DNA from: Eubacteriales bacterium
GTDB taxonomy: Bacteria; Bacillota; Clostridia; Lachnospirales; Lachnospiraceae
NCBI GenBank assembly: GCA_030524545.1
Contig: JAUNGM010000024.1
Location: 1 to 64,000 of the forward strand
DNA: 64,000 nt
Direction of reading: 5' to 3'
Shown: positions 1 to 64,000 of the stretch, in pieces
How the letters are laid out: each line of letters starts with the position of its first letter
Numbering within the stretch: position 1 is the stretch's first letter
Program-made: the position numbers and the translations under genes
Notes under the pieces: model-generated
The model's database searches: none
Told to the model about the DNA's origin: nothing
What the model saw: only the letters and a program-made list of their open reading frames with translations

Positions 1-2
1 TG

Positions 3-65
3 CTGGATACCCTCCTGGAGATCAGCGGGGAGCAGCCGGATTCGGCGGCGTCCGAACATGAGTAA
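3..65 (+). CDS. C-terminal end of an upstream ICE gene (partial)
   Basis: The window opens inside a gene. The frame starting at base 3 stays open for 20 codons and ends at TAA 63-65, overlapping the methyltransferase start by 8 bases. The tail is acidic and ends in ASEHE. Too little is present to name the product. In Tn1549-type elements this place belongs to the conjugation machinery, so a transfer gene is likely. The frame choice is an inference from its plausible composition and the overlap. Confidence 0.45.
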   Translation: MDTLLEISGEQPDSAASEHE

Positions 66-1080
66 CCTGACCCATTTAAGCCTGTTCTCCGGGATTGGCG
101 GGCTGGACCTGGCGGCGGAGGCCGCCGGATTCCAAACCGTCTGCCAGTGCGAATGGGCGGATTTCCCCTATTCCGTCCTGGAGGTGCACTGGCCGGAGGT
201 CCCCAGGTTCCGGGATATCACGACTTTGACGAAGGAGGCGTTCTTTGAAAAAACAGGACTTGAAACCGTCACCATCATCTCCGGGGGCTTTCCCTGCCAG
301 CCCTTCTCCACCGCGGGAAAGCGCAAAGGGTTTGAGGATACCCGCTACCTATGGCCGGAAATGTGCCGCGTTATTACCGAGCTGCGGCCCCGTTGGGTGC
401 TTGGGGAAAATGTTGCTGGCTTCATCGATATGGGGCTCGACAAAACGATTTTTGACCTGGCAAAAGCGGGATACGCTGTTCTCCCATTCGTATTTCCGGC
501 TTGCGGCGTCGGCGCATGGCATGAGCGCCAGCGAACTTTTATCGTCGCGGCTGATGTTTCCCACGCCCCTTGCCTCCGACAAGGGGACCGCCAGGAATGC
601 GGCAAGCCTGGATGTGTACCTGTCCGACAATGGGATTTTTCGCAAGAGGAACAAAAACGGCTCGATCTGGAGCCTGTCCCTGTCGGCGGCGGTGTTCTAC
701 ATGACCCCGGTGGCGTCGGACGGGTTCCGCTCTACTCTGAAGCCCTCTGCCTACGATCCGGCGAAGAAAAACGGGAACCTGTCGGCGCAGATGGTCTTCC
801 GGGAGCAGCCGGTGTCGGACACGGCGGCACTCAACCCGGACTGGGTGGAATGGCTCATGGGCTTCCCCCAGGGATGGACGGACGTATCCTCTGGGCCAGG
901 GAGCCTGATGGAGTCCCCCGCATGACGGAGCGCATGGACGGGCGGGCCCTGCGGCTGAAAACGTTGGGCAATGCGGTCTGCCCTCCCCAGGCGTATCCGA
1001 TCTTCCAGTATATCGCCATGATCGAAACTGGAACCTGTGCGGGTATCTGTCCCTATGGAAAGGCGGGTGAGGAAACATGA
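58..1080 (+). CDS. DNA (cytosine-5) methyltransferase of the ICE
   Basis: A 340-residue C5-cytosine DNA methyltransferase, which transfers a methyl group from SAM to cytosine. The N-terminus has the SAM-binding motif SLFSGIGGLDLAAE (residues 8-21), the catalytic loop GGFPCQPFS with nucleophile Cys80, and the ENV motif with Glu117. GVGAWHERQRTFIV is the motif VIII region, and LGNAVCPPQAYPIF near residue 310 is motif X. Length is normal for mobile-element enzymes. The gene begins inside the preceding frame and ends by an ATGA overlap with the next gene, so it belongs to the transfer operon. No restriction endonuclease partner is visible, so a solitary enzyme protecting transferred DNA from restriction is likely. 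Its central target-recognition region overlaps a second open frame, described separately. Confidence 0.9.
   Translation: MSNLTHLSLFSGIGGLDLAAEAAGFQTVCQCEWADFPYSVLEVHWPEVPRFRDITTLTKEAFFEKTGLETVTIISGGFPCQPFSTAGKRKGFEDTRYLWPEMCRVITELRPRWVLGENVAGFIDMGLDKTIFDLAKAGYAVLPFVFPACGVGAWHERQRTFIVAADVSHAPCLRQGDRQECGKPGCVPVRQWDFSQEEQKRLDLEPVPVGGGVLHDPGGVGRVPLYSEALCLRSGEEKREPVGADGLPGAAGVGHGGTQPGLGGMAHGLPPGMDGRILWAREPDGVPRMTERMDGRALRLKTLGNAVCPPQAYPIFQYIAMIETGTCAGICPYGKAGEET
521..925 (+). CDS. Possible overprinted ORF inside the methyltransferase gene
   Basis: A second open frame, shifted +1 relative to the methyltransferase, encodes 134 residues from ATG 521 (open upstream to 245). It does not look like a random shadow. 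It has two TPxASD-type motifs (FPTPLASD, MTPVASD) followed by LNPDWVEWLMGFPQGWTD. I recall this combination from phage and mobile-element proteins related to cytosine methyltransferase target-recognition regions. The overlapping stretch of the main frame (GLGGMAHGLPPGMDG) also looks family-like. No good ribosome binding site precedes ATG 521. It may be an expressed overlapping gene or the trace of an ancient frameshift in the recognition domain. Confidence 0.3.
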   Translation: MSASELLSSRLMFPTPLASDKGTARNAASLDVYLSDNGIFRKRNKNGSIWSLSLSAAVFYMTPVASDGFRSTLKPSAYDPAKKNGNLSAQMVFREQPVSDTAALNPDWVEWLMGFPQGWTDVSSGPGSLMESPA

Positions 1081-3050
1081 AGGAATTGAAAGCAACCGAT
1101 AAGGTCACGCAGAAGATGACCCGTGACGGTGCTGTGACAGAAAACCTTGCCACGGGCGAGGTCACCAATATCAGCAGCCGGGAGGCGGAGGTTGATCTTT
1201 CTTCCGAGCAGGAACCGGCAGCTACGGCGGAGGTCGTGGCGGAACGTGCCGCCCACGCCCATAACCGGCACAAGGCGAAGCAGGCGGCCAGGGCGGATGC
1301 GGAAACAGTCCGGGCAGGATCAGAGGCCAGGAGCCGCCCTTCCTCCCGGCTGCAATTCACCGAGGAAGAACGGGCGGCCCCGGATTTGCAGAAAGCGATC
1401 CGGCGCTCTGACCAGGCGGCGGATAAGCTGGACGCGGCGAAGGACGCCATCCCTACAAAGAAAGTGCTGAAAACAGGGCGTGTCTTTGACGAGGCTGCAG
1501 GCAAAGGCAGGACACGGCTGCGCTTTGAGGAAGTGGAGAAAAAACCCGACGGACACTTGCGGCACAATCCGCTTTCCCGTCCTGTGCAGGAATTGAAAGC
1601 AACCGCCCACGGAGAGGTCCGCAAGGTGGAGCATGAAAATGTGGGTGTGGAGGCCGGGCACAAGGGCGAGGAACTGGCGGAGCGTGGTGTGGCTCGTGCG
1701 GCGGGCGGTGTCCGTTCCGCTGTCCGGGAGCGCCGGATGAAGCCCTGGCGGGATACGGTCAAAGCTGAAAAAGCCTCCATGAAGGCAAACGCGGAATACC
1801 GCTATCAAAAGGCGCTCCATGATGATCCGGGGCTGGCCGCCTCTAACCCGGTCTCCCGGTATCTGCAAAAGAAGCGTATCCAGAGGAACTATGCAAAGGA
1901 GATCCGCCAGGCCGAGAAAGCGGCGAAAAATACCGCCGCTACCACAAAGAGCGCGGCGCAGAAAGCAAAGGACGCCTTCAAAGAAACCTTCCTCTATGTA
2001 AAGCACCACAGCCGGGCGGTGCTGCTGATTATCGGGATCGGCGCCTGTGTGGAGCTGCTGTTCGGGGGAATGTCCTCCTGCTCCATCATGGGCGGCTCCG
2101 GGGTGAGTGGTGTCTTTATGACCTCCTATCTCTCCGAAGATGCGGATATGCTGGCAGCAGAGGCGGACTACACCGATATGGAGGCGGCGCTTCAAAATGA
2201 GTTGGATAATTATGAGTCCTACCATCCCGGCTATGATGAATACTGCTATGATCTGGATACCATCGGTCATGACCCCTACGTGCTGATCTCCATTCTTTCG
2301 GCCTTCCATGAAGGGGTGTTCACCATTGACGAGGTACAGAGGGAATTGCAGGAGCTCTTTGATAAGCAATACACGCTCACCCAGACCGTGACGGTGGAGG
2401 TGCGTTACCGGACGGAGACCTACACCGACCCGGAAACCGGCGAAGAAAGCAGTGAGGAAGTTCCTTACGATTATTACATCTGTACCGTAACCCTGGAGAA
2501 TTTTGACCTGTCCCATCTGCCGGTTTACATGATGGACGAGGAACAGCTTTCCCTGTATGCCGCCTATATGAGCACTCTGGGAAACAGGCCGGACCTGTTT
2601 GGCGGCGGGGAATATCCCAATGCCTCCACCTTGCAGGAGTCCACCTATTATGATATTCCCCCGGAGGCCCTGGAGGATGAAACCTTTGCGGCCATGATCG
2701 CCGAGGCTGAAAAATACCTGGGGTATCCCTACGTTTGGGGAGGCAGCTCACCCAGCACCTCCTTTGACTGCTCCGGGTTCGTGTCGTGGGTCATCAATCA
2801 TTCCGGGTGGAATGTGGGGCGTCTGGGCGCCCAGGGGCTTTACAGCATCTGCACCCCGGTATCCAGTTCCCAGGCAAAACCCGGTGATCTGATCTTTTTC
2901 AAGGGAACCTATGACACGCTGGGCGTCTCCCATGTAGGTATCTATGTAGGTGGAGGAATGATGATCCACTGTGGGTCCCCGATCTCCTATGCGAGTATCA
3001 ATACCTCCTACTGGCAGGCTCATTATTACAGCTTTGGAAGATTACCCTAA
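1077..3050 (+). CDS. Conjugative-element NlpC/P60 (C40) cell-wall hydrolase
   Basis: A 657-residue membrane-anchored peptidoglycan hydrolase of the kind that opens the cell wall for the conjugation channel. Residues 1-310 are charged, Ala/Lys/Glu-rich and probably coiled or disordered on the cytoplasmic side. One membrane segment (about 314-336) is followed by an outer region. The C-terminal NlpC/P60 domain (about 540-657) has the catalytic Cys in DCSGF (about 565), His in SHVGIYVG (about 619) and a further His in MIHCG. This architecture matches the CD1108-like proteins of Tn1549-type ICEs. It starts by ATGA overlap with the methyltransferase and ends 44 bases before the DUF4315 gene. Confidence 0.88.
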   Translation: MKELKATDKVTQKMTRDGAVTENLATGEVTNISSREAEVDLSSEQEPAATAEVVAERAAHAHNRHKAKQAARADAETVRAGSEARSRPSSRLQFTEEERAAPDLQKAIRRSDQAADKLDAAKDAIPTKKVLKTGRVFDEAAGKGRTRLRFEEVEKKPDGHLRHNPLSRPVQELKATAHGEVRKVEHENVGVEAGHKGEELAERGVARAAGGVRSAVRERRMKPWRDTVKAEKASMKANAEYRYQKALHDDPGLAASNPVSRYLQKKRIQRNYAKEIRQAEKAAKNTAATTKSAAQKAKDAFKETFLYVKHHSRAVLLIIGIGACVELLFGGMSSCSIMGGSGVSGVFMTSYLSEDADMLAAEADYTDMEAALQNELDNYESYHPGYDEYCYDLDTIGHDPYVLISILSAFHEGVFTIDEVQRELQELFDKQYTLTQTVTVEVRYRTETYTDPETGEESSEEVPYDYYICTVTLENFDLSHLPVYMMDEEQLSLYAAYMSTLGNRPDLFGGGEYPNASTLQESTYYDIPPEALEDETFAAMIAEAEKYLGYPYVWGGSSPSTSFDCSGFVSWVINHSGWNVGRLGAQGLYSICTPVSSSQAKPGDLIFFKGTYDTLGVSHVGIYVGGGMMIHCGSPISYASINTSYWQAHYYSFGRLP

Positions 3051-3094
3051 CGGGAACAGACAACACATTTTTATCGGAAAGGAGTTTTTTGATT

Positions 3095-3376
3095 ATGGCA
3101 ACTGTTGAGAAAATCCGCAATGATATTGCGAAAACGAAGGATAAGATCGCCGAGCTTCAGAAGAAGCAGCGGGCGTTGGAGGCCCAGCTTGCGGAGGAAG
3201 AAAACCTGGAGATCGTCCGCATGGTCAAGGCCGTGAAGATGGATAACCGGGAGCTGACCGCTTTCCTGAAAGCCTACGCCAGCGGCCTTATCACGCTGCC
3301 GGAGGATATGATGGCCGCAGACAGCGGCGCGGAGGTTGAGAATGAGGAAACGGAGGATTTTGAACATGAGGAATAA
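3095..3376 (+). CDS. DUF4315 family ICE protein
   Basis: A 93-residue soluble protein with a strongly helical N-terminal half ([22 protein letters not shown]), consistent with a coiled coil, then an acidic tail ending DFEHEE. This is the DUF4315 family found in Tn1549-type elements between the NlpC hydrolase and the DUF4366 protein. ATG 3095 is preferred over the TTG two codons earlier because it sits about 9 bases after a strong AAAGGAG. The 3' end overlaps the next gene by 11 bases. Function is unknown; the fixed position suggests an accessory role in mating-pair formation. Confidence 0.85.
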
Positions 3377-4511
3377 AGGAGGTTTGCGGCTGACCGCCGT
3401 TTTTCTGGCGCTCATGCTGTGCGTCACGACCTTTTCCATGACCGCTTTTGCCTATAGCGGCGGCGAAGGTGCCGAAGTCACCGGGGGCATGGAGTCCTCT
3501 GACAGTACGGAGGCGGACACGGAGGATACCAGGGATGATACCGACTCCCTGACCGATAAAGAAATTTCTGATCTGCTTTCTGCTCTGACCGGCGCCCAGA
3601 CAAATATCACCGTGACTGAGGATGGTGTTGAGATCACTTCCGATGATACGGAGAAAACGAACCGGAGTGGCACCGTGACCACCAACGGCGGACGGCTGAA
3701 TGTGCGGACCGGCGCGGGGCTGGACAACACGGCCTTTACCCAGCTTGAAAGCGGGGCGACCGTGGAGGTCATCGGCGAGGATGGCGACTGGATCAAGGTT
3801 CTTCTGCCGGAGCGTGTGGGCTATGTCCATTCGGACTATCTGACCATCAGCGAAACGGCAACCTCTGATGGAGGCAGCTTCTCCCTCTCCATCAGTGAGG
3901 ATGACATTTCTGCCCTGCTGGAGCTGTTCACGGGCAGCGGAGGCAGCGCCGCCCTTACCCCGGACGGGAACCTGTCGCTGATTGACGATATTGGCAGCAC
4001 CACGGCGGCGGGCAAGCAGTTCATTACTGTGGAGACCAAAAACGGCAACGTCTTTTACCTGATTATCGACCGGGACGATAAGGGAGAAGAAACCGTACAT
4101 TTCTTGAACCAGGTGGACGAGGCCGACCTTCTGGCACTGATGGAGGATGGCGAAACTGCCGCAGCAAACACCGCCATTGTCTGCACCTGTACGGATAAAT
4201 GTGTGGCTGGAGATGTAAATACCTCCTGTCCGGTGTGCAAAAACAACATGAGCGAATGTACCGGGAAGGAGGCAGCCGCCAGTACCGAGCCGGAGCCTGA
4301 CGAGCCGGAGGAACCCGCTACTGAAAAGAAAAGCGGAGCCGGGGCTATCCTTCTGGTGCTGCTGATCCTGGCAGCCGGTGGCGGCGCGGCGGCCTATTTC
4401 CTGGTGCTAAAACCGAAGCAGGGAAAGAAAGTACCGTCTGACCTGGACGATCTGGATTTGGAGGATGAAGAAGAATATCTGAATGAGGATGAAACGGAGG
4501 AAATGGAATGA
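3366..4511 (+). CDS. DUF4366 (CD1107-like) exported SH3b membrane protein
   Basis: A 381-residue exported protein. ATG 3366 follows CGGAGG and begins a clear signal peptide (MRNKGG, then a hydrophobic core ending TAFAYSG). An SH3b domain follows at roughly residues 100-165, with the typical LNVRTGAG and VGYVHSDYL stretches, suggesting cell-wall binding. A long Ser/Asp/Thr-rich region and a Cys cluster (CTCTDKC, CPVCKNN) precede one C-terminal membrane helix near residues 330-352 and a very acidic tail. The order is that of the DUF4366/CD1107 mobile-element family. It overlaps DUF4315 upstream and topoisomerase III (ATGA) downstream. A surface role in mating is inferred. Confidence 0.85.
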
Positions 4512-6592
4512 AGCTGATTATCTGTGAGAAACCGAGTGTAGCAAAAAGTATCGCGTCGGCCCTGGGTGTTACATCCAGGGCCGATGGCTTTTATGAGGGA
4601 AACGGGCTGATCGTTTCCTGGTGTGTGGGCCACCTGGTCTCCCCGCTGGACGCGGCGGGCTATGACGAGTCTTTCAAGAAGTGGCGCTATGATGACCTCC
4701 CGATCCTGCCGGAGCCCTTCCGCTATGTGACCGCTCCTGGCAAGGAGGACGCCTTTGAAAACCTCCGCTCCCTGATGGGCCGCCCGGATGTGGATACCGT
4801 GGTCAATGCCTGTGACGCGGGGCGCGAAGGGGAACTGATCTTCCGGCTGGTGTATGAAATGGCGGGCTGCCATAAGCCCATCCTTCGCCTCTGGATTTCC
4901 TCTATGGAGGATATGGCGATCCGGGAGGGCTTTTCTGATCTCCGGCCGGGCGTGGAGTATGAGGTCCTGTATCAATCGGCACTCTGCCGCCAGAAAGCGG
5001 ATTGGCTGGTGGGGATCAACGCCACCCGGCTTTTCTCCGTCCTCTACCACCGCACCCTGAACGTGGGGCGCGTCCAGACACCCACCCTGGCAATGCTGGC
5101 GGAGCGTGACGCAAGGATCAGCGGTTTCCAGAAAGAGAAATACCATCATGTGCGGCTGAAGGTGGGCGGTGCCGAGGCGGTTTCGGAAAAGATCACCGAT
5201 CCGGCGGAGGCAGAGCAGATAAAGACCGCCTGTGCCGGTGCGCCTGTGACCTGCACCTCTGTTTCCCGTGAACAGAAAAAGGAACAGCCCCCGAAGCTCT
5301 ATGACCTGACCACCTTGCAGCGGGAGGCAAACCGGATGTTCGGCTATACGGCGAAGCAGACGCTTGACTACGCCCAGAGCCTTTATGAAGCGAAGCTGCT
5401 GACCTATCCCCGGACGGACAGCCGGTATCTGACCTCTGATATGGCGGAAACGGCCTCCTGCGTCATCCACCTGGCGGCAAAGGTGCCGCCCTTTGACGGG
5501 TGCGCCAGCTTCTTCCCGCTGGTGGAACTTATGATTTCAGATAAGGACGTATCCGACCATCACGCCATCATCCCCACAATGGAGATTGAAAAAGCGGATA
5601 TCGGCGCCCTGCCCGTGGGCGAGCGCAACCTGCTTCTCCTGGTCTGCTGCAAGCTGCTGTGCGCGGCGGCGGAGCCTTATGTATATGAAACGGTCACGGC
5701 TACCTTCGACTGCGGCGGCCATTCCTTCACGGCGAAGGGAAAGCATATCCTCTCTGAAGGCTGGCGGGAGATCGACCGCATTTTCCGTTCTTTCTTGAAG
5801 GAGAAGCAGGCAGACGAAGGCAGCGGCGGCGATCTTCCCGCCTTTACCGAGGGCCAGGCCTTTGAGGATGTGGAGGCGGTTATCACGGAGCATTATACCT
5901 CTGCCCCCAAACCTTATACAGAAGATACCCTTCTGGCAGCTATGGAGCGGGCCGGTGCGGAGGATATCCCCGATGACGCGGAGCGCAAGGGCCTGGGGAC
6001 TCCTGCGACCAGGGCGGCGGTCATTGAAAAGCTGGTATCAGCCGGGTTCGTGGAGCGGAAAGAAAAAAGCCTGATCCCTACAAAAGCCGGGATCAACCTG
6101 GTGGCTGTGCTGCCGGAATCGCTGACCTCCCCCATGCTCACCGCTGAATGGGAGCAACGTCTTACGGCCATTGCAAAGGGCGAGGCCGATCCGGACAACT
6201 TTCTGGACGGTATCCGGGAGATGGTGCGGGATCTGGTTACAACCTACTCCCAGGTTTCGGAGGACGGACAAAAGCTGTTTGCCCCGGAGAAGGAAGTGAT
6301 CGGCATGTGTCCCCGCTGCGGCAAGCCGGTGTATGAGGGCAAGAAGAATTTTTCCTGTTCGGACCGGGCCTGTGGGTTCGTCCTCTGGAAGAATGACCGC
6401 TTCTGGACCTCTCGCAAGAAGGAACTGACAAAGAAGATGGCTTCTGACCTTCTGAAAAAGGGCCGCACCAATGTCAAGGGAATGTGGTCTGAAAAGAAGG
6501 GCTCCACCTATGACGCGGCGGTGATCCTGGACGACACGGGCGGCAAGTGTATCAATTTCAAGCTGGAATTTCCCAAACGGAAAAAGAAATAA
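4508..6592 (+). CDS. topB: DNA topoisomerase III (type IA) of the ICE
   Basis: A 694-residue type IA topoisomerase that cuts and passes single DNA strands, probably handling element DNA during transfer. Visible parts are the Toprim start [19 protein letters not shown], the acidic Toprim motif [25 protein letters not shown], and the active-site region [11 protein letters not shown] with Tyr300. A C-terminal [11 protein letters not shown]...CSDRACGF motif is a four-Cys zinc ribbon. Length and order match the TopB/TraE-like enzymes of Tn1549-type ICEs. It begins by ATGA overlap with DUF4366 and ends 14 bases before the ArdA gene. The host housekeeping topoisomerases are separate genes. Confidence 0.93.
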
Positions 6593-6606
6593 GGAGGTGT
6601 TCAACT

Positions 6607-8298
6607 ATGCCGGTGTATGGATATGACAAGGATTATCCCTTTGCCGCCTTCGTGACCAATCTTGGCAAATACAACGAGGGCGAGCTTGTGGGCGAGTGGG
6701 TGAAGTTTCCTACTACCGCCGAGGAAATGAAAAAGGTGTTTGACCGTATCGGGATCGGCCAGCCGGATGATTTCGGGCAGCCTTATGAGGAATGGTTCAT
6801 CACGGACTATGACTGTTATGTGGATGGCCTCTATGACAAGCTGGGTGAATACGAGAGCCTGGATGAATTGAATTATCTGGCGTCAAAGCTGGATGAAATG
6901 AGCCAGGGCGAGTATGAGCAGTTCCAGGCGGCTATGGAGATTGGCGACCATTCGGGCAGCGTCCAGGAGATTATCAATCTCACGGAAAACCTGGACTGCT
7001 ACGATGTGTACCCGGATATCCATGATTATGATGACCTGGGCCGGTATTACATTGACGAGCTGGACGCCATGCAGGTGCCGGAGCATTTGAAGAATTACAT
7101 TGACTATGAGGCATACGGCCGGGATGTGGCCCTGGAGGAAGGCGGCGACTTTACTGATCTGGGCTATGTCCGGGATACCGGCAGTTCCTTCCATGAGTAT
7201 TACGACGGGGAGCGTGGCAGCATCCCGGAGGAATACCGGGTGATGACCTTCCAGGATGACATCCCCGAAGAAGAATTGTCCGAGTGGGCTATGGATATCG
7301 CTTTCGATATGGACGAGTATTTCCGGCAGCAAGATCCGCAGTACGCGGCGGAGCACCCGGAGGCGCATGAGGCAAAAGAGGATATCTATGAAAACCTGAT
7401 GGCTGGGCAGATCGCCGCATTTGAAGAAAAGCTGGTCACTCTGGGGCAGACAACCGATGACTACCTCCCTTCGGAACTGGAAAAGTATAAGGAGGCTTCC
7501 GGGTATGAGGCTGCTTTGGATACCAGTATTGCGGAGGCTCAGGAGGAACCGGCCCAGGAGGACAGCTTTTCCATCTATCAGCTAAAGAGTGGGGATGAAA
7601 CGCTGGATTATCGTTTTGAGCCGCTGGACGCGATCCGGCGCAATGGTCTTTCTGTTGATCCGGCAAATTATGAGCTGGTCTATACGGCTCCGCTAACGGA
7701 ACGGGACAGCCTGGAGGGTATTTATACCCGGTTCAATGTGGACCGCCCGGCAGACTTCACGGGACACTCCCTGTCCGTATCGGATATTGTGGTACTTCAT
7801 CAGGATGGAACGGACACCGCCCATTATTGCGACCGCTTCGGGTTCTCCCAGGTGCCGGAGTTCCTGGAGCCGGAGCGGACGAAGGAGGTTACGATCCCCA
7901 CGCCGGACCAAATGGAGACCGGCAAAACGGTATGGACGCCCAGGGGCAGCTTCTATGTGACCGCCATGAGCCGGGAGCAGATGGAGGCAGCCGGATATGG
8001 CCTCCACCATCAGTCTGACGATAGGAAATACCTTATCATGGGAAATGGCACACGGGCCTTTGCTATCCTGGCGGAGCAGCCGGAAAAAGACAATCCCCTC
8101 CGCACCGCTGAAATGACCCTGGAGGATGACTATGGGATGATTGATGGAGTTATCAACAACGGCAGGCGCGGTGAAGAAGTGGAGAAAAAGCCTTCTATCC
8201 GGGAGCGGCTGGAGGACGCAAAGCGGGAATGTTCGGAACGCAAGCCCCCGGAGAAAGGGCGTCCCGGCCGTGAGGCCCCGGAGCATGGCGATCTATGA
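6607..8298 (+). CDS. ArdA antirestriction, YodL and DUF4316 fusion protein
   Basis: A 563-residue three-part ICE protein. Residues 1 to about 205 are ArdA-like: very acidic (many DYD, YDD and DELD stretches) and beginning YGYDKDYPFAAFVTNLGKY. ArdA proteins mimic B-form DNA and block type I restriction enzymes. A YodL-like domain follows (from FSIYQLKSG, about 318-420), then a DUF4316-type region (TPRGSFYVTAMSREQ). The tail is basic and Pro-rich. ATG 6607 is chosen because AAGGAGGT ends 7 bases upstream; the frame is open further upstream. It ends by ATGA overlap with the next small gene. Together with the methyltransferase it gives the element two anti-restriction functions. Confidence 0.87.
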   Translation: MPVYGYDKDYPFAAFVTNLGKYNEGELVGEWVKFPTTAEEMKKVFDRIGIGQPDDFGQPYEEWFITDYDCYVDGLYDKLGEYESLDELNYLASKLDEMSQGEYEQFQAAMEIGDHSGSVQEIINLTENLDCYDVYPDIHDYDDLGRYYIDELDAMQVPEHLKNYIDYEAYGRDVALEEGGDFTDLGYVRDTGSSFHEYYDGERGSIPEEYRVMTFQDDIPEEELSEWAMDIAFDMDEYFRQQDPQYAAEHPEAHEAKEDIYENLMAGQIAAFEEKLVTLGQTTDDYLPSELEKYKEASGYEAALDTSIAEAQEEPAQEDSFSIYQLKSGDETLDYRFEPLDAIRRNGLSVDPANYELVYTAPLTERDSLEGIYTRFNVDRPADFTGHSLSVSDIVVLHQDGTDTAHYCDRFGFSQVPEFLEPERTKEVTIPTPDQMETGKTVWTPRGSFYVTAMSREQMEAAGYGLHHQSDDRKYLIMGNGTRAFAILAEQPEKDNPLRTAEMTLEDDYGMIDGVINNGRRGEEVEKKPSIRERLEDAKRECSERKPPEKGRPGREAPEHGDL

Positions 8299-8477
8299 GC
8301 CGGAGTAAAAAATGGCGGCTGGAATGGTCCTTCTTCTTGGGTGAGAACGGCAGGCGGCAGTATAACAAGGTCTGCCATGGCTGCGCCCATGACTGCAAGC
8401 AGAGTTTCCGAGCAGTGCTGGTGTCCTGCCCCCATTACCTGTCAAGGCGCTCTAAAAACTGTAAGGATCAGGGTTGA
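8295..8477 (+). CDS. Small Cys-rich ICE protein
   Basis: A 60-residue basic protein starting by ATGA overlap with the ArdA-YodL gene. It contains CHGCAHDCKQ and a later VSCPHYLSRR, a Cys/His set that could bind a metal. Small proteins of this kind follow the ArdA/YodL gene in related elements, and the translational coupling supports expression. It is the last gene of the rightward operon, 123 bases before a strong terminator. No function is known; a small zinc or nucleic-acid-binding protein is possible. Confidence 0.65.
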   Translation: MSRSKKWRLEWSFFLGENGRRQYNKVCHGCAHDCKQSFRAVLVSCPHYLSRRSKNCKDQG

Positions 8478-8600
8478 AAATGGGGTGTAAAATCCTCTGT
8501 GTCGGCTTTTCAAAAGATGGCCTTTAGTTTTCCCACAGGAGGGGTTCGCTCTGAAACAGAAAGGAAAAATCTGATTTTCACACACTTCCTATAACACAAA

Positions 8601-8653
8601 GCGGGGGTACGGCTTCTCGGTTCGTCCGATTGGCTGTACTCCCGCTCTTTTTT
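8601..8653 (+). terminator. Terminator of the rightward ICE operon
   Basis: GCGGGGGTAC (8601-8610) pairs with GTACTCCCGC (8636-8645), with one G-T pair, and is followed by TCTTTTTTG. This is a strong rho-independent terminator at the end of the operon running from upstream of base 1 through the small Cys-rich gene. Confidence 0.85.
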
Positions 8654-8720
8654 GTTATTTTCTTTTATTTCTTTATGTCGGATAGGAACGGATAGGATGG
8701 ATATTCACAGCAGTAGGCGT

Positions 8721-8850
8721 TGTGGGAATGTGTGTAAACTGTCATGTATGCGGCGCTGTGGGAAACCTGTTTGCAGGCTGTGGGAAAGGGCCTGTCCTTT
8801 TCCATGGGCTGTGAATGGGTTTTCCATCGGCAAAGCGGCAGTTTTCCACA
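8721..8850. repeat. TGTGGGAA short repeats between operons
   Basis: The 217 bases between the operon terminator and the DUF6050 gene hold no gene. They contain TGTGGGAA three times in the same orientation (8721-8728, 8757-8764, 8779-8786) and a related TTTTCCACA in the opposite one (8842-8850). The spacing is irregular (36 then 22 bases). They look like protein-binding iterons and resemble degenerate DnaA boxes; a replication or maintenance role is only a guess. Confidence 0.35.
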
Positions 8851-8870
8851 TTTCCATGACGCAAAATCTT

Positions 8871-9203
8871 TTATCCAACGATAAGACGGTATGCGGTGAT
8901 AGGCACATAGCACACGGCCACGATCAGCCGCCATGCCAGAACGAAACCGCCGATCACGCCGCCGACGATGAAATTCAGCGCAAACAGCTCGATCACGCCC
9001 CCAAAGGAGCCGCCGCCCGGTATGAGCCAGAGGCACATCCGATGGAGACCGAAGGGCAGGCCGCAGAGTATCCAGAGCCACACATAGTCCAGTTGGCCAC
9101 CCTTCATACAGGCGGATTTGAAAATACAGTACAACAGCAGGGCCGCCACCACGGGTAGCACACTCTTAAAGAAAAATGCTTTGATTGCTTCACTTCTTGT
9201 CAT
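8871..9203 (-). CDS. DUF6050-like small membrane protein
   Basis: A 110-residue hydrophobic protein, opposite in direction to the transfer operon. It has an N-terminal MTRSEAIKAFFFK, then about three membrane segments (VLPVVAALLLYCIF, YVWLWILCGLPFG, FALNFIVGGVIGGFVLAW). GGAGG sits about 8 bases before the start. It matches small membrane proteins (DUF6050) seen next to relaxase genes in Tn1549-type elements. It starts 102 bases after the relaxase stop, so it may be the last gene of the mob operon. Function unknown. Confidence 0.65.
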   Translation of the reverse strand: MTRSEAIKAFFFKSVLPVVAALLLYCIFKSACMKGGQLDYVWLWILCGLPFGLHRMCLWLIPGGGSFGGVIELFALNFIVGGVIGGFVLAWRLIVAVCYVPITAYRLIVG

Positions 9204-9305
9204 AAGGGAAAACCTCCTTCCATGCCTCCATTATACAAAACGGTATGAGCGGCGCCCAGGGCGTACAGAAAATCATTTGCAAACAATCTGCGAACAGAGC
9301 CGGAT

Positions 9306-10649
9306 TTATTCAAGTTCATACCGCTTTTGCTGTTCCTGTTCCTTCGGGACAGAAAGCAGGGCGTCCACATTCTGCTTGATCGTTTCATACTCTGCGGCCT
9401 CGCTCCTGGCGGTCCGGTATTCGGCAAGCAGCGAGTCTTTCTTTGCGGTGAGTGCAGCCAGTTCTTTTTCCATACGATCCGCAGATGGCAGCGGAACGGC
9501 TCCCAGCTTCTTTAACTCCCTGGCGGCTGCTTCAAACAGGATGATCCCGGTCTCATGGCCCCGCATAAATTTCTCTTTATCTTTTGACTGGCGGTAACGG
9601 TCATAGAGCGGCTTTAAGCGGCGGTAAGTCCCAGCCTGCTTCATCACAAGGGACAGTTCAGCGATCCTGGCCTCCGTTTCCTTCATGGAGGCATGAGCGG
9701 TATCCCTTTTCTCTGTCATGGCGGCCAGCCTGCTTTCCAGTTCCCCATAGCTGTCAATGCCATGCTCCGTCAGGAAATTCATGGTTCTGGCGGCCTGTTT
9801 CAGATTGTTCAGCTTCGCCCAATGTGCGAAACCGGCGTTCTCCTGTGCTTTGATATTATTCTGGATATCAATGAGCAGGCTGATCCTTCCGTCATGCTGC
9901 TTCGGCTGCTTCGACGGCCTGGAGCGTCCGGCGATCCTGGCGGTAATGGCTTCCTCCGTGTAGTCCGCACCCAGGGTCTTCATACGGGTAAAGCGTTCCT
10001 GGTCCGAGGCCCGGCAGGAAACGTATTTCCCCCGCTTGATCTCGTATCCTTCCCTCTGCAGGCGGAGCAGCAAATCTTCAAAGTCGGCGGAGGCAGGGAT
10101 CAGCCGGTCGATGGTCGCTTTCAGCTTTGCCTTGTAGCTGGTTCCGGCCTGGGCTGCTTGGTGTTCAATGTAACTCTTTCCCTTGTCCTGTCCGGGGATG
10201 ATGACCGACAGGCCATGTTCTTTGCAAAGGCGGTCGCTGATGCGGCGGATGTAATGATAGCTCCGCTTATTGGAATGGTAGTGCTTGTGATCGGTGAAGC
10301 TGACCGCATTGAAAATCAGGTGGTTATGGATATGCCCCTTGTCTATGTGGGTGGTGAGGACAAATTCATATTTGCCGCCCAGGATTTCCTTTGCAAGCTG
10401 CATCCCGATCTCATGGGCTTCCTCCGGCGACACCTCCCCAGGCTCAAACGCCTGGATCAGATGGCGGCCCAGGTGGCTGCCCTTGTCAATGGCATGGCGA
10501 CGGGTCCAGGCAAATTCAATGTCCGCTGTTTCGGCGGTACAGCCATAGGAGGATACCAGGAGCTTCCCATCTGTTTTTTCCGGGTTGCAGATATAGTCAA
10601 TAGCCGCTTTCAGCGTTGACTTGATAGGATGCGTCTTTGTAACTGCCAT
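9306..10649 (-). CDS. MobP-type relaxase
   Basis: A 447-residue relaxase that would nick oriT, stay bound to the 5' end and lead the strand into the recipient. The N-terminal relaxase domain has Tyr19 in AIDYICNPEKT as the probable nicking residue and the metal-binding motif HIDKGHIHNHLIF (His101, 106, 108, 110). The C-terminal half is charged and helical, as in MobA/VirD2-family proteins. It runs leftward and overlaps mobC by 40 bases, so the two are translated together. Candidate oriT hairpins lie just upstream of mobC. Confidence 0.92.
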   Translation of the reverse strand: MAVTKTHPIKSTLKAAIDYICNPEKTDGKLLVSSYGCTAETADIEFAWTRRHAIDKGSHLGRHLIQAFEPGEVSPEEAHEIGMQLAKEILGGKYEFVLTTHIDKGHIHNHLIFNAVSFTDHKHYHSNKRSYHYIRRISDRLCKEHGLSVIIPGQDKGKSYIEHQAAQAGTSYKAKLKATIDRLIPASADFEDLLLRLQREGYEIKRGKYVSCRASDQERFTRMKTLGADYTEEAITARIAGRSRPSKQPKQHDGRISLLIDIQNNIKAQENAGFAHWAKLNNLKQAARTMNFLTEHGIDSYGELESRLAAMTEKRDTAHASMKETEARIAELSLVMKQAGTYRRLKPLYDRYRQSKDKEKFMRGHETGIILFEAAARELKKLGAVPLPSADRMEKELAALTAKKDSLLAEYRTARSEAAEYETIKQNVDALLSVPKEQEQQKRYELE

Positions 10650-10939
10650 ATCTGATCCAGCCTTTCCCGGATTTCCTCCAGATCCGCTTGATAGGCGGGG
10701 CCTCCGGCGTTGAGCCTCTTTGCGATCTGGTTGATATTCCGGCCGATGGCGGAAAGCTCCGAGGTAAACGCCTTAATATCCGCCGTGTCGGTGTAGATGA
10801 TATATCCGTCAATCGCCATCTTCCGAAGATAGGCACCATAGCGTCTTGTGTGGAGTTGGGCCATCTTCTCGTCAATGAGGCGCTTTTCTTCTTCTGTAAC
10901 CCAGAATTTCATCTGGATATTCCGTTTTCGGTTTGCCAT
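10610..10939 (-). CDS. mobC: MobC-type relaxosome accessory protein
   Basis: A 109-residue basic protein of the bacterial mobilization (MobC) family. MANRKRNIQMKFWVTEEEKRLIDEKM resembles the ribbon-helix-helix-like start of these proteins, and LSAIGRNINQIAKRLN is the family signature in the second half. It helps the relaxase recognise and melt oriT. GGAGG lies 6 bases before ATG 10939, preferred over an in-frame start at 11005 that lacks a comparable site. It overlaps the relaxase gene by 40 bases. Confidence 0.87.
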   Translation of the reverse strand: MANRKRNIQMKFWVTEEEKRLIDEKMAQLHTRRYGAYLRKMAIDGYIIYTDTADIKAFTSELSAIGRNINQIAKRLNAGGPAYQADLEEIRERLDQIWQLQRRILSSQR

Positions 10940-10965
10940 GCGCCGCCTCCGTTTCTCATAAGGGT

Positions 10966-11049
10966 TTGGGATTATCCCAACAAGCATTTTTACATTTTCG
11001 GGCAAGGGACCTGAAAATAGGAAAAATCCGCAAGTGGGTACTCACTTGC
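10966..11049. other. Candidate oriT with two hairpins
   Basis: Two inverted repeats lie just upstream of mobC: TTGGG-ATTAT-CCCAA (10966-10980) and GCAAGTG-GGTACT-CACTTGC (11030-11049). Transfer origins of MobP systems usually sit next to the mob genes and contain such hairpins next to the nick. The exact nick site cannot be read from sequence alone. Confidence 0.45.
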
Positions 11050-11170
11050 TGTGCTTGCTATCGTTTCTTTCTTCGTACCTAAGTAATACCAAAACCTTCA
11101 CTTTGGCTACCAAATGGCAAAGAAAAAGCTATAAATTTTGAATACCGTATTTTGTGAAGCGGTGTTCCTG

Positions 11171-11199
11171 TTGACATTTTCCAAAAACAAGGCTATAAT
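11171..11199 (+). promoter_or_regulatory. Consensus sigma-A promoter of ribU
   Basis: TTGACA (11171-11176), a 17-base spacer and TATAAT (11194-11199): both hexamers are perfect consensus. Transcription would start near 11206, just before the FMN riboswitch. So strong a promoter implies that control is exerted after initiation, by the riboswitch. Confidence 0.85.
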
Positions 11200-11224
11200 A
11201 ATTGACGACAACTAAATAAAATGA

Positions 11225-11336
11225 ATGTCTTCAAGGCAGGGTGAAATTCCCGATCGGCGGTAAAGTCCGCGAGCGTGAAAATGCTGATTTGGTGAAAGTC
11301 CAAAACCGACAGTATAGTCTGGATTAAAGAAGGTGT
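11225..11336 (+). ncRNA. FMN riboswitch (RFN element)
   Basis: The segment carries the FMN-aptamer core in order: AGGCAGGGTGAAATTCCCG, ATCGGCGGTAAAGTCCGCGAGC, TTTGGTGAAAGTCC, AAAACCGACAGT and TAGTCTGGAT, closed by a short CTTC/GAAG stem. The aptamer binds flavin mononucleotide. It lies between a consensus promoter and ribU with a terminator before the gene, the standard arrangement for shutting off riboflavin uptake when FMN is plentiful. Confidence 0.95.
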
Positions 11337-11471
11337 ATTGAATTTGTTAGAATCATTCTGACAATATGCACTTTTCTGTCTATCTGATAAATGCTTTGTT
11401 GACATTTTCAATACACCTTAAAAATCATAACACCTAAAGGCATTACATTGCTTTTAGGTGTTAATTTTTTT
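11330..11471 (+). terminator. Riboswitch expression platform with terminator
   Basis: A 13-base perfect inverted repeat, AAGGTGTATTGAA (11330-11342) with TTCAATACACCTT (11407-11419), starts at the 3' edge of the aptamer. Next is a terminator, AACACCTAAA (11429-11438) with TTTAGGTGTT (11453-11462), followed by a run of seven T. AGGTGT in the first repeat can also pair with the ACACCT of the terminator's left arm, giving alternative folds. The ribU ribosome binding site TGGAGG follows the T run directly. Confidence 0.8.
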
Positions 11472-11486
11472 GGAGGTGTATTCACG

Positions 11487-12134
11487 ATGAATGACAAAAC
11501 AAAGAAACTTACAACCGTAGGTATGCTCTGCGCCCTTGCCTATGTTGTAGCGGCAGTTGGGCGTATCCCCCTTGTACTCTTTTTGAAGTATGATCCTAAA
11601 GACGTTATCATTGCAATTAGTGGACTGATTTTTGGCCCTCTCACTTCATTTCTCATTGCTTTTATTGTTTCCTTAGCAGAAATGGTTACCATCAGTGAAA
11701 ATGGCATTATAGGATGTTTAATGAATATCATTTCAAGTTGCTCCTTTGCGTGTACCGCTGCATTTATTTACAGCAAAAAGCGCAAACTATCAGGTGCTAT
11801 TGGTGGACTATTTTGTGGTTGGGGTTGTCAAATTGTAGTTATGCTACTTTGGAATTATTTGATTACTCCTATCTATATGGGCTATCCGAGAGAAGCGGTC
11901 GTAGAGTTACTAATTCCAGCATTCCTGCCTTTTAACTTGATTAAGGGCGGATTAAATGCGTCAATTACTATGCTATTATATAAACCTGTCGTTACAGCTT
12001 TGCGACGCTCCCGTTTAATTGAAACTACTCAAATGGCAGAAAAAAGTCGATTGAAAGTAGGTGTTATCTTAGTAGCTCTGTTAATAATCATAACTTGCAC
12101 ATTGTTTATATTCACCCTTAAAGGTGTATTTTGA
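11487..12134 (+). CDS. ribU: Riboflavin ECF transporter S component RibU (ICE cargo)
   Basis: A 215-residue hydrophobic protein with about six membrane helices, of the ECF-transporter substrate-binding (S component) type. Features are the N-terminal KKLTTVGMLCALAYVV, the KYDPKDVIIAISGLIFGP stretch characteristic of RibU, and LPFNLIKGGLNASI near the C-terminus. The upstream FMN riboswitch makes riboflavin the likely substrate. No ECF ATPases or T component are nearby, so it would use the host's shared energising module. ATG 11487 follows GGAGG. The gene is much more AT-rich than the ICE around it, indicating separate acquisition. It occupies the tet(M) position of Tn916-like elements. Confidence 0.9.
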   Translation: MNDKTKKLTTVGMLCALAYVVAAVGRIPLVLFLKYDPKDVIIAISGLIFGPLTSFLIAFIVSLAEMVTISENGIIGCLMNIISSCSFACTAAFIYSKKRKLSGAIGGLFCGWGCQIVVMLLWNYLITPIYMGYPREAVVELLIPAFLPFNLIKGGLNASITMLLYKPVVTALRRSRLIETTQMAEKSRLKVGVILVALLIIITCTLFIFTLKGVF

Positions 12135-12243
12135 GCTAATAGGAAGTTACTCAAAACTGACATTAGTAAATTGCAAGTAAAATGCCACTGGGGCAAAGCC
12201 AGACGATTAACGCAGAGCTGTGCCATTTATCGGAGGTGGAAAA

Positions 12244-12417
12244 ATGAGTGACAATCCAAAAGGTTCTCTGTGGATACATTGTCCAATCTGCGGAGGAAAA
12301 ACAAGAACAAAGGTGTATGCGGATACCGTACTCGTGAAGTTTCCGTTGTACTGCCCTAAATGCAAAAAAGAAATTCGGGTGGATGTTGTGCAACTGAAAA
12401 TGGTATTGAGCAAATGA
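12244..12417 (+). CDS. Cysteine-rich KTR protein (Tn916 orf6-like)
   Basis: A 57-residue protein with two Cys pairs, HCPICGGKTRTKVY and YCPKCKKEIRV, which should form one zinc ribbon. It matches the Cys-rich KTR family found after tetracycline-resistance genes in Tn916-like elements. ATG 12244 follows CGGAGG. It is 109 bases downstream of ribU on the same strand with no obvious promoter of its own, so it probably relies on ribU readthrough. Its role is unknown. Confidence 0.85.
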   Translation: MSDNPKGSLWIHCPICGGKTRTKVYADTVLVKFPLYCPKCKKEIRVDVVQLKMVLSK

Positions 12418-12434
12418 GCCAGACACAAAAAGTG

Positions 12435-12485
12435 CAGAGCCAGCTTCCCATTCCTTAGACATGGAGAAACTGGCTCTGTTTCATT
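12435..12485 (+). terminator. Terminator between KTR and XRE genes
   Basis: CAGAGCCAG (12435-12443) pairs perfectly with CTGGCTCTG (12470-12478), followed by a modest T tract (TTTCATT). It lies between the convergent KTR and XRE genes and could stop transcription from either side. The weak T tract suggests that ribU-KTR transcripts could partly read through. Confidence 0.6.
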
Positions 12486-12831
12486 CAATAGGTGTTGCGT
12501 TTTGGTTGCGCAGGGCAGAAAGTACGGCTTGAAAGATCGGAATGATAGAAGCAGCTTCTTCCTCGCTGCAATCCTCGATCAGTAATCTAAGCTGACGGAG
12601 CGCAGGCGCCTCTCTGCACATTTCCGGATTGAAGATTTCTCTGGCATCTATTTTCAGAACACGTACCAGAGGATAAAGGACCTCCATCTTTGGATTTCCT
12701 TTGTAGTTCTCAATATTCAAAACGGTACGGACATCAATATCTGCTGCGTCGGCTACTTCGTTCTGTGTAAGACCTAATTTTCCGCGGGCACGCTTTATAG
12801 TATCACCTAATGGACGAGAGTATTCAGGCAT
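12481..12831 (-). CDS. XRE-family repressor (Tn916 orf9-like)
   Basis: A 116-residue regulator with an N-terminal helix-turn-helix (LGDTIKRARGKLGLTQNEVADAADIDVRTVLNIENYKGNPK), then a helical C-terminal part. It is encoded opposite to its neighbours, exactly where Tn916 carries orf9, the repressor of the orf7 promoter. By analogy it should bind the divergent region 12832-12941 and silence the sigma-like factor, HTH_16, xis and int genes. Transcription coming from ribU would run antisense through it. Confidence 0.85.
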   Translation of the reverse strand: MPEYSRPLGDTIKRARGKLGLTQNEVADAADIDVRTVLNIENYKGNPKMEVLYPLVRVLKIDAREIFNPEMCREAPALRQLRLLIEDCSEEEAASIIPIFQAVLSALRNQNATPIE

Positions 12832-12941
12832 CGCAATTCACCCCCTAAATATTCTACAATACACCTCGTTTCGATTGAATTCGTCACGGTTCACCTCTTT
12901 ACTGTATTTAGATACATATTAAAGGTGAAGGGGGCTTCAGC
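12832..12941. promoter_or_regulatory. Divergent control region of the ICE regulatory block
   Basis: This noncoding stretch separates the leftward repressor from the rightward regulatory genes. It contains the inverted repeat TTCACCT (12890-12896) and AGGTGAA (12923-12929), spaced about three helical turns and flanking an AT-rich core (TTTAGATACATATT). This is a reasonable operator for the XRE protein. Promoter hexamers are not clear enough to place. Confidence 0.45.
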
Positions 12942-13022
12942 ATGACGAAAACCCAAAATAACATCAAGAATTATTCAGAAATGAATTTCAATGTCTGGTT
13001 AGGGAGGACCACGTCCATGTAG
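12942..13022 (+). CDS. Possible 26-residue small ORF
   Basis: ATG 12942 follows GGGGG at a normal distance and opens a 26-codon frame ending TAG 13022. The peptide is polar (MTKTQNNIKNYSEMNF and so on) with no recognisable domain. Its place between the operator and the sigma-like gene is that of a leader peptide. It could equally be chance. A hairpin with a T run follows 40 bases later. Confidence 0.3.
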   Translation: MTKTQNNIKNYSEMNFNVWLGRTTSM

Positions 13023-13060
13023 CTGTATCACAATTCACTTTATGTCTGGAATATGTTTTT

Positions 13061-13096
13061 GCGCTCGGCCGCTTCTTGCGGTCGGGCGCTTTTTGC
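13061..13096 (+). terminator. Terminator/attenuator before the sigma-like gene
   Basis: GCGCTCGGCCGC (13061-13072) pairs with GCGGTCGGGCGC (13078-13089), with G-T pairs, across a TTCTT loop, followed by TTTTTGCG. The strong hairpin sits 150 bases before the sigma-like gene in its own leader, so it could attenuate transcripts from the 12.9-kb control region. Bases 13097-13243 contain small hairpins (for example CTGCG with CGCAG) but no gene. Confidence 0.65.
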
Positions 13097-13243
13097 GTTT
13101 TATGCAGGTCTCCATCATATAGCGGAGCCTTTCATAAAAATTTTCTTCCCTCTGCGGTTGCCAAAATCGCAGACCTTGCATTACTGAGGCGAAAGGGAGG
13201 AAGTCACCACCCCGCACCTGCGGGCGCGAAGGGAGGTGAGAAA

Positions 13244-13678
13244 ATGAAAGACTCCTATGAGCAGCGTATTCAAAATCAGTTTGGCGCTTTTTGTGTCAAG
13301 GTTTTGAAGAATGAGGCCAGGTATATCCAACGGGAATATACCCGATTCCGGGATCAGGAAAAATCCCTAGGCGAGCTAACAGCTTCCGAACTGGAGCAGA
13401 CCGCCGTATGGGACAAGCATTTCATGGACGAGCATGTCTTTGAAGTGCTGGGGCTCCCGGTCGTCGTGACCGGCGATCTTCTGGCCGACGCTCTGGCGCA
13501 GTTGCCGGAGGGCAAGCGGGATGTGATCCTGCTGTCCTACTTTCTGGGCATGACGGACCGTGAGATCAGCGAAAAGCTGAACATCGTCCATCAGACCGTA
13601 TCGAAACGGCGCCTTACTACGCTGAAAGAATTGCGCGAATATCTGATGAAGGAGGGATTTGAATGGCCGGACAAGTGA
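13244..13678 (+). CDS. Sigma-70 family-like factor (Tn916 orf7-like)
   Basis: A 144-residue protein with a clear C-terminal sigma region 4: LAQLPEGKRDVILLSYFLGMTDREISEKLNIVHQTVSKRRLTTLKELREYL, a helix-turn-helix that contacts -35 elements. The N-terminal part is short and lacks an obvious region 2, as in Tn916 Orf7. ATG 13244 follows GGGAGGTGAG; the open frame runs further upstream but without support. It overlaps the HTH_16 gene by 16 bases. In Tn916 Orf7 and Orf8 activate xis-int expression, and the same is expected here. Confidence 0.87.
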   Translation: MKDSYEQRIQNQFGAFCVKVLKNEARYIQREYTRFRDQEKSLGELTASELEQTAVWDKHFMDEHVFEVLGLPVVVTGDLLADALAQLPEGKRDVILLSYFLGMTDREISEKLNIVHQTVSKRRLTTLKELREYLMKEGFEWPDK

Positions 13679-13902
13679 AACCTATCCCGGTGCCTGTGAT
13701 CCTGGCAGCCGTGAACGGCGACGAGGACGCCCTTGCCGCCGTGGTCGCTCACTATCAGAAGTACATCCGGGCTCTTGCCACCAGGCCGCTGAAGGACGAA
13801 TACGGGAATACATACCTGTATGTCGATGAAGATATGCGGCTCAGACTGGAAACGAAGCTGATCCACAGCATCGTGACGGGCTTTAAGGTGCTGCCGGTCT
13901 AA
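13663..13902 (+). CDS. HTH_16 helix-turn-helix protein (Tn916 orf8-like)
   Basis: A 79-residue protein (PVILAAVNGDEDALAAVVAHYQKYIRALATR, then DEDMRLRLETKLIHSIVTGF) of the HTH_16 family, which pairs with the small sigma-like factor in Tn916-like elements. The sequence resembles a sigma region 2-like fragment, so the two proteins may act together as a split sigma factor. It starts inside the sigma-like gene, so translation is coupled. Confidence 0.85.
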   Translation: MAGQVKPIPVPVILAAVNGDEDALAAVVAHYQKYIRALATRPLKDEYGNTYLYVDEDMRLRLETKLIHSIVTGFKVLPV

Positions 13903-14302
13903 AACCTGCGGGGCAAGTTTCTCTCCCTTTCCTTGCTCCAACGGTCCGGCATTGAATTGAAGCTCCATGCTCTTTGAAAAAGAAAGCCCGATGGGAGGCC
14001 ATCGGTGCAGTATAAGGCAGACGGATACATTCTGTCCTGTACCGAGCCATACGGCCGGTGCGCCATGACCTCCCTCCTGGGAGCGAGCGATCCACACCAG
14101 GCCGCAAAGCGGGCGTGGCAGCCTGCGGGCGGGGACGTACAGGCAGGTCAAAGATACTCGCGCGTTGAACGCCCACAAAGCATTGCGCGCCGCACCCATC
14201 AGCATGGGCCGGGGTGAGATTCCCGTGGAGCTGTGCCAGCAGCCGTCCGTTTTTGCCTCTTTCATTCGTTTTTCTGTTTACGGATAAATCGTAAACTTTT
14301 TA
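13903..14302 (+). ncRNA. GC-rich structured noncoding region, possible RNA
   Basis: About 400 bases without a convincing gene lie between the HTH_16 gene and xis. They hold many local hairpins: GATGG-GAGG-CCATC near 14000, CTCCC-TCCT-GGGAG near 14070, GCCTG with CAGGC near 14120-14150, CCCAT-CAGC-ATGGG near 14200. GTTTACG-GATAAAT-CGTAAAC (14276-14296) is followed by TTTTTAATT, a terminator. ACGGC near 14050 can also pair with GCCGT near 14243. The region is on the sense side of the regulatory operon and is much more GC-rich than the bases just before xis. It matches no RNA family I can name. Confidence 0.4.
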
Positions 14303-14391
14303 ATTAGCAGCAGACAAATTAAAAACGGCGCGGTAAAATGATGGTAGGAAGTCATTTGTTCGTGCCGTTTCTGCATAGAAAGGGGGTTCTC

Positions 14392-14598
14392 ATGTCACAG
14401 ACATGGAACGGCACGAAGAAGGAAAACCCTGAACGGAGAACCTACACAGTGGAGGATATCGCTCAAATCTTAGGAATTGGCCGGACCTCTGCATATATTC
14501 TCGTAAAAGAGGGGCACTTCAAAATCGTGCGAATTGGTAACGCCATACGAGTTTCTAAGCGGTCCTTTGACGAGTGGCTTGATTCACTCGATCTCTGA
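14392..14598 (+). CDS. xis: Excisionase (HTH_17, MerR-like DNA binding)
   Basis: A 68-residue DNA-binding protein with YTVEDIAQILGIGRTSAYILVKEGHFKIVRIGNAIRVSKRSFDEWL, the helix-turn-helix/wing of the excisionase-type HTH_17 family. It directs the integrase towards excision by bending att DNA. ATG 14392 follows AGGGGG; the frame is open upstream to 14338 without a better start. It lies 22 bases before int, as in Tn916. Confidence 0.9.
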   Translation: MSQTWNGTKKENPERRTYTVEDIAQILGIGRTSAYILVKEGHFKIVRIGNAIRVSKRSFDEWLDSLDL

Positions 14599-14620
14599 CC
14601 ATTAGAAAGGAAGTACCGAT

Positions 14621-16021
14621 ATGGCATCTATTATCAAACGTAAAAAGAATTATTCTGTTGTTTACAACTATGTTGACGAGAACGGAGAAACAAAACAGAA
14701 ATGGGAAACCTGGCGTACCCATAAGGAAGCTCTGAAACGCAAGGCTGAGATTGAAAATCAGCAGTACACAGGGACCTTCCTGCCTCCGAGCAATCAAAAG
14801 ATATCCGAGTTCCTGTATGACTTCGTTTCCCTCTATGGGGAAAAGAAGTGGGGCGTCTCTATGTATGACAGCCAAACGGCCTTGATTGCCAACTATATCA
14901 ATCCAATCATCGGTGACATGGAGGTTCAGGCGGTTACGCCTCGTGTAGTGGACAGCTACATTCAGACTTTGCAGAAAACGAAGTCTGTTTCCACTAAGAC
15001 GCGGAAAGCAACTACCACCTATGTCAGCGACAAGACGATTGAGAAAATTATCAAGCTCCTGCGCTGTGCATTTAAGCAGGCGGTCCGCTGGGAGATTATT
15101 GGCAGAAATCCTTTTGACAATGTGATCCTTCCCAAAACGGAGTACAAGAAGCGGGATATCTGGGACGCGGATATGATCCGTACTGCCCTGGATAAGTGTA
15201 CGGACAGCAAGCTCTATGTGGCAATGAACCTTTCCTTTGCCTGCTCCCTGCGTATGGGTGAAATCCTGGGCCTGACCTGGAATAACGTCCATATCTCTGA
15301 TGAAGATATTGCGGCGGATAACGCCTATGTCTATATCGACAAGGAGCTGACACGGGCATCCAAACGGGCGATTGAGACCCTGGGCGAGAAGGATATCTAT
15401 TATATCTTTACTCCGCTCATGCCGAACACCAGCACAAGGCTGATCCTGAAAAAGCCAAAGACTGATTCCAGTATCCGCAAGGTGTGGCTGCCGAAAACGC
15501 TTGCCCACATTCTGCGGGAATGGAAGAAGGCCCAGGACGAACTGAGAGGCTTTCTGGGGGACGAATATCAGGACTTCAATCTTGTTGTGGCGCTGCCCAA
15601 TGGCCGCCCCTGTGAGGACCGTATCATTCTGAAAGAGTTTTCCAAACTCCGTGAAGAAGCAGGATTGCCCAGAGTAGTTTTCCATTCCCTCCGTCATTCC
15701 AGCACCACCTACAAGCTGAAATTGAACCACGGCGATCTGAAGGCCACCCAGGGTGACACGGGCCATGCGGAGATTGATATGATTACCAGCATCTACGCTC
15801 ACATTCTGGACGAGGACAGAAAGGTCAACGCCCAGAAGTTTGAGAGTGCCTTTTACTCCAATCCCGATTTGCGCGGGGTGCGCCCTCCAGAGGAACCAAA
15901 GGAGCCGGAACCGGCGCCCATCGACCTTGCAAGTCTGGTGGAGCAGCTTCAAAAATCACCGGAGCTGGCAAGCGCTCTGGCCGCACTGATTGCGCAGCAG
16001 GCACAACCAGCCAGCAAGTAG
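14621..16021 (+). CDS. int: Tyrosine-recombinase integrase of the ICE
   Basis: A 466-residue site-specific recombinase. The N-terminal arm-binding domain (MASIIKRKKNYSVVYNYVDENG) is followed by a SAM-like core-binding domain (about 60-165) and the catalytic domain, with Arg211 (SLRMGE), His355-x-x-Arg358 (HSLRHSS), His382 (GHAE) and nucleophile Tyr392 (SIYAHI). The Pro-rich tail (PEEPKEPEPAP) and Ala-rich end extend past the usual family length. Its end is about 200 bases from the tRNA-Arg gene, the expected attachment site. GAAAGGAAG precedes the start. Confidence 0.94.
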   Translation: MASIIKRKKNYSVVYNYVDENGETKQKWETWRTHKEALKRKAEIENQQYTGTFLPPSNQKISEFLYDFVSLYGEKKWGVSMYDSQTALIANYINPIIGDMEVQAVTPRVVDSYIQTLQKTKSVSTKTRKATTTYVSDKTIEKIIKLLRCAFKQAVRWEIIGRNPFDNVILPKTEYKKRDIWDADMIRTALDKCTDSKLYVAMNLSFACSLRMGEILGLTWNNVHISDEDIAADNAYVYIDKELTRASKRAIETLGEKDIYYIFTPLMPNTSTRLILKKPKTDSSIRKVWLPKTLAHILREWKKAQDELRGFLGDEYQDFNLVVALPNGRPCEDRIILKEFSKLREEAGLPRVVFHSLRHSSTTYKLKLNHGDLKATQGDTGHAEIDMITSIYAHILDEDRKVNAQKFESAFYSNPDLRGVRPPEEPKEPEPAPIDLASLVEQLQKSPELASALAALIAQQAQPASK

Positions 16022-16130
16022 TTCGGAAAAGGCCAAAAGGCAAAATTAGCAAACCGCTCATTTTTCTTAGCAGATTTGCGAAAACCGTTCGAATCCAATT
16101 AGCAAATATTCATCGGGCAGCGCATAAAAA

Positions 16131-16163
16131 TCTCCCGGTGCCGGATAACCGACTACCGGGAGA
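16131..16163 (+). terminator. Hairpin after int
   Basis: TCTCCCGGT (16131-16139) pairs perfectly with ACCGGGAGA (16155-16163). It is the first strong hairpin after int, but the bases that follow are A-rich (AAAATCAAAAAAG). It is therefore a better terminator for leftward transcription, or a structural element near the att end. Confidence 0.45.
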
Positions 16164-16209
16164 AAATCAAAAAAGAAACGCTGCAAACCCCGAAAAAAGG
16201 CTTGCAGCG
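16164..16209 (-). terminator. Terminator of the tRNA-Arg gene
   Basis: On the minus strand CGCTGCAA pairs with TTGCAGCG (16179-16209) and is followed by TTTCTTTTTTG (16164-16178 complement). It lies 9 bases past the encoded CCA of the intact tRNA-Arg and should end that transcript. Confidence 0.8.
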
Positions 16210-16217
16210 GTGCTTTC

Positions 16218-16294
16218 TGGCGTCCCCGGGCAGATTCGAACTGCCGGCCTTTCGCTTAGGAGGCGAACGCTCTATCCTGCTGAGCTACGGAGAC
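16218..16294 (-). tRNA. tRNA-Arg (anticodon CCU), intact
   Basis: On the minus strand the sequence folds as a full tRNA: acceptor GTCTCCG with CGGGGAC, D arm AGCTCAGCAGGATAGAGC, anticodon stem TTCGC/GCGAA with loop CTCCTAA (anticodon CCU, reading AGG), T arm GGCAGTTCGAATCTGCC, discriminator G and an encoded CCA (16218-16220). Its 3' end faces the ICE and it has its own terminator. The core CGCTTAGGAGGCGAA (plus strand 16253-16267) recurs in a tRNA remnant at 16345. The gene probably came with the element, or is rebuilt by it, to compensate for the split host tRNA. Confidence 0.93.
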
Positions 16295-16340
16295 TTATAC
16301 AAAAATTATTCAATTTTCACCCAAATAGGAAACGAACGAA

Positions 16341-16386
16341 CTGCCGCTTAGGAGGCGAATGCTCTATCCAGCTGAGCTATGCCGAC
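16341..16386 (-). pseudogene. tRNA-Arg(CCU) remnant, 5' part
   Basis: Minus strand: GTCGGCATAGCTCAGCTGGA and onward reads as acceptor 5' strand, D arm and anticodon arm with CCU. After CTCCTAAGC it jumps to GGCAGTTCG, a fragment of a T arm, and ends. The 3' acceptor strand is absent, so no functional tRNA can form. It shares 15 bases with the intact gene around the anticodon (16345-16359), marking an old attachment junction. Confidence 0.8.
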
Positions 16387-16530
16387 ATACGATTTTTGGC
16401 TTAAAATAAGGCTTTTCGGGCCTTTTTGCCTCGGAATCGATAACCGATTTTTTTCTATTTTCAGCCGATATTTTTTTCGGCGAAAATGCTATTTGCGTCC
16501 TCTGTAGCACTTGGCTATTTCTAATCAAAA

Positions 16531-16585
16531 TTCTCAGTACCGAATTTCCATCGACACCTGAGTACTTTTCAAAAGTTCTCAGTAC
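16531..16585. repeat. TTCTCAGTAC repeats beside the att core
   Basis: TTCTCAGTAC occurs at 16531-16540 and 16576-16585, with an inverted CTGAGTAC between them and a palindrome ACTTTTCAAAAGT at 16564-16576. They lie within 70 bases of the truncated host tRNA core. Short repeats in this place are typical integrase or excisionase arm sites, here probably from an element that has since been lost. Confidence 0.5.
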
Positions 16586-16594
16586 AGGTCCCCC

Positions 16595-16634
16595 CTTAGG
16601 AGGCGCTTGTTTTATCCGTTAAACTAACAGAACC
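16595..16634 (-). pseudogene. Host tRNA-Arg(CCU) 5' half, split at the anticodon
   Basis: Minus strand: GGTTCTGTTAGTTTAACGGA and onward is the 5' half of a tRNA (acceptor strand, D arm, anticodon arm with CCU) up to CCTCCTAAG, after which the tRNA sequence stops. It differs from the other two copies outside the core and lies next to host genes, so it is best read as the original host gene cut by the first integration. The matching 3' half is not in the window. Confidence 0.75.
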
Positions 16635-16715
16635 TATATAAAAATTCTGCGAACATAATTGTACTATATCTTACATCAAAAAACAAGACATGATTTAATT
16701 TTTCTAAGAAAATAC

Positions 16716-16751
16716 CGCGTATCTGAATGATATTTCTTCCTCAGATACGCG
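16716..16751 (-). terminator. Terminator of the serS-DUF3881 operon
   Basis: CGCGTATCTGA (16716-16726) and TCAGATACGCG (16741-16751) form a perfect 11-base stem. On the minus strand it is followed by GTATTTTCTTAG. It lies about 45 bases past the DUF3881 stop. Confidence 0.75.
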
Positions 16752-16797
16752 ATCTATTTCCTTTAGAAAACTTGTATGATAGGTTCTGACACTTCTG

Positions 16798-17673
16798 TTA
16801 GAAATGAAGCTGTCCCTGCAGCCAGATAATTCCCTTAAACCTTCGTCCAACCTGCGGCTCGCCCAGAAGATCTTTGGTGTTTATGCAGACATCAAACTGC
16901 ATATCGTTGCTCTCCACCGTCATCTGGCAGATTTCCTCGCCTGTAAGAATATTCTTAAAGGTCATAAAATCCAGAATTTCACCCATAATATTATACTGGT
17001 CGCATTCAATACCATACGGCATAAAATAGGAATCCACAATAGTAAATACATCATCCGTAACAATTCGCTGGGAAATCATGGAATACGTATCCATATCCTC
17101 CATTGTCAGGCTTTCCATTGCCTCCTCATCGCCGTTTCTGGCCGCTGCGATCAGATTTGTTCTGTTCTGGGTCATCTCTTTTTCTACTTTTACAGCTTCC
17201 TTATCCTTTTCTACAGGGAAAAGGATTTTTCCCTCTGCGGCCAGTCCGGACAGAGTCAGAGGCTGTCCAGCCGGCCTTATATTTCCTTTATACTCCTCCA
17301 GCATATATTCTGCCGGATTCTGCAGATAAAAAATCAATGTAATACCAATTCTCAGATCATCACATGCGCCAGCAAAGGATTCTTTCTCCGTATGGCGTTC
17401 AACAGCTACATGCTCCTGTGTGGTAATCCCAGTGCCCCGGAAAAACGGAAAATAATATTCCACATGGAATTTATTATCTTCGTCGTATTGTCCGCATACG
17501 GTAATTCCGCAATCGCATCCATAATTCTTGGAAAACTCTACGAAAACACCTTCCGGATGATTCTCCACTGCTGTTTTTTCATCATAATTCTTAATTACAT
17601 CCCGGATAATCTCATTGATTTCGCTGCGTTTTTTGATTTCGGAAAAACCTACTGCTTTTAAATATTTGTGCAC
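16798..17673 (-). CDS. DUF3881 family protein
   Basis: A 291-residue soluble protein of the DUF3881 family, typical of Lachnospiraceae. It starts MHKYLKAVGFSEIKKRSEINEII and has no signal peptide or membrane segment. A central NLIAAARNGDEEAMESLTMEDMDTYSMISQRI region precedes a conserved-looking C-terminal domain with DSYFMPYGIECDQYNIMGEI. No catalytic motif is recognisable. It starts 21 bases after serS and probably shares its transcript. Confidence 0.8.
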   Translation of the reverse strand: MHKYLKAVGFSEIKKRSEINEIIRDVIKNYDEKTAVENHPEGVFVEFSKNYGCDCGITVCGQYDEDNKFHVEYYFPFFRGTGITTQEHVAVERHTEKESFAGACDDLRIGITLIFYLQNPAEYMLEEYKGNIRPAGQPLTLSGLAAEGKILFPVEKDKEAVKVEKEMTQNRTNLIAAARNGDEEAMESLTMEDMDTYSMISQRIVTDDVFTIVDSYFMPYGIECDQYNIMGEILDFMTFKNILTGEEICQMTVESNDMQFDVCINTKDLLGEPQVGRRFKGIIWLQGQLHF

Positions 17674-17694
17674 AAGAACACCTCCCTGAATCTC

Positions 17695-18990
17695 TTATGC
17701 CCTGGTCTTTTTCTCGATTTTTGTCATACCGCCCATATACGGCTGCAGAGCCTTCGGAATATTTACGGAACCATCCTCATTCAGATTATTCTCCAGGAAA
17801 GCAATCAGCATTCTTGGAGGTGCGACTACCGTATTATTCAATGTATGAGCGAGATATTTCTTTCCATCTTTACCGTTTACACGGATCTTTAATCTCCTTG
17901 CCTGAGCATCTCCCAGGTTGGAGCAGCTTCCTACTTCAAAATATTTTTTCTGTCTCGGAGACCATGCTTCCACATCAACAGATTTTACTTTCAGGTCAGC
18001 CAGGTCACCGGAGCAGCATTCCAATGTACGAACCGGAATATCCATGGAACGGAACAAATCTACCGTATTCTGCCACAATTTATCAAACCACATCGGACTT
18101 TCTTCCGGCTTGCAGACAACGATCATCTCCTGCTTTTCAAACTGATGGATACGGTAAACACCGCGCTCTTCCAGACCATGAGCACCTTTTTCCTTACGGA
18201 AGCACGGAGAATAGCTGGTAAGTGTTTTAGGAAGCTCTTCCTCCGGAATAATCTGGTCGATAAATTTACCGATCATGGAATGCTCACTGGTTCCGATCAG
18301 GTACAGATCTTCCCCTTCAATCTTATACATCATAGCATCCATTTCTGCAAAACTCATGACACCTGTAACAACGTTGCTTCTGATCATGAAAGGCGGTACA
18401 CAGTAAGTAAATCCTCTGTTGATCATAAAGTCACGTGCATAAGCAATTACTGCGGAATGCAGTCTTGCAATATCTCCCATCAGATAATAGAAACCATTTC
18501 CTGCAACTCTTCTTGCACTGTCCAGATCAATACCATCAAAGCTTTCCATAATTTCCGTATGATAAGGAACTTCAAAATCCGGCACGACCGGCTCACCGAA
18601 TTTCTCTACTTCCACATTTTCACTGTCATCCTTTCCAATCGGAACAGACGAATCAATGATATTCGGGATGATCATCATATTCTTCAGAAGCTCTTCTTCC
18701 ACTTCTTTTTCCCTTGCGGAAAGCTCTTCAATGCGGGTTCCGGAAGCAGCAACCTGTTTCTTTACTTCTTCTGCTTCTTCTCTCTTTCCCTGTCCCATCA
18801 AAGCACCGATCTGCTTGGAAATCTTATTTCTTTCTGCTCTTAAAGCTTCTACTTCCTGCTTGATTTCTCTGTTCTCTTTATCCAGTTCCAAAACCTTATC
18901 CACCAGCTCCAGTTTATGATTCTGGAACTTATTTCTGATATTCTGTTTTACCACTTCCGGGTTTTCTCTTACAAATTTAATGTCTAACAT
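17695..18990 (-). CDS. serS: Seryl-tRNA synthetase
   Basis: A 431-residue class II synthetase charging tRNA-Ser, and tRNA-Sec where present. The N-terminal long antiparallel coiled coil (about 30-110, rich in Glu/Lys/Arg) is the tRNA-binding arm. The core has motif 2 (SYSPCFRKEKGAHGLEERGVYRIHQFEKQE) and motif 3 near the end (NNTVVAPPRMLIAFLENN). Length is standard. No T-box leader is visible in the 112 bases upstream. It is the first gene of a two-gene unit with DUF3881. Confidence 0.97.
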   Translation of the reverse strand: MLDIKFVRENPEVVKQNIRNKFQNHKLELVDKVLELDKENREIKQEVEALRAERNKISKQIGALMGQGKREEAEEVKKQVAASGTRIEELSAREKEVEEELLKNMMIIPNIIDSSVPIGKDDSENVEVEKFGEPVVPDFEVPYHTEIMESFDGIDLDSARRVAGNGFYYLMGDIARLHSAVIAYARDFMINRGFTYCVPPFMIRSNVVTGVMSFAEMDAMMYKIEGEDLYLIGTSEHSMIGKFIDQIIPEEELPKTLTSYSPCFRKEKGAHGLEERGVYRIHQFEKQEMIVVCKPEESPMWFDKLWQNTVDLFRSMDIPVRTLECCSGDLADLKVKSVDVEAWSPRQKKYFEVGSCSNLGDAQARRLKIRVNGKDGKKYLAHTLNNTVVAPPRMLIAFLENNLNEDGSVNIPKALQPYMGGMTKIEKKTRA

Positions 18991-19102
18991 TTCAATTCCT
19001 CCTCAAAACACTGTGATTTTTTCATCTTTCTTCTATTGTAACTGTTTTATACTTTCACAGTTATTTTTTATACTCATCAGTCCATACCACGACTGGTTTC
19101 CA

Positions 19103-19630
19103 CTAATTTTCCGACTCTTCCAGCTCTTCAATACCGAAATTCACCGCCTTACGCAATGCCTCTACTTCTTCCTGGCTTAACATTACATAAGACTCTCCTT
19201 TAACGATTTCCTTCAGATACAGAAAACAGTTATCCCTGCTGTGAACAGCATTCAGAATCAATCCGGTATTCTCTTTATCCAGCAAAGCCAGTGCAAAACT
19301 AAGCTTTCCTCCTACATCATCAAAAGCGTCATATTTTTCCACACCATACTTACTGAAGATCATATCAAAATTCTTTTTGATAAAGTTAATGGAATGCTCA
19401 TGATCTTCCTTCGCTTCATAAAGACGGTCAATCTGTGCAAACTTCCTTACAAAAGTTTTTTCCAGGGACTGGGCATCACTGCCTTTCATAAACATTTTAT
19501 ATTTCCGCTCCAGGCGGCTTAAGCGCATACTGCCGCTGATAGCCTGCACTACCAGTATAATTACCAGGAGCAGCAATACAATAATGATAATCCCGGGGTC
19601 TATTCCCAGGTTCTCAAAAATAATACTCAT
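19103..19630 (-). CDS. DUF4446 family membrane-anchored protein
   Basis: A 175-residue protein with one N-terminal membrane helix (PGIIIIVLLLLVIILVVQAI), a short coiled segment and a compact domain containing YDAFDDVGGKLSFALALLDKENTGLILNAVHSRDNCFLYLKEI, the DUF4446 signature. The family commonly follows parB near the origin in Firmicutes. It starts 12 bases after the parB stop, so it is co-transcribed. Function unknown. Confidence 0.85.
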   Translation of the reverse strand: MSIIFENLGIDPGIIIIVLLLLVIILVVQAISGSMRLSRLERKYKMFMKGSDAQSLEKTFVRKFAQIDRLYEAKEDHEHSINFIKKNFDMIFSKYGVEKYDAFDDVGGKLSFALALLDKENTGLILNAVHSRDNCFLYLKEIVKGESYVMLSQEEVEALRKAVNFGIEELEESEN

Positions 19631-19642
19631 TTATGCTTCTCC

Positions 19643-20572
19643 TTAATGAATGGATTCAAACAGGTCAATAATTCGTTCCAGTTCATCCTTAGAATAATAT
19701 TCTATTTCAATCTTACCTTTATTGTTCTTCTTTCTGTGAATAAATACTCTCGTTCCCATGATTCCTTTCATTTTTTCCTCCAGGCTCTCATAGATAGCGT
19801 CTTCCGCCGTATTACTCACAAATTCTTTTTTCTTCGGAGGTTCTAAAACATGCTTTACAAGACGTTCTGTTTCTCTGACACTCAATTTTTCATCAAAAAT
19901 CTTCATTGCCAGATTGTATTGTGTATCTCCATCGGAAATTGAAAGAATCGCTCTTGCATGTCCCGCTGAAAGCATGTCATCAATCAACATCTGCTGTACT
20001 CTTTCATCCAGCTTCAAAAGACGCATGGAATTTGTAACAGCCGTTCTGCTTCTGGACACTCTCTCAGCAATTTCATCCTGCTTCAAATGAAATTCTTCCA
20101 ACAAACGTCTGTAAGCCATTGCTTCTTCAATAGGATTCAGATCCTCTCTCTGAATATTTTCAATCAGAGAAATTTCCACAACCTCCTGATCATTAAACTC
20201 CTTGACCAAAACCGGTACTTCCTTCAACCCGGCGATTTTCGCTGCCCTCCACCGCCGCTCTCCTGCTATAATCTCATAATAATCCTTTTTATCGGACACT
20301 AATAACGGTTGTAATATACCGTACTGTTTAATGGACTCTGACAATTCCAGAAGGGCATCTTCATTAAACTGTTTTCGCGGCTGACTTCTGTTAGGTTCAA
20401 CCTTTGAAATTTTTACAAGCAATTCCGCGCTCTTTGGGAGAACTGCTTCTTCCCTTTTATTTACTTCAGGCTTTTCCTTGGGAGTTCCTGTTGTTTTTTC
20501 CTTGTTCTGGGGGGATTTATCCGGAAATAATGCATCAAGTCCCCTGCCAAGTCCTGATTTCTTTGCTGCCAT
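19643..20572 (-). CDS. parB: Chromosome-partitioning protein ParB (Spo0J)
   Basis: A 309-residue CTP-dependent DNA clamp that loads at parS and spreads to organise the origin. The N-terminal ParB/Srx domain has the CTP-binding stretch (GERRWRAAKIAGLKEVPV), followed by the helix-turn-helix (LKQDEIAERVSRSRTAVTNSMRLLKLD) and a C-terminal dimerisation domain (IEYYSKDELERIIDLFESIH). The basic N-terminus GLGRGLDALF binds ParA. parS sites lie 0.8-2.9 kb away. Its start overlaps the parA stop (TAATG). Confidence 0.97.
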   Translation of the reverse strand: MAAKKSGLGRGLDALFPDKSPQNKEKTTGTPKEKPEVNKREEAVLPKSAELLVKISKVEPNRSQPRKQFNEDALLELSESIKQYGILQPLLVSDKKDYYEIIAGERRWRAAKIAGLKEVPVLVKEFNDQEVVEISLIENIQREDLNPIEEAMAYRRLLEEFHLKQDEIAERVSRSRTAVTNSMRLLKLDERVQQMLIDDMLSAGHARAILSISDGDTQYNLAMKIFDEKLSVRETERLVKHVLEPPKKKEFVSNTAEDAIYESLEEKMKGIMGTRVFIHRKKNNKGKIEIEYYSKDELERIIDLFESIH

Positions 20573-21339
20573 TATTCATCCTCCCTGTTTATGACTTCTT
20601 CTGCCAGAAGACGATAACTTTCTGCTCCGGCAGATCTGGAATCGTAAATGGTAATAGGCTGTCCATAGCTTGGTGCCTCTGCAAGTCTTACATTTCGCGG
20701 AATAATTGTCTTATAAATATTCTGTTTCAAGTTATCTTTTACATTTTCAACCACCTGTAAAGACAAGTTAGTTCTTGCATCATACATGGTAAATACAACA
20801 CCTTCTATTTTCAGGCGTTTATTTAATCTATCCTGAACCAGTTCAATCGTATGTATCAACTGGGAAAGTCCCTCTAATGCATAATACTCACACTGAATCG
20901 GAACCAATACAGATGTTGCCGCTGTCAGAGCATTGATTGTCAGCATACTTAAAGATGGCGGACAATCCATGATAATATAATCGTATTTACGACGTATTTT
21001 ATCCGTGGCATTCTTTAAAATATATTCTTTTTCATCCACACCAATCAGCTCTATTTCCGCACCGGAAAGATTAACATTGGAAGGTATCAGATCTACATTT
21101 TCGATTACATTTTTAATAATAACCTCTTTTATTCCTGTTTCTCCCAATAGCAGCTCATAAAGTGTATTTTCTACAGAATTCTTATCCACGCCAAGACCAC
21201 TTGTTGTATTTCCCTGCGGATCAATATCAATTGTCAGGACTTTCTTTCCCTTTTCTGCAAGACAAGCCGACAAATTTATTGCTGTCGTAGATTTTCCTAC
21301 TCCGCCCTTCTGATTTGCTACCGCTATAATTCTACCCAA
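20572..21339 (-). CDS. parA: Chromosome-partitioning ATPase ParA (Soj)
   Basis: A 255-residue deviant Walker-A ATPase (MGRIIAVANQKGGVGKSTTAINLS) with DCPPSLSMLTINAL as switch region. With ParB it drives origin segregation and, in Bacillus, modulates DnaA. Length is typical of Soj. The start follows GGAGG closely. It is the first gene of parA-parB-DUF4446, and two parS sites lie just upstream. Confidence 0.96.
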   Translation of the reverse strand: MGRIIAVANQKGGVGKSTTAINLSACLAEKGKKVLTIDIDPQGNTTSGLGVDKNSVENTLYELLLGETGIKEVIIKNVIENVDLIPSNVNLSGAEIELIGVDEKEYILKNATDKIRRKYDYIIMDCPPSLSMLTINALTAATSVLVPIQCEYYALEGLSQLIHTIELVQDRLNKRLKIEGVVFTMYDARTNLSLQVVENVKDNLKQNIYKTIIPRNVRLAEAPSYGQPITIYDSRSAGAESYRLLAEEVINREDE

Positions 21340-21403
21340 AATTCTACCTCCTCACTTAAGGATAGAATTATTATAACACGTTTATTTTTCCTGTGCCACA
21401 TAA

Positions 21404-21419
21404 TGTTTCACGTGAAACA
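21404..21419. promoter_or_regulatory. parS site 1
   Basis: TGTTTCACGTGAAACA, a perfect palindromic parS as in Bacillus, 65 bases upstream of parA. ParB bound here could also affect parA expression. Confidence 0.95.
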
Positions 21420-21525
21420 TAGAAAATATTTTTTTTATCGTCATTTTTTTGTATATTTTTTAAAACAAACCCACCCTCTTCTTATTATGTCCAATAATAA
21501 AACCATATAAACCACTTTTCATTAA

Positions 21526-21541
21526 TGTTTCACGTGAAACA
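21526..21541. promoter_or_regulatory. parS site 2
   Basis: A second perfect TGTTTCACGTGAAACA, 122 bases from site 1 in the same intergenic region. Confidence 0.95.
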
Positions 21542-21581
21542 TAGCAATCCCATTCCCCCACTTTCCCATAAACTTGACGCT

Positions 21582-21661
21582 TTAAAAAACGGCATCAAGC
21601 TTACCTCGATGCCAGCGTGGCCAACAGGGGAGTGCGGCCTTCGCAACTATGAGCTCTCCCC
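21582..21661 (-). ncRNA. Candidate small RNA with terminator
   Basis: On the minus strand the sequence shows a nested hairpin, GGGGAG with CTCCCC (21627-21661) enclosing TGCG-GCCTT-CGCA (21633-21645). A second hairpin follows, GGCATC with GATGCC (21591-21613), immediately followed by GTTTTTTAAA. The second is a good rho-independent terminator with no gene to terminate. The segment is GC-rich between AT-rich parS flanks. A short untranslated RNA is the simplest reading; no known family is recognised. Confidence 0.4.
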
Positions 21662-21674
21662 TCGCAAAAATACA

Positions 21675-21703
21675 TTGTAAAAGATGTCTTTTTGGCGTAT
21701 AAT
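21675..21703 (+). promoter_or_regulatory. Promoter of the alpha/beta hydrolase gene
   Basis: TTGTAA (21675-21680), a 17-base spacer and perfect TATAAT (21698-21703), 48 bases before the hydrolase start codon. Confidence 0.75.
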
Positions 21704-21751
21704 AGAAACAAGGAAGACACCATCAACTTCACAATTTTAGGAGGCTTTCAC

Positions 21752-22705
21752 ATGAAAAAACATAAAAACCGGCTACTCACCTGCGCAGCATTACTTGCCT
21801 CTGCAACAGTTGTAATTCATATTTTAAATAAAATAATTGCGGCGTCTGCATCATTAAAAGAAATGCTGGATAGGTCTCATAAAAACACTTACAACTGGCG
21901 TTTTGGAAAAGTCCACTATACTAAAAGAGGAAAAGGTTCCCCAATCCTGTTAATTCATGACATCATACCCGGCTCATCAGGATATGAATGGAATCGCATT
22001 GAAAAGCAGCTTGCTATGGATCATACAGTTTATACTCTTGATCTGCTTGGCTGCGGTTCTTCAGAAAAACCAGGTGTAACCTATACCAACTTTGTTTATA
22101 CGCAGTTAATTTGTGATTTTGTTAAAAATATTATTGGCGAGAAAACGAACATAATTTCCAGTGGTTTCTCAGCTTCTTTCGTGATTATGGCATGCCGGAA
22201 TGAACAAACTTTATTCAACAAAATTATACTTGTAAATCCGCCAAGTATGACTAAGTTAAATGAAATGCCTTCTCAGAAAGACAACCTGTTGAAGTTCTTC
22301 CTGGAGATTCCGATCTTCGGTACTTTAATTTATCATATTGTTGTTTCACGTGAAAATATTAATAACCTTTTCATTGAAAAACTTTACTACAACCCATTCC
22401 ATATTGATTCTGATATGGTAGATGCATATTATGAAGCTGCTCATATCGGCGGCGTATATGCAAAATCCGCATATGCATGCTATGCTTCCAAATATATGAA
22501 TATTAGTATAACCCATAATTTAAAGGCGATTGATAACAGTATTCTAATTGTTGAAGGTGAAGCGGAAAATAATGGTGCTTCGATTGTGGACAGCTATTGC
22601 TTACTCAATCCGGCAATAGAATCAGTTACCATCAAAAAGAGTAAGCATTTTCCTCATGTTGAAAACCCGGAAAGCTTTCTTGATCAGGTTAGCGTTTTCT
22701 TTTAA
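21752..22705 (+). CDS. Membrane-anchored alpha/beta hydrolase
   Basis: A 317-residue protein with an N-terminal hydrophobic anchor or signal (RLLTCAALLASATVVIHIL). An alpha/beta hydrolase fold follows: GSPILLIHDIIPGSSGYEW (oxyanion region), YTLDLLGCGSSEKPG, nucleophile elbow SSGFSASFV and a late His in SKHFPHVENP. The substrate cannot be predicted. ATG 21752 follows AGGAGG and fits the signal; the open frame extends upstream only across the promoter. It is the only rightward gene among leftward neighbours. It contains a near-perfect parS, so part of its sequence may be held by ParB binding. Confidence 0.85.
   Translation: MKKHKNRLLTCAALLASATVVIHILNKIIAASASLKEMLDRSHKNTYNWRFGKVHYTKRGKGSPILLIHDIIPGSSGYEWNRIEKQLAMDHTVYTLDLLGCGSSEKPGVTYTNFVYTQLICDFVKNIIGEKTNIISSGFSASFVIMACRNEQTLFNKIILVNPPSMTKLNEMPSQKDNLLKFFLEIPIFGTLIYHIVVSRENINNLFIEKLYYNPFHIDSDMVDAYYEAAHIGGVYAKSAYACYASKYMNISITHNLKAIDNSILIVEGEAENNGASIVDSYCLLNPAIESVTIKKSKHFPHVENPESFLDQVSVFF
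22342..22357. promoter_or_regulatory. parS site 3 (inside the hydrolase gene)
   Basis: TGTTTCACGTGAAAAT matches parS at 14 of 16 positions, with the last two bases changed. It lies within the coding sequence, as parS sites often do. Confidence 0.8.
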
Positions 22706-22720
22706 AAAGAATCATCATTA

Positions 22721-22749
22721 AAGAGCACAGTTCTGACTGTGCTCTTTTT
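22721..22749 (+). terminator. Terminator of the hydrolase gene
   Basis: AAGAGCACAGT pairs with ACTGTGCTCTT across TCTG, followed by TTT. It begins 15 bases after the hydrolase stop. Confidence 0.9.
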
Positions 22750-22813
22750 CATTCACGTTCTTTCATATAACATTCGACGAAGCAGAAACTTAAATTCATT
22801 TCATTCTGAAACA

Positions 22814-22858
22814 AAAAGTGTCCATCGGGCCTTCAAACCCAACAGACACTTTTTTTTC
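22814..22858 (-). terminator. Terminator of the Gld-type ABC operon
   Basis: On the minus strand AAGTGTCTGTTGGG pairs with CCCGATGGACACTT, with small mismatches, followed by TTTG. It lies just past the DUF4340 stop. The A/T-rich flanks make it possibly bidirectional. Confidence 0.75.
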
Positions 22859-22884
22859 TTACTCACTCAAATATCCTTTTTCGT

Positions 22885-24576
22885 TTATTCATCCTCACTT
22901 TCTGCATTTGTATGATTCACATCACTATCGCTGCTGTCATCATCTTCTGCCAGCATTTCTTCATAAGAGCTCCTTAACTCCTTAAAATTCATCTTATTTA
23001 AAAGATAAACCTTCTCATTATCCACAACAGCAGCATAATAATTCACATCATATTCATAGAAATCCACATTTACACTTGCATTATCCAAACTGTGGAAAAC
23101 TATTCTCATTTCCGGATTATCTTCTGGAGAATATTCTTCTGTAAGTCTTTTCTGTCCTGATATATTGATCAGTTTATTATAAAACGTAGTAAAATCAATA
23201 TCATCCAATTTTTCTCCGTTCAGCAGATAAGTAATTACAGTTTCTGTCTCTGGTTCACTTTCCTCATCATCTGCAGTTTCATCAGATGAGTCCTCCGTAA
23301 TTTCGGAACTATCAGCAGTCTCTTCTGCAGAATCTTCCGTTGTTCCGGAACTGTCAGCAGTCTCTTCTGCAGAATCTTCCATTTCTTCGGAGCTTTCTGC
23401 CTCCTTCGTGCTCTCATCCTCAATCACAACTGTTTCACGTGAAACATCAATCGTGTTCTTCTGCCCATTCAGATCAATATCAAGGCTATCCAGGTCATTA
23501 ATAGAAAGATAATTCACTGTCATATCCCACATAGCAGATACATCTTTATCAATCACCGTCGAAAGCAGATCATTTGACATTGTATAAACCTGATTACTTC
23601 CGTCAACTGAAACATATCTGGAATCAGACTCCGCTTCATTACCAACTGTGAGAACCAGTTTCTTCTGAATCATTACAGGTTCAGTCTCTTCCTCCGTTTC
23701 TTCATTGGTATCATCATCCTCATCCGTTTCTGTTTCTTCCTCTTCTTCATAATCAATCGTTACAACTGCATAAGGATTATCGAATCCATATTCTTTTTCA
23801 TCCGTACAGTTATAATCTACAAACGATTCATACTCCATACTGGCAACAGAAGATGTCAAACTGCTCATTTTCGCTGAATCTGCCTTTTCCTTGTTACCGT
23901 CACTCACATCACTGATAATATCCCACAGTCCGGTATCCTCATTCTTTTCAGCAACATAAGAATTTTTCTCCTGCTCAACGGTAACCTTGGAAATCGTAGA
24001 AGAATCAACAGTAGGAAAATCCTGCGATTCGGCATAATCATAAAGATCATTCATAAAAGAACTAATCACTGTATTAGATACAACATAAACCGTACTCTTG
24101 TCCTCATCTTTTCCTATATAATATTGGCTGGTAGAATCGTTCAGCATTCCAACACGAAGAACAACGCTCTCTTCACCATCGTCTTCACTTTCCACTGTAA
24201 CAGTAATTGTGTTCTCCGGACTGTCCAATCCATATTCACTCAAATCTTCTACATCATCAAGCACACGATCCGCATCCACAGAGGAAATATTAGAAGCAGC
24301 ACTATCTAAAACATCCTGATCGACCGGAAAATCCTTTTCATCTTCTTTGACCCACAGGCCATCTTCCTTCATGAATGTTACCTCTTTCTCTTCAATCATG
24401 AATTTCAATGATTTAATATTGTCTGTCTGTGCTTCAAAGACATTCGTCTTTTCCTCTTCCTGCTCTTCCTCTTCTTTTTCCTGGCCTGCCACATAGGATT
24501 TTACTCCAAAATATCCTCCTGTCACCATTCCAAGTACAACTATTGCAAGAACCAATTTCACTGTCTTATTTTTCAT
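22885..24576 (-). CDS. DUF4340 domain protein of the Gld-type ABC operon
   Basis: A 563-residue protein with one N-terminal membrane helix (VKLVLAIVVLGMVTGGYFGV) and a very acidic outer part. DUF4340-type repeats begin near residue 50 (IKSLKFMIEEKEVTFMKEDGLWVKEDEKDFPVDQDVLD), a pattern of beta-rich modules. Around residues 390-435 lies a low-complexity Ser/Glu/Asp/Thr tract of three 14-residue repeats. Proteins of this type accompany GldG-like ABC systems. It overlaps the GldG-like gene by one base (TAATG) and closes the operon. A perfect parS lies inside it. Function unknown. Confidence 0.82.
   Translation of the reverse strand: MKNKTVKLVLAIVVLGMVTGGYFGVKSYVAGQEKEEEEQEEEKTNVFEAQTDNIKSLKFMIEEKEVTFMKEDGLWVKEDEKDFPVDQDVLDSAASNISSVDADRVLDDVEDLSEYGLDSPENTITVTVESEDDGEESVVLRVGMLNDSTSQYYIGKDEDKSTVYVVSNTVISSFMNDLYDYAESQDFPTVDSSTISKVTVEQEKNSYVAEKNEDTGLWDIISDVSDGNKEKADSAKMSSLTSSVASMEYESFVDYNCTDEKEYGFDNPYAVVTIDYEEEEETETDEDDDTNEETEEETEPVMIQKKLVLTVGNEAESDSRYVSVDGSNQVYTMSNDLLSTVIDKDVSAMWDMTVNYLSINDLDSLDIDLNGQKNTIDVSRETVVIEDESTKEAESSEEMEDSAEETADSSGTTEDSAEETADSSEITEDSSDETADDEESEPETETVITYLLNGEKLDDIDFTTFYNKLINISGQKRLTEEYSPEDNPEMRIVFHSLDNASVNVDFYEYDVNYYAAVVDNEKVYLLNKMNFKELRSSYEEMLAEDDDSSDSDVNHTNAESEDE
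23294..23400. repeat. 42-base tandem repeats in the DUF4340 gene
   Basis: A 42-base unit containing TCAGCAGTCTCTTCTGCAG occurs at 23312 and 23354, with a more diverged unit beside them. It encodes repeats of the pattern EDSAEETADSSGTT. The copy number is likely to vary between strains. Confidence 0.8.
23431..23446. promoter_or_regulatory. parS site 4 (inside the DUF4340 gene)
   Basis: A perfect TGTTTCACGTGAAACA in coding sequence, about 2 kb from sites 1 and 2. Confidence 0.93.
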
Positions 24577-26063
24577 TATGCTTTTCTCCTTCTAAACCAC
24601 ACCATAAATCCGGCTACCAGGAAAAATCCAGGAATCAAACCAATTGTACAAATCTTCCAGAAGCTTACATCATAGGCTGTCAATGTCAGATAGGAAACCT
24701 CCAGACTCTTGGAAGGAATAGAAACTGTCGTCGTATCATCTGAACTGCACATCCAGTTCAAAGAAGACATGACAAGCTGCTCATTACCTCCGGATACCAT
24801 CTGATTTACCTGACTATCCATTAAATAAGACGTGGAATAATAAATAATCTGTGTTGTTTTATCATCATCAACGCTTTCCGTAATGCTGACACCAATGTCA
24901 AATGGACCTTCAATATCAGAACTCTCTTTTTCCAATGTATCACCGTTTAGATTTGTCTTTGAATAAGCATTGTCTGAAGTTGTCAGCAGGCTTTCAATAG
25001 TCACCGTATCCCGCACATCATCTGATTTCTGAATTCCCTGTGCATAAGGAGCCAAAACATAATATCCTGCAGAAGCCACTTCAGAAACTGCATCCGTACT
25101 ATTGATCGTCGGAACGAGATAATATGGTGTCTGCATTGCATAGTGATTGCTATCACCCTCAAATACAATGCCATCAGCTCGACTCACACCGTAGTTTACA
25201 AGAATCTCATCAAAATTATCAAGTGTCTCTCCTGTATAATCTGAAAATATCATTGCTTTCCCGCCATTTTCCAGATAATTCAAGATTGCATCCTTTTCAT
25301 CATCTGAAATATCAGAAGCAGGTGAATTAATAAGAAGACAGTCCGCATCTTCCGGAACATTTTCTTCTGTGAGCAGATTCAGGCTCTTAATCTCAATATT
25401 GCTTTTTTCAATGTCCTCTTTAATGGTCGCATTTAACTCCTGCTCTCCATGTCCTTCCAGATTATAAAGAACCGGAAGATTTTCGGATGTTACATATGCA
25501 ATAGCACTTGTGATCTGGCCCTCTCCGTCAAATCCGGTAGTATTATAGCTGTAAGTATTGTAATCAATGCTGGTCTCATACATATTATTGTAATCAACAA
25601 CTTTGCTTCTGTCTCCGCAAACAACAATCAAACTGTTAGATGAAACATTATCGCTGGTATATTCTGACACAAATTTAGGATTAACAACAGGATCTTTTTG
25701 AACGACTTTAACATACCTGGACTCATCCTCATATTTTTCCAGAAGATTAGTGATTGTTTCATCTTCTGAACCACTCTGTGCAATCTGATAAATCGTAATG
25801 TCTTTATCTAAGTCCTTTAAAACGGACTTTGTCTGTTCTCCAATACTGTAAAGCTGTTCTTCACTGATATCCAACTGTGTATACTTCGCCGGAAGTTCTC
25901 CTACAATCAGGTTTACCACAATCACAATCACAATGAAGATTATGCTTATCAGCATACTATAGCTTCCGTTTTTCAGATATTTCTTATTAATGTCTCTTAC
26001 AGATTTCCTGACGGATTCTCTTTCTCTTTCTTTTTCTTTGTTTTTTCGCAAATTCAGTTTCAT
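24576..26063 (-). CDS. GldG-like ABC auxiliary membrane protein
   Basis: A 495-residue protein with a basic cytoplasmic start, a first membrane helix (SMLISIIFIVIVIVVNLIVG) and a large outer domain of the GldG/ABC_transp_aux type (YNLEGHGEQELNATIKEDIEKSNIEIKSLNLLTE; CLLINSPASDISDDEKDAILNYLENGGKAMIFSDYTG). A C-terminal helix (ICTIGLIPGFFLVAGFMVWF) precedes RRRKA. ATG 26063 is chosen over an upstream in-frame GTG because AAGGAGG lies 8 bases before it. It is flanked by the permease and DUF4340 genes. In gliding bacteria GldAFG is a motility ABC complex; here its cargo is unknown. Confidence 0.85.
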   Translation of the reverse strand: MKLNLRKNKEKERERESVRKSVRDINKKYLKNGSYSMLISIIFIVIVIVVNLIVGELPAKYTQLDISEEQLYSIGEQTKSVLKDLDKDITIYQIAQSGSEDETITNLLEKYEDESRYVKVVQKDPVVNPKFVSEYTSDNVSSNSLIVVCGDRSKVVDYNNMYETSIDYNTYSYNTTGFDGEGQITSAIAYVTSENLPVLYNLEGHGEQELNATIKEDIEKSNIEIKSLNLLTEENVPEDADCLLINSPASDISDDEKDAILNYLENGGKAMIFSDYTGETLDNFDEILVNYGVSRADGIVFEGDSNHYAMQTPYYLVPTINSTDAVSEVASAGYYVLAPYAQGIQKSDDVRDTVTIESLLTTSDNAYSKTNLNGDTLEKESSDIEGPFDIGVSITESVDDDKTTQIIYYSTSYLMDSQVNQMVSGGNEQLVMSSLNWMCSSDDTTTVSIPSKSLEVSYLTLTAYDVSFWKICTIGLIPGFFLVAGFMVWFRRRKA

Positions 26064-26076
26064 GCTTCCCACCTCC

Positions 26077-26940
26077 TTAATTCCATCTTCTCTTAGAAAT
26101 AGACTGTACTGTAAGGAACATACATACTACAATCACGGAAATAAAATAAATAATTCCGTTTATATCCAGAATGCTGTTTGTAAAGTTTTCAAAATGCCCG
26201 CTCAGATTGAATATCTCCAGTACCTTCTGAATTCCTCCCTCAAAGAAGCTGGAATTAATCACATAAATGACAATCAGAATAATTTCACCGATGACTCCGA
26301 CAATAGCAGAAATCATCACATTCTTGATCATTGTATAAAGAATAATAGCAACAGCAAGAATCAAAAGCCCGAATGTCACACACGTAGAAAGAGAAGACTC
26401 GGAAAAGAAAGAGGAAATCCCATTCATCATAAAAAATGCAAATAAAATAACAAAGGTCAAAACTGCAGCAATTACCTGGCTCTCAGTAATCGAGGAAATG
26501 AAAACACCAATTGCCAGATTTGCACATCCAAGAAGGAAAAAACCAAGGATGGCAGTATAGGAAGAAGTAAATGACACCTCACCGAATTTTGACATGAGCA
26601 GCGGATACATACACATGATTAAAACCGGGATTGCATAAACCGTTACCAGTGCCAGATATTTTCCCATAACAATCTCTCCTACGGATACAGGAGCTGTAAG
26701 AAGAAGCTGATCTGTCTTCTGTTTCCGTTCTTCTGCAAGAACACGCATGGTCAAAATCGGCACGCCGATTAAAAATACAAAGGTTAAAGCACTTAATGTA
26801 TACTCAAATTTCGGATATGCTGCTGAAAGCTGATATGCCGAAAAATAGACACCTGTCAAAACCAGTATAAAAAAGATAAACAGATATCCGATCATAGAGG
26901 TCATATAGCTTTTCAATTCTCTCTTATAAATTGCCGTCAT
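26077..26940 (-). CDS. ABC-2 permease, GldF-like
   Basis: A 287-residue membrane protein with six hydrophobic segments (for example YLFIFFILVLTGVYFSAY, FVFLIGVPILTMRVL, TAILGFFLLGCANLAIGVF). It starts MTAIYKRELKSYMTSMIGYLF, with the typical ABC-2/GldF N-terminus, and the cytoplasmic loop has LAEERKQKTDQLLLTAPVSVGEIVMGKY, the usual contact with the ATPase. It overlaps the ATPase gene by 17 bases. The substrate is unknown. Confidence 0.9.
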   Translation of the reverse strand: MTAIYKRELKSYMTSMIGYLFIFFILVLTGVYFSAYQLSAAYPKFEYTLSALTFVFLIGVPILTMRVLAEERKQKTDQLLLTAPVSVGEIVMGKYLALVTVYAIPVLIMCMYPLLMSKFGEVSFTSSYTAILGFFLLGCANLAIGVFISSITESQVIAAVLTFVILFAFFMMNGISSFFSESSLSTCVTFGLLILAVAIILYTMIKNVMISAIVGVIGEIILIVIYVINSSFFEGGIQKVLEIFNLSGHFENFTNSILDINGIIYFISVIVVCMFLTVQSISKRRWN

Positions 26941-27982
26941 GATTCTCTTCCCTTTCTTCTATTATTATATCATCCGAATCTGCTCCCTCAGATTCTTCTT
27001 CGTCTCCTGCAGTCCCGGCATCATTTTCCGGTTTCTCTGCAGGCTTTTTCTCCCCTTCTGTCAGTTCAAGGAATATTTCCTCCAGAGATACTTTTCTGGA
27101 CTGCATTTCCAGAATCGGACAGTTATTTTCTGCCATCTTGTAAAATACCTGTTCACGGATATCTGTATTTTCTTCCGTACTTACAGATACTTTCCACAAA
27201 TCCTGTTCCTTATCTGCGGAAACAGAGATATCTTTTACACCCTCCACTTCTTCAAGACTCTTCTTTATCTGTGCTCTGGAACCTTTTATCAGCATTGTCA
27301 GATTATTGGAACCCTGCGCCAGCTTTCCAAGGTTATCCGGTGTATCGCTGGCTACCAGTTTTCCATGAGAAATAATCAGTACATAATCACAGATTGCGCT
27401 GACTTCTGACAAAATATGTGAGCTTAAAATTACCGTATGTTTCTTCTTCAGATCCATGATCAGTGACCGAATTTCAATAATCTGTTTCGGATCCAAACCA
27501 ACAGTAGGTTCATCCAGAATAATTACTTCGGGATATCCAAGGATTGCCTGTGCAAGCCCTACTCTCTGCCGATATCCTTTGGACAGATTCTTGATCAGGC
27601 GATTTTTCATATCTGTTATTTTAACCATTTCCATGACTTCATCCACCATGGAGGCTCTTTTATCTTTGGGAATTTTCTTCAGATCAGCCGCAAATTTCAG
27701 ATACTCCAGAACGGTCATATCAAAATAAAGCGGCGGCTGTTCCGGCAGATAACCGATACATTTCTTTGCTGCTTCCGGCTCTTCCAGAATGTCGTGTCCG
27801 TCAATGATCACCTGTCCTTCCGTAGATGCAATGTATCCGGTGATCATGTTCATTGTAGTCGATTTTCCAGCACCATTCGGGCCTAAAAAACCATAAATTT
27901 TTCCCTTTTCAATTTGAAAGGAAAGATGGTCAACAGCCGTATGGTCACCATATCTTTTGACCAGATTTTTTACTTCAATCAC
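26924..27982 (-). CDS. ABC transporter ATP-binding protein, GldA-like
   Basis: A 352-residue ATPase: Walker A GFLGPNGAGKSTTMNM (about 31-46), signature LSKGYRQRVGLAQAIL, Walker B VIILDEPTVGLDP and the switch His in ILSSHILSEV. A C-terminal extension after residue 300 is rich in Glu/Asp/Ala. It begins with GTG after AGGAGG. First gene of the four-gene operon ATPase, permease, GldG-like, DUF4340, transcribed from the 27983-28145 gap. Confidence 0.93.
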   Translation of the reverse strand: MIEVKNLVKRYGDHTAVDHLSFQIEKGKIYGFLGPNGAGKSTTMNMITGYIASTEGQVIIDGHDILEEPEAAKKCIGYLPEQPPLYFDMTVLEYLKFAADLKKIPKDKRASMVDEVMEMVKITDMKNRLIKNLSKGYRQRVGLAQAILGYPEVIILDEPTVGLDPKQIIEIRSLIMDLKKKHTVILSSHILSEVSAICDYVLIISHGKLVASDTPDNLGKLAQGSNNLTMLIKGSRAQIKKSLEEVEGVKDISVSADKEQDLWKVSVSTEENTDIREQVFYKMAENNCPILEMQSRKVSLEEIFLELTEGEKKPAEKPENDAGTAGDEEESEGADSDDIIIEEREENHDGNL

Positions 27983-28146
27983 TGTACTCTCCTCCTTAAA
28001 ATCTTTTCACGGGATAGTAAAAAATTACCTTTTTCCGCTTGTTAAAGTGTATGAAAAAGATGTGATGAAATTAGGATAAATTTGTGAGGATTTTGTGAGA
28101 AATATGTGAAAATAAAGTGTTCAAATATATTACAGAAAGATTAGAA

Positions 28147-28172
28147 AAAGAACCCTCAGGATAAGGGTTCTT
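28147..28172 (-). terminator. Terminator overlapping the end of rsmG
   Basis: On the minus strand AAGAACCC pairs with GGGTTCTT, followed by TTTCT. The hairpin overlaps the last codons of rsmG and ends the rpmH-rsmG cluster before the ABC operon. Confidence 0.85.
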
Positions 28173-28878
28173 TCAATGGAGTTCCTGCCTTTCTCGGATA
28201 ACGTGCAGGGGTTGGTTTTACCTTTTCTATTACAACAAGAGAACGGTCGATTTCGGAATCCGGAAGCCTAAAATACAGGATATCCTTTACTTTTCCTCCA
28301 AGGATATGAATTGCTTTTTCCGCCTGCTGTGCTTCCTCCTGAACCTTACCGGATTTATAAGAAATAAAAATTCCTCCAATCTTCACATAAGGCAGGCAGT
28401 ATTCGCTTAAAGTAGCCAGATTAGATACGGCTCTGGAGACGCACAGGTCATATTTTTCCCTGTAAGCTTTGTTTTTGGCAAATTCTTCTGCTCTTCCATG
28501 AATGGCTCTGATATTCTCTAATTTTAACAACCGGAAGGTTTCTTCCAGAAATCCCACACGTTTTTTCAGAGAATCCAGAAGACAGGCTTCCAGATGGGGA
28601 AATGCAATCTTTAAGGGAACTCCCGGAAATCCGGCACCGGTTCCAATATCCATTACCGTCTTTATATTCTCCATAGATACTGCCTTTACACAGGCAAGAC
28701 TATCCAGAAAATGCTTCATCAACACCTCCTGAAACTCTATAATTCCTGTGAGGTTCATCACTTTATTTTTTTCTACAAGATACTCATAAAAGTCTGTAAA
28801 CTGTTTTTCCTGAAGCTCATTAAGCTCTATTCCAAGGGCCCTGCAGCCCTGTCTTAATACAGTTAAATCATATTCCAT
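28156..28878 (-). CDS. rsmG: 16S rRNA (guanine-527-N7)-methyltransferase RsmG
   Basis: A 240-residue SAM methyltransferase (formerly GidB) that modifies G527 of 16S rRNA. The SAM site VMDIGTGAGFPGVPLKIAFP lies near residues 68-87, then CVSRAVSNLATLSEYCLPYVKIGG and late FRLPDSEIDRSLVVIEK. Length and position after mnmG are standard. Loss of RsmG is a known cause of low-level streptomycin resistance; this copy looks intact. It starts 30 bases after mnmG. Confidence 0.96.
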   Translation of the reverse strand: MEYDLTVLRQGCRALGIELNELQEKQFTDFYEYLVEKNKVMNLTGIIEFQEVLMKHFLDSLACVKAVSMENIKTVMDIGTGAGFPGVPLKIAFPHLEACLLDSLKKRVGFLEETFRLLKLENIRAIHGRAEEFAKNKAYREKYDLCVSRAVSNLATLSEYCLPYVKIGGIFISYKSGKVQEEAQQAEKAIHILGGKVKDILYFRLPDSEIDRSLVVIEKVKPTPARYPRKAGTPLKEPLS

Positions 28879-28908
28879 TTTTTTCTCTGCTCCTTCTGTT
28901 TGCGTACC

Positions 28909-30795
28909 CTAATTCCGCGATTTTCCATACTGTTCCAGATATACAAGCAGAACGGAGATATCTGCCGGAGAAACACCGGATATTCTGGATGCCTGTCCTA
29001 TGGAAACCGGACGGTACAGTTCCAGCTTCTGACGTGCTTCAATACGCAGGCTTCCCACTTTTTCGTAGTTCAGATCCTCGGGAATTTTCTTTGCTTCCAT
29101 CTTTTTGAACTGCTCTACCTGCTTTAACTGGCGGCGGATATAACCGTCATATTTGATATTGATATCTGCCTGCTCACGTACATCCCATGGGAGTTCCGGC
29201 CTGTCCGGATCAATGGGGGCTATCATTTCGTAGGATAATTCCGGTCTCCGGATCAGCTCTGCAAGGGTTGTTCCGGATTTCAGAGGAGTACTGTTATGCT
29301 CGTTAAGAAACTCCTGAACCTCCTTTGATGCCCCGATATTTGTATGTTCCACACGATGGATTTCTTCTTTGATCTGTGCTTCTTTCTTCAACACCTTCCG
29401 GTAAGTTTCTTCATCAATCAGACCTGCTTCATAGCCTTTTTTGCGCAGTCTTAAATCTGCATTATCCTGCCGGAGAAGAAGCCTGTATTCCGCACGGCTT
29501 GTCATCATTCTGTATGGTTCATGATTTTCCTTTGTCACAAGGTCATCGATCAATACGCCGATATAAGCTTCCGAACGGTCCAGAATGATCATATCCCGGC
29601 CTTTGATCTTTAAAGCCGCATTCATACCTGCGATTAGGCCCTGGGCAGCGGCCTCCTCATAGCCGGAGCTTCCGTTAAACTGTCCTGCACTGAAAAGTCC
29701 CTTTATCTTCTTAAATTCCAGTGTTGGATAAAGCTGCCTCGGATTAATGCAGTCATATTCAATGGCATAGGCATTTTTTACAATTTTTGCATGTTCCAGC
29801 CCCGGTACGGAATGATACATGGCTTCCTGCACATCCTCGGGAAGGGAGCTTGACATCCCGCCTACATACATCTCATTTGTATAAAGTCCTTCCGGCTCGA
29901 TAAACACCTGATGACGGTTTTTATCTGCAAATCTGACTACTTTGTCTTCAATAGACGGACAATACCGTGGACCAGTTCCCTCAATAGCACCGGAAAACAA
30001 CGGGGATCTATCCAGATTCTGCCGGATAATGTCATGAGTAGTCTCATTTGTGTAGGTCAGCCAGCATGATTTCTGATCGATCTGAACAGATTCCGGATCT
30101 GTGGAAAAGGAAAACGGAACTACTCTTTGATCACCGAATTGTTCTTCCATTTTGGAATAATCAATAGTATTTCCTGCTATTCTAGCCGGAGTTCCTGTCT
30201 TAAAGCGGAATATTTCAATGCCAAGCTCTTTCAGGGAATCAGTCAGATAATTGGCTGCCTGAAGACCGTTAGGACCTGTATAATTGCTTACATCACCATA
30301 AATACAACGCGCCTTTAAGTAAGTCCCTGTACAGAGAACAACTGCCTTGCAGCGGTATACTGCACCCGAATATGTTTTTACACCTGTAATTTCTCCATCC
30401 TCTACGAGAAGCTTTGTCACCTCTCCCTGTTTAATCGTAAGGTTTTCCGTATTTTCCAATGTCTTTCGCATTTCATTGCTATATGCCTGTTTATCTGCCT
30501 GTGCGCGGAGCGAATGGACAGCCGGGCCTTTGGACTGGTTCAGCATTTTTGACTGGATAAATGTTTTATCAATATTTTTGCCCATTTCGCCGCCAAGGGC
30601 ATCCAGTTCCCTTACCAGATGTCCTTTAGAACTTCCTCCTATATTTGGATTACAGGGCATCAGGGCGATACTGTCTACACTTACGGTAAACATGATTGTT
30701 TTCAGGCCCAGCCTTGCACCTGCAAGGGCGGCCTCGCATCCTGCATGTCCTGCACCGACAACAACAATATCATAATCTTCTGTCAGATTTTTCAT
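28909..30795 (-). CDS. mnmG: tRNA U34 carboxymethylaminomethyl enzyme MnmG
   Basis: A 628-residue FAD enzyme (formerly GidA) that works with MnmE to modify U34 of certain tRNAs. The N-terminal Rossmann site is [22 protein letters not shown], followed by [21 protein letters not shown]. Family motifs near the C-terminus include [20 protein letters not shown] and [18 protein letters not shown]. Full length for the family. It lies between mnmE (60-base gap) and rsmG. Confidence 0.97.
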
Positions 30796-30855
30796 AATCT
30801 TCTATAGAACCCTCCCTCGTATTTATTCTCAAGCTATTTTATTTCAGAATTTCTT

Positions 30856-32229
30856 TTATTTTCCCATACAGAACTTGCTGAAAATCTCATTTACCAGATT
30901 TTCTCCTACAGATTCCCCTATAATCCGCCCAAGGCTTTCGTACGCATTCATCAGGTCAATGGAAAAGAAATCCTCCGGCATTCCCATATGAATGCTGTTT
31001 TTTACAAGCTCAAGGCTGTTCTTTGCCTCTTCAAGGGCTTCTTTATGGCGGGCATTTGTAATATAAACCTCATCATTAAAGGATAGATTACCGGAGAAAA
31101 ACAGGTTCTTGATTTCCTCCTCAAGCTCCCGGATTCCTGTCTCTTCCACTGCGGAAACAGGTATTACCGTATGTCCGGTTCTTTCCTTTAAATAGTCCAT
31201 ATCAACTGCACTGTCAAGGTCTGTTTTATTATATAGAACAATTGCTTTTTTGTCGTTCAGTATATGGATGATTTCTTCATCATTTTCATCAAGAGGTGTA
31301 GAGGAATCTACTACATAAAGAATCAGGTCTGCATCTTTTGCAATTTCCCTTGCCTTTTCCACACCGATTTTTTCTACAATATCCTTTGTCTCACGTATTC
31401 CTGCCGTATCGATCATCCGAAGAGTCACACCATGAAGATTGATATATTCCTCAAGGATATCTCTGGTCGTTCCGGCAATATCTGTGACAATGGCACGGTT
31501 TTCTCCCACCAGAAGGTTCAGAAGAGAAGATTTTCCGGCATTTGGTTTACCAAGAATTACTGTCTTGATACCCTCACGAATAATCTTGCCGTCGTCCGCA
31601 GATTTCAACAACTTGCTGATCTCCTGGCTTTCTTTATCCACAACTTCCAGAAGTTCCTGTGGATATCCATCCAGGCTGATGTGTTCCGGATCATCCAGAG
31701 CAGATTCGATATAAGCAATATGATAAATCAAATGGCTTCTGATTTCCTTTATGGACCGCATAACAGAGCCTCGAAGCTGTTCCATGGAACTTTTGAGTGC
31801 ATATTCATTCTGAGAATTGATCACATCAATAACTGCCTCTGCCTGAGAAAGATCAAGTCTTCCGTTTAGAAATGCACGCTTAGTAAATTCCCCGGGTTCT
31901 GCAATCTTTGCACCGTTTTTCAGAACAGTTTCCAGGACGCGTTTCATAGCATATACGCCTCCATGACAGTCAATTTCCACCGTATCTTCTCCTGTAAATG
32001 TACGGGGTGCTTTCATAACCATCACGAGAACTTCATCAATCAGTTCGTCTCCATCATAAATATAACCATAGTGAATGGTATGGGTTGGAACACTCTCAAT
32101 TTTCTTTTTGCCGCCCTTTGAGCGGTAGATTCCGGATATTACTTCTATAGAATTTTCACCGCTGATACGCACAATTCCAATACCCGATGCACTCATGGCC
32201 GTTGAAATAGCAGCTATTGTCGTTTCCAT
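30856..32229 (-). CDS. mnmE: tRNA modification GTPase MnmE
   Basis: A 457-residue GTPase. The N-terminal tetrahydrofolate-binding domain (ASGIGIVRISG) is followed by a helical domain and a G domain with P-loop GKPNAGKSS (about 226-234), DIAGTTRD, DTAGIRETKD and NKTD. The C-terminal FCMGK carries the catalytic Cys of the CxGK motif. It partners MnmG. The start follows CAGGAGG. A large hairpin lies in the 177-base gap upstream, before jag. Confidence 0.97.
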   Translation of the reverse strand: METTIAAISTAMSASGIGIVRISGENSIEVISGIYRSKGGKKKIESVPTHTIHYGYIYDGDELIDEVLVMVMKAPRTFTGEDTVEIDCHGGVYAMKRVLETVLKNGAKIAEPGEFTKRAFLNGRLDLSQAEAVIDVINSQNEYALKSSMEQLRGSVMRSIKEIRSHLIYHIAYIESALDDPEHISLDGYPQELLEVVDKESQEISKLLKSADDGKIIREGIKTVILGKPNAGKSSLLNLLVGENRAIVTDIAGTTRDILEEYINLHGVTLRMIDTAGIRETKDIVEKIGVEKAREIAKDADLILYVVDSSTPLDENDEEIIHILNDKKAIVLYNKTDLDSAVDMDYLKERTGHTVIPVSAVEETGIRELEEEIKNLFFSGNLSFNDEVYITNARHKEALEEAKNSLELVKNSIHMGMPEDFFSIDLMNAYESLGRIIGESVGENLVNEIFSKFCMGK

Positions 32230-32277
32230 AATTCCTCCTGATTCTCCGCCTTAGCAAAGATTTTTCATATATAAATA

Positions 32278-32372
32278 AAAAATGTTATTCAGGGTAAAAG
32301 CACACGCCTGTACATTCAATACGATGTACTGATTTACGTGTTATTCACGCTTTCACCTAGAATAACATTTTT
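32278..32372. repeat. 95-base long inverted-repeat hairpin between jag and mnmE
   Basis: AAAAATGTTATTC at the left end (32278-32290) pairs perfectly with GAATAACATTTTT at the right (32360-32372). Pairing continues inward: AGGGTAAAAGC with GCTTTCACCT (one bulge, one mismatch), ACACG with CGTGT, and GTACAT-TCAATACG-ATGTAC at the tip. The whole segment folds as one long hairpin. It could be a miniature mobile repeat or an RNA control element in the jag-mnmE transcript. Confidence 0.7.
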
Positions 32373-32406
32373 AAAGTTTAATTCCTAGTCCCACATTGCA
32401 TAAATT

Positions 32407-33384
32407 TTAATATCTCTTCAATTTTACAACTACATGGCGATAAGGCTCTTCCCCTTCGCTGATCGTCTCCACAAACTTGTTTCCCTGAAGAGCGGAGTGG
32501 ATAATCCTTCTTTCATATGGATTCATTGGCTCCAGAACAACCGGTTTTCTTGTTTTCTTAACCTTGTAGGCAATTCCTCTTGCCAGATTTTCCAGAGTTT
32601 CTTTTCTGCGTCTTCTGTAATCTTCTGTGTCAAGCTTTACACGAATATAATTGGCTTTTCCTTTATTGACTACCAGGCTTGTGAGATACTGAAGAGAATC
32701 CAGGGTCTGTCCTCTCTTACCAATGAGGATTCCCATATCTTCTCCTTCAAAATCTACCTCAAGACATCCGTCTGTTGTATTGTATTTGGAAGTAATTTCT
32801 ACTTCTCCAAGATTCATGGATGCAAATACATCACGAAGGAATACAACTGCTCTCTCTTCAATTTCCTTGATTTCTGCAGGATCTGAGATAATTTCCACCG
32901 GCTTTGCTGCCTTTGCCGGCTTCTCTTTTACCGGCTTTTCCTTTGGAGCTTTTTCGCGCGGCTCTCTATTTTCTTTTGACGGTCTCTCTTTTGCAGGACG
33001 TTCTTTCTGCTGTCTTTCTTTATGCTGTTTATGAGGTCTTTCTTTTGGTTCCTTAACCTCTCTGGCTTCTTTGGATTCCTTAACCTCCTTAACTGGTTCT
33101 GCCTTTGGTGCAGGTGCCGGCTTCGGAGTTTCTTTCTTCTTTTCTTCCTTAATGGAATCCAGTTTGACGGAATCAACGATTTTCTCAATTTCAGCATCTT
33201 CAGAAACGGCTGCTACTTTGCGGACTTTAATAATCGCGGGTTTGCTTCCGATTCCGAAGAATCCGCTGCTTCCTTCGGTGACTACCTGAATTTCCAACTG
33301 ATCACTGGAAGTACCAAGCTCAATACATGCTTTTGTGATAGCTTCGCTTTTTGTCTTTGCTGAAAACTGGATAAAATCCTCCAT
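32407..33384 (-). CDS. jag: RNA-binding protein Jag/KhpB (EloR)
   Basis: A 325-residue RNA-binding protein linked to cell elongation in Firmicutes. It has a Jag-N domain (about 1-55, AKTKSEAITKACIELGTSSDQLEIQVVTEGSSGFFGIGSKPA), an unusually long Lys/Glu/Pro-rich low-complexity linker (about 80-170, repeated KEKPxKE and KERP), a KH domain (GILIGKRGQTLDSLQYLTSLVVNKG) and a C-terminal R3H domain (NPYERRIIHSALQG). It lies 21 bases after yidC, the conserved order. Confidence 0.94.
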   Translation of the reverse strand: MEDFIQFSAKTKSEAITKACIELGTSSDQLEIQVVTEGSSGFFGIGSKPAIIKVRKVAAVSEDAEIEKIVDSVKLDSIKEEKKKETPKPAPAPKAEPVKEVKESKEAREVKEPKERPHKQHKERQQKERPAKERPSKENREPREKAPKEKPVKEKPAKAAKPVEIISDPAEIKEIEERAVVFLRDVFASMNLGEVEITSKYNTTDGCLEVDFEGEDMGILIGKRGQTLDSLQYLTSLVVNKGKANYIRVKLDTEDYRRRRKETLENLARGIAYKVKKTRKPVVLEPMNPYERRIIHSALQGNKFVETISEGEEPYRHVVVKLKRY

Positions 33385-33405
33385 TACTTACCCCTCCGTT
33401 CCTTC

Positions 33406-34698
33406 CTACTTCTTCTTGTTTCTCTCATTGTAATCTCTTACCAGATTTGCCTTGGCCGTAATACTTCCCGGCTTTGCATTAGCTGCTTTCTGGTAGGATT
33501 CTTCCACCTTTTTGGCTCTGGCTTCCGCATCTGTACCGCTCTGGCCTTTTTCAATCTTATTGATATTCTTTACGCTCTGATGAGCCTGGTTTGTGATTTT
33601 CTGAGGAGGAAGTCCTGCTTTTTCGCGCTTCTTCTCCATCTTTTTCATGTTTTCATTTACAAGATCATTAATATCTATCCTATCCATGTAACGGTTGATC
33701 ACATACTGCTGAATACTTCTCACTACCGCACTGGCAATCCAGTAAATACCAAGACCTACCGGGAACGTAAAACAGAATACAGCAGACATCAGAGGCATAA
33801 CTGTGTTCATGGTCTTCATGGAATTGGCCATGGTATCATTCTGGTTGTCCCCTGTCTGTGCAGCCTGCGGCATAAGCTTGATGTTCAGCATCTGGGTAAC
33901 CCAGGACAGAACCGGGATGGCAATTGCCGCAACTGCAAGGATGATCGCACCTCCTGCAAATGCTGCTTTAATGTAGTTCCATGGCTGCTCCGCAATATTC
34001 AGAACACCGAATGTCTGCATTTTGGAAATCTCTGCCGCTGTCTTGTCAATCGCATCAGAGAATCCTGAAAACTGGCTCATCTCAGATAAGCTGTCCCACT
34101 GAGATGGGGATAATGCATATAAAAAGTCAATGATAGAGTTTTTGGTTGCTGTTTCGTTTTCAAGAATCAGCCTTACCCTTGTCATATTGTTATCACTGAT
34201 AAATTTCTGGATCAGATCTGTATATCCGCTGATTGCTACAATCTGATCTGCAACACCTGTGAAGATATTTCTGACACTGCTTACATATGCAGGAATATTC
34301 TGGATTACCTGCCACAAAGCCAGCAAAATAGGCATCTGTATCAAAAGCTGAACACAGCTTCCTGTGGGGGAAACTCCATATTTCTGGTAAACTGCGGATG
34401 TCTCTTCCTGCATTCTCTGCATAGATTCCTGGTCTTTTTTGCCCTGGTACTTCTTCTGAACCTTCTGAAGCTCCGGCTGCATAATAGCACTCAGCTTGGA
34501 AAACTTCTGCTGCTTGATCTGAAGGGGAGTCATAAGGACATAGATCAGGATACTGAAAATAATGATACAAAGGCCCAGATTCTGGATTCCAAACAATCCA
34601 TCCAAAGCCACGTAAATGCCGTTCATGATCCATCCCAAAAGTGATGCAATCTGTCCAATGATCGGCGTACCGCTTTTTGTAGCTAAAATCATTTCCAA
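33406..34698 (-). CDS. yidC: Membrane protein insertase YidC
   Basis: A membrane insertase of about 430 residues, of the YidC/Oxa1 family. The N-terminal helices are followed by YVLMTPLQIKQQKFSKLSAIMQPELQKVQKKY, the conserved hydrophilic loop that receives substrates. Four more hydrophobic segments follow, and a basic C-terminal tail that helps bind ribosomes. It lacks a clear lipobox, as in many Clostridia. The start is uncertain: TTG 34698 has AGGAGG at 8 bases, a TTG two codons earlier is too close, and ATG 34692 is further. Confidence 0.93.
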   Translation of the reverse strand: MEMILATKSGTPIIGQIASLLGWIMNGIYVALDGLFGIQNLGLCIIIFSILIYVLMTPLQIKQQKFSKLSAIMQPELQKVQKKYQGKKDQESMQRMQEETSAVYQKYGVSPTGSCVQLLIQMPILLALWQVIQNIPAYVSSVRNIFTGVADQIVAISGYTDLIQKFISDNNMTRVRLILENETATKNSIIDFLYALSPSQWDSLSEMSQFSGFSDAIDKTAAEISKMQTFGVLNIAEQPWNYIKAAFAGGAIILAVAAIAIPVLSWVTQMLNIKLMPQAAQTGDNQNDTMANSMKTMNTVMPLMSAVFCFTFPVGLGIYWIASAVVRSIQQYVINRYMDRIDINDLVNENMKKMEKKREKAGLPPQKITNQAHQSVKNINKIEKGQSGTDAEARAKKVEESYQKAANAKPGSITAKANLVRDYNERNKKK

Positions 34699-34785
34699 GT
34701 TCAATTCCTCCTAGAATCCTGAACTGACAGGATTTTCTTCTGTTCCGGCAAACGTTATCTGCCGGATAAACCGGTTCCTGTCTCT

Positions 34786-34998
34786 TTATGGCACGGGATC
34801 GTATCCACCATGGGAAAAAGGATTGCACCGCAGGATTCTCCAGACTGCGAGCAGGCTTCCTTTGATTGCGCCATATTTTTCGATAGCTTCTAAACCATAT
34901 TGAGAACATGTGGGAATATAAGGACATTTTGTTCTCTTCATCGGCGATATATATATTTGATAGAGTCTTATTATCTTAATCAGAAACTTCTTTATCAT
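34786..34998 (-). CDS. yidD: Membrane protein insertion efficiency factor YidD
   Basis: A 70-residue protein of the YidD family: an N-terminal amphipathic part ([13 protein letters not shown]) and the Cys motif [20 protein letters not shown], then [17 protein letters not shown]. It assists YidC-dependent insertion. Its start lies 23 bases inside rnpA, the usual arrangement. Confidence 0.95.
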
Positions 34999-35338
34999 TG
35001 TTCTCTCCTATTATATGATGTCTGCCTGACAAATGCAAAAGAGCACTTTCTGCATCTTTATAAGAAATATTCTTTGCTGACGGGCGGGCAATCACAACAA
35101 TATCCAAACCGTTTTTAAATACCATTTCATTTAATCGATAACTTTCTCTGATCAACCTGGTGACTCTGTGGCGAACCACACTATTCCCTACTTTTTTGCT
35201 TACTGATATTCCCAGACGATTCTTCCCGTATGGATTATCCAATACGTACATCACCAGATACCGATTTGCTTGTGATGTTCCATTTTTATAAACGTGTTGA
35301 AAATCTTTATTTTTTTTCAAGGACTCCGAATGAATCAT
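34976..35338 (-). CDS. rnpA: Ribonuclease P protein component
   Basis: A 120-residue basic protein that helps the RNase P RNA mature tRNA 5' ends. It has the RNR-motif region [18 protein letters not shown] and [12 protein letters not shown]. The tail ([14 protein letters not shown]) is a little longer than usual and overlaps yidD. It lies 101 bases after rpmH; the RNA component is not in the window. Confidence 0.95.
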
Positions 35339-35412
35339 CGAATCCTCCTTCCTTCTACCTGTTTTTGCGGTAAAAGCTGGTTATATACTTTAGATAAAAG
35401 TATATAGAAGAA

Positions 35413-35434
35413 AAGACCACATAAATGCGGTCTT
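35413..35434 (-). terminator. Hairpin between rpmH and rnpA
   Basis: On the minus strand AAGACC pairs with GGTCTT across a 10-base loop, followed by TTCTTC. It probably limits how much transcription passes from the highly expressed rpmH into rnpA. Confidence 0.6.
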
Positions 35435-35439
35435 ATATC

Positions 35440-35574
35440 TTATGCTGATAATTTCTTTCTTCCTTTTAATCTTCTTGCAGCTAATACTTTGCGGCCGCCT
35501 TTGGTGCTCATACGAGCTCTGAAACCGTGTACTTTAGCTCTGGATCTCTTTTTCGGCTGAAATGTCATTTTCAT
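35440..35574 (-). CDS. rpmH: 50S ribosomal protein L34
   Basis: A 44-residue basic protein, translated directly from the sequence: [20 protein letters not shown] and onward, ending GRKKLSA. This is a textbook L34 and the first leftward gene from the origin. AGGAGGTG sits just before the start. It marks the left edge of oriC. Confidence 0.98.
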
Positions 35575-36235
35575 AGGTGAAACACCTCCTTTATCTATTA
35601 ATCCCTCATTTAATTTTTTTCATAGAACATCATTTCAATTATATTCATAAAGTGAGCGTTCGTCAAGGGAAAAATATGAAAAAGGCGTACTTTTATTCAA
35701 TCCACTTTTCCACATTTTTTTCCACATCCTCCACATTCCTTTCTCCAAAATTCTCCCCTATGTGGAATATATCTTGATATTGTGGTGGAAAAAATCGGTT
35801 TACGTAAGATTATCCACATTTTGTGGATAACTTGTGGATAACTTTCATTTTTCCAGTTTAATAATCCACTTTTTCTATACATTTTTTACACATTCCTTCT
35901 AAAAAACCCTTTATTTGAGCCATTTTGACAAGTGGACACTAATTTCCACAAAAAATGTGGATAACCTCCTTCCATTTTCAATTTATGACAACAACAAATG
36001 CCAAAATCCACTTATCCACACTTTTCCACAATCGACTTTAACACCTGTAGAAACGTCTTTTCACATATCCACATTTAACAGTAACCTCAAATTTCTTGTG
36101 GTTAGGCATTGCGAAAAAAGAGGATTTATTATAATATATTAAAAGGATATTTATGTCTATTTATATTCATGTATGAGTATCGAATAGAAACTTTCTTATA
36201 TATAGAAGTTAAACGAACCAGGAGAAATGATAAAG
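35575..36235. other. Replication origin oriC, upstream DnaA-box cluster
   Basis: This noncoding, AT-rich stretch separates rpmH from dnaA. Perfect DnaA boxes (TTATCCACA or complement) lie at 35810-35818 (+), 35822-35830 (-), 35833-35841 (-), 35956-35964 (-) and 36012-36020 (+). Several one-mismatch boxes occur (TTTTCCACA at 36023, ATATCCACA near 36066, more near 35706-35740). A TATAAT at 36130-36135 probably belongs to the dnaA promoter. The position between divergent rpmH and dnaA is the usual Firmicutes origin. Confidence 0.92.
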
Positions 36236-37591
36236 ATGAATAAAGTAATGGAAAAATGGGACGAAATCCTGCAGATCGTCAAAACCGAATATGATGTGGC
36301 TGAGGTAGCCTTTAACACCTGGTTAAAGCCGCTCAAGGTTTATCAGGTAGAAGGAAACCTTGTTACAATTCTGGTTCCTTCCGAGCAGATGGTATTAATC
36401 AATATCATAACAAAAAAATACAAATTACCTCTTCAGGTAACCATTTGTGAGGTTTGCGGAATGTCTGACTGTGAAATTAAGTTCATTCTTCCGGAAGAAG
36501 TACCTCAGAAAGAGGCTTCTTATAATAAGCAGACACAGGATTCCCGCTATGAGGAAGCTCATCTGAATCCGAAATATACTTTCGACACCTTCATCGTAGG
36601 CAGCAATAATAAATTTGCCCAGGCTGCAGCCCTTGCAGTGGCCGAATCTCCCGGTGATACCTATAACCCGCTTTTTATTTATGGTGGTGCAGGTCTTGGC
36701 AAGACTCACCTTATGCACTCCATTGCCCATTATATTATCGAAAATAATCAGGACAGTAAGGTACTCTATGTCACCAGTGAGGAATTTACCAATGAACTGA
36801 TTGAGACGATCCGAAACGGAAATAATACGGCAATGACCAAATTCCGCGAAAAATACAGAAATATTGACGTACTTCTGGTCGATGATATCCAGTTTATTAT
36901 AGGAAAGGAATCTACGCAGGAGGAATTTTTCCATACCTTTAACAGTCTGCACAGTGCCAAGAAGCAGATTATCATATCTTCTGATAAACCGCCGAAAGAT
37001 ATGGAAATCCTGGAAGAGCGCTTCCGTTCCCGGTTCGAATGGGGGCTGATTGCCGATATTACCCTTCCGGACTACGAAACCAGAATGGCCATCCTTCATA
37101 AAAAAGAAGAAATGGACGGTTATAATATTAATGAAGAGGTCATCAAATATATTGCCAATAATATTAAATCCAATATCCGGGAGCTTGAAGGCGCTTTCAA
37201 TAAAGTCATGGCCTTTGCCAAGCTGGAACAGCGCGAAGTAACTCTTGAGCTCGCCGAGCAGGCTCTCAAAGATATTGTTTCACCTGACAAAAAGAGAGTC
37301 ATCACTCCGGAATATGTTATTTCTGTTGTGGCAGAGCACTTTAATGTATCCGCAACCGACTTATCAGGCAACAAACGGAACAGCAAAGTCGTTGTTCCAA
37401 GACAGATTGCCATGTATCTCTGCAGGGATCTCATCGATACCTCCTTAAAGACCATTGGCAAAAGTCTGGGAAACCGAGACCATACCACCGTTATGCACGG
37501 CATCGAAAAAATAGAAAAAGAAATAGAAAACAACGATAACATAAGAAACACCGTAGACATCCTGAAGAAAAAAATCAATCCACAGGGATAA
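36236..37591 (+). CDS. dnaA: Chromosomal replication initiator DnaA
   Basis: The initiator ATPase, 451 residues. Domain I (VMEKWDEILQIVKTEYDVAEVAFNTWLKPL) is followed by a short linker and the AAA+ domain with Walker A FIYGGAGLGKTHLMHS and Walker B VLLVDDIQFIIG. Domain IV has the DnaA-box-reading helices and the signature GNRDHTTVMHGIEKIEKE. ATG 36236 is preferred: AGGAG is 11 bases upstream, whereas ATG 36227 is only 2 bases from it. Confidence 0.97.
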   Translation: MNKVMEKWDEILQIVKTEYDVAEVAFNTWLKPLKVYQVEGNLVTILVPSEQMVLINIITKKYKLPLQVTICEVCGMSDCEIKFILPEEVPQKEASYNKQTQDSRYEEAHLNPKYTFDTFIVGSNNKFAQAAALAVAESPGDTYNPLFIYGGAGLGKTHLMHSIAHYIIENNQDSKVLYVTSEEFTNELIETIRNGNNTAMTKFREKYRNIDVLLVDDIQFIIGKESTQEEFFHTFNSLHSAKKQIIISSDKPPKDMEILEERFRSRFEWGLIADITLPDYETRMAILHKKEEMDGYNINEEVIKYIANNIKSNIRELEGAFNKVMAFAKLEQREVTLELAEQALKDIVSPDKKRVITPEYVISVVAEHFNVSATDLSGNKRNSKVVVPRQIAMYLCRDLIDTSLKTIGKSLGNRDHTTVMHGIEKIEKEIENNDNIRNTVDILKKKINPQG

Positions 37592-37868
37592 ATTAGTTTT
37601 CCACATTCCCGGTGTATAATGTTTGCTTTTAATGTGAATTCATGTGTATAACTTTTTGGGAATTTTCGGTTCATGTGGTTATACACAATTCATTCACACC
37701 TTCAACCTTCACTTTTACACGAAGTTATCCCACGCCGAAAAGCCTTTAATTTCTGGCTTTGGATGAGTTTTTCACAAATTCACAGCCCCTACGGCGATGA
37801 CTGCGGATATCTTTTAAATTATTATTTATGAAAAAACCACTTTAACCAGGAAGGGAGTTATACACAAT
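37592..37868. other. oriC, downstream DnaA-box cluster (dnaA-dnaN gap)
   Basis: The 277-base gap holds DnaA boxes of the TTATACACA type at 37643-37651 (-), 37679-37687 (+) and 37858-37866 (+), plus a weaker TTATCCCA near 37723. An AT-rich stretch (37815-37835) is a candidate unwinding element. Boxes on both sides of dnaA make a bipartite origin as in Bacillus. The last box ends 2 bases before the dnaN start codon. Confidence 0.8.
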
Positions 37869-38984
37869 ATGAAAATCATTTGTTCCAAAAACAGTTTACT
37901 CAAAAGTGTCAATATTTCATTAAAAGCTGTTCCATCCAAAACAACCATGCCTATTCTGGAATGTATTTTGATTGATGCTACAACAAATCTGATCAAATTC
38001 ACCTCCAATGATATGGAACTTGGAATTGAAACAGTTGTAGAAGGACGCATTGAAGAAAAAGGCATGATTGCCCTGGATGCCAAAATTTTATATGAAATTA
38101 TAAGAAGACTCCCTGACAATGATGTTACTATAAAAACAGATGACAAATATACTGCAACCATTACCTGTGAAAAAGCAAAATTCAATATTCCCGGAAAATC
38201 CGGAGAAGATTTTGCATATCTTCCTATGATTGAAAGAGAAGAAGCTCTTACTATTTCCCAGTATACGCTGAAAGAAATGATACGTCAGACGATTTTTTCC
38301 ATTGCTGTAAACGAGAACAATCGTCTGATGACTGGAGAATTATTTGAAATTAAAGATAACTGTCTGAAAATAGTATCTCTGGATGGACATCGTATTTCTA
38401 TCAGAAAAATGCCTTTGAAACGAGAATATTCTGACAGAAAGATTGTCGTTCCGGGAAAGACATTAAGTGAAATCAGTAAGATTCTTTCAGGGGAAGTAGA
38501 TGATCTGGTAAGTATCTTCTTTACCAAAAATCATATCTTATTTGAATTTGATCAGACTATGGTCGTTTCCAGGCTGATTGAAGGAGAATATTTCCGTATT
38601 GACCAGATGCTTTCCAGCGATTACGAAACCAGACTTAACATAAATAAAAAAGAATTTCTGGACTGTATCGACAGAGCCACACTTCTGGTAAGAGAAGGTG
38701 ACAAAAAACCGATCATCATCAGCATTACGGATCATAAGATGGAACTGAAGATTGACTCTGCAATGGGTTCTATGAACGAAGACATTGATATTGAGAAAGA
38801 TGGAAAGGATATCCTGATTGGTTTTAATCCCAAATTCTTAATTGATGCGCTGAAAGTAATTGATGACGAAACCATTACCATCTATCTGGTAAATCCAAAA
38901 GCTCCCTGCTTTATCAGAGATGATGAAGAAAATTACACATATTTGATTCTGCCTGTAAATATTAATCAGAATCAGGCCAGATAG
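37869..38984 (+). CDS. dnaN: DNA polymerase III beta clamp
   Basis: A 371-residue sliding clamp with the three clamp domains (MKIICSKNSLLKSVNISLKAVP at the start; a conserved end with INQNQAR). It tethers the polymerase to DNA. AAGGGAG serves as ribosome binding site, and a DnaA box lies between it and the ATG, so DnaA could influence dnaN expression. The usual end of the clamp (LILPVN) is present. Confidence 0.97.
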   Translation: MKIICSKNSLLKSVNISLKAVPSKTTMPILECILIDATTNLIKFTSNDMELGIETVVEGRIEEKGMIALDAKILYEIIRRLPDNDVTIKTDDKYTATITCEKAKFNIPGKSGEDFAYLPMIEREEALTISQYTLKEMIRQTIFSIAVNENNRLMTGELFEIKDNCLKIVSLDGHRISIRKMPLKREYSDRKIVVPGKTLSEISKILSGEVDDLVSIFFTKNHILFEFDQTMVVSRLIEGEYFRIDQMLSSDYETRLNINKKEFLDCIDRATLLVREGDKKPIIISITDHKMELKIDSAMGSMNEDIDIEKDGKDILIGFNPKFLIDALKVIDDETITIYLVNPKAPCFIRDDEENYTYLILPVNINQNQAR

Positions 38985-39014
38985 AGACAGAGGAACGAAT
39001 TAGGGGAGATTGTT

Positions 39015-39221
39015 ATGGAAATTAAGATTAAAGATGAATTTATTAAACTTGGACAGGCCCTGAAGCTGGCCGGCGTAGTAGAAGACGGAGTGGAAGCGAA
39101 GTATGCGATTCAGGACGGGCTTGTAAAAGTTAATGGTGAGGTGGACGAGCGCCGGGGCAGGAAGGTTTATGAAGGAGATATCATTTCATATGACGGAAAC
39201 GATATTAAAGTGATCAGGTGA
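39015..39221 (+). CDS. yaaA: S4-domain RNA-binding protein (YaaA)
   Basis: A 68-residue protein that is essentially one S4 domain: FIKLGQALKLAGVVEDGVEAKYAIQDGLVKVNGEVDERRGRKVYEGD. The family sits between dnaN and recF in Firmicutes and is thought to bind ribosomal RNA. GGGGAG precedes the start; recF begins 3 bases after its stop. Confidence 0.93.
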   Translation: MEIKIKDEFIKLGQALKLAGVVEDGVEAKYAIQDGLVKVNGEVDERRGRKVYEGDIISYDGNDIKVIR

Positions 39222-39224
39222 TTT

Positions 39225-40328
39225 ATGTATATTGAGTCCATTCAGTTAAAAAATTTCAGGAATTACAATTCCCTTGAACTGAAGTTTGATAAAGCAACCA
39301 ATATCTTTTACGGAAATAATGCCCAGGGAAAGACGAATATCCTGGAAGCCATTTATCTTTGCGGAACAACCAAGTCACATAAAGGTAGCAAGGATAAAGA
39401 AACCATCCGTTTTGGGGAGGAAGAATCCCATATCCGGATGAATGTGGTAAAGGATGAAATTTCGTATAAGATAGACATGCATTTGAAGAAGAATAAGGCG
39501 AAGGGGGTTGCAATTAACGGACTCCCGATTCGTAAGGCAAGAGAATTATTTGGAATTGTAAATCTTGTGTTTTTTTCTCCGGAGGACCTGAACATCATCA
39601 AGAGCGGCCCGGGAGAGAGAAGAAGATTTATGGATTTGGAGCTTTGTCAGCTGGATTCCCTTTATTTGACGGAACTTGCAGGGTACAATCATATTGTAAA
39701 TCAGAGGAACAGGCTTCTGAAAGAGCTTCATTTTAATTCCAGGCTCATGGATACGCTGGATGTATGGGATATCCAGATGGCACAGTACGGCAGTAAGGTA
39801 ATTGAGAAACGAAGTGCATTTGTTAAAGAATTGAATTCTGTGATTCAGGATATTCATAAAAACCTTACCGGCGGAATGGAGCATCTGGAAGTGATTTATG
39901 AGCCAAGTGTGGAGAGCTCTCTTTTGGCGGAGACACTTGCGGGAAACAGAGACCGTGACATCCGTATGAAAATGACTTCAGCAGGTCCTCACAGGGATGA
40001 TCTCTGTCTGCTTGCTGACGGCGTGGATATCCGTAAATATGGTTCCCAGGGGCAGCAAAGGACAGCAGCGCTTTCTCTGAAGCTTTCTGAGATATATCTT
40101 GTAAAAAACAAGATTAAGGATACGCCGGTTCTTCTTCTGGATGATGTGCTTTCGGAACTGGATTCCAGCAGACAGACATATCTTTTGGACAGTATCCATG
40201 ATATACAGACGATGATTACCTGTACAGGACTGGATGATTTTATCAGCCACCAGTTTCATATCAACAGAGTTTTTCAGGTGGTAAAAGGGGAAGTTTATCT
40301 TCCGTTTAATTATAACGAGAATCATTGA
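39225..40328 (+). CDS. recF: DNA replication and repair protein RecF
   Basis: A 367-residue SMC-like ATPase that helps load RecA at gaps. Walker A GNNAQGKTNILEAIYLCG (about 31-48), the signature region GSQGQQRTAALSLKLSE and Walker B PVLLLDDVLSELDSSRQ are all present. Normal length. It follows yaaA by 3 bases, so the two are translated together. Confidence 0.96.
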   Translation: MYIESIQLKNFRNYNSLELKFDKATNIFYGNNAQGKTNILEAIYLCGTTKSHKGSKDKETIRFGEEESHIRMNVVKDEISYKIDMHLKKNKAKGVAINGLPIRKARELFGIVNLVFFSPEDLNIIKSGPGERRRFMDLELCQLDSLYLTELAGYNHIVNQRNRLLKELHFNSRLMDTLDVWDIQMAQYGSKVIEKRSAFVKELNSVIQDIHKNLTGGMEHLEVIYEPSVESSLLAETLAGNRDRDIRMKMTSAGPHRDDLCLLADGVDIRKYGSQGQQRTAALSLKLSEIYLVKNKIKDTPVLLLDDVLSELDSSRQTYLLDSIHDIQTMITCTGLDDFISHQFHINRVFQVVKGEVYLPFNYNENH

Positions 40329-40394
40329 AAGTGTTTTGACAAGCATTAGGGCTTATGTTAAACTATTTTTATCTATGGAAAGTTGGTGAATATA

Positions 40395-43196
40395 TTGGAC
40401 AAGGAAGAATTTCGGATAAAACTGGAAGAAATCAATCATTTGGTGGAACTGAAGGACTATAAGGGCGCGATGAGTGTGGTTGACAGCATTGACTGGCGTC
40501 GTGTTAAGAATGTTCGTACCTTATGTGTTGTAGGTGAAATTTATGCAGCCAATAAACGTTACGAAGAGAGTAAAGAAATTTTTCTTCTGGCATATCACAG
40601 GTCCTCTATTGGGAAGACTATTCTGTACCGTCTGATAGAGGTATCATTAAAAATGGGCGATATTGAGGAAGCAATGGAATATTATGAGGAATATACGGAA
40701 GTTGCGCCCAATGACAATATGAGGTATATTCTGAAATATAAGATTTATAAGGCCAAGAAAGCTTCTCTTGAAGAACTGATCCAGATTCTGGAGGAATACA
40801 AAGAGAAGGAATTTACAGAGAAATGGTCTTATGAATTGGCAAACCTTTATTATCAGGCCGGAGAAAAAGAGAAATGTCTTGATTTGTGCAATCAGATGGT
40901 AATATGGTTCAGCGAAGGCAAATATGTAATGAAGGCGCTGGATCTGAAACTTCGCCTTGGTTCTCTGACAGGTGAGGAGAAAGAGCGGTATGAACAGCAG
41001 TTTGTGCCGAATCTCATTACTCCGGGTGAAGCAAAGGCTTTGAAAGAAAGCACGGTTCAGGCGGCAAACAAAGAAGAAAAGACAGATGTGCCGGAAAAAG
41101 CAGTGCCTCCACTGGAGGAAGAAGCTCCCATGATCGAAAGCATCCGCATGGACGAAAAAGATATCAATAATGCGGAGAGCCTTCAGGAGAAAATATCCAA
41201 GGGTATTCGTGATATCTTCAGCGGCAAGAAAAAAGAAAAAGAAGAAGATTTTGAGGATGCGGAAGAAGTTCAGGCTAAGGAGGAAGAGGTTCAGGAAGAA
41301 ATGATTAAGGATATTTCTTCCAAACTTGATTATGTGGATGTTCCGGAACTTGAGCCGGAGGGAGAAGATCCGGAAGAAAAGGTTCCGGTAAATGTATCTG
41401 CAGAACAGAAACCGGATTTAAGTCAGACGATTCAGATGCCTGAGTTAAAGATTCCAAAATCCATGAAGAATATGAATCGTCAGGAAACAGAAATTCCTAA
41501 AGCACCCATTATCCGAGAAGATTATATTCAGAACGAATTGCCTAAGAAGAATCTGGATGATTTCGACTTTAATTTGGAGGATACGATTCTTGCAGCAGCA
41601 ACTGCGCAGGGAATAGAAATTCCGGATGGACCGTCTTCTGAAGGAAAAGAAGAAGAAAAAGACGAAATATTGACTGACGGTTATGATACAGAAAAAGAAG
41701 AGACTGTACAGGAAAAAGAAGTTCCGGAAGATCAGGCTGATGAAACTGATATAGAAGAGGCAGCAGAAAAGGAACCAGTTACAGACAGGGCTGAAGAGCC
41801 GGTACCTGAATTGGAACCGGAAATAGAAACAGAGCCGGAAACAGAAGATGATGAAGAGCAGCAGGAAGAAGAGCAGGAACCTGAGTCAGAAGAGGAATTT
41901 GAAGAAACAGATTCTATAGATGACTGGGATGAGCTGGAGGATATGGATGAATTTGAGGATGAGGATGAGTCTGAGGCCAGAGATGATTTTGATAAAGACT
42001 CTGTTCCATCTTTGGAGGAGGAAGATTTTCTTTCAGAAGAAGACCTCCGTGAAGCAGAAGAAGAGTTCCTGAACGGTCCCGCTAAAAAAACAGAGCCTGT
42101 ACCTTTCAAACGGAAACATCCGGAAGGAATGAATACCGAAATCTTCAATTTCCAGGAGGAAATCAAAAAGGTTCTTGGAGACAATGAAAGTCTCTTTGAT
42201 GATAGCTTCAGCAATAGTGGATTTAATGATCAAGCGCTTTCTGACAGTGTATTTGAAGAAGAAAGTGATGATGTATTTATTGAGGAAGAAAAGGAACTGA
42301 AGAGTGCAATAAAGCGCGTAGGAGAAGAAGAAAAGCTGGAATCTCCCGAGCCCTTGACGGAAGAAGAAGAGCTTGAGCAGTTTATTGAATCTATTCAGCC
42401 AAAGAACGGAAGAAGTCCATATGATATTGTTCCAAGAGAACGGGAACTGACAGATGATGAAAAGAAGCTGTTCTCTTATTTTGTAAGAGTGCCCGGAATG
42501 AAGGAACAGTTGATCGATGCTCTGTGTGATGTGCAGATGGCTGCCGCAGATAAGACCTCAAGAACCGGAAATGTCATTGTTATGGGCGGCAGAGAGACGG
42601 GTAAAACAAGATTGATTTCCAGTCTGATTCCTGCAATCTGTAAGGAACTGAATCTGGAAGCTTCTAAGGTTGCCTATGTATTTGCTGACCAGATTAACGG
42701 CAAGGATATGTCAAGGATTGTAAATAAGCTTGCCGGAGGTTTTCTTGTAATTGAGAATGCGAATCAGTTGACACAGGAAACAGCAGAGCAGCTTGATAAG
42801 GCAATGGAATTCCGCACAGATGGTTTGACTGTAATTGTTGAAGATGAAAAAATCGGCATGCGTAAATTTATTGCCAGATATCCGAAACTTGCTAAGAAAT
42901 TTACATCCATGATCAATATTCCGGTATTTACCAACGATGAGCTTGTCAGCTTTGCCAAGGTTTATACGAAGGAAAACGGCTATACCATTGATCAGATGGG
43001 AATGCTTGCACTTTATAATATGATCGGTATGAATCAGAAGGAAGATGAGCCCATGAATATAGGGGCTGTCAAGAATTTGGTAGATGCTGCAATTGCCAAA
43101 TCTCAGGGCGGTATCCGTAAGCTTCAGAGAAATATATCAAAGAAGCGTACAGACCATGACGGATTCATTGTTTTATACGAAAAAGATTTTAGCTGA
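40395..43196 (+). CDS. Large acidic TPR/P-loop protein of unknown function
   Basis: About 934 residues in three parts. Residues 1-200 form TPR-like helices (RTLCVVGEIYAANKRYEESKEIFLLAYHRSS; YELANLYYQAGEKEKCLDLCNQMV). Residues 210-690 are disordered and extremely Glu/Asp-rich. Residues 700-930 hold an AAA-like P-loop domain with Walker A VMGGRETGKTRL and GGFLVIENANQLTQET, where a Walker B acid is expected but Asn follows Glu. The start is uncertain: TTG 40395 is chosen for the GGTG about 6 bases upstream; TTG 40383 and GTG 40386 are alternatives. It sits between recF and rsmA, where gyrB is common in other bacteria. No function is known. Confidence 0.75.
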   Translation: MDKEEFRIKLEEINHLVELKDYKGAMSVVDSIDWRRVKNVRTLCVVGEIYAANKRYEESKEIFLLAYHRSSIGKTILYRLIEVSLKMGDIEEAMEYYEEYTEVAPNDNMRYILKYKIYKAKKASLEELIQILEEYKEKEFTEKWSYELANLYYQAGEKEKCLDLCNQMVIWFSEGKYVMKALDLKLRLGSLTGEEKERYEQQFVPNLITPGEAKALKESTVQAANKEEKTDVPEKAVPPLEEEAPMIESIRMDEKDINNAESLQEKISKGIRDIFSGKKKEKEEDFEDAEEVQAKEEEVQEEMIKDISSKLDYVDVPELEPEGEDPEEKVPVNVSAEQKPDLSQTIQMPELKIPKSMKNMNRQETEIPKAPIIREDYIQNELPKKNLDDFDFNLEDTILAAATAQGIEIPDGPSSEGKEEEKDEILTDGYDTEKEETVQEKEVPEDQADETDIEEAAEKEPVTDRAEEPVPELEPEIETEPETEDDEEQQEEEQEPESEEEFEETDSIDDWDELEDMDEFEDEDESEARDDFDKDSVPSLEEEDFLSEEDLREAEEEFLNGPAKKTEPVPFKRKHPEGMNTEIFNFQEEIKKVLGDNESLFDDSFSNSGFNDQALSDSVFEEESDDVFIEEEKELKSAIKRVGEEEKLESPEPLTEEEELEQFIESIQPKNGRSPYDIVPRERELTDDEKKLFSYFVRVPGMKEQLIDALCDVQMAAADKTSRTGNVIVMGGRETGKTRLISSLIPAICKELNLEASKVAYVFADQINGKDMSRIVNKLAGGFLVIENANQLTQETAEQLDKAMEFRTDGLTVIVEDEKIGMRKFIARYPKLAKKFTSMINIPVFTNDELVSFAKVYTKENGYTIDQMGMLALYNMIGMNQKEDEPMNIGAVKNLVDAAIAKSQGGIRKLQRNISKKRTDHDGFIVLYEKDFS

Positions 43197-43248
43197 TGAT
43201 AAAATATAACGCAGCAGTTAATAAAAATTCATAAAGGAAGTAGATATT

Positions 43249-44112
43249 ATGACCAGACCTTATCTTGGAAATCCTAAATATACCATTGAGATCCTTCAAA
43301 AGTATGATTTTGTTTTCCAGAAAAGGTTTGGTCAAAATTTTTTGATCGACACTCATGTACTGGATAAAATCATTCATGCTTCCGGAATTACAAAAGATGA
43401 CTTTGTTCTGGAAATCGGACCGGGAATCGGAACGATGACCCAGTATCTTGCAGAAGCTGCAAGGGAAGTCGCTGCGGTGGAAATTGATGATGCCCTGATA
43501 CCTATTCTGGGAGATACTTTGAAGGACTGGAACAATGTTACCGTAATTCATGGAGATATACTGAAAACAGATATCCGCAGGCTTGCCATGGAAAAGAATG
43601 AAGGCAGGCCGATTAAAGTTGTGGCAAATTTGCCGTATTATATTACAACACCGATCATTATGGGGTTATTTGAAAATAACGTTCCTATTGATTCCATTAC
43701 CATTATGGTACAGAAGGAAGTAGCAGAGAGAATGCAGGTCGGACCCGGAACGAAAGATTATGGAGCTCTTTCTCTTGCCGTACAGTATTATGCGGAACCG
43801 GAAATTGTGGCAAATGTTCCGCCAAACTGTTTTATGCCAAGGCCAAAGGTGGGAAGTGCGGTGATCCGTCTGACAAAGCATGAAGTTCCTCCTGTTGAAG
43901 TAAAAGATGAAAAGCTGATGTTCCGTTTGATCAGAGCTTCCTTTAATCAGAGAAGAAAGACATTAGTAAATGGATTAAAAAATTCACAGGAATTGAATTA
44001 TTCGAAAGAAGAAATCGAAAATGCACTTCATAAGTGCGGACTGCCGCTGAATATCAGGGGTGAGGCCCTGACTTTGGAGAAGTTTGCAGAATTGTCCAAT
44101 GCATTTAGCTGA
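43249..44112 (+). CDS. rsmA: 16S rRNA dimethyladenosine transferase RsmA (KsgA)
   Basis: A 287-residue SAM enzyme that dimethylates A1518 and A1519 of 16S rRNA. Features are GQNFLIDTHVLDKIIHASG, SAM site VLEIGPGIGTMTQYLAE and catalytic NLPYYITTPIIMGLF (the NLPY motif). The C-terminal helical domain has RASFNQRRKTLVNGLKN. Full length. GGAAG precedes the start and a strong terminator follows. Confidence 0.96.
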   Translation: MTRPYLGNPKYTIEILQKYDFVFQKRFGQNFLIDTHVLDKIIHASGITKDDFVLEIGPGIGTMTQYLAEAAREVAAVEIDDALIPILGDTLKDWNNVTVIHGDILKTDIRRLAMEKNEGRPIKVVANLPYYITTPIIMGLFENNVPIDSITIMVQKEVAERMQVGPGTKDYGALSLAVQYYAEPEIVANVPPNCFMPRPKVGSAVIRLTKHEVPPVEVKDEKLMFRLIRASFNQRRKTLVNGLKNSQELNYSKEEIENALHKCGLPLNIRGEALTLEKFAELSNAFS

Positions 44113-44143
44113 TTTCGGTATTTTTGAAAAGAAAAAAACAGGG

Positions 44144-44179
44144 AAAAAAGCATCCGGTGGCTAGGCGGATGCTTTTTTT
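44144..44179 (+). terminator. Terminator after rsmA
   Basis: AAAAGCATCCG pairs with CGGATGCTTTT, followed by TTTG. It closes the dnaA-rsmA gene block. Confidence 0.9.
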
Positions 44180-44209
44180 GTTACTTTATTATTTTAAAAG
44201 GAAGGAGAG

Positions 44210-44365
44210 TTGATTGCGCTGTCAGCAATCACATATGAAAAAGAAAATTATAAAAATAATGTTGGCTGTATTATTTTTATGATGTTAGTATATCCTGAAA
44301 TTATGATAGAATCATGTTTAACTTATGAAAAAATAATGAACGAATGTCAAAAGATTTATGAATGA
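44210..44365 (+). CDS. Possible small ORF (51 codons), doubtful
   Basis: A frame open from TTG 44210 to TGA 44365 encodes IALSAITYEKENYKNNVGCI and onward, ending NECQKIYE. AAGGAG lies only 2 bases before the TTG, too close for a good start. A second short frame in another phase, MKKKIIKIMLAVLFL (44235-44282), looks like the start of a signal peptide but stops at once. The area may hold the remains of a small secreted-protein gene. Confidence 0.2.
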   Translation: MIALSAITYEKENYKNNVGCIIFMMLVYPEIMIESCLTYEKIMNECQKIYE

Positions 44366-44472
44366 CAGAAGAATATCAAGGATTTCACACAAATTTTACA
44401 GCATTTATTTTAGAAAATGGTATACTGTGAAAGTTAAAAGATGTACTTTCATAGAAAAGGAGGTATAAAATC

Positions 44473-44913
44473 ATGAAAGTAAAAAGATTAGGAGCACTTA
44501 TTTTGGCAGGAGTCCTTACTTGTACGGCACCTTCTGTGGTATTAGCAGATGAAATAACAGAAGAAATTCTTATGGATACAGCAATTGATTCTCTATTATC
44601 CGATCCTGACAAAGTTGCGGATATTGTTATCTATGTAAAGGATGCGATTGATCAACAGGATATTTCTGATGATGATATCAGATATGTGATTGACCAGGCC
44701 GCAGAGAATTTCGATGTGAATCTGTCTGATTCGGATAAGGAATCTCTTCTGAAAATTGTTAAGAAATTTAAAGATATGGATCTTGATGAAGAGCAGCTCA
44801 GGACAGATATCAAATCCGTATATGATAAGCTGGAGAGCCTTGGAATCGAGAAAGAGGATGTAAAAGGAGTTCTTGGAAAATTGATTGATCTGGCAAAGAA
44901 TATTCTTGAATAA
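44473..44913 (+). CDS. Secreted DUF1002-like protein
   Basis: A 146-residue protein with a clear signal peptide (KRLGALILAGVLTCTAPSVVLADE, cleavage after VLA) and an acidic, all-helical mature part (VADIVIYVKDAIDQQDISDDDIRYVIDQAAENFDVNLSDSDKESLLKIVKKFKDMDLDEEQLRTDI). The end resembles the repeating helices of DUF1002 proteins. GGAGG precedes ATG 44473, and a TATACT near 44420 may be its -10 element. It stands alone. Function unknown. Confidence 0.75.
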   Translation: MKVKRLGALILAGVLTCTAPSVVLADEITEEILMDTAIDSLLSDPDKVADIVIYVKDAIDQQDISDDDIRYVIDQAAENFDVNLSDSDKESLLKIVKKFKDMDLDEEQLRTDIKSVYDKLESLGIEKEDVKGVLGKLIDLAKNILE

Positions 44914-45137
44914 AAATGTGCAAATTGCATAACTGTACCAATTTAAAGTGAAAAATAGCATGTAGTATTTTGATAAAAAAAGAGAAAAAAAAGTATAAAA
45001 ATTGTGCAAATAAACTAAAAGTTCACTGTTTGTTCATGATTTATTCATAATTACTTGCTATGATAAGAATAGTTCGAAAGAACTTCACAAAGACGTTGTA
45101 ATGGCATTCATTACACATAAATTTTTTCATAATAATT

Positions 45138-45161
45138 GCCCCGGTAAACCACTGCCGGGGC
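45138..45161 (+). terminator. Hairpin after the DUF1002-like gene
   Basis: GCCCCGG (45138-45144) pairs with CCGGGGC (45155-45161). The following T tract is poor (ACTCCTCGTTTTA), so termination strength is uncertain. Bases 44914-45137 hold nothing else recognisable. Confidence 0.5.
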
Positions 45162-45229
45162 ACTCCTCGTTTTATGGACAGCTTATCTGCTGTTCCTATT
45201 CCAACAAGAGAAATCAAATATTCTACTGT

Positions 45230-45258
45230 TTGATATGTGATAATGTGTGTGGTATAAT
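45230..45258 (+). promoter_or_regulatory. Promoter upstream of the S1-domain gene
   Basis: TTGATA (45230-45235), a 17-base spacer and TATAAT (45253-45258). A second TATAAT occurs at 45357-45362 as part of a repeated 14-base sequence nearer the gene. Confidence 0.7.
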
Positions 45259-45367
45259 ATGAACACTTAATGAGCGCAAGCGTAAGCGCAGGGCGAATTT
45301 AGTGAGAATATATGCCTGGACACTTAGCGAGGTATTTTCGAGCTTAGTGACCATGGTATAATATGAA
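45250..45367. repeat. 90-base intergenic repeat flanked by 14-base direct repeats
   Basis: TGGTATAATATGAA occurs at 45250-45263 and 45354-45367. The 90 bases between them carry related short phrases (CACTTAATGAGCG, TTTAGTGAG, CACTTAGCGAG, CTTAGTGACC). This looks like a dispersed intergenic repeat unit whose insertion or duplication copied the promoter's -10 region. The flanking repeat may be a target-site duplication. Confidence 0.5.
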
Positions 45368-45398
45368 TATTAACTTTTTTTAAAAAGGAGCGTTTATC

Positions 45399-46304
45399 AT
45401 GTCAGAAACAATGAAGGATTACGAGGCAGAGCTGGAAGCCTCTTTTAAAAAAATTGAAGAGGGAGATATCCTTACAGGAACTGTAATCAGTGTTGATGAG
45501 AAAGAGGTAGTTCTGGATCTGAAATATTATGCGGAGGGAATTATTCCGGCAGAAGATTACAGCAGAGAACCTGGATTTAATATAAAAGAAGAAGTACATC
45601 CGGGGGATGAAATTTCTGCAACTGTTGTAAAAACAGATGATGGACATGGAAATATTCTTTTGTCCAAAGTGGAAGCTACAGATGTTCTTGCATGGGATAA
45701 ATTAAAAGAACTGAAAGAATCCAAAGAAGTCCTGGATGTTGTTGTGAAAGGAATTGTAAATGGAGGAGTGATCGCCTACGTAGAAGGCGTACGCGGATTT
45801 ATTCCTGCATCCAAGCTGGCTTTAAATTATGTGGAGGATACGGAAGCATATTTAAATAAAGCAATCCAGGTACAGGTTCTGGATGTAGAAAAAGAAGGCA
45901 GCCGTCTCATTCTTTCCGCAAAGGAGATCTTAAGAGAAAAAGCAGAAGAAGAGCGTAAGAATAAGGTTTCCAACCTTCAGGTTGGCCTGGTGACAGAGGG
46001 AACAGTAGAAAGCCTTCAGACTTATGGTGCTTTTGTAAATCTTGGAAATGGTCTTTCCGGTCTGGTTCACATTTCCCAGATTTGCGAGAAGAGAATTAAG
46101 AAGCCGTCAGAAGTGCTTGCTGCAGGAGACAAAGTAAAGGTAAAAGTGATTGCGATTAAAGATGGTAAGATTAGTCTCAGCATAAAAGAAGCCTCTGATA
46201 TGATGGCAAAGGAAATTGAAGAAGAAGTTTATGAAATCCCCGATTCCAAAGAGCAGGCTACTACTTCTCTTGGATCACTTTTTGCAAATATTAAACTGAA
46301 TTAA
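45399..46304 (+). CDS. S1-domain RNA-binding protein (RpsA-like)
   Basis: A 301-residue protein with three S1 modules: GDILTGTVISVDEKEVVLDL (about 20-95), VLDVVVKGIVNGGVIAYVEGVRGFIPASKL (about 105-180) and GLVTEGTVESLQTYGAFVNLGNGLSGLVHISQI (about 195-270). Short Firmicutes S1-like proteins of this form bind RNA and may assist translation; ribosomal protein S1 of Proteobacteria has six modules. AAAGGAG precedes the start. It is 18 bases ahead of the pyrophosphatase gene, probably one transcript. Confidence 0.9.
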   Translation: MSETMKDYEAELEASFKKIEEGDILTGTVISVDEKEVVLDLKYYAEGIIPAEDYSREPGFNIKEEVHPGDEISATVVKTDDGHGNILLSKVEATDVLAWDKLKELKESKEVLDVVVKGIVNGGVIAYVEGVRGFIPASKLALNYVEDTEAYLNKAIQVQVLDVEKEGSRLILSAKEILREKAEEERKNKVSNLQVGLVTEGTVESLQTYGAFVNLGNGLSGLVHISQICEKRIKKPSEVLAAGDKVKVKVIAIKDGKISLSIKEASDMMAKEIEEEVYEIPDSKEQATTSLGSLFANIKLN

Positions 46305-46322
46305 AAGAGGGACGAGGAAGGT

Positions 46323-47993
46323 ATGAAAAATCAGGAAAAAATTTTTGTGATCGGACATAAGAATCCGGATACGGATTCCATCTGCTCAGCAATTGCATAT
46401 GCAGATATCAAGAACCGGACAACGCAGGATAAGAAATATATCCCAAAAAGAGCCGGACAGATTAACGAAGAAACAGAATATGTCCTGAACCGCTTCGGTG
46501 TTCAGCCGCCTGGATATCTGAGCAATATCGGAACCCAGGTAAAGGATATGGAAATCCGCGTCAGCCCTGATGCAGACAAGAGCATGTCTCTGAAAAATGC
46601 ATGGGATCTGATGCAGGAGAACAGTATTGTCAGCCTTCCTATCAGAGATAAGAACGGAGGACTGGAGGGTCTGATCACCATTGGTGATATTGCCCAGACC
46701 TATATGGATACGACAGACAGCTATCTTTTGTCCAGGGCAAGGACTCAGTACAAGAGAATTGCGGAAACTATCGACGGGATTATTGTAGAAGGAAACGAAC
46801 ATGGATATTTTATTGATGGCAAGGTTCTGGTGGGAACGGCCAATCCGGAAATGATGAAGGAATATATAGAAGAAAATGATATGCTCATCATGGGAGACAG
46901 AGAGGAAGATCATCTTCAGGCGATTAAGCAGAATGTAAGCTGTATCATTGTTGGAATGGGAATTGAGGTTTCAGATAATGTCATTCAGCTTGCACATGAG
47001 AAGGATATTATCATCATTATGTCGCCATATGATACCTTTACGATTGCAAGACTGATCAATCAGAGCATTCCTGTCAATTATATCATGAAGAAAGATAACC
47101 TGATTACATTCAGTACCGAAGATTTTACGGATGATATCCAGGATGTGATGATCAAACACAGGCATCGTGCCTTTCCGGTAATCAATAAGAGAGGAAAGTG
47201 TGTAGGGACGATTTCGCGCCGTAATTTCCTTGATATAACGAAAAAGAAGGTTGTTCTGGTAGACCATAATGAGAAAGACCAGGCTGTAGACAATATTGAA
47301 AAAGCAGAGATTCTTGAAATCATTGATCACCATAAGCTTGGTTCCCTGGAAACCATGCAGCCTATTTCTTTCCGGAACCAGCCGGTGGGCTGTACAGGAA
47401 CCATTATGTATCAGATGTATGGCGAGCAGAAGCTAGAGATTCCTCCTAAAATTGCGGGGCTTCTCTGTGCTGCGATCATTTCTGATACTTTGATGTTCCG
47501 TTCCCCAACCTGCACGATTCAGGATAAGATGGCAGCAGGTGCACTTGCGCTGATTGCAGAGATTGATATTGAGAAATTTGCAAAAGAAATGTTCAAGGCA
47601 GGAAGCAATCTGAAGGATAAGGCACCTGAGGAGATTTTCTATCAGGATTATAAGAAATTCATTGCTGAAGGGGATGTGATGTTCGGCGTTGGCCAGATCA
47701 GTTCTATGGATGAGGAGGAACTGAAGAAAATCAAAGAGAAGCTTGTTCCGTTTATGGTCAGCGAATGCGGACGTCATGGCGTATCCAGAGTTTATTTTAT
47801 GCTTACCAACATTATGGAAAGGTCAACAGAGCTTCTTTATTACGGGGATGGAAGCGAAGAGATGGCAAAAATCGCTTTCAAGCTTGAGCCTGTTGAGGGA
47901 GCTTTCCATCTGGAAGGAGTTGTTTCCAGAAAGAAACAGTTGATTCCTGCTTTGATGGAGGCATCCCAATTAAGCGGAGCAGATTATTCTTAA
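46323..47993 (+). CDS. Mn-dependent inorganic pyrophosphatase with CBS and DRTGG domains
   Basis: A 556-residue family II pyrophosphatase. The DHH domain begins GHKNPDTDSICSAIAYA (Mn ligands). CBS1 (about 75-125), a DRTGG domain and CBS2 (VMIKHRHRAFPVINKRGKCVGTISRRNFL) are inserted in the middle. VDHNEKDQAVDN and IIDHHKLGS complete the active site, and a DHHA2 domain ends the protein. In this family adenine nucleotides bind CBS and tune activity. Length fits the regulated, CBS-containing subgroup. Confidence 0.93.
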   Translation: MKNQEKIFVIGHKNPDTDSICSAIAYADIKNRTTQDKKYIPKRAGQINEETEYVLNRFGVQPPGYLSNIGTQVKDMEIRVSPDADKSMSLKNAWDLMQENSIVSLPIRDKNGGLEGLITIGDIAQTYMDTTDSYLLSRARTQYKRIAETIDGIIVEGNEHGYFIDGKVLVGTANPEMMKEYIEENDMLIMGDREEDHLQAIKQNVSCIIVGMGIEVSDNVIQLAHEKDIIIIMSPYDTFTIARLINQSIPVNYIMKKDNLITFSTEDFTDDIQDVMIKHRHRAFPVINKRGKCVGTISRRNFLDITKKKVVLVDHNEKDQAVDNIEKAEILEIIDHHKLGSLETMQPISFRNQPVGCTGTIMYQMYGEQKLEIPPKIAGLLCAAIISDTLMFRSPTCTIQDKMAAGALALIAEIDIEKFAKEMFKAGSNLKDKAPEEIFYQDYKKFIAEGDVMFGVGQISSMDEEELKKIKEKLVPFMVSECGRHGVSRVYFMLTNIMERSTELLYYGDGSEEMAKIAFKLEPVEGAFHLEGVVSRKKQLIPALMEASQLSGADYS

Positions 47994-48012
47994 AATTCCG
48001 AGGTGAGATTTT

Positions 48013-48600
48013 ATGGCAAAACAGACATGGAAGCCCGGAAATATGCTTTATCCTCTTCCGGCTGTTATGGTCAGTGCGGCTGATCGGGACGGAAGGGATA
48101 ATATTATCACAGTTGCATGGGTAGGAACGGTTTGTACCAATCCGCCTATGGTTTCTATTTCCATACGTCCGGAGCGGTTTTCCTATCACATGATTCGTGA
48201 TACGGGAGAATTTGTGATTAACCTGACAACGGAAAAACTGGCATTTGCGACGGATTACTGCGGTGTCAGATCCGGGCGTGATGTAGATAAATTTAAAGAA
48301 ACAGGACTTACGAGAGAAAAAGCAGATATTGTAAAAGCACCAATGATAAAAGAAGCCCCCGTTTCAATTGAATGCCGTGTCAGGGAAGTAAAGGAGCTTG
48401 GCTCCCATCATATGTTCCTGGCTGATGTGCTGGCAGTCCATGCGGATGAAGCGTATATGGACGAAAACAATAAATTTGATCTGAAGCTTGCCGGGCCGCT
48501 GGTTTATTCCCATGGAGAATATTCCGGTATCGGGGAGCCTCTGGGAACTTTTGGATACAGCGTCAGAAAGAAAAAACGGCATAAAATGTCAAAAAAATAG
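48013..48600 (+). CDS. Flavin reductase family protein (flavoredoxin-like)
   Basis: A 195-residue FMN-binding split-barrel protein: GNMLYPLPAVMVSAADRDGRDNIITVAWVGTVCTNPPMVSISIRPERFSYHMIRDTGEFVINL is the flavin-binding core. The C-terminus is basic (SVRKKKRHKMSKK). It probably uses FMN and NAD(P)H to reduce a small electron-transfer partner; the substrate is unknown. GAGGTGAG precedes the start, 19 bases after the pyrophosphatase. Confidence 0.88.
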   Translation: MAKQTWKPGNMLYPLPAVMVSAADRDGRDNIITVAWVGTVCTNPPMVSISIRPERFSYHMIRDTGEFVINLTTEKLAFATDYCGVRSGRDVDKFKETGLTREKADIVKAPMIKEAPVSIECRVREVKELGSHHMFLADVLAVHADEAYMDENNKFDLKLAGPLVYSHGEYSGIGEPLGTFGYSVRKKKRHKMSKK

Positions 48601-48722
48601 GCAAATCTGTTTGGGATTGCAGGATTTAACAACTTGTGTTAGAATGATAAAGCGTAAAGTTGTACATATTATTTTTATAAAGAAATGAACGTACTGATGA
48701 ATACATGGCATGGAGGATTGTA

Positions 48723-49223
48723 ATGAATGATAATATTATATTGATCGGAATGCCGGGTGTAGGAAAAAGTACATTGGGGGTTGTCCTTGCCAAGGTTATG
48801 GGATACCAGTTCCTTGATGCTGATCTTTTGATACAGAAACAGGAAAAGCGGCGTCTGTATGAGATTATCGAGCAGGAAGGCGTGGAAGGGTTTAAGGCTG
48901 TTGAAAACCGTGTGAATGCATCTATTGAGGCAGAGAAGACAGTGATCGCCACCGGCGGAAGTGTGGTATACTGTGAAGAGGCAATGGAACATCTGAAATC
49001 TATCGGGAAAGTCGTTTATCTGAAGTTATCACTAAAGCCGTTATCCAGGCGTCTCGGAAATTTGAAGGGGCGGGGCGTACTGTTAAAAGATGGGCAGACA
49101 CTGAAGGATTTATACGAGGAAAGAGTCCCGTTGTATGAAAAATATGCAGATATTGTGGTAGATGAAGAAGGGAAAGATCTGGAAGCAAGTCTGCAGGCAC
49201 TTTTAGAAAAATTAATGGGGTAA
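48723..49223 (+). CDS. aroK: Shikimate kinase
   Basis: A 166-residue kinase of the shikimate pathway to aromatic amino acids. P-loop LIGMPGVGKSTLGVVLAKVMG, the shikimate-site stretch FLDADLLIQKQ and the GG motif ATGGSVVYCEEAM are present, with RRLGNLKGRG in the lid. The family's conserved residues are in place. ATG 48723 follows TGGAGG; an in-frame GTG/ATG six codons earlier has weaker support. No other shikimate gene is adjacent. Confidence 0.9.
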   Translation: MNDNIILIGMPGVGKSTLGVVLAKVMGYQFLDADLLIQKQEKRRLYEIIEQEGVEGFKAVENRVNASIEAEKTVIATGGSVVYCEEAMEHLKSIGKVVYLKLSLKPLSRRLGNLKGRGVLLKDGQTLKDLYEERVPLYEKYADIVVDEEGKDLEASLQALLEKLMG

Positions 49224-49280
49224 ATAACAGAGGTTAAAACAGAGAAGCAGAAACGTTATATCCAAAATCAATAATTTTTA

Positions 49281-49308
49281 TTTACAAATGGAAAATATGT
49301 GCTATAAT
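49281..49308 (+). promoter_or_regulatory. Promoter of murA
   Basis: TTTACA (49281-49286), a 16-base spacer and TATAAT (49303-49308). The 130-base leader has a small hairpin CGGACAG-CAGAT-CTGTCCG (49336-49354). Confidence 0.7.
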
Positions 49309-49444
49309 ATAAAACCGTATATTTACAGTAAAGGTTTCGGACAGCAGATCTGTCCGTTATAGCGACTGAATATCATAACAGATGATTTTGGTTTCTGGCG
49401 TTCGCTTCGGCTTACGGAGTGAAAATAATTATAGAGGTGTTTTA

Positions 49445-50743
49445 ATGGAACAGTATGTAATCAGAGGCGGTAATCCTCTGGTAGGAGAAGTCGAGATCGG
49501 AGGTGCCAAAAATGCGGCACTTGCGATTCTTGCAGCTGCTATCATGACGGATGAAACAATCCTCATTGAAAATCTGCCCGACGTAAGAGACACAAATGTT
49601 TTATTGGAAGCAATTGCCGGAATTGGTGCCCAGGTGAATCGCTTAGACAGATCCACTGTAAAGATCAACGGTTCCACCATTGGCGATGTAAGCGTAGATT
49701 ATGAGTATATTAAGAAAATCCGCGCATCCTATTATCTTTTGGGAGCGCTGCTTGGCAAATATAAGCATGCGGAAGTACCTCTTCCGGGCGGCTGTAATAT
49801 TGGAAGCAGACCGATAGACCAGCATCTGAAAGGGTTCCGGGCTCTTGGTGCAAAGGTGGATATTCTTCACGGAGCAATTGTGGCTAAGGCTGAGAATCTT
49901 CATGGAAGCCATATTTTTCTTGACGTAGTATCTGTGGGAGCTACGATTAACATTATGATGGCTGCTTCACTGGCTCCCGGCCGTACGATTATCGAGAATG
50001 CTGCGAGAGAGCCGCACGTAGTTGATGTGGCTAATTTCCTGAACAGCATGGGAGCGAATATCAAAGGAGCCGGTACGGATGTGATCCGTATCAAAGGTGT
50101 GGAGAAGCTTCACCGTACGGAATATTCCATTATTCCGGATCAGATTGAAGCAGGGACCTTCATGTTTGCTGCTGCAGCTACAGGAGGGGATGTTACAGTA
50201 AAGAACGTCATTCCCAAGCATTTGGAAGCAACTACTGCCAAACTGGAAGAAATCGGCTGTGAGGTGGATGAGTTTGATGATGCCGTACGTGTACGTGCCA
50301 GAAAAAGGCTTCACCGTACTCACGTAAAAACACTTCCTTATCCGGGATATCCTACGGATATGCAGCCTCAGATTGCAGTCACTCTGGCTCTGGCAGAAGG
50401 TACCAGTATTGTAACAGAAAGTATCTTCGAAAACCGTTTCAAATATGCGGATGAGCTTTCCAGAATGGGAGCCAATATCAAGGTGGAGGGGAATTCCGCT
50501 ATCATCGACGGCGTGAATAAACTTACAGGAGCAAGAGTCTGTGCACCGGATCTCCGTGCAGGAGCTGCACTTGTGATTGCAGGCCTTGCTGCAGAGGGAA
50601 TCACGATTGTAGATGATATTGTTTATATCCAGAGAGGATACGAAAATTTCGAAGAAAAATTAAGAGGACTTGGAGCAGAAATCGAAAAGGTTTCCAGTGA
50701 AAAGGAAATCCAGAAGTTCCGTCTCAAAGTCGTTAATGAGTAA
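49445..50743 (+). CDS. murA: UDP-N-acetylglucosamine 1-carboxyvinyltransferase
   Basis: A 432-residue enzyme that transfers enolpyruvate from PEP to UDP-GlcNAc, the first step of peptidoglycan precursor synthesis. It has [36 protein letters not shown] and the active-site loop [19 protein letters not shown] with the Cys that fosfomycin attacks, so this copy is not of the Cys-to-Asp resistant type. The start follows AGAGGTG; the frame's upstream extension is not needed. Confidence 0.95.
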
Positions 50744-50798
50744 AAATCTCTCATGCAGCAGAGAATGCAGAACTGTTATTATTTTTCTGTAAATAAGC

Positions 50799-50827
50799 TT
50801 GACAATAGATAGAAATAAGTATATTGT
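50799..50827 (+). promoter_or_regulatory. Promoter of the metK leader
   Basis: TTGACA (50799-50804), a 17-base spacer and TATTGT (50822-50827), about 30 bases before the riboswitch. Confidence 0.8.
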
Positions 50828-50855
50828 ATTCCTTGCAACAATTTCATAAAAATAG

Positions 50856-50959
50856 CCTTTTATTCAGAGTGGTGGAGATACAAAGGATCTGTGAAGCCAC
50901 GGCAACCCCTTAGAGGTAAGGAAGGTGCCAACCTGAGCGAGTAATCGAACAATAAGAGG
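50856..50959 (+). ncRNA. SAM-I riboswitch (S-box) of metK
   Basis: The closing stem pairs CCTTTTATT (50856-50864) with AATAAGAGG (50951-50959). Inside are the S-box phrases CAGAGTGGTGGAG, TGAAGCC-CGGCAACC (here with an extra A) and AAGGTGCCAACCTG. The RNA binds S-adenosylmethionine, the product of the gene it precedes. Confidence 0.9.
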
Positions 50960-50974
50960 ATTGTTATAAAATTC

Positions 50975-51004
50975 AAACAGTCCGATTATTCGGGCTGTTT
51001 TTTA
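50975..51004 (+). terminator. SAM-riboswitch terminator
   Basis: AACAGTCCG pairs with CGGGCTGTT across ATTATT, followed by TTTTATT. It forms the off state when SAM is bound, 50 bases before metK. Confidence 0.88.
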
Positions 51005-51056
51005 TTGATTAAATAACTTACTACTGAATGTTTTATAAAAAAGAAAGGAAAAATGT

Positions 51057-52235
51057 ATGGAAAAAATTTTATTTACTTCCGAGTCCGTAACTGAAGGTCA
51101 TCCTGACAAAATGTGCGATGCTATTTCCGATGCGATTCTTGATGCGCTGATGGCACAGGATCCTATGAGCCGTGTTGCCTGTGAAACAGCAACTACTACC
51201 GGCCTTGTTCTGGTTATGGGAGAAATTACAACAAATGCATATGTTGATATTCAGAAAATTGTAAGAGATACTGTACGGGAAATCGGTTATACCCGTGGAA
51301 AATATGGCTTTGATGCAGATACCTGCGGTGTGATCGCAGCGATTGATGAACAGTCTGCAGATATTGCCATGGGCGTTGACAAAGCTCTGGAAGCAAAGAT
51401 GGGAGAGGATGAGATTGATGCAATCGGTGCCGGAGACCAGGGAATGATGTTCGGTTATGCATCCAATGAGACGGAAGAATATATGCCGTATGCGATTAAT
51501 ATGGCACACAAGCTTGCTCGTCAGCTTACCAAAGTCCGTAAAGACGGCACTTTGAAATATTTAAGACCGGATGGAAAGACACAGGTAACGGTAGAATATA
51601 ATGAAGAGGGCAGACCTGTCCGCCTTGATGCAGTCGTATGCTCTACCCAGCATGACCCGGATGTTACACAGGAACAGATTCATGAAGATATCAAAAAATA
51701 TGTATTTGATGAGATCATACCGGCAGATATGGTTGATGAAAATACGAAATATTTTATCAATCCGACAGGACGTTTTGTGATCGGCGGACCTCACGGTGAC
51801 AGCGGCCTTACAGGACGTAAGATTATTGTAGATACATACGGCGGAGCAGGACGTCACGGCGGCGGTGCTTTTTCCGGCAAGGACTGCACCAAGGTTGACC
51901 GTTCCGCAGCATATGCAGCCCGTTATGTTGCAAAGAATATGGTAGCAGCAGGACTTGCTGATAAATGTGAGATTCAGCTTTCCTATGCAATCGGTGTGGC
52001 ACAGCCTACCTCGATCAATGTGAATACATTTGGAACAGGCAAGCTTTCTGATACCAGGCTTGTGGAGATTATCAGAGAAAACTTTGACCTTCGTCCTGCA
52101 GGAATCATCAAAATGCTTGATTTAAGAAGGCCTATTTACAAACAGACATCTGCATATGGACACTTTGGACGCACGGATGTTGATCTGCCGTGGGAAAAAC
52201 TGGATAAAGTGGATGAATTAAAGAAATACTTATAA
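51057..52235 (+). CDS. metK: S-adenosylmethionine synthetase
   Basis: A 392-residue enzyme making SAM from methionine and [36 protein letters not shown] (the ATP-site hexapeptide GAGDQG), [20 protein letters not shown] and [23 protein letters not shown] are all canonical. AAAGGAAA precedes the start. Expression is governed by the SAM riboswitch, a direct product-feedback loop. Confidence 0.97.
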
Positions 52236-52252
52236 AGAATGTGGATAACTAC

Positions 52253-52288
52253 AAAAGACCCGGGAAATGTTTTCGGGTCTTTTGTTTT
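52253..52288 (+). terminator. Terminator after metK
   Basis: AAAAGACCCG pairs with CGGGTCTTTT across GGAAATGTTTT, followed by GTTTTG. It stops metK transcription 18 bases past the gene. Confidence 0.88.
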
Positions 52289-52408
52289 GCCCGGAAAGTA
52301 TTTTGGGTATTTTTCTCAGAGAAGTCAGATAATTTTATAGAAAATTTAGAGATAGAGAAATGGGTTTATGCTATAATAATTGAAAAGTGAGTTAGAACGG
52401 AGATACTT

Positions 52409-53572
52409 ATGAAACTGAAGACAAGAATCATTGTAGGTTTTTCTATGATCATCATGGTGCCGCTGCTTTTGTTTTCTGCAACGTTATATGGTTTTGCACA
52501 TACGCAGGCAAAGCAGGTGAGCAAACAGGCGGAGTCCGGTCAGGTAAGTTCCGAGAATACGGTTTATGATATTTCAATTGCGGAGTCTGCCAATAGTCAG
52601 GCAAGGATTAATCTCATGACGAAGGATCTTCTGCTGACAGCCTTTGTGATTCTGATTTTTACGGCTCTTGCAATAGGACTCTGGATATACAGAAGTATTG
52701 CGGCTCCTCTGGTGAAATTAAAAAAAGCGACCCAGAATATCAAAGAAGGCAATCTGGATTTTGTTCTCGAGGCGGAAGGAACGGACGAATTTGCGGAGCT
52801 TTTTCAGGATTTTGAGGAAATGCGCAAGAGATTGAAGGAATCCACAGAAGAAAAGATCCTCATGGACAAAGAAAATAAAGAGCTGATCAGTAACATTTCC
52901 CATGATTTGAAGACACCGATTACTGCAGTAAAGGGATACGTGGAAGGAATCATGGATGGTGTAGCAGATACACCGGAAAAGATGGATCGATATGTCAAAA
53001 CGATTTATAACAAAACAAATGAAATGGATCACCTGATCAACGAACTGACTTTTTATTCCAAAATCGATACCAACCGTATTCCGTACACTTTCAGTAAACT
53101 GAATGTAGATGATTATTTCAGCGATTGTGCGGAAGAACTGTCTCTCGAGATGGAGACAAGGGGAATCGAACTTTTATATGCTAATTATGTAGAAAAGGAT
53201 GTTCTCGTAATTGCAGACGGAGAGCAGATCCGCCGTGTAATCCATAATATCATCAGCAATGCTGTAAAATATATGGATAAGAGAAAGGGCGTAATCCAGA
53301 TCAGGGTAAAAGACGTAGGGGATTTTATCCAGGTTGAAATAGAGGATAATGGAAAAGGAATTGCAGCCAAAGATCTGCCGAATATTTTTGACCGCTTTTA
53401 CAGGACGGATGTTTCCAGAAATTCCTCTAAGGGCGGAAGCGGAATCGGACTGTCAATTGTGCGGAAGATTATGGAGGATCACGGCGGTAAGGTTTGGGCA
53501 ACCAGCCGGGAGGGAATCGGAACAATTATGTACTTTGTACTTAGAAAATATCAGGAGGTACCGATCAGATGA
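52409..53572 (+). CDS. Sensor histidine kinase
   Basis: A 387-residue membrane kinase with two membrane helices (about 8-32 and 70-93) around a short outer loop of about 40 residues, then a HAMP linker (about 95-148). The HisKA domain carries His165 (LISNISHDLKTPITAVKGY) and the ATPase domain HNIISNAVKYM, DNGKGI and GGSGIGLSIVRKI. The short sensor region suggests that it senses in or near the membrane. AACGGAGA precedes the start. It overlaps the regulator gene by 4 bases (ATGA), so the two form a pair. Confidence 0.94.
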   Translation: MKLKTRIIVGFSMIIMVPLLLFSATLYGFAHTQAKQVSKQAESGQVSSENTVYDISIAESANSQARINLMTKDLLLTAFVILIFTALAIGLWIYRSIAAPLVKLKKATQNIKEGNLDFVLEAEGTDEFAELFQDFEEMRKRLKESTEEKILMDKENKELISNISHDLKTPITAVKGYVEGIMDGVADTPEKMDRYVKTIYNKTNEMDHLINELTFYSKIDTNRIPYTFSKLNVDDYFSDCAEELSLEMETRGIELLYANYVEKDVLVIADGEQIRRVIHNIISNAVKYMDKRKGVIQIRVKDVGDFIQVEIEDNGKGIAAKDLPNIFDRFYRTDVSRNSSKGGSGIGLSIVRKIMEDHGGKVWATSREGIGTIMYFVLRKYQEVPIR

Positions 53573-54258
53573 GCAAAATACTGATTATAGAAGATGAAGA
53601 AGCCATTGCGGATTTGGAGAAGGATTATCTGGAACTATCCGGATTTGAGGTAGAGATTGCAAACCGTGGGGATGAGGGATTGTTAAAAGCTTTGAAAGAA
53701 GATTATGACCTGATTATTCTGGATCTGATGCTTCCGGAGGTAGATGGATTTGATATCTGCCGTCAGGTGCGCCAGGAGAAGAATACTCCCATTATCATGG
53801 TCTCCGCAAAAAAGGATGACATTGATAAAATCCGGGGACTTGGCCTTGGTGCGGATGATTATATGACGAAACCTTTCAGCCCCAGCGAGCTGGTAGCCCG
53901 TGTGAAAGCACACATGGAAAGATACAACCGCCTGGTCGGATCAAATGTGGCGAAGAATGATATCGTGGAAATCCGCGGAATAAAAATTGACAAGACCGCA
54001 CGCCGGGTATGGATCAATAAAGAGGAAAAGACTTTTACAACAAAAGAGTTTGACCTTCTGACATTCCTTGCGGAGAATCCAAACAGGGTTTTTACAAAAG
54101 AAGAACTTTTCCGTCAGATCTGGGATATGGAATCCGTAGGAGATATCGCTACAGTCACTGTGCATATTAAGAAAATTAGAGAAAAAATAGAATTTAATAC
54201 GGCAAAACCGCAATATATTGAGACTATATGGGGAGTCGGTTACAGATTTAAGGTATGA
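53569..54258 (+). CDS. OmpR/PhoB-family response regulator
   Basis: A 229-residue regulator. The receiver domain has Asp52 in LIILDLMLPEVDGFD as the phosphorylation site, acidic residues IEDEEA and Lys in MTKPFSP. The C-terminal winged helix (KTFTTKEFDLLTFLAENPNRVFTKEELFRQIW; TVTVHIKKIREKIE) binds DNA. It is translated with the kinase and no target genes can be assigned from sequence. Confidence 0.95.
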   Translation: MSKILIIEDEEAIADLEKDYLELSGFEVEIANRGDEGLLKALKEDYDLIILDLMLPEVDGFDICRQVRQEKNTPIIMVSAKKDDIDKIRGLGLGADDYMTKPFSPSELVARVKAHMERYNRLVGSNVAKNDIVEIRGIKIDKTARRVWINKEEKTFTTKEFDLLTFLAENPNRVFTKEELFRQIWDMESVGDIATVTVHIKKIREKIEFNTAKPQYIETIWGVGYRFKV

Positions 54259-54374
54259 GCTGATATGATGGTAATGTGGGAACTGTTCAGAGACGGTATC
54301 TTTGAAGTTACTGGACAGATATGAAATGTGTTGGAATGCCTGTACGCAGTTTCGTGCAGATATGATAGGAGAAA

Positions 54375-55811
54375 ATGGACAGATTATATAAAGAATTGGA
54401 AAAATATAGCCAAAAGGATGATTATCCATTTCATATGCCGGGACATAAAAGAAACAGCTATTCAGTAGACGGAAAATTTCCTTTTGACAGGGACATTACG
54501 GAGATAGAAGGTTTTGATAATCTGCATCATCCGGAGGGAATCATAAAGGATGCCCAAAAAGCTGCGGCAGATCTTTACGGATCGCTGGAATGTTTTTTTA
54601 GTATCAACGGAAGTACGGCTGCTTTGCTTGCGGCTATTTCTTCATGTGTAAAAAAAGGCGGTCAGATACTGATGGCCCGCAACTGCCACAAAGCTGTTTA
54701 TCATGCTGTATATCTCAGAGAGCTGAAGCCGGTTTATATTTATCCTCATATTGAGCATGAGCTTGGAATTAACGGCGGCATCACACCGTCACGGATAAAG
54801 AGGGTTCTGGAAGCAAACAGCGGTATTGAAGCAATTATCATTACATCGCCTACTTATGACGGTGTTGTTTCTGATATTGCGGGAATTGCAAGAATTGCAA
54901 AAGAATATAATATCCCTTTAATCGTTGATGAAGCTCATGGGGCACACTTCCGGTTTTCAGATTATTTCCCCGTATCTGCTGTGGAACTTGGGGCGGATAT
55001 CGTGGTTCAGAGCCTTCATAAAACATTGCCGTCCATGACCCAGACTGCTGTCCTGCACAGGTGCAGTGACCGTGTGTCCGGTGATGCTATCCGGCGTTTT
55101 ATGGGGATATACCAGAGCAGCAGCCCGTCCTATATTCTGATGGCGAGTATGGATGCCTGCATAGATAAAATGGCCAGAGATGGCGAATCCATGTTTCTGG
55201 ATTTTACGGACAATCTGAAAAAAGTTCGGGAACGGCTGGAAAAATGCAGGAACATTCGCCTTGGAACTGCGGATATGATCGGGAATGCCGGGATTTTTGA
55301 CTTTGACAGATCCAAGCTGCTCTTTTTTACAAAGGGAACCTCCCTCACAGGCAGAAAACTCCATGAAATCCTAAGAAGGGAGTTCCACTTACAGATGGAG
55401 ATGGAATCGGAGCACTATGTGATTGCCATTACCTCCGTAGGAGATACGGAAGAAGGGCTGCATCGTCTGTGCGATGCCATTGAAGAAATTGACAGACGGC
55501 AGTCGTTAAAGATAAAGGAAGAAGAAAACGATATTTTTCAGGAGATTTCTCCTTATATGCAGATGAAACAGATGATGGGGATTGCTGAGGCGATGGAGTC
55601 CCCTTTAAAAAGATGCCCATTGGAAGAGAGCATTGGTAAGATATCTGCGGAATTTGTTTACCTTTATCCTCCGGGAATTCCAATTCTTGTTCCGGGCGAA
55701 CAGATTACTGGACAATTTGTCCGGAATGTGAGAAGATACATGGAGCAGGGGCTTGATGTGCAGGGCCTGAGCGACTACAGTAATAAAACTATTTGCATCG
55801 TGGGAGAGTAA
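54375..55811 (+). CDS. Orn/Lys/Arg decarboxylase-fold PLP enzyme
   Basis: A 478-residue PLP enzyme of the SpeA/YaaO group: FHMPGHKRN near the start, DITEIEGFDNLHHPEGIIKDAQ, the VDEAHGAHF phosphate-site stretch and the PLP Lys216 in SLHKTLPSMTQTA. The C-terminal decarboxylase domain is short compared with the inducible lysine and arginine decarboxylases (700 or more residues). The amino acid cannot be told from sequence. GGAGAAA precedes the start. The kinase-like gene follows within 2 bases and clamp-loader genes after that. Confidence 0.9.
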   Translation: MDRLYKELEKYSQKDDYPFHMPGHKRNSYSVDGKFPFDRDITEIEGFDNLHHPEGIIKDAQKAAADLYGSLECFFSINGSTAALLAAISSCVKKGGQILMARNCHKAVYHAVYLRELKPVYIYPHIEHELGINGGITPSRIKRVLEANSGIEAIIITSPTYDGVVSDIAGIARIAKEYNIPLIVDEAHGAHFRFSDYFPVSAVELGADIVVQSLHKTLPSMTQTAVLHRCSDRVSGDAIRRFMGIYQSSSPSYILMASMDACIDKMARDGESMFLDFTDNLKKVRERLEKCRNIRLGTADMIGNAGIFDFDRSKLLFFTKGTSLTGRKLHEILRREFHLQMEMESEHYVIAITSVGDTEEGLHRLCDAIEEIDRRQSLKIKEEENDIFQEISPYMQMKQMMGIAEAMESPLKRCPLEESIGKISAEFVYLYPPGIPILVPGEQITGQFVRNVRRYMEQGLDVQGLSDYSNKTICIVGE

Positions 55812-55813
55812 TT

Positions 55814-56401
55814 TTGGGAAAAATATTTTACATTATGGGTAAAAGCGCAGCGGGGAAGGACAAAATCTATTCTTATCTTGCAGGAGACAAACAGCTTGGC
55901 CTGCAGAAATTAATTTTGTATACTACCCGTCCGATACGCGCAGAAGAAAAGAACGGAAGAGAATATTTCTTTACAGATGATAAGAAGCTGAAGGAATTTG
56001 AAGAAAAAGACAAGCTGATCGAGGCGCGTGCCTATCATACGGTTCATGGAATCTGGACCTATTTCACTGCTGATGACGGACAGGTGGATCTGAAAAAAGC
56101 AGATTATCTGGGAATAGGAACGCTGGAGTCCTTTATAAAAATAAAAAAATACTATGGACAGGAAAATGTGGTTCCCATCTATATACAGGTAGAGAACGGG
56201 GAACGTCTTACCAGGGCTCTTGAAAGGGAAAAAAGACAGGAAAACCCCAGGTATGCGGAAATGTGCAGACGTTTTCTGGCGGACGAAGAGGATTTTTCTG
56301 AAGAAAATATCCGAAATGCAGGGATAGAGAAGCGTTTTGAGAATGTTATACTTGATGTTTGCACAGAAGAAATCATAAAATATATAAAATCAGTACAATA
56401 A
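55814..56401 (+). CDS. Guanylate-kinase-like nucleotide kinase
   Basis: About 195 residues of the guanylate kinase fold: P-loop YIMGKSAAGKDKIYSYL, YTTRPIRAEEKNGREYFF (the GMP-binding stretch) and EARAYHTVHGIWTYFT. The P-loop has Asp after GK where most family members have Ser or Thr, and the lid stretch QENPRYAEMCRRFLADEEDF is unlike classic Gmk. TTG 55814 is the preferred start, with GGGAGAG 5 bases upstream; ATG 55793 lies in the previous gene without a site. The true guanylate kinase may be elsewhere, so the substrate is uncertain. Confidence 0.72.
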   Translation: MGKIFYIMGKSAAGKDKIYSYLAGDKQLGLQKLILYTTRPIRAEEKNGREYFFTDDKKLKEFEEKDKLIEARAYHTVHGIWTYFTADDGQVDLKKADYLGIGTLESFIKIKKYYGQENVVPIYIQVENGERLTRALEREKRQENPRYAEMCRRFLADEEDFSEENIRNAGIEKRFENVILDVCTEEIIKYIKSVQ

Positions 56402-56459
56402 GAAAAATATTTATGCTATAATAAAACAAAAGATACGACGATAAGTGAGGTGATTCTTA

Positions 56460-57449
56460 ATGGTTGGGTTTAATAATATTATTGGACATGAAGAAATTAT
56501 CAGGCATTTGAAAAATGCCATGGAGACAGGGAAGGTATCCCACTCTTATATCTTTACAGGAGAATTGGGATCCGGTAAGAAACTCCTGGCAACAACATTT
56601 GCAATGACCCTCCAGTGTGAAGAAGGGGGCACGGAGCCATGCCAGAAATGCGATTCCTGCAAAAAGGCAATTGGAAAGAATCATCCCGATATCATAATGG
56701 TAAATCATGAAAAACCAGGAACCATATCCATTGATGAGATTCGTGAGCAGGTGATCCATGATGTGGCAATCAAGCCATATTGCAGCCCTCATAAGATTTA
56801 TATTATTCCAGATGCGGAAATGATGACAACCCAGGCACAGAATGCTCTTTTAAAGACGATTGAAGAGCCGCCGGAATATGCAGTCATCATGTTCCTCACA
56901 AATAACGCGGATATGCTTCTTCCAACAATCCAGTCCCGCTGTGTGCGTCTGGACCTGAAAGTAGTAGATGATGATCTTGTTAAGAAATATCTGATGGAGC
57001 ATCTCCATGTGCCGGACTATCAGGCGGAGATCGATGCATCCTACGCGCAGGGAAGTATTGGCAAGGCAAAAGAGGCTGCTACATCCGAAGAATTTTCCAG
57101 GATGTCCCAGAATGCTCTGAAGCTTCTGAAATATGTGAATAAGATGGAAGTTTATGAACTTGCTGAGGAAATTAAGAAGCTTTCCGAGGAGAAACACAAC
57201 ATCAATGACTATCTGGATATTTTCCAGTTCTGGTTCCGTGATGTATTGATGTTTAAGGCTACCAGAGAAATTGACAATCTGGTATTTAAGCAGGAAATTA
57301 ATTTTATCAAGGAACAGGCAAGCCAGCGTTCTTATGAGAACCTGGAAAAGATTCTGGAAGCCATTACGAAGACAAAAGTACGCCTTCGTGCCAATGTAAA
57401 TTTTGAGCTTGCTTTGGAGCTGCTGTTCCTGACAATCAGGGAGAAATAG
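56460..57449 (+). CDS. holB: DNA polymerase III delta' subunit
   Basis: A 329-residue clamp-loader subunit. The P-loop GELGSGKKLLATTFAM is degenerate for hydrolysis, as normal for delta'. CQKCDSCKKA is a zinc-binding cluster, and ALLKTIEEPPEYAVIMFLTNNADMLLPTIQSRCVRLD is the conserved RFC-like core. AGTGAGGTG precedes the start. It is followed by ricT after one base, the usual Firmicutes order. Confidence 0.94.
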   Translation: MVGFNNIIGHEEIIRHLKNAMETGKVSHSYIFTGELGSGKKLLATTFAMTLQCEEGGTEPCQKCDSCKKAIGKNHPDIIMVNHEKPGTISIDEIREQVIHDVAIKPYCSPHKIYIIPDAEMMTTQAQNALLKTIEEPPEYAVIMFLTNNADMLLPTIQSRCVRLDLKVVDDDLVKKYLMEHLHVPDYQAEIDASYAQGSIGKAKEAATSEEFSRMSQNALKLLKYVNKMEVYELAEEIKKLSEEKHNINDYLDIFQFWFRDVLMFKATREIDNLVFKQEINFIKEQASQRSYENLEKILEAITKTKVRLRANVNFELALELLFLTIREK

Positions 57450-57450
57450 A

Positions 57451-58353
57451 ATGACAAAAGTAGTAGGCATAAGATTCCGAAATGTAGGAAAAATTTATTA
57501 CTTCAATCCTAAGGGATATAAGATGAAGGTGGGAGAACACGTAATTGTGGAGACGGCCCGCGGAGTGGAATACGGAAGAGTAGTCCTGGAGCCGAAGGAA
57601 ATCCCCGAGGATGAGGTAGTGCATCCGCTGAAAGAGGTGATTCGTGTAGCCACCCCTGAGGATGATGAAAGAGAAGAACAGAACCGCAGAAAAGAAAAGG
57701 ACGCATTTAAGATATGCCAGAAAAAAATCCGGGAACACGGCCTGGAAATGAAGCTGATCGATGCGGAATACACATTTGATAATAATAAAGTGCTGTTTTA
57801 TTTTACAGCAGACGGCAGAATTGATTTCCGTCAGCTTGTAAAGGATCTGGCGGCGATTTTTAAGACCAGGATTGAACTGCGGCAGATTGGAGTCCGTGAT
57901 GAGACGAAGATTCTGGGAGGTATCGGCATCTGCGGAAGATGTCTCTGCTGTCATACCTATTTATCTGAGTTTGCACCGGTATCCATTAAGATGGCGAAGG
58001 AACAGAATCTTTCTCTGAATCAGACAAAGATTTCCGGTGTCTGCGGAAGGCTGATGTGCTGTCTGAAGAATGAGCAGGAAACATATGAGGAACTGAATAA
58101 GAAGCTGCCTGGAATAGGAGATACCGTAACGCTTCCGGAAGGTCTGCAGGGTACTGTACAGAGCGTAAATGTACTGCGTCAGAGAGTCAAGGTTATCGTA
58201 GAGATCAACGATGAAAAGGAAATTCAGGAATATCCTGTAAATGAACTGAAATTCCGCCCAAGAAAGAAAAAAATCAAGGTTTCCGAGCAGGAAATGAAAG
58301 AATTAAAAAATCTGGAAGATAAGGGAGGAGACTCCAAATTAAATGAAAAATAG
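57451..58353 (+). CDS. ricT: PSP1-domain Fe-S protein RicT (YaaT)
   Basis: A 300-residue PSP1-family protein. EHVIVETARGVEYGRVVLEPKEI begins the PSP1 region. Cys-rich stretches GICGRCLCCHTYL and GVCGRLMCCLKNE are the expected Fe-S ligands of the RicA-RicF-RicT complex, which in Bacillus stimulates RNase Y mRNA maturation. It lies between holB and trmN6, overlapping trmN6 by 11 bases. Confidence 0.93.
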   Translation: MTKVVGIRFRNVGKIYYFNPKGYKMKVGEHVIVETARGVEYGRVVLEPKEIPEDEVVHPLKEVIRVATPEDDEREEQNRRKEKDAFKICQKKIREHGLEMKLIDAEYTFDNNKVLFYFTADGRIDFRQLVKDLAAIFKTRIELRQIGVRDETKILGGIGICGRCLCCHTYLSEFAPVSIKMAKEQNLSLNQTKISGVCGRLMCCLKNEQETYEELNKKLPGIGDTVTLPEGLQGTVQSVNVLRQRVKVIVEINDEKEIQEYPVNELKFRPRKKKIKVSEQEMKELKNLEDKGGDSKLNEK

Positions 58354-59083
58354 TCTGGTAAATCCCAATGAGCGAGTGGATGACCTGCAGAACGGGTTTT
58401 ATGTGATACAGGATCCGGAAAAGTTCTGTTTTGGAATGGATGCCGTATTGCTGTCCGGTTTTACTAAAGTCAAAAAGGGTGAGACGGTGCTGGATATGGG
58501 AACCGGTACCGGAATCATTCCGATCCTGCTCCGTGCCAGAACGGAAGGAGAACATTTCACAGGTCTGGAAATCCAGGAGGAATGTGTAAAGATGGCGCAG
58601 CGCAGTGTTGCTTATAATGGGCTGGAATCAGATGTGGAGATTGTAAATGGCGATATTAAAGAGGCTGCTGAATTATTTGGGGCAGCTTCTTTTCATGTTG
58701 TTACCTGCAATCCACCCTATATGATCGGTGCCCATGGAATCAGAAATCCCCATATGCCAAAGGCGATAGCCCGCCATGAGGTTCTTTGTACTCTGGAGGA
58801 TGTTGTAAGCCAGGCGTCCAGGGTTCTGAAGGACAGAGGACGTTTTTATATGGTTCACAGGCCGTTTCGCCTTGCAGAAATCATGAATGTTTTGACGAAA
58901 TATAAACTGGAACCAAAAAGAATGCAGCTTGTTTATCCGTATATAGACCGGGAGCCGAATATGGTGCTTATAGAAGCGCTGAAGGGAGGAAACTCCCGAA
59001 TTACGGTGGAACGTCCGCTGATCGTTTATGAAAAACCGGGCGTTTATACGAAATCAATTCTGGAAATTTACGGAATGGTGTGA
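58343..59083 (+). CDS. tRNA1(Val) (adenine-37-N6)-methyltransferase-like TrmN6
   Basis: A 246-residue SAM methyltransferase: SAM site VLDMGTGTGIIPILLRA and the base-flipping catalytic motif VVTCNPPYMIG (NPPY). ERVDDLQNGFYVIQDPEKFCFGMDAVLLSGFT is the family start. It modifies adenine; the tRNA target is inferred from the YabB/TrmN6 family. It begins inside ricT and is followed by rsmI after 9 bases. Confidence 0.88.
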   Translation: MKNSLVNPNERVDDLQNGFYVIQDPEKFCFGMDAVLLSGFTKVKKGETVLDMGTGTGIIPILLRARTEGEHFTGLEIQEECVKMAQRSVAYNGLESDVEIVNGDIKEAAELFGAASFHVVTCNPPYMIGAHGIRNPHMPKAIARHEVLCTLEDVVSQASRVLKDRGRFYMVHRPFRLAEIMNVLTKYKLEPKRMQLVYPYIDREPNMVLIEALKGGNSRITVERPLIVYEKPGVYTKSILEIYGMV

Positions 59084-59092
59084 GGAAAAAGT

Positions 59093-59938
59093 ATGAACGG
59101 GAAATTGTATTTATGTGCAACACCTATCGGAAATCTGGAGGACATCACTCTACGCGTGCTTCGGACGCTGAAAGAAGTGGATTTGATCGCTGCTGAAGAT
59201 ACACGTAACAGTATTAAGCTATTAAATCATTTTGATATAAAGACGCCAATGACCAGTTATCACGAATATAACAAAATTGAAAAAGCATATGTGCTGATTG
59301 AAAAAATGCAGGCAGGACAGAATATTGCCCTGATTACGGATGCTGGTACACCGGGAATTTCAGATCCCGGGGAGGAATTAGCCGCCATGTGTGTGGAAGC
59401 GGGGATTGAAGTAACTTCTCTTCCGGGCCCGTCCGCATGCATAACAGCTCTTACATTGTCCGGCCTGCCTACCAGAAGATTTGCTTTTGAAGCATTTCTT
59501 CCAATGGACAAAAAAGAACGGAAAGCAGTTTTAGAGGAACTTGTCCAGGAGACAAGGACAATTATCCTTTATGAGGCTCCGCACAGGCTTGTACGAACGC
59601 TGGAGGAGCTTAAGAGTACACTTGGAAACCGAAGGATGACTCTTTGCAGGGAATTGACCAAGAAGCACGAAACAGCTTTTCAAACGACTATCGACGATCT
59701 GCTTGTTTATTATGAGAATGAGAAGCCTCTTGGTGAATGTGTGCTTGTAATTGAAGGAAGAAGCCGCAGAGAGATGGAGGAAGAGGCAAGGGAATCCTGG
59801 GAGGAAATCAGTATAGAGGAACATATGGAAATCTATGAAAAACAGGGTATCCTGAAAAAAGAAGCCATGAAGCTTGTGGCAAAGGACAGAGGCGTTGCGA
59901 AAAGAGAAATTTATCAATATCTTCTAAAAAAAAGCTGA
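59093..59938 (+). CDS. rsmI: 16S rRNA (cytidine-1402-2'-O)-methyltransferase RsmI
   Basis: A 281-residue tetrapyrrole-methylase-fold enzyme: LYLCATPIGNLEDITLRVLRTLKEVDLIAAEDTRNSIKLLNHF is diagnostic, followed by ITDAGTPGISDPGEELA and LPGPSACITALTLSGLPTRRFAFEAFLP. It methylates the ribose of C1402 in the decoding centre. Normal length. Its terminator overlaps the stop codon. Confidence 0.95.
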   Translation: MNGKLYLCATPIGNLEDITLRVLRTLKEVDLIAAEDTRNSIKLLNHFDIKTPMTSYHEYNKIEKAYVLIEKMQAGQNIALITDAGTPGISDPGEELAAMCVEAGIEVTSLPGPSACITALTLSGLPTRRFAFEAFLPMDKKERKAVLEELVQETRTIILYEAPHRLVRTLEELKSTLGNRRMTLCRELTKKHETAFQTTIDDLLVYYENEKPLGECVLVIEGRSRREMEEEARESWEEISIEEHMEIYEKQGILKKEAMKLVAKDRGVAKREIYQYLLKKS

Positions 59939-59959
59939 ACCTTCGGGAACAGCTTTTTT
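59929..59959 (+). terminator. Terminator after rsmI
   Basis: AAAAAGCTG pairs with CAGCTTTTT across AACCTTCGGGAA, ending the holB-rsmI operon. The next 210 bases hold two TATAAT-like boxes (60005, 60018) that probably serve gyrB. Confidence 0.85.
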
Positions 59960-60120
59960 CTTTAATTATTCCTACATTTTAATGGAAAACAAATGGCTTT
60001 TGTGCTATAATAAATTGGTATAATTATGTCTATACATAGCGGACAGACACTTTTTCAAAATTATAAAAGCTCTGCCGCTTTGTTCAATATATAGAAAATA
60101 GGTAACTGTTTAGTTGTTAG

Positions 60121-62094
<1,974 letters not shown>

Positions 62095-62115
62095 TCCGGA
62101 TAAGGGGAGATCATA

Positions 62116-64000
62116 ATGGAAGATAATATTTTTGATAAAATCCATGACGTGGATCTGAAGAAGACCATGGAAAAATCTTACATTGATTATGCCATGAGCG
62201 TTATCGCCTCACGAGCGCTGCCTGATGTAAGAGATGGTTTGAAGCCGGTTCAGCGTCGTGTTCTTTATTCCATGATAGAGCTGAACAACGGTCCGGATAA
62301 ACCGCATCGTAAATGCGCGCGTATCGTGGGTGATACGATGGGTAAATATCATCCTCATGGTGACAGCTCTATTTATGGAGCACTGGTAAATATGGCACAG
62401 GAGTGGTCTACCAGATATCCGCTGGTAGACGGACACGGCAACTTTGGTTCCGTGGACGGCGACGGTGCTGCGGCCATGCGATATACAGAAGCACGTCTCA
62501 GCAAGATTTCCATGGAGATGCTTGCTGATATTAATAAAGATACCGTTGATTTCCAGCCAAACTTCGATGAAACGGAGCGGGAGCCTGTTGTGCTTCCATC
62601 TCGTTACCCAAACCTGCTGGTAAACGGTACTTCCGGCATTGCTGTGGGTATGGCAACCAACATTCCGCCTCACAATCTTCGTGAGGTAATTAATGCTGTT
62701 GTCAAAATTATTGATAATACCATAGAAGAACAAAAAGATACCACAATTGAGGAAATTCTGGAGATTGTAAAGGGACCTGATTTTCCTACAGGTGCTACTA
62801 TTCTGGGAACAAGAGGAATTGAAGAAGCATACCGCACAGGCCGCGGCAAAATCCGTGTCCGTGCAGTGACTAATATCGAAACTCTGCCGAACGGCAAGTC
62901 CCGTATTATCGTAACAGAGCTTCCATACCTGGTAAACAAAGCCCGTCTGATTGAAAAAATTGCAGAACTTGTCCGTGATAAGAAGATTGACGGCATTACA
63001 GACCTGAATGATCATTCCAGCAGGGAAGGTATGCGGATCTGTATCGACCTGCGCAAAGACGCCAATGCTAATGTTATTCTGAACCAGCTTTATAAGCATA
63101 CGCAACTTCAGGATACGTTTGGCGTAAACATGCTGTGTCTGATTTCCAATAAAGGAAGTCTGGAACCAAAGGTCTTAAGTCTGCCGGATATGCTGAAATA
63201 CTATCTGGAACATCAGGAAGATGTCGTTACCAGAAGAACAAAATATGATTTAAACAAAGCACAGGAACGCGCCCATATATTAGAGGGTCTGTTAAAAGCG
63301 CTGGATAACATTGATGAAGTGATCCGTATCATCCGCAATTCCAGAAATGTTCAGGCAGCCAAAGAGGAATTGATGAATCGCTTTGAACTGACAGATGTGC
63401 AGGCACAGGCTATTGTAGATATGCGTCTGCGTGCTCTGACCGGTTTGGAAAGAGAGAAGCTGGAAGCAGAATATGCAGAATTAATGGAAAAAATCCGCAA
63501 ATTAACGGCAATTCTTTCAGACAGGAATCTTCTTCTTCGAGTTATCCGTGAAGAAATTCTTCAGATTGCCGAGAAATACGGAGATGAAAGAAGAACCTCC
63601 ATTGGTTATGACGATTCTGATATCACTACGGAAGATATGATTCCAAGAGAAAATACGGTCATTACCATGACAAAACTGGGCTATATCAAGAGAATGACGG
63701 TTGATAATTTCAGAAGCCAGAACAGGGGCGGCAGAGGTATTAAAGGAATGCAGACTCTGGAGGATGATTATATTGAAGAGCTTTTGATGACCACGACCCA
63801 TCATTATCTGATGTTCTTTACAAATACAGGCAGAGTTTACAGGCTGAAGGCATATGAGATTCCGGAGGCAGGAAGAACTGCCAGAGGAACCGCCATCATT
63901 AATCTGCTGCAGTTGATGCCGGGAGAAAGAATTACAGCAGTCATTCCGATCAACAAATTTAAACAGGGCAAATATCTCATGATGGCTACCAGAAAGGGTC
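62116..64000 (+). CDS. gyrA: DNA gyrase subunit A (cut by the window end)
   Basis: The first 628 codons of the breakage-reunion subunit are present; the rest lies beyond the window. [48 protein letters not shown] is canonical and the active-site Tyr123 lies in [12 protein letters not shown]. The quinolone-determining region reads [17 protein letters not shown], with Ser84 (E. coli Ser83) intact and Gly88 where E. coli has Asp87. The C-terminal DNA-wrapping blades begin ([20 protein letters not shown]). AAGGGGAG precedes the start. Confidence 0.96.

Follow-up and report, generated by a model that had tools for sequence, protein, structure and literature searches.

A predicted FMN-riboswitch-controlled RibU gene in the accessory slot of a Tn1549-type element of Lachnospiraceae

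The accessory slot of Tn916 and Tn1549 elements is chiefly known for the resistance genes that it carries, and the relaxase of Tn916 is of the MOBT type. As references we employed the tet(M) element of pCF10, which we take to be Tn925 of the Tn916 family, and the vanB element of pMG2200, presumably of the Tn1549 type. In pCF10 (NC_006827), whose record is typed MOBP,MOBT in agreement with MOBT for the Tn916 type, tet(M) is followed by a KTR gene, an opposing XRE gene, sigma, HTH, xis and int. In pMG2200 (E. faecalis, NC_011642), relaxase, mobC and regulators precede the vanB operon, which is followed by sigma, HTH, xis and int. The resistance cargo in the compared slots is thus tet(M) in one case and vanB in the other.

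Here we analyze the window, a stretch of 64,000 nucleotides from a Lachnospiraceae genome, in which an ICE carries a promoter, an FMN riboswitch and a RibU-type gene in the corresponding slot. We consider it likely that a Tn1549-type ICE at a tRNA-Arg(CCT) gene by serS took up this promoter-riboswitch-ribU cassette, and that the cassette gives a riboflavin-auxotrophic host extra, self-switching uptake.

Backbone, control block and integration site

The right-hand part of a Tn1549-type backbone was recognized at positions 1-11005 from protein families and from comparison with the vanB element. It comprises a C-5 cytosine methylase (58-1080), a C40/NlpC (NlpC/P60) peptidase (1077-3050), a DUF4315-like frame (3089-3376; so labelled by its position relative to locus L181), CD1107-like (3336-4511), topoisomerase III (4508-6592) and ArdA/YodL/DUF4316 (6547-8298) frames and, on the reverse strand, a MobA/VirD2-like relaxase (PF03432; 9306-10649) and MobC (10610-11005). 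Identities to the pMG2200 proteins are 57% over 439 aa for the relaxase, 61% for MobC, 64% for topoisomerase III, 61% for the C40 peptidase and 56% for the CD1107-like protein. The gene order is also that of pMG2200, except that riboswitch and ribU stand in place of the vanB operon, that KTR and opposing XRE genes lie on the int side of the cargo and that a tRNA-Arg gene lies beside int; the integrases are only 25% identical.

A relaxase more than 40% identical marks the Tn1549 family in the available part of PMC7168690, and the window relaxase lies above this value; the cargo slot between mobC and sigma-HTH-xis-int is likewise that of the family. VirB4 and coupling protein, for which the family definition also sets more than 40% identity, were compared in a sister ICE (L232), where VirB4 is 67% identical to that of pMG2200 and the coupling protein 73% identical to one in Vescimonas. 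Since the window relaxase is of the MobA/VirD2-like type and accompanied by MobC, it differs from the MOBT relaxases of the Tn916 family. Next to mobC, a hairpin cluster at 10950-11060 (DNA fold z -5.4, five-sequence alignment) is conserved in sister ICEs and in locus L006, and represents a candidate oriT, which would directly adjoin the cargo slot.

Beyond the cargo lies a block consisting of a Cys-rich KTR protein (PF14205; 12244-12417), an XRE regulator (12481-12831), a sigma-70 region-4 protein (13244-13678), an HTH_16 protein (PF12645; 13663-13902), xis (TIGR01764; 14392-14598) and a tyrosine integrase (int, 14621-16021), all on the forward strand with the exception of the XRE gene. The original prediction had given this order and these strands, and had equated the ribU slot with that of tet(M); both points are borne out. 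Indeed, the window follows the pCF10 order from cargo to int, with counterparts of the KTR and XRE genes in that element, and the flanking genes align with its control block at 27-53% identity (KTR 53% over 43 aa, XRE 44% over 64 aa, sigma 31%, HTH_16 43%, xis 29%, int 27%). The block adjoins the cargo, as is characteristic of the Tn916 family. The analogy to Tn916 thus holds for the right-hand regulatory block and the tet(M)-equivalent slot, but not for the conjugation backbone, which differs from the module of the tet(M)-bearing pCF10 element and is of the Tn1549 type, with vanB in the slot. The association of a Tn916-like right block with a Tn1549-like transfer backbone points to an accessory slot common to both. 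A pemK RNA motif (RF02913; 14148-14228, forward strand; 37.4 bits versus a cut-off of 34.8) lies between HTH_16 and xis; the motif is also found downstream of HTH_16 in L006 (3143-3240) and may belong to ICE regulation.

The presumed attachment site is a tRNA-Arg (CCT) gene at 16218-16294 on the reverse strand, next to a frame read as serS. Two partial copies of its D-arm-to-anticodon part (16345-16389 and 16592-16617) stand in tandem with it between int and serS, and several sister and congener loci match the same pieces. This arrangement suggests that elements have integrated repeatedly at a hotspot, or that the copies are att repeats in which crossover takes place close to the anticodon loop. 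On the chromosome side, a SAM riboswitch (RF00162, 73 bits) is located at 50857-50958. The GC skew reverses near 38 kb and a ParB-like frame was read at 19643-20572, which suggests that a replication origin is close.

The same locus was compared in congeneric species, in 14 serS stretches of 3.6-15 kb whose serS is 93-97% identical to that of the window. A tRNA-Arg gene was found by ARAGORN in 12 of the 14 and an ICE with a related integrase in two (L200, L206); ribU was present in none, which rules against its being a core gene of the insertion site in congeneric species. In L206 (G416, reverse, 1-7711), a different ICE with KTR, XRE, sigma, HTH_16, xis and int lies at tRNA-Arg/serS, and its cargo was read from the sequence as an ABC transporter and a MATE-type exporter.

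Slot contents and the riboswitch-ribU cassette

To trace sister ICEs, a sample of 299 family genomes was searched for integrases close to that of the window. Six were counted (L147-L151 and L180), namely those in which the retrieved sequence extends from mobC, or part of it, to xis/int. Their integrases are 93% (L147-L150) and 84% (L151) identical to that of the window, the L180 int being broken, and their relaxases 70-82% in the four pieces that contain one (L147-L149, L151). A tRNA-Arg gene lies near int in L148-L150, with serS seen in L149 and L150. Nucleotide homology with the window ends at 11060-11069 and restarts at 13969-13974, and none of the six carries ribU in the slot. Cargo was read gene by gene in L147, L148, L151 and a further piece, L146, that is without its mobC side; Pfam searches covered four L147 and two L146 proteins. 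The L147 slot holds a two-component system (response regulator and histidine kinase), an FtsX-type ABC transporter and a VanY-type carboxypeptidase, and that of L151, as read from sequences, an AraC-type regulator, an ECF module and two ABC exporters. The proposal that ribU replaces a resistance gene is not borne out: the sister ICEs that were read carry other cargo, and no sign of a displaced resistance gene was seen.

In the window, the space between mobC and its hairpins and the sigma/HTH_16/xis/int genes would have been filled by a compact cassette of a mostly non-ICE kind. Its composition is distinct, with a GC content of 37.1% (11168-12134) compared to 55.9% and 51.8% in the surrounding ICE (1-11069 and 13136-16021, respectively) and 40.9% on the chromosome side (17000-64000). 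The KTR/XRE stretch (12135-12900), at 44.3%, is also AT-richer than the backbone. The cassette begins with a sigma-70-type promoter, TTGACA-17-TATAAT, at 11171-11199 (12 of 12 consensus matches, 17-base spacer), followed by an FMN aptamer at 11223-11338, an intrinsic terminator at 11428-11471, consisting of a 15-pair stem-loop (11428-11463) and a T-run (11465-11471), and ribU at 11487-12134, all on the forward strand. These features lie at 11171-12134 as originally described, with coordinates exact to the base. The aptamer matches the RF00050 covariance model over its full length (model positions 1-138 of 138) at 112.2 bits (gathering score 66.2; E 2.5e-25), and an FMN aptamer was present in all eight top ribU loci scanned.

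The expression platform (11339-11486) has a predicted folding energy of -45.7 kcal/mol (z -7.1). Switching segments were located at 11330-11419 on the forward strand: AAGGTGTATTGAA (11330-11342), which overlaps the 3' strand of P1, and its complement TTCAATACACCTT (11407-11419). In an alignment of 12 leaders, from the window and 11 other loci, these two segments can pair over at least 13 bases in 10, G-U pairs being allowed. In the folded platform, TTCAATACACCTT alternatively pairs with the Shine-Dalgarno region, lengthening the terminator stem. The terminator is well maintained across the alignment, with 96.7% of cells paired, and compensatory changes were seen at three of its pairs, in one leader each, where shuffled alignments lead one to expect 0.6 and slid versions all gave 0. 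All eight P1 pairs are invariant in the 12 leaders, and thus speak for conservation only and lend no covariation support to the pairing. A further segment of the platform, TTGACATTTT (11399-11408), is the same in each of the 12 leaders. It looks like a -35 box, and the GACATT within it is complementary to AATGTC on the 5' side of P1.

The simplest reading of the leader is an FMN-off switch that acts through termination and Shine-Dalgarno occlusion. When FMN is scarce, the leader would permit transcription and translation of ribU. With FMN bound, P1 would keep the first GGUGU segment, and the downstream AAUACACC would be freed and lengthen the terminator stem across the Shine-Dalgarno sequence, turning expression off. 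The proposed alternative pairing leaves the 15-pair terminator hairpin itself intact.

Distribution of the cassette and the need of the host

A tblastn-confirmed scan of a GTDB-based genome collection identified 338 relatives, the best 80 of which (55-90% identity) were used. The neighbourhoods of L004-L011 were read by eye and the remaining loci were assessed by an ICE-protein panel alone. A panel protein matched in the fetched flank of six of these best 80 of 338, and none in the other 74, many flanks being short because they end with the contig. In L006, the cassette matches window positions 11168-12134 at 89.8% nucleotide identity and is bordered by an XRE gene on the reverse strand and the mobC-side hairpin region on its 5' side, and by sigma, HTH_16 and the pemK RNA on its 3' side. 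The L006 sigma protein is only 35% identical to that of the window, indicating the same slot in a different ICE. The cassette thus occupies this ICE slot at two of 81 loci (the window and the best 80 of 338). FMN-riboswitch ribU genes of Lachnospiraceae outside ICEs reach 89.7% nucleotide identity over the cassette and 90% identity at the protein level.

A tree of 82 rows was calculated from 75 of the 80 loci, the window, four of five congener copies and two host copies, leaving out rows with stops, X or short matches, L008 among them. The window RibU falls into a six-row clade (support 100/99) with L004, L005, L006, L007 and L011, set apart from the four congener copies and from the two other RibU of the host. 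Within it, L006 is placed with L004 and L005 (99/80) rather than with the window. This is in line with two captures, although the fork that separates the window is weak (96/58). In six of 14 loci compared, the match to the window starts at 11162-11171, shortly before the -35 box, and ends at 12134-12142, at the stop codon; in the other eight it is shorter. The separate acquisition of the cargo, as originally predicted, is corroborated by its composition, by the tree and by the 14 congener sites without ribU. L004 has a serine-recombinase context; since L005 shares its ribU locus (99% over 1.7 kb), it is taken here for a recombinase-adjacent site rather than for established cargo.

A phage route for the cassette is unsupported by searches of phages and viral contigs. 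The IMG/VR scan for the cassette gave 15 pattern stretches, none of them a relative, and no occurrence of the exact leader pattern; ribU matched eight phage records by tblastn, all below 60% identity, and the ICE backbone (1-11000) had no near match among phages. For the integrase, one viral contig matched at 62%. Nine plasmid records carry a ribU relative, one of them above 60% identity, and 14 have DNA similarity to the query, none covering 80% of it.

The original prediction held that the element benefits hosts deficient in riboflavin, and the host genome was checked for synthesis genes. The search covered lumazine synthase (RibH, PF00885) and DHBP synthase (PF00926); both were found in all 14 control genomes and neither in the host assembly (76 contigs, 99.97% complete, 2.46% contamination), which makes the host very probably a riboflavin auxotroph. 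RibU would work as the substrate-binding subunit of an ECF importer together with EcfA-EcfA'-EcfT of the host. Indeed, the host has an EcfT (PF02361) in a cluster read as ecfA, ecfA, ecfT, truA and rplM, and the S component of the window thus has a likely partner. The host also has two further FMN riboswitches, each ahead of a RibU-type gene (on C21 and C7) whose best solved relative is 3p5n, so that the ICE gene would be a third importer and not the sole one. Among 64 members of the genus, this ribU type (E 1e-40 or better) occurs in six including the host, the other five at 50-61% identity, and lumazine synthase occurs in 17; RibH is present in 0 of the 6 genomes with this ribU type versus 17 of the 58 others, a difference that is not significant (p 0.18). 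The absence of two synthesis enzymes speaks for the proposed benefit; the two other ribU genes and the lack of a significant link to RibH absence in the genus speak against it.

The available part of a 2026 preprint (PMC12934955) gives 49% predicted riboflavin auxotrophs among Lachnospiraceae and reports a second to fourth ribU paralog in some of them, suggesting that extra copies are not unusual in themselves; in the main text of the version available, the word 'conjugative' is absent.

Two other ribU genes under FMN riboswitches also speak for the rival reading that the cassette is a neutral passenger, captured by chance in an ICE remnant without secretion genes and of no effect since two copies suffice. 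The state of the element can be read in the same way, as can the 74 of the best 80 of 338 related loci in whose retrieved flank the ICE panel had no match. Position 1 of the window is also the first base of contig C35, which begins within the element, just before the methylase gene and approximately 100 bases past the point where VirB4 ends in L232. A 7.9-kb transfer-region query from L232 matched the host assembly only in another ICE on C70 (six pieces, 67-72% nucleotide identity), and VirB4 of pMG2200 matched only C70 (53%) and C10 (31%). The type IV secretion genes of the window ICE were thus not found in the assembly, and either the element is truncated or its assembly is incomplete. Against a neutral passenger, the ribU frame is undamaged and conserved, as are its promoter, aptamer and platform; the same slot is used in two different ICE lineages; and int, xis, relaxase and mobC each retain an open frame. 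On balance, we regard a neutral passenger as unlikely.

C70 was considered as the missing left half of the window ICE and discarded, since by reading it has C40-type and topoisomerase genes of its own. It represents a second Tn1549-like ICE of the host genome (C70 1-20000, L227), with one TAG within the VirB4 match, and reverse-transcriptase-like frames were read near the start of the contig.

We thus favor the uptake of a real, probably functional metabolic cargo. The comparisons show the anatomy of the cassette, its homology, the equivalence of the slots, the absence of two synthesis enzymes and the presence of an EcfT gene; the last two make the importer plausibly useful to this host. For a bacterium unable to make riboflavin, the cargo would add uptake capacity that shuts itself off; FMN switching, a gain in fitness and present mobility of the element are predictions of this reading.

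Substrate of the importer and comparison with known systems

The product of ribU, of 215 aa, was assigned as a riboflavin-type ECF S component on the basis of Pfam, solved relatives and fold. It matches PF12822 (2e-20) and PF07155 (6e-8); in NCBIfam, no model reached its cut-off, a FolT-family match remaining below threshold and no riboflavin model matching. Its significant solved relatives by sequence are RibU only, namely Thermotoga maritima RibU and the riboflavin uptake protein 3p5n (8.8e-16 to 6.4e-13). The AlphaFold model (mean pLDDT 83.8) was compared by Foldseek and gave a target TM of 0.93 to TmRibU versus 0.45-0.73 to S components for thiamine, folate, biotin, pantothenate and others, so that the nearest solved S component by both sequence and fold is RibU. 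At the C terminus, residues 191-211 form an additional hydrophobic helix, which falls beyond the part aligned by sequence with RibU (3-176) and is missing from the C21 RibU of the host. In a protein alignment of 30 rows, this extension was seen in all 29 aligned members of the class, and not in the C21 RibU.

The extra helix, together with the low identity to the C21 protein (27-29%), the lack of a match between the C7 RibU and the window RibU at E 1e-3, and the NCBIfam result, could indicate that the window S component, controlled by FMN, imports a different substrate such as some other flavin or an analogue of one. This is set against the conservation of the FMN riboswitch alongside the gene and the clear gap, in sequence and fold, between the solved RibU and the thiamine, folate, biotin and pantothenate S components, and we consider a substrate other than riboflavin improbable. 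Riboflavin is thus the predicted substrate, as judged from sequence and model. That a chromosomal ribU piece was misjoined into the ICE during assembly, as a draft of 76 contigs with 2.46% contamination and the sharp composition change at the cassette might suggest, is most improbable, since ICE genes flank the cassette on one contig, serS is 93-97% identical to that of congeners and L006, from an independent assembly, has the cassette in the same slot.

Uptake of a regulated riboflavin importer by the ICE, the reading favored here, would imply that vehicles known for resistance genes can also move nutritional traits, in a family for which a large share of riboflavin auxotrophs is predicted (49%, in the available part of PMC12934955). 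It offers a testable idea of why these elements are maintained in the absence of antibiotics, and an instance of cargo whose control travels along and needs no host regulator. Tentatively, and with more doubt than confidence, one may extend it to ICEs of gut Lachnospiraceae as vitamin-uptake vehicles, in which a promoter-riboswitch-ribU cassette of approximately 1 kb was loaded at least twice beside the transfer origin, in the slot that holds vanB or tet(M) in clinical relatives. Because the riboswitch senses a universal cofactor, such cargo would be correctly regulated in any recipient, and the RibU class with a seventh helix might be a distinct high-capacity or Ecf-promiscuous form.

The available part of PMC6907783 lists vitamin B biosynthesis genes among the gene families enriched in gut mobile elements. 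A search of titles and abstract starts, with most subscription journals outside its scope, yielded no description of a riboswitch-controlled vitamin importer carried by an ICE in this slot. From the sequence comparisons, the element appears best described as a Tn1549-type ICE with a Tn916-like KTR/XRE arrangement. Riboswitch, RibU and ICE are each of an already known kind, and what appears new is their combination in the slot that holds vanB in pMG2200 and tet(M) in pCF10.
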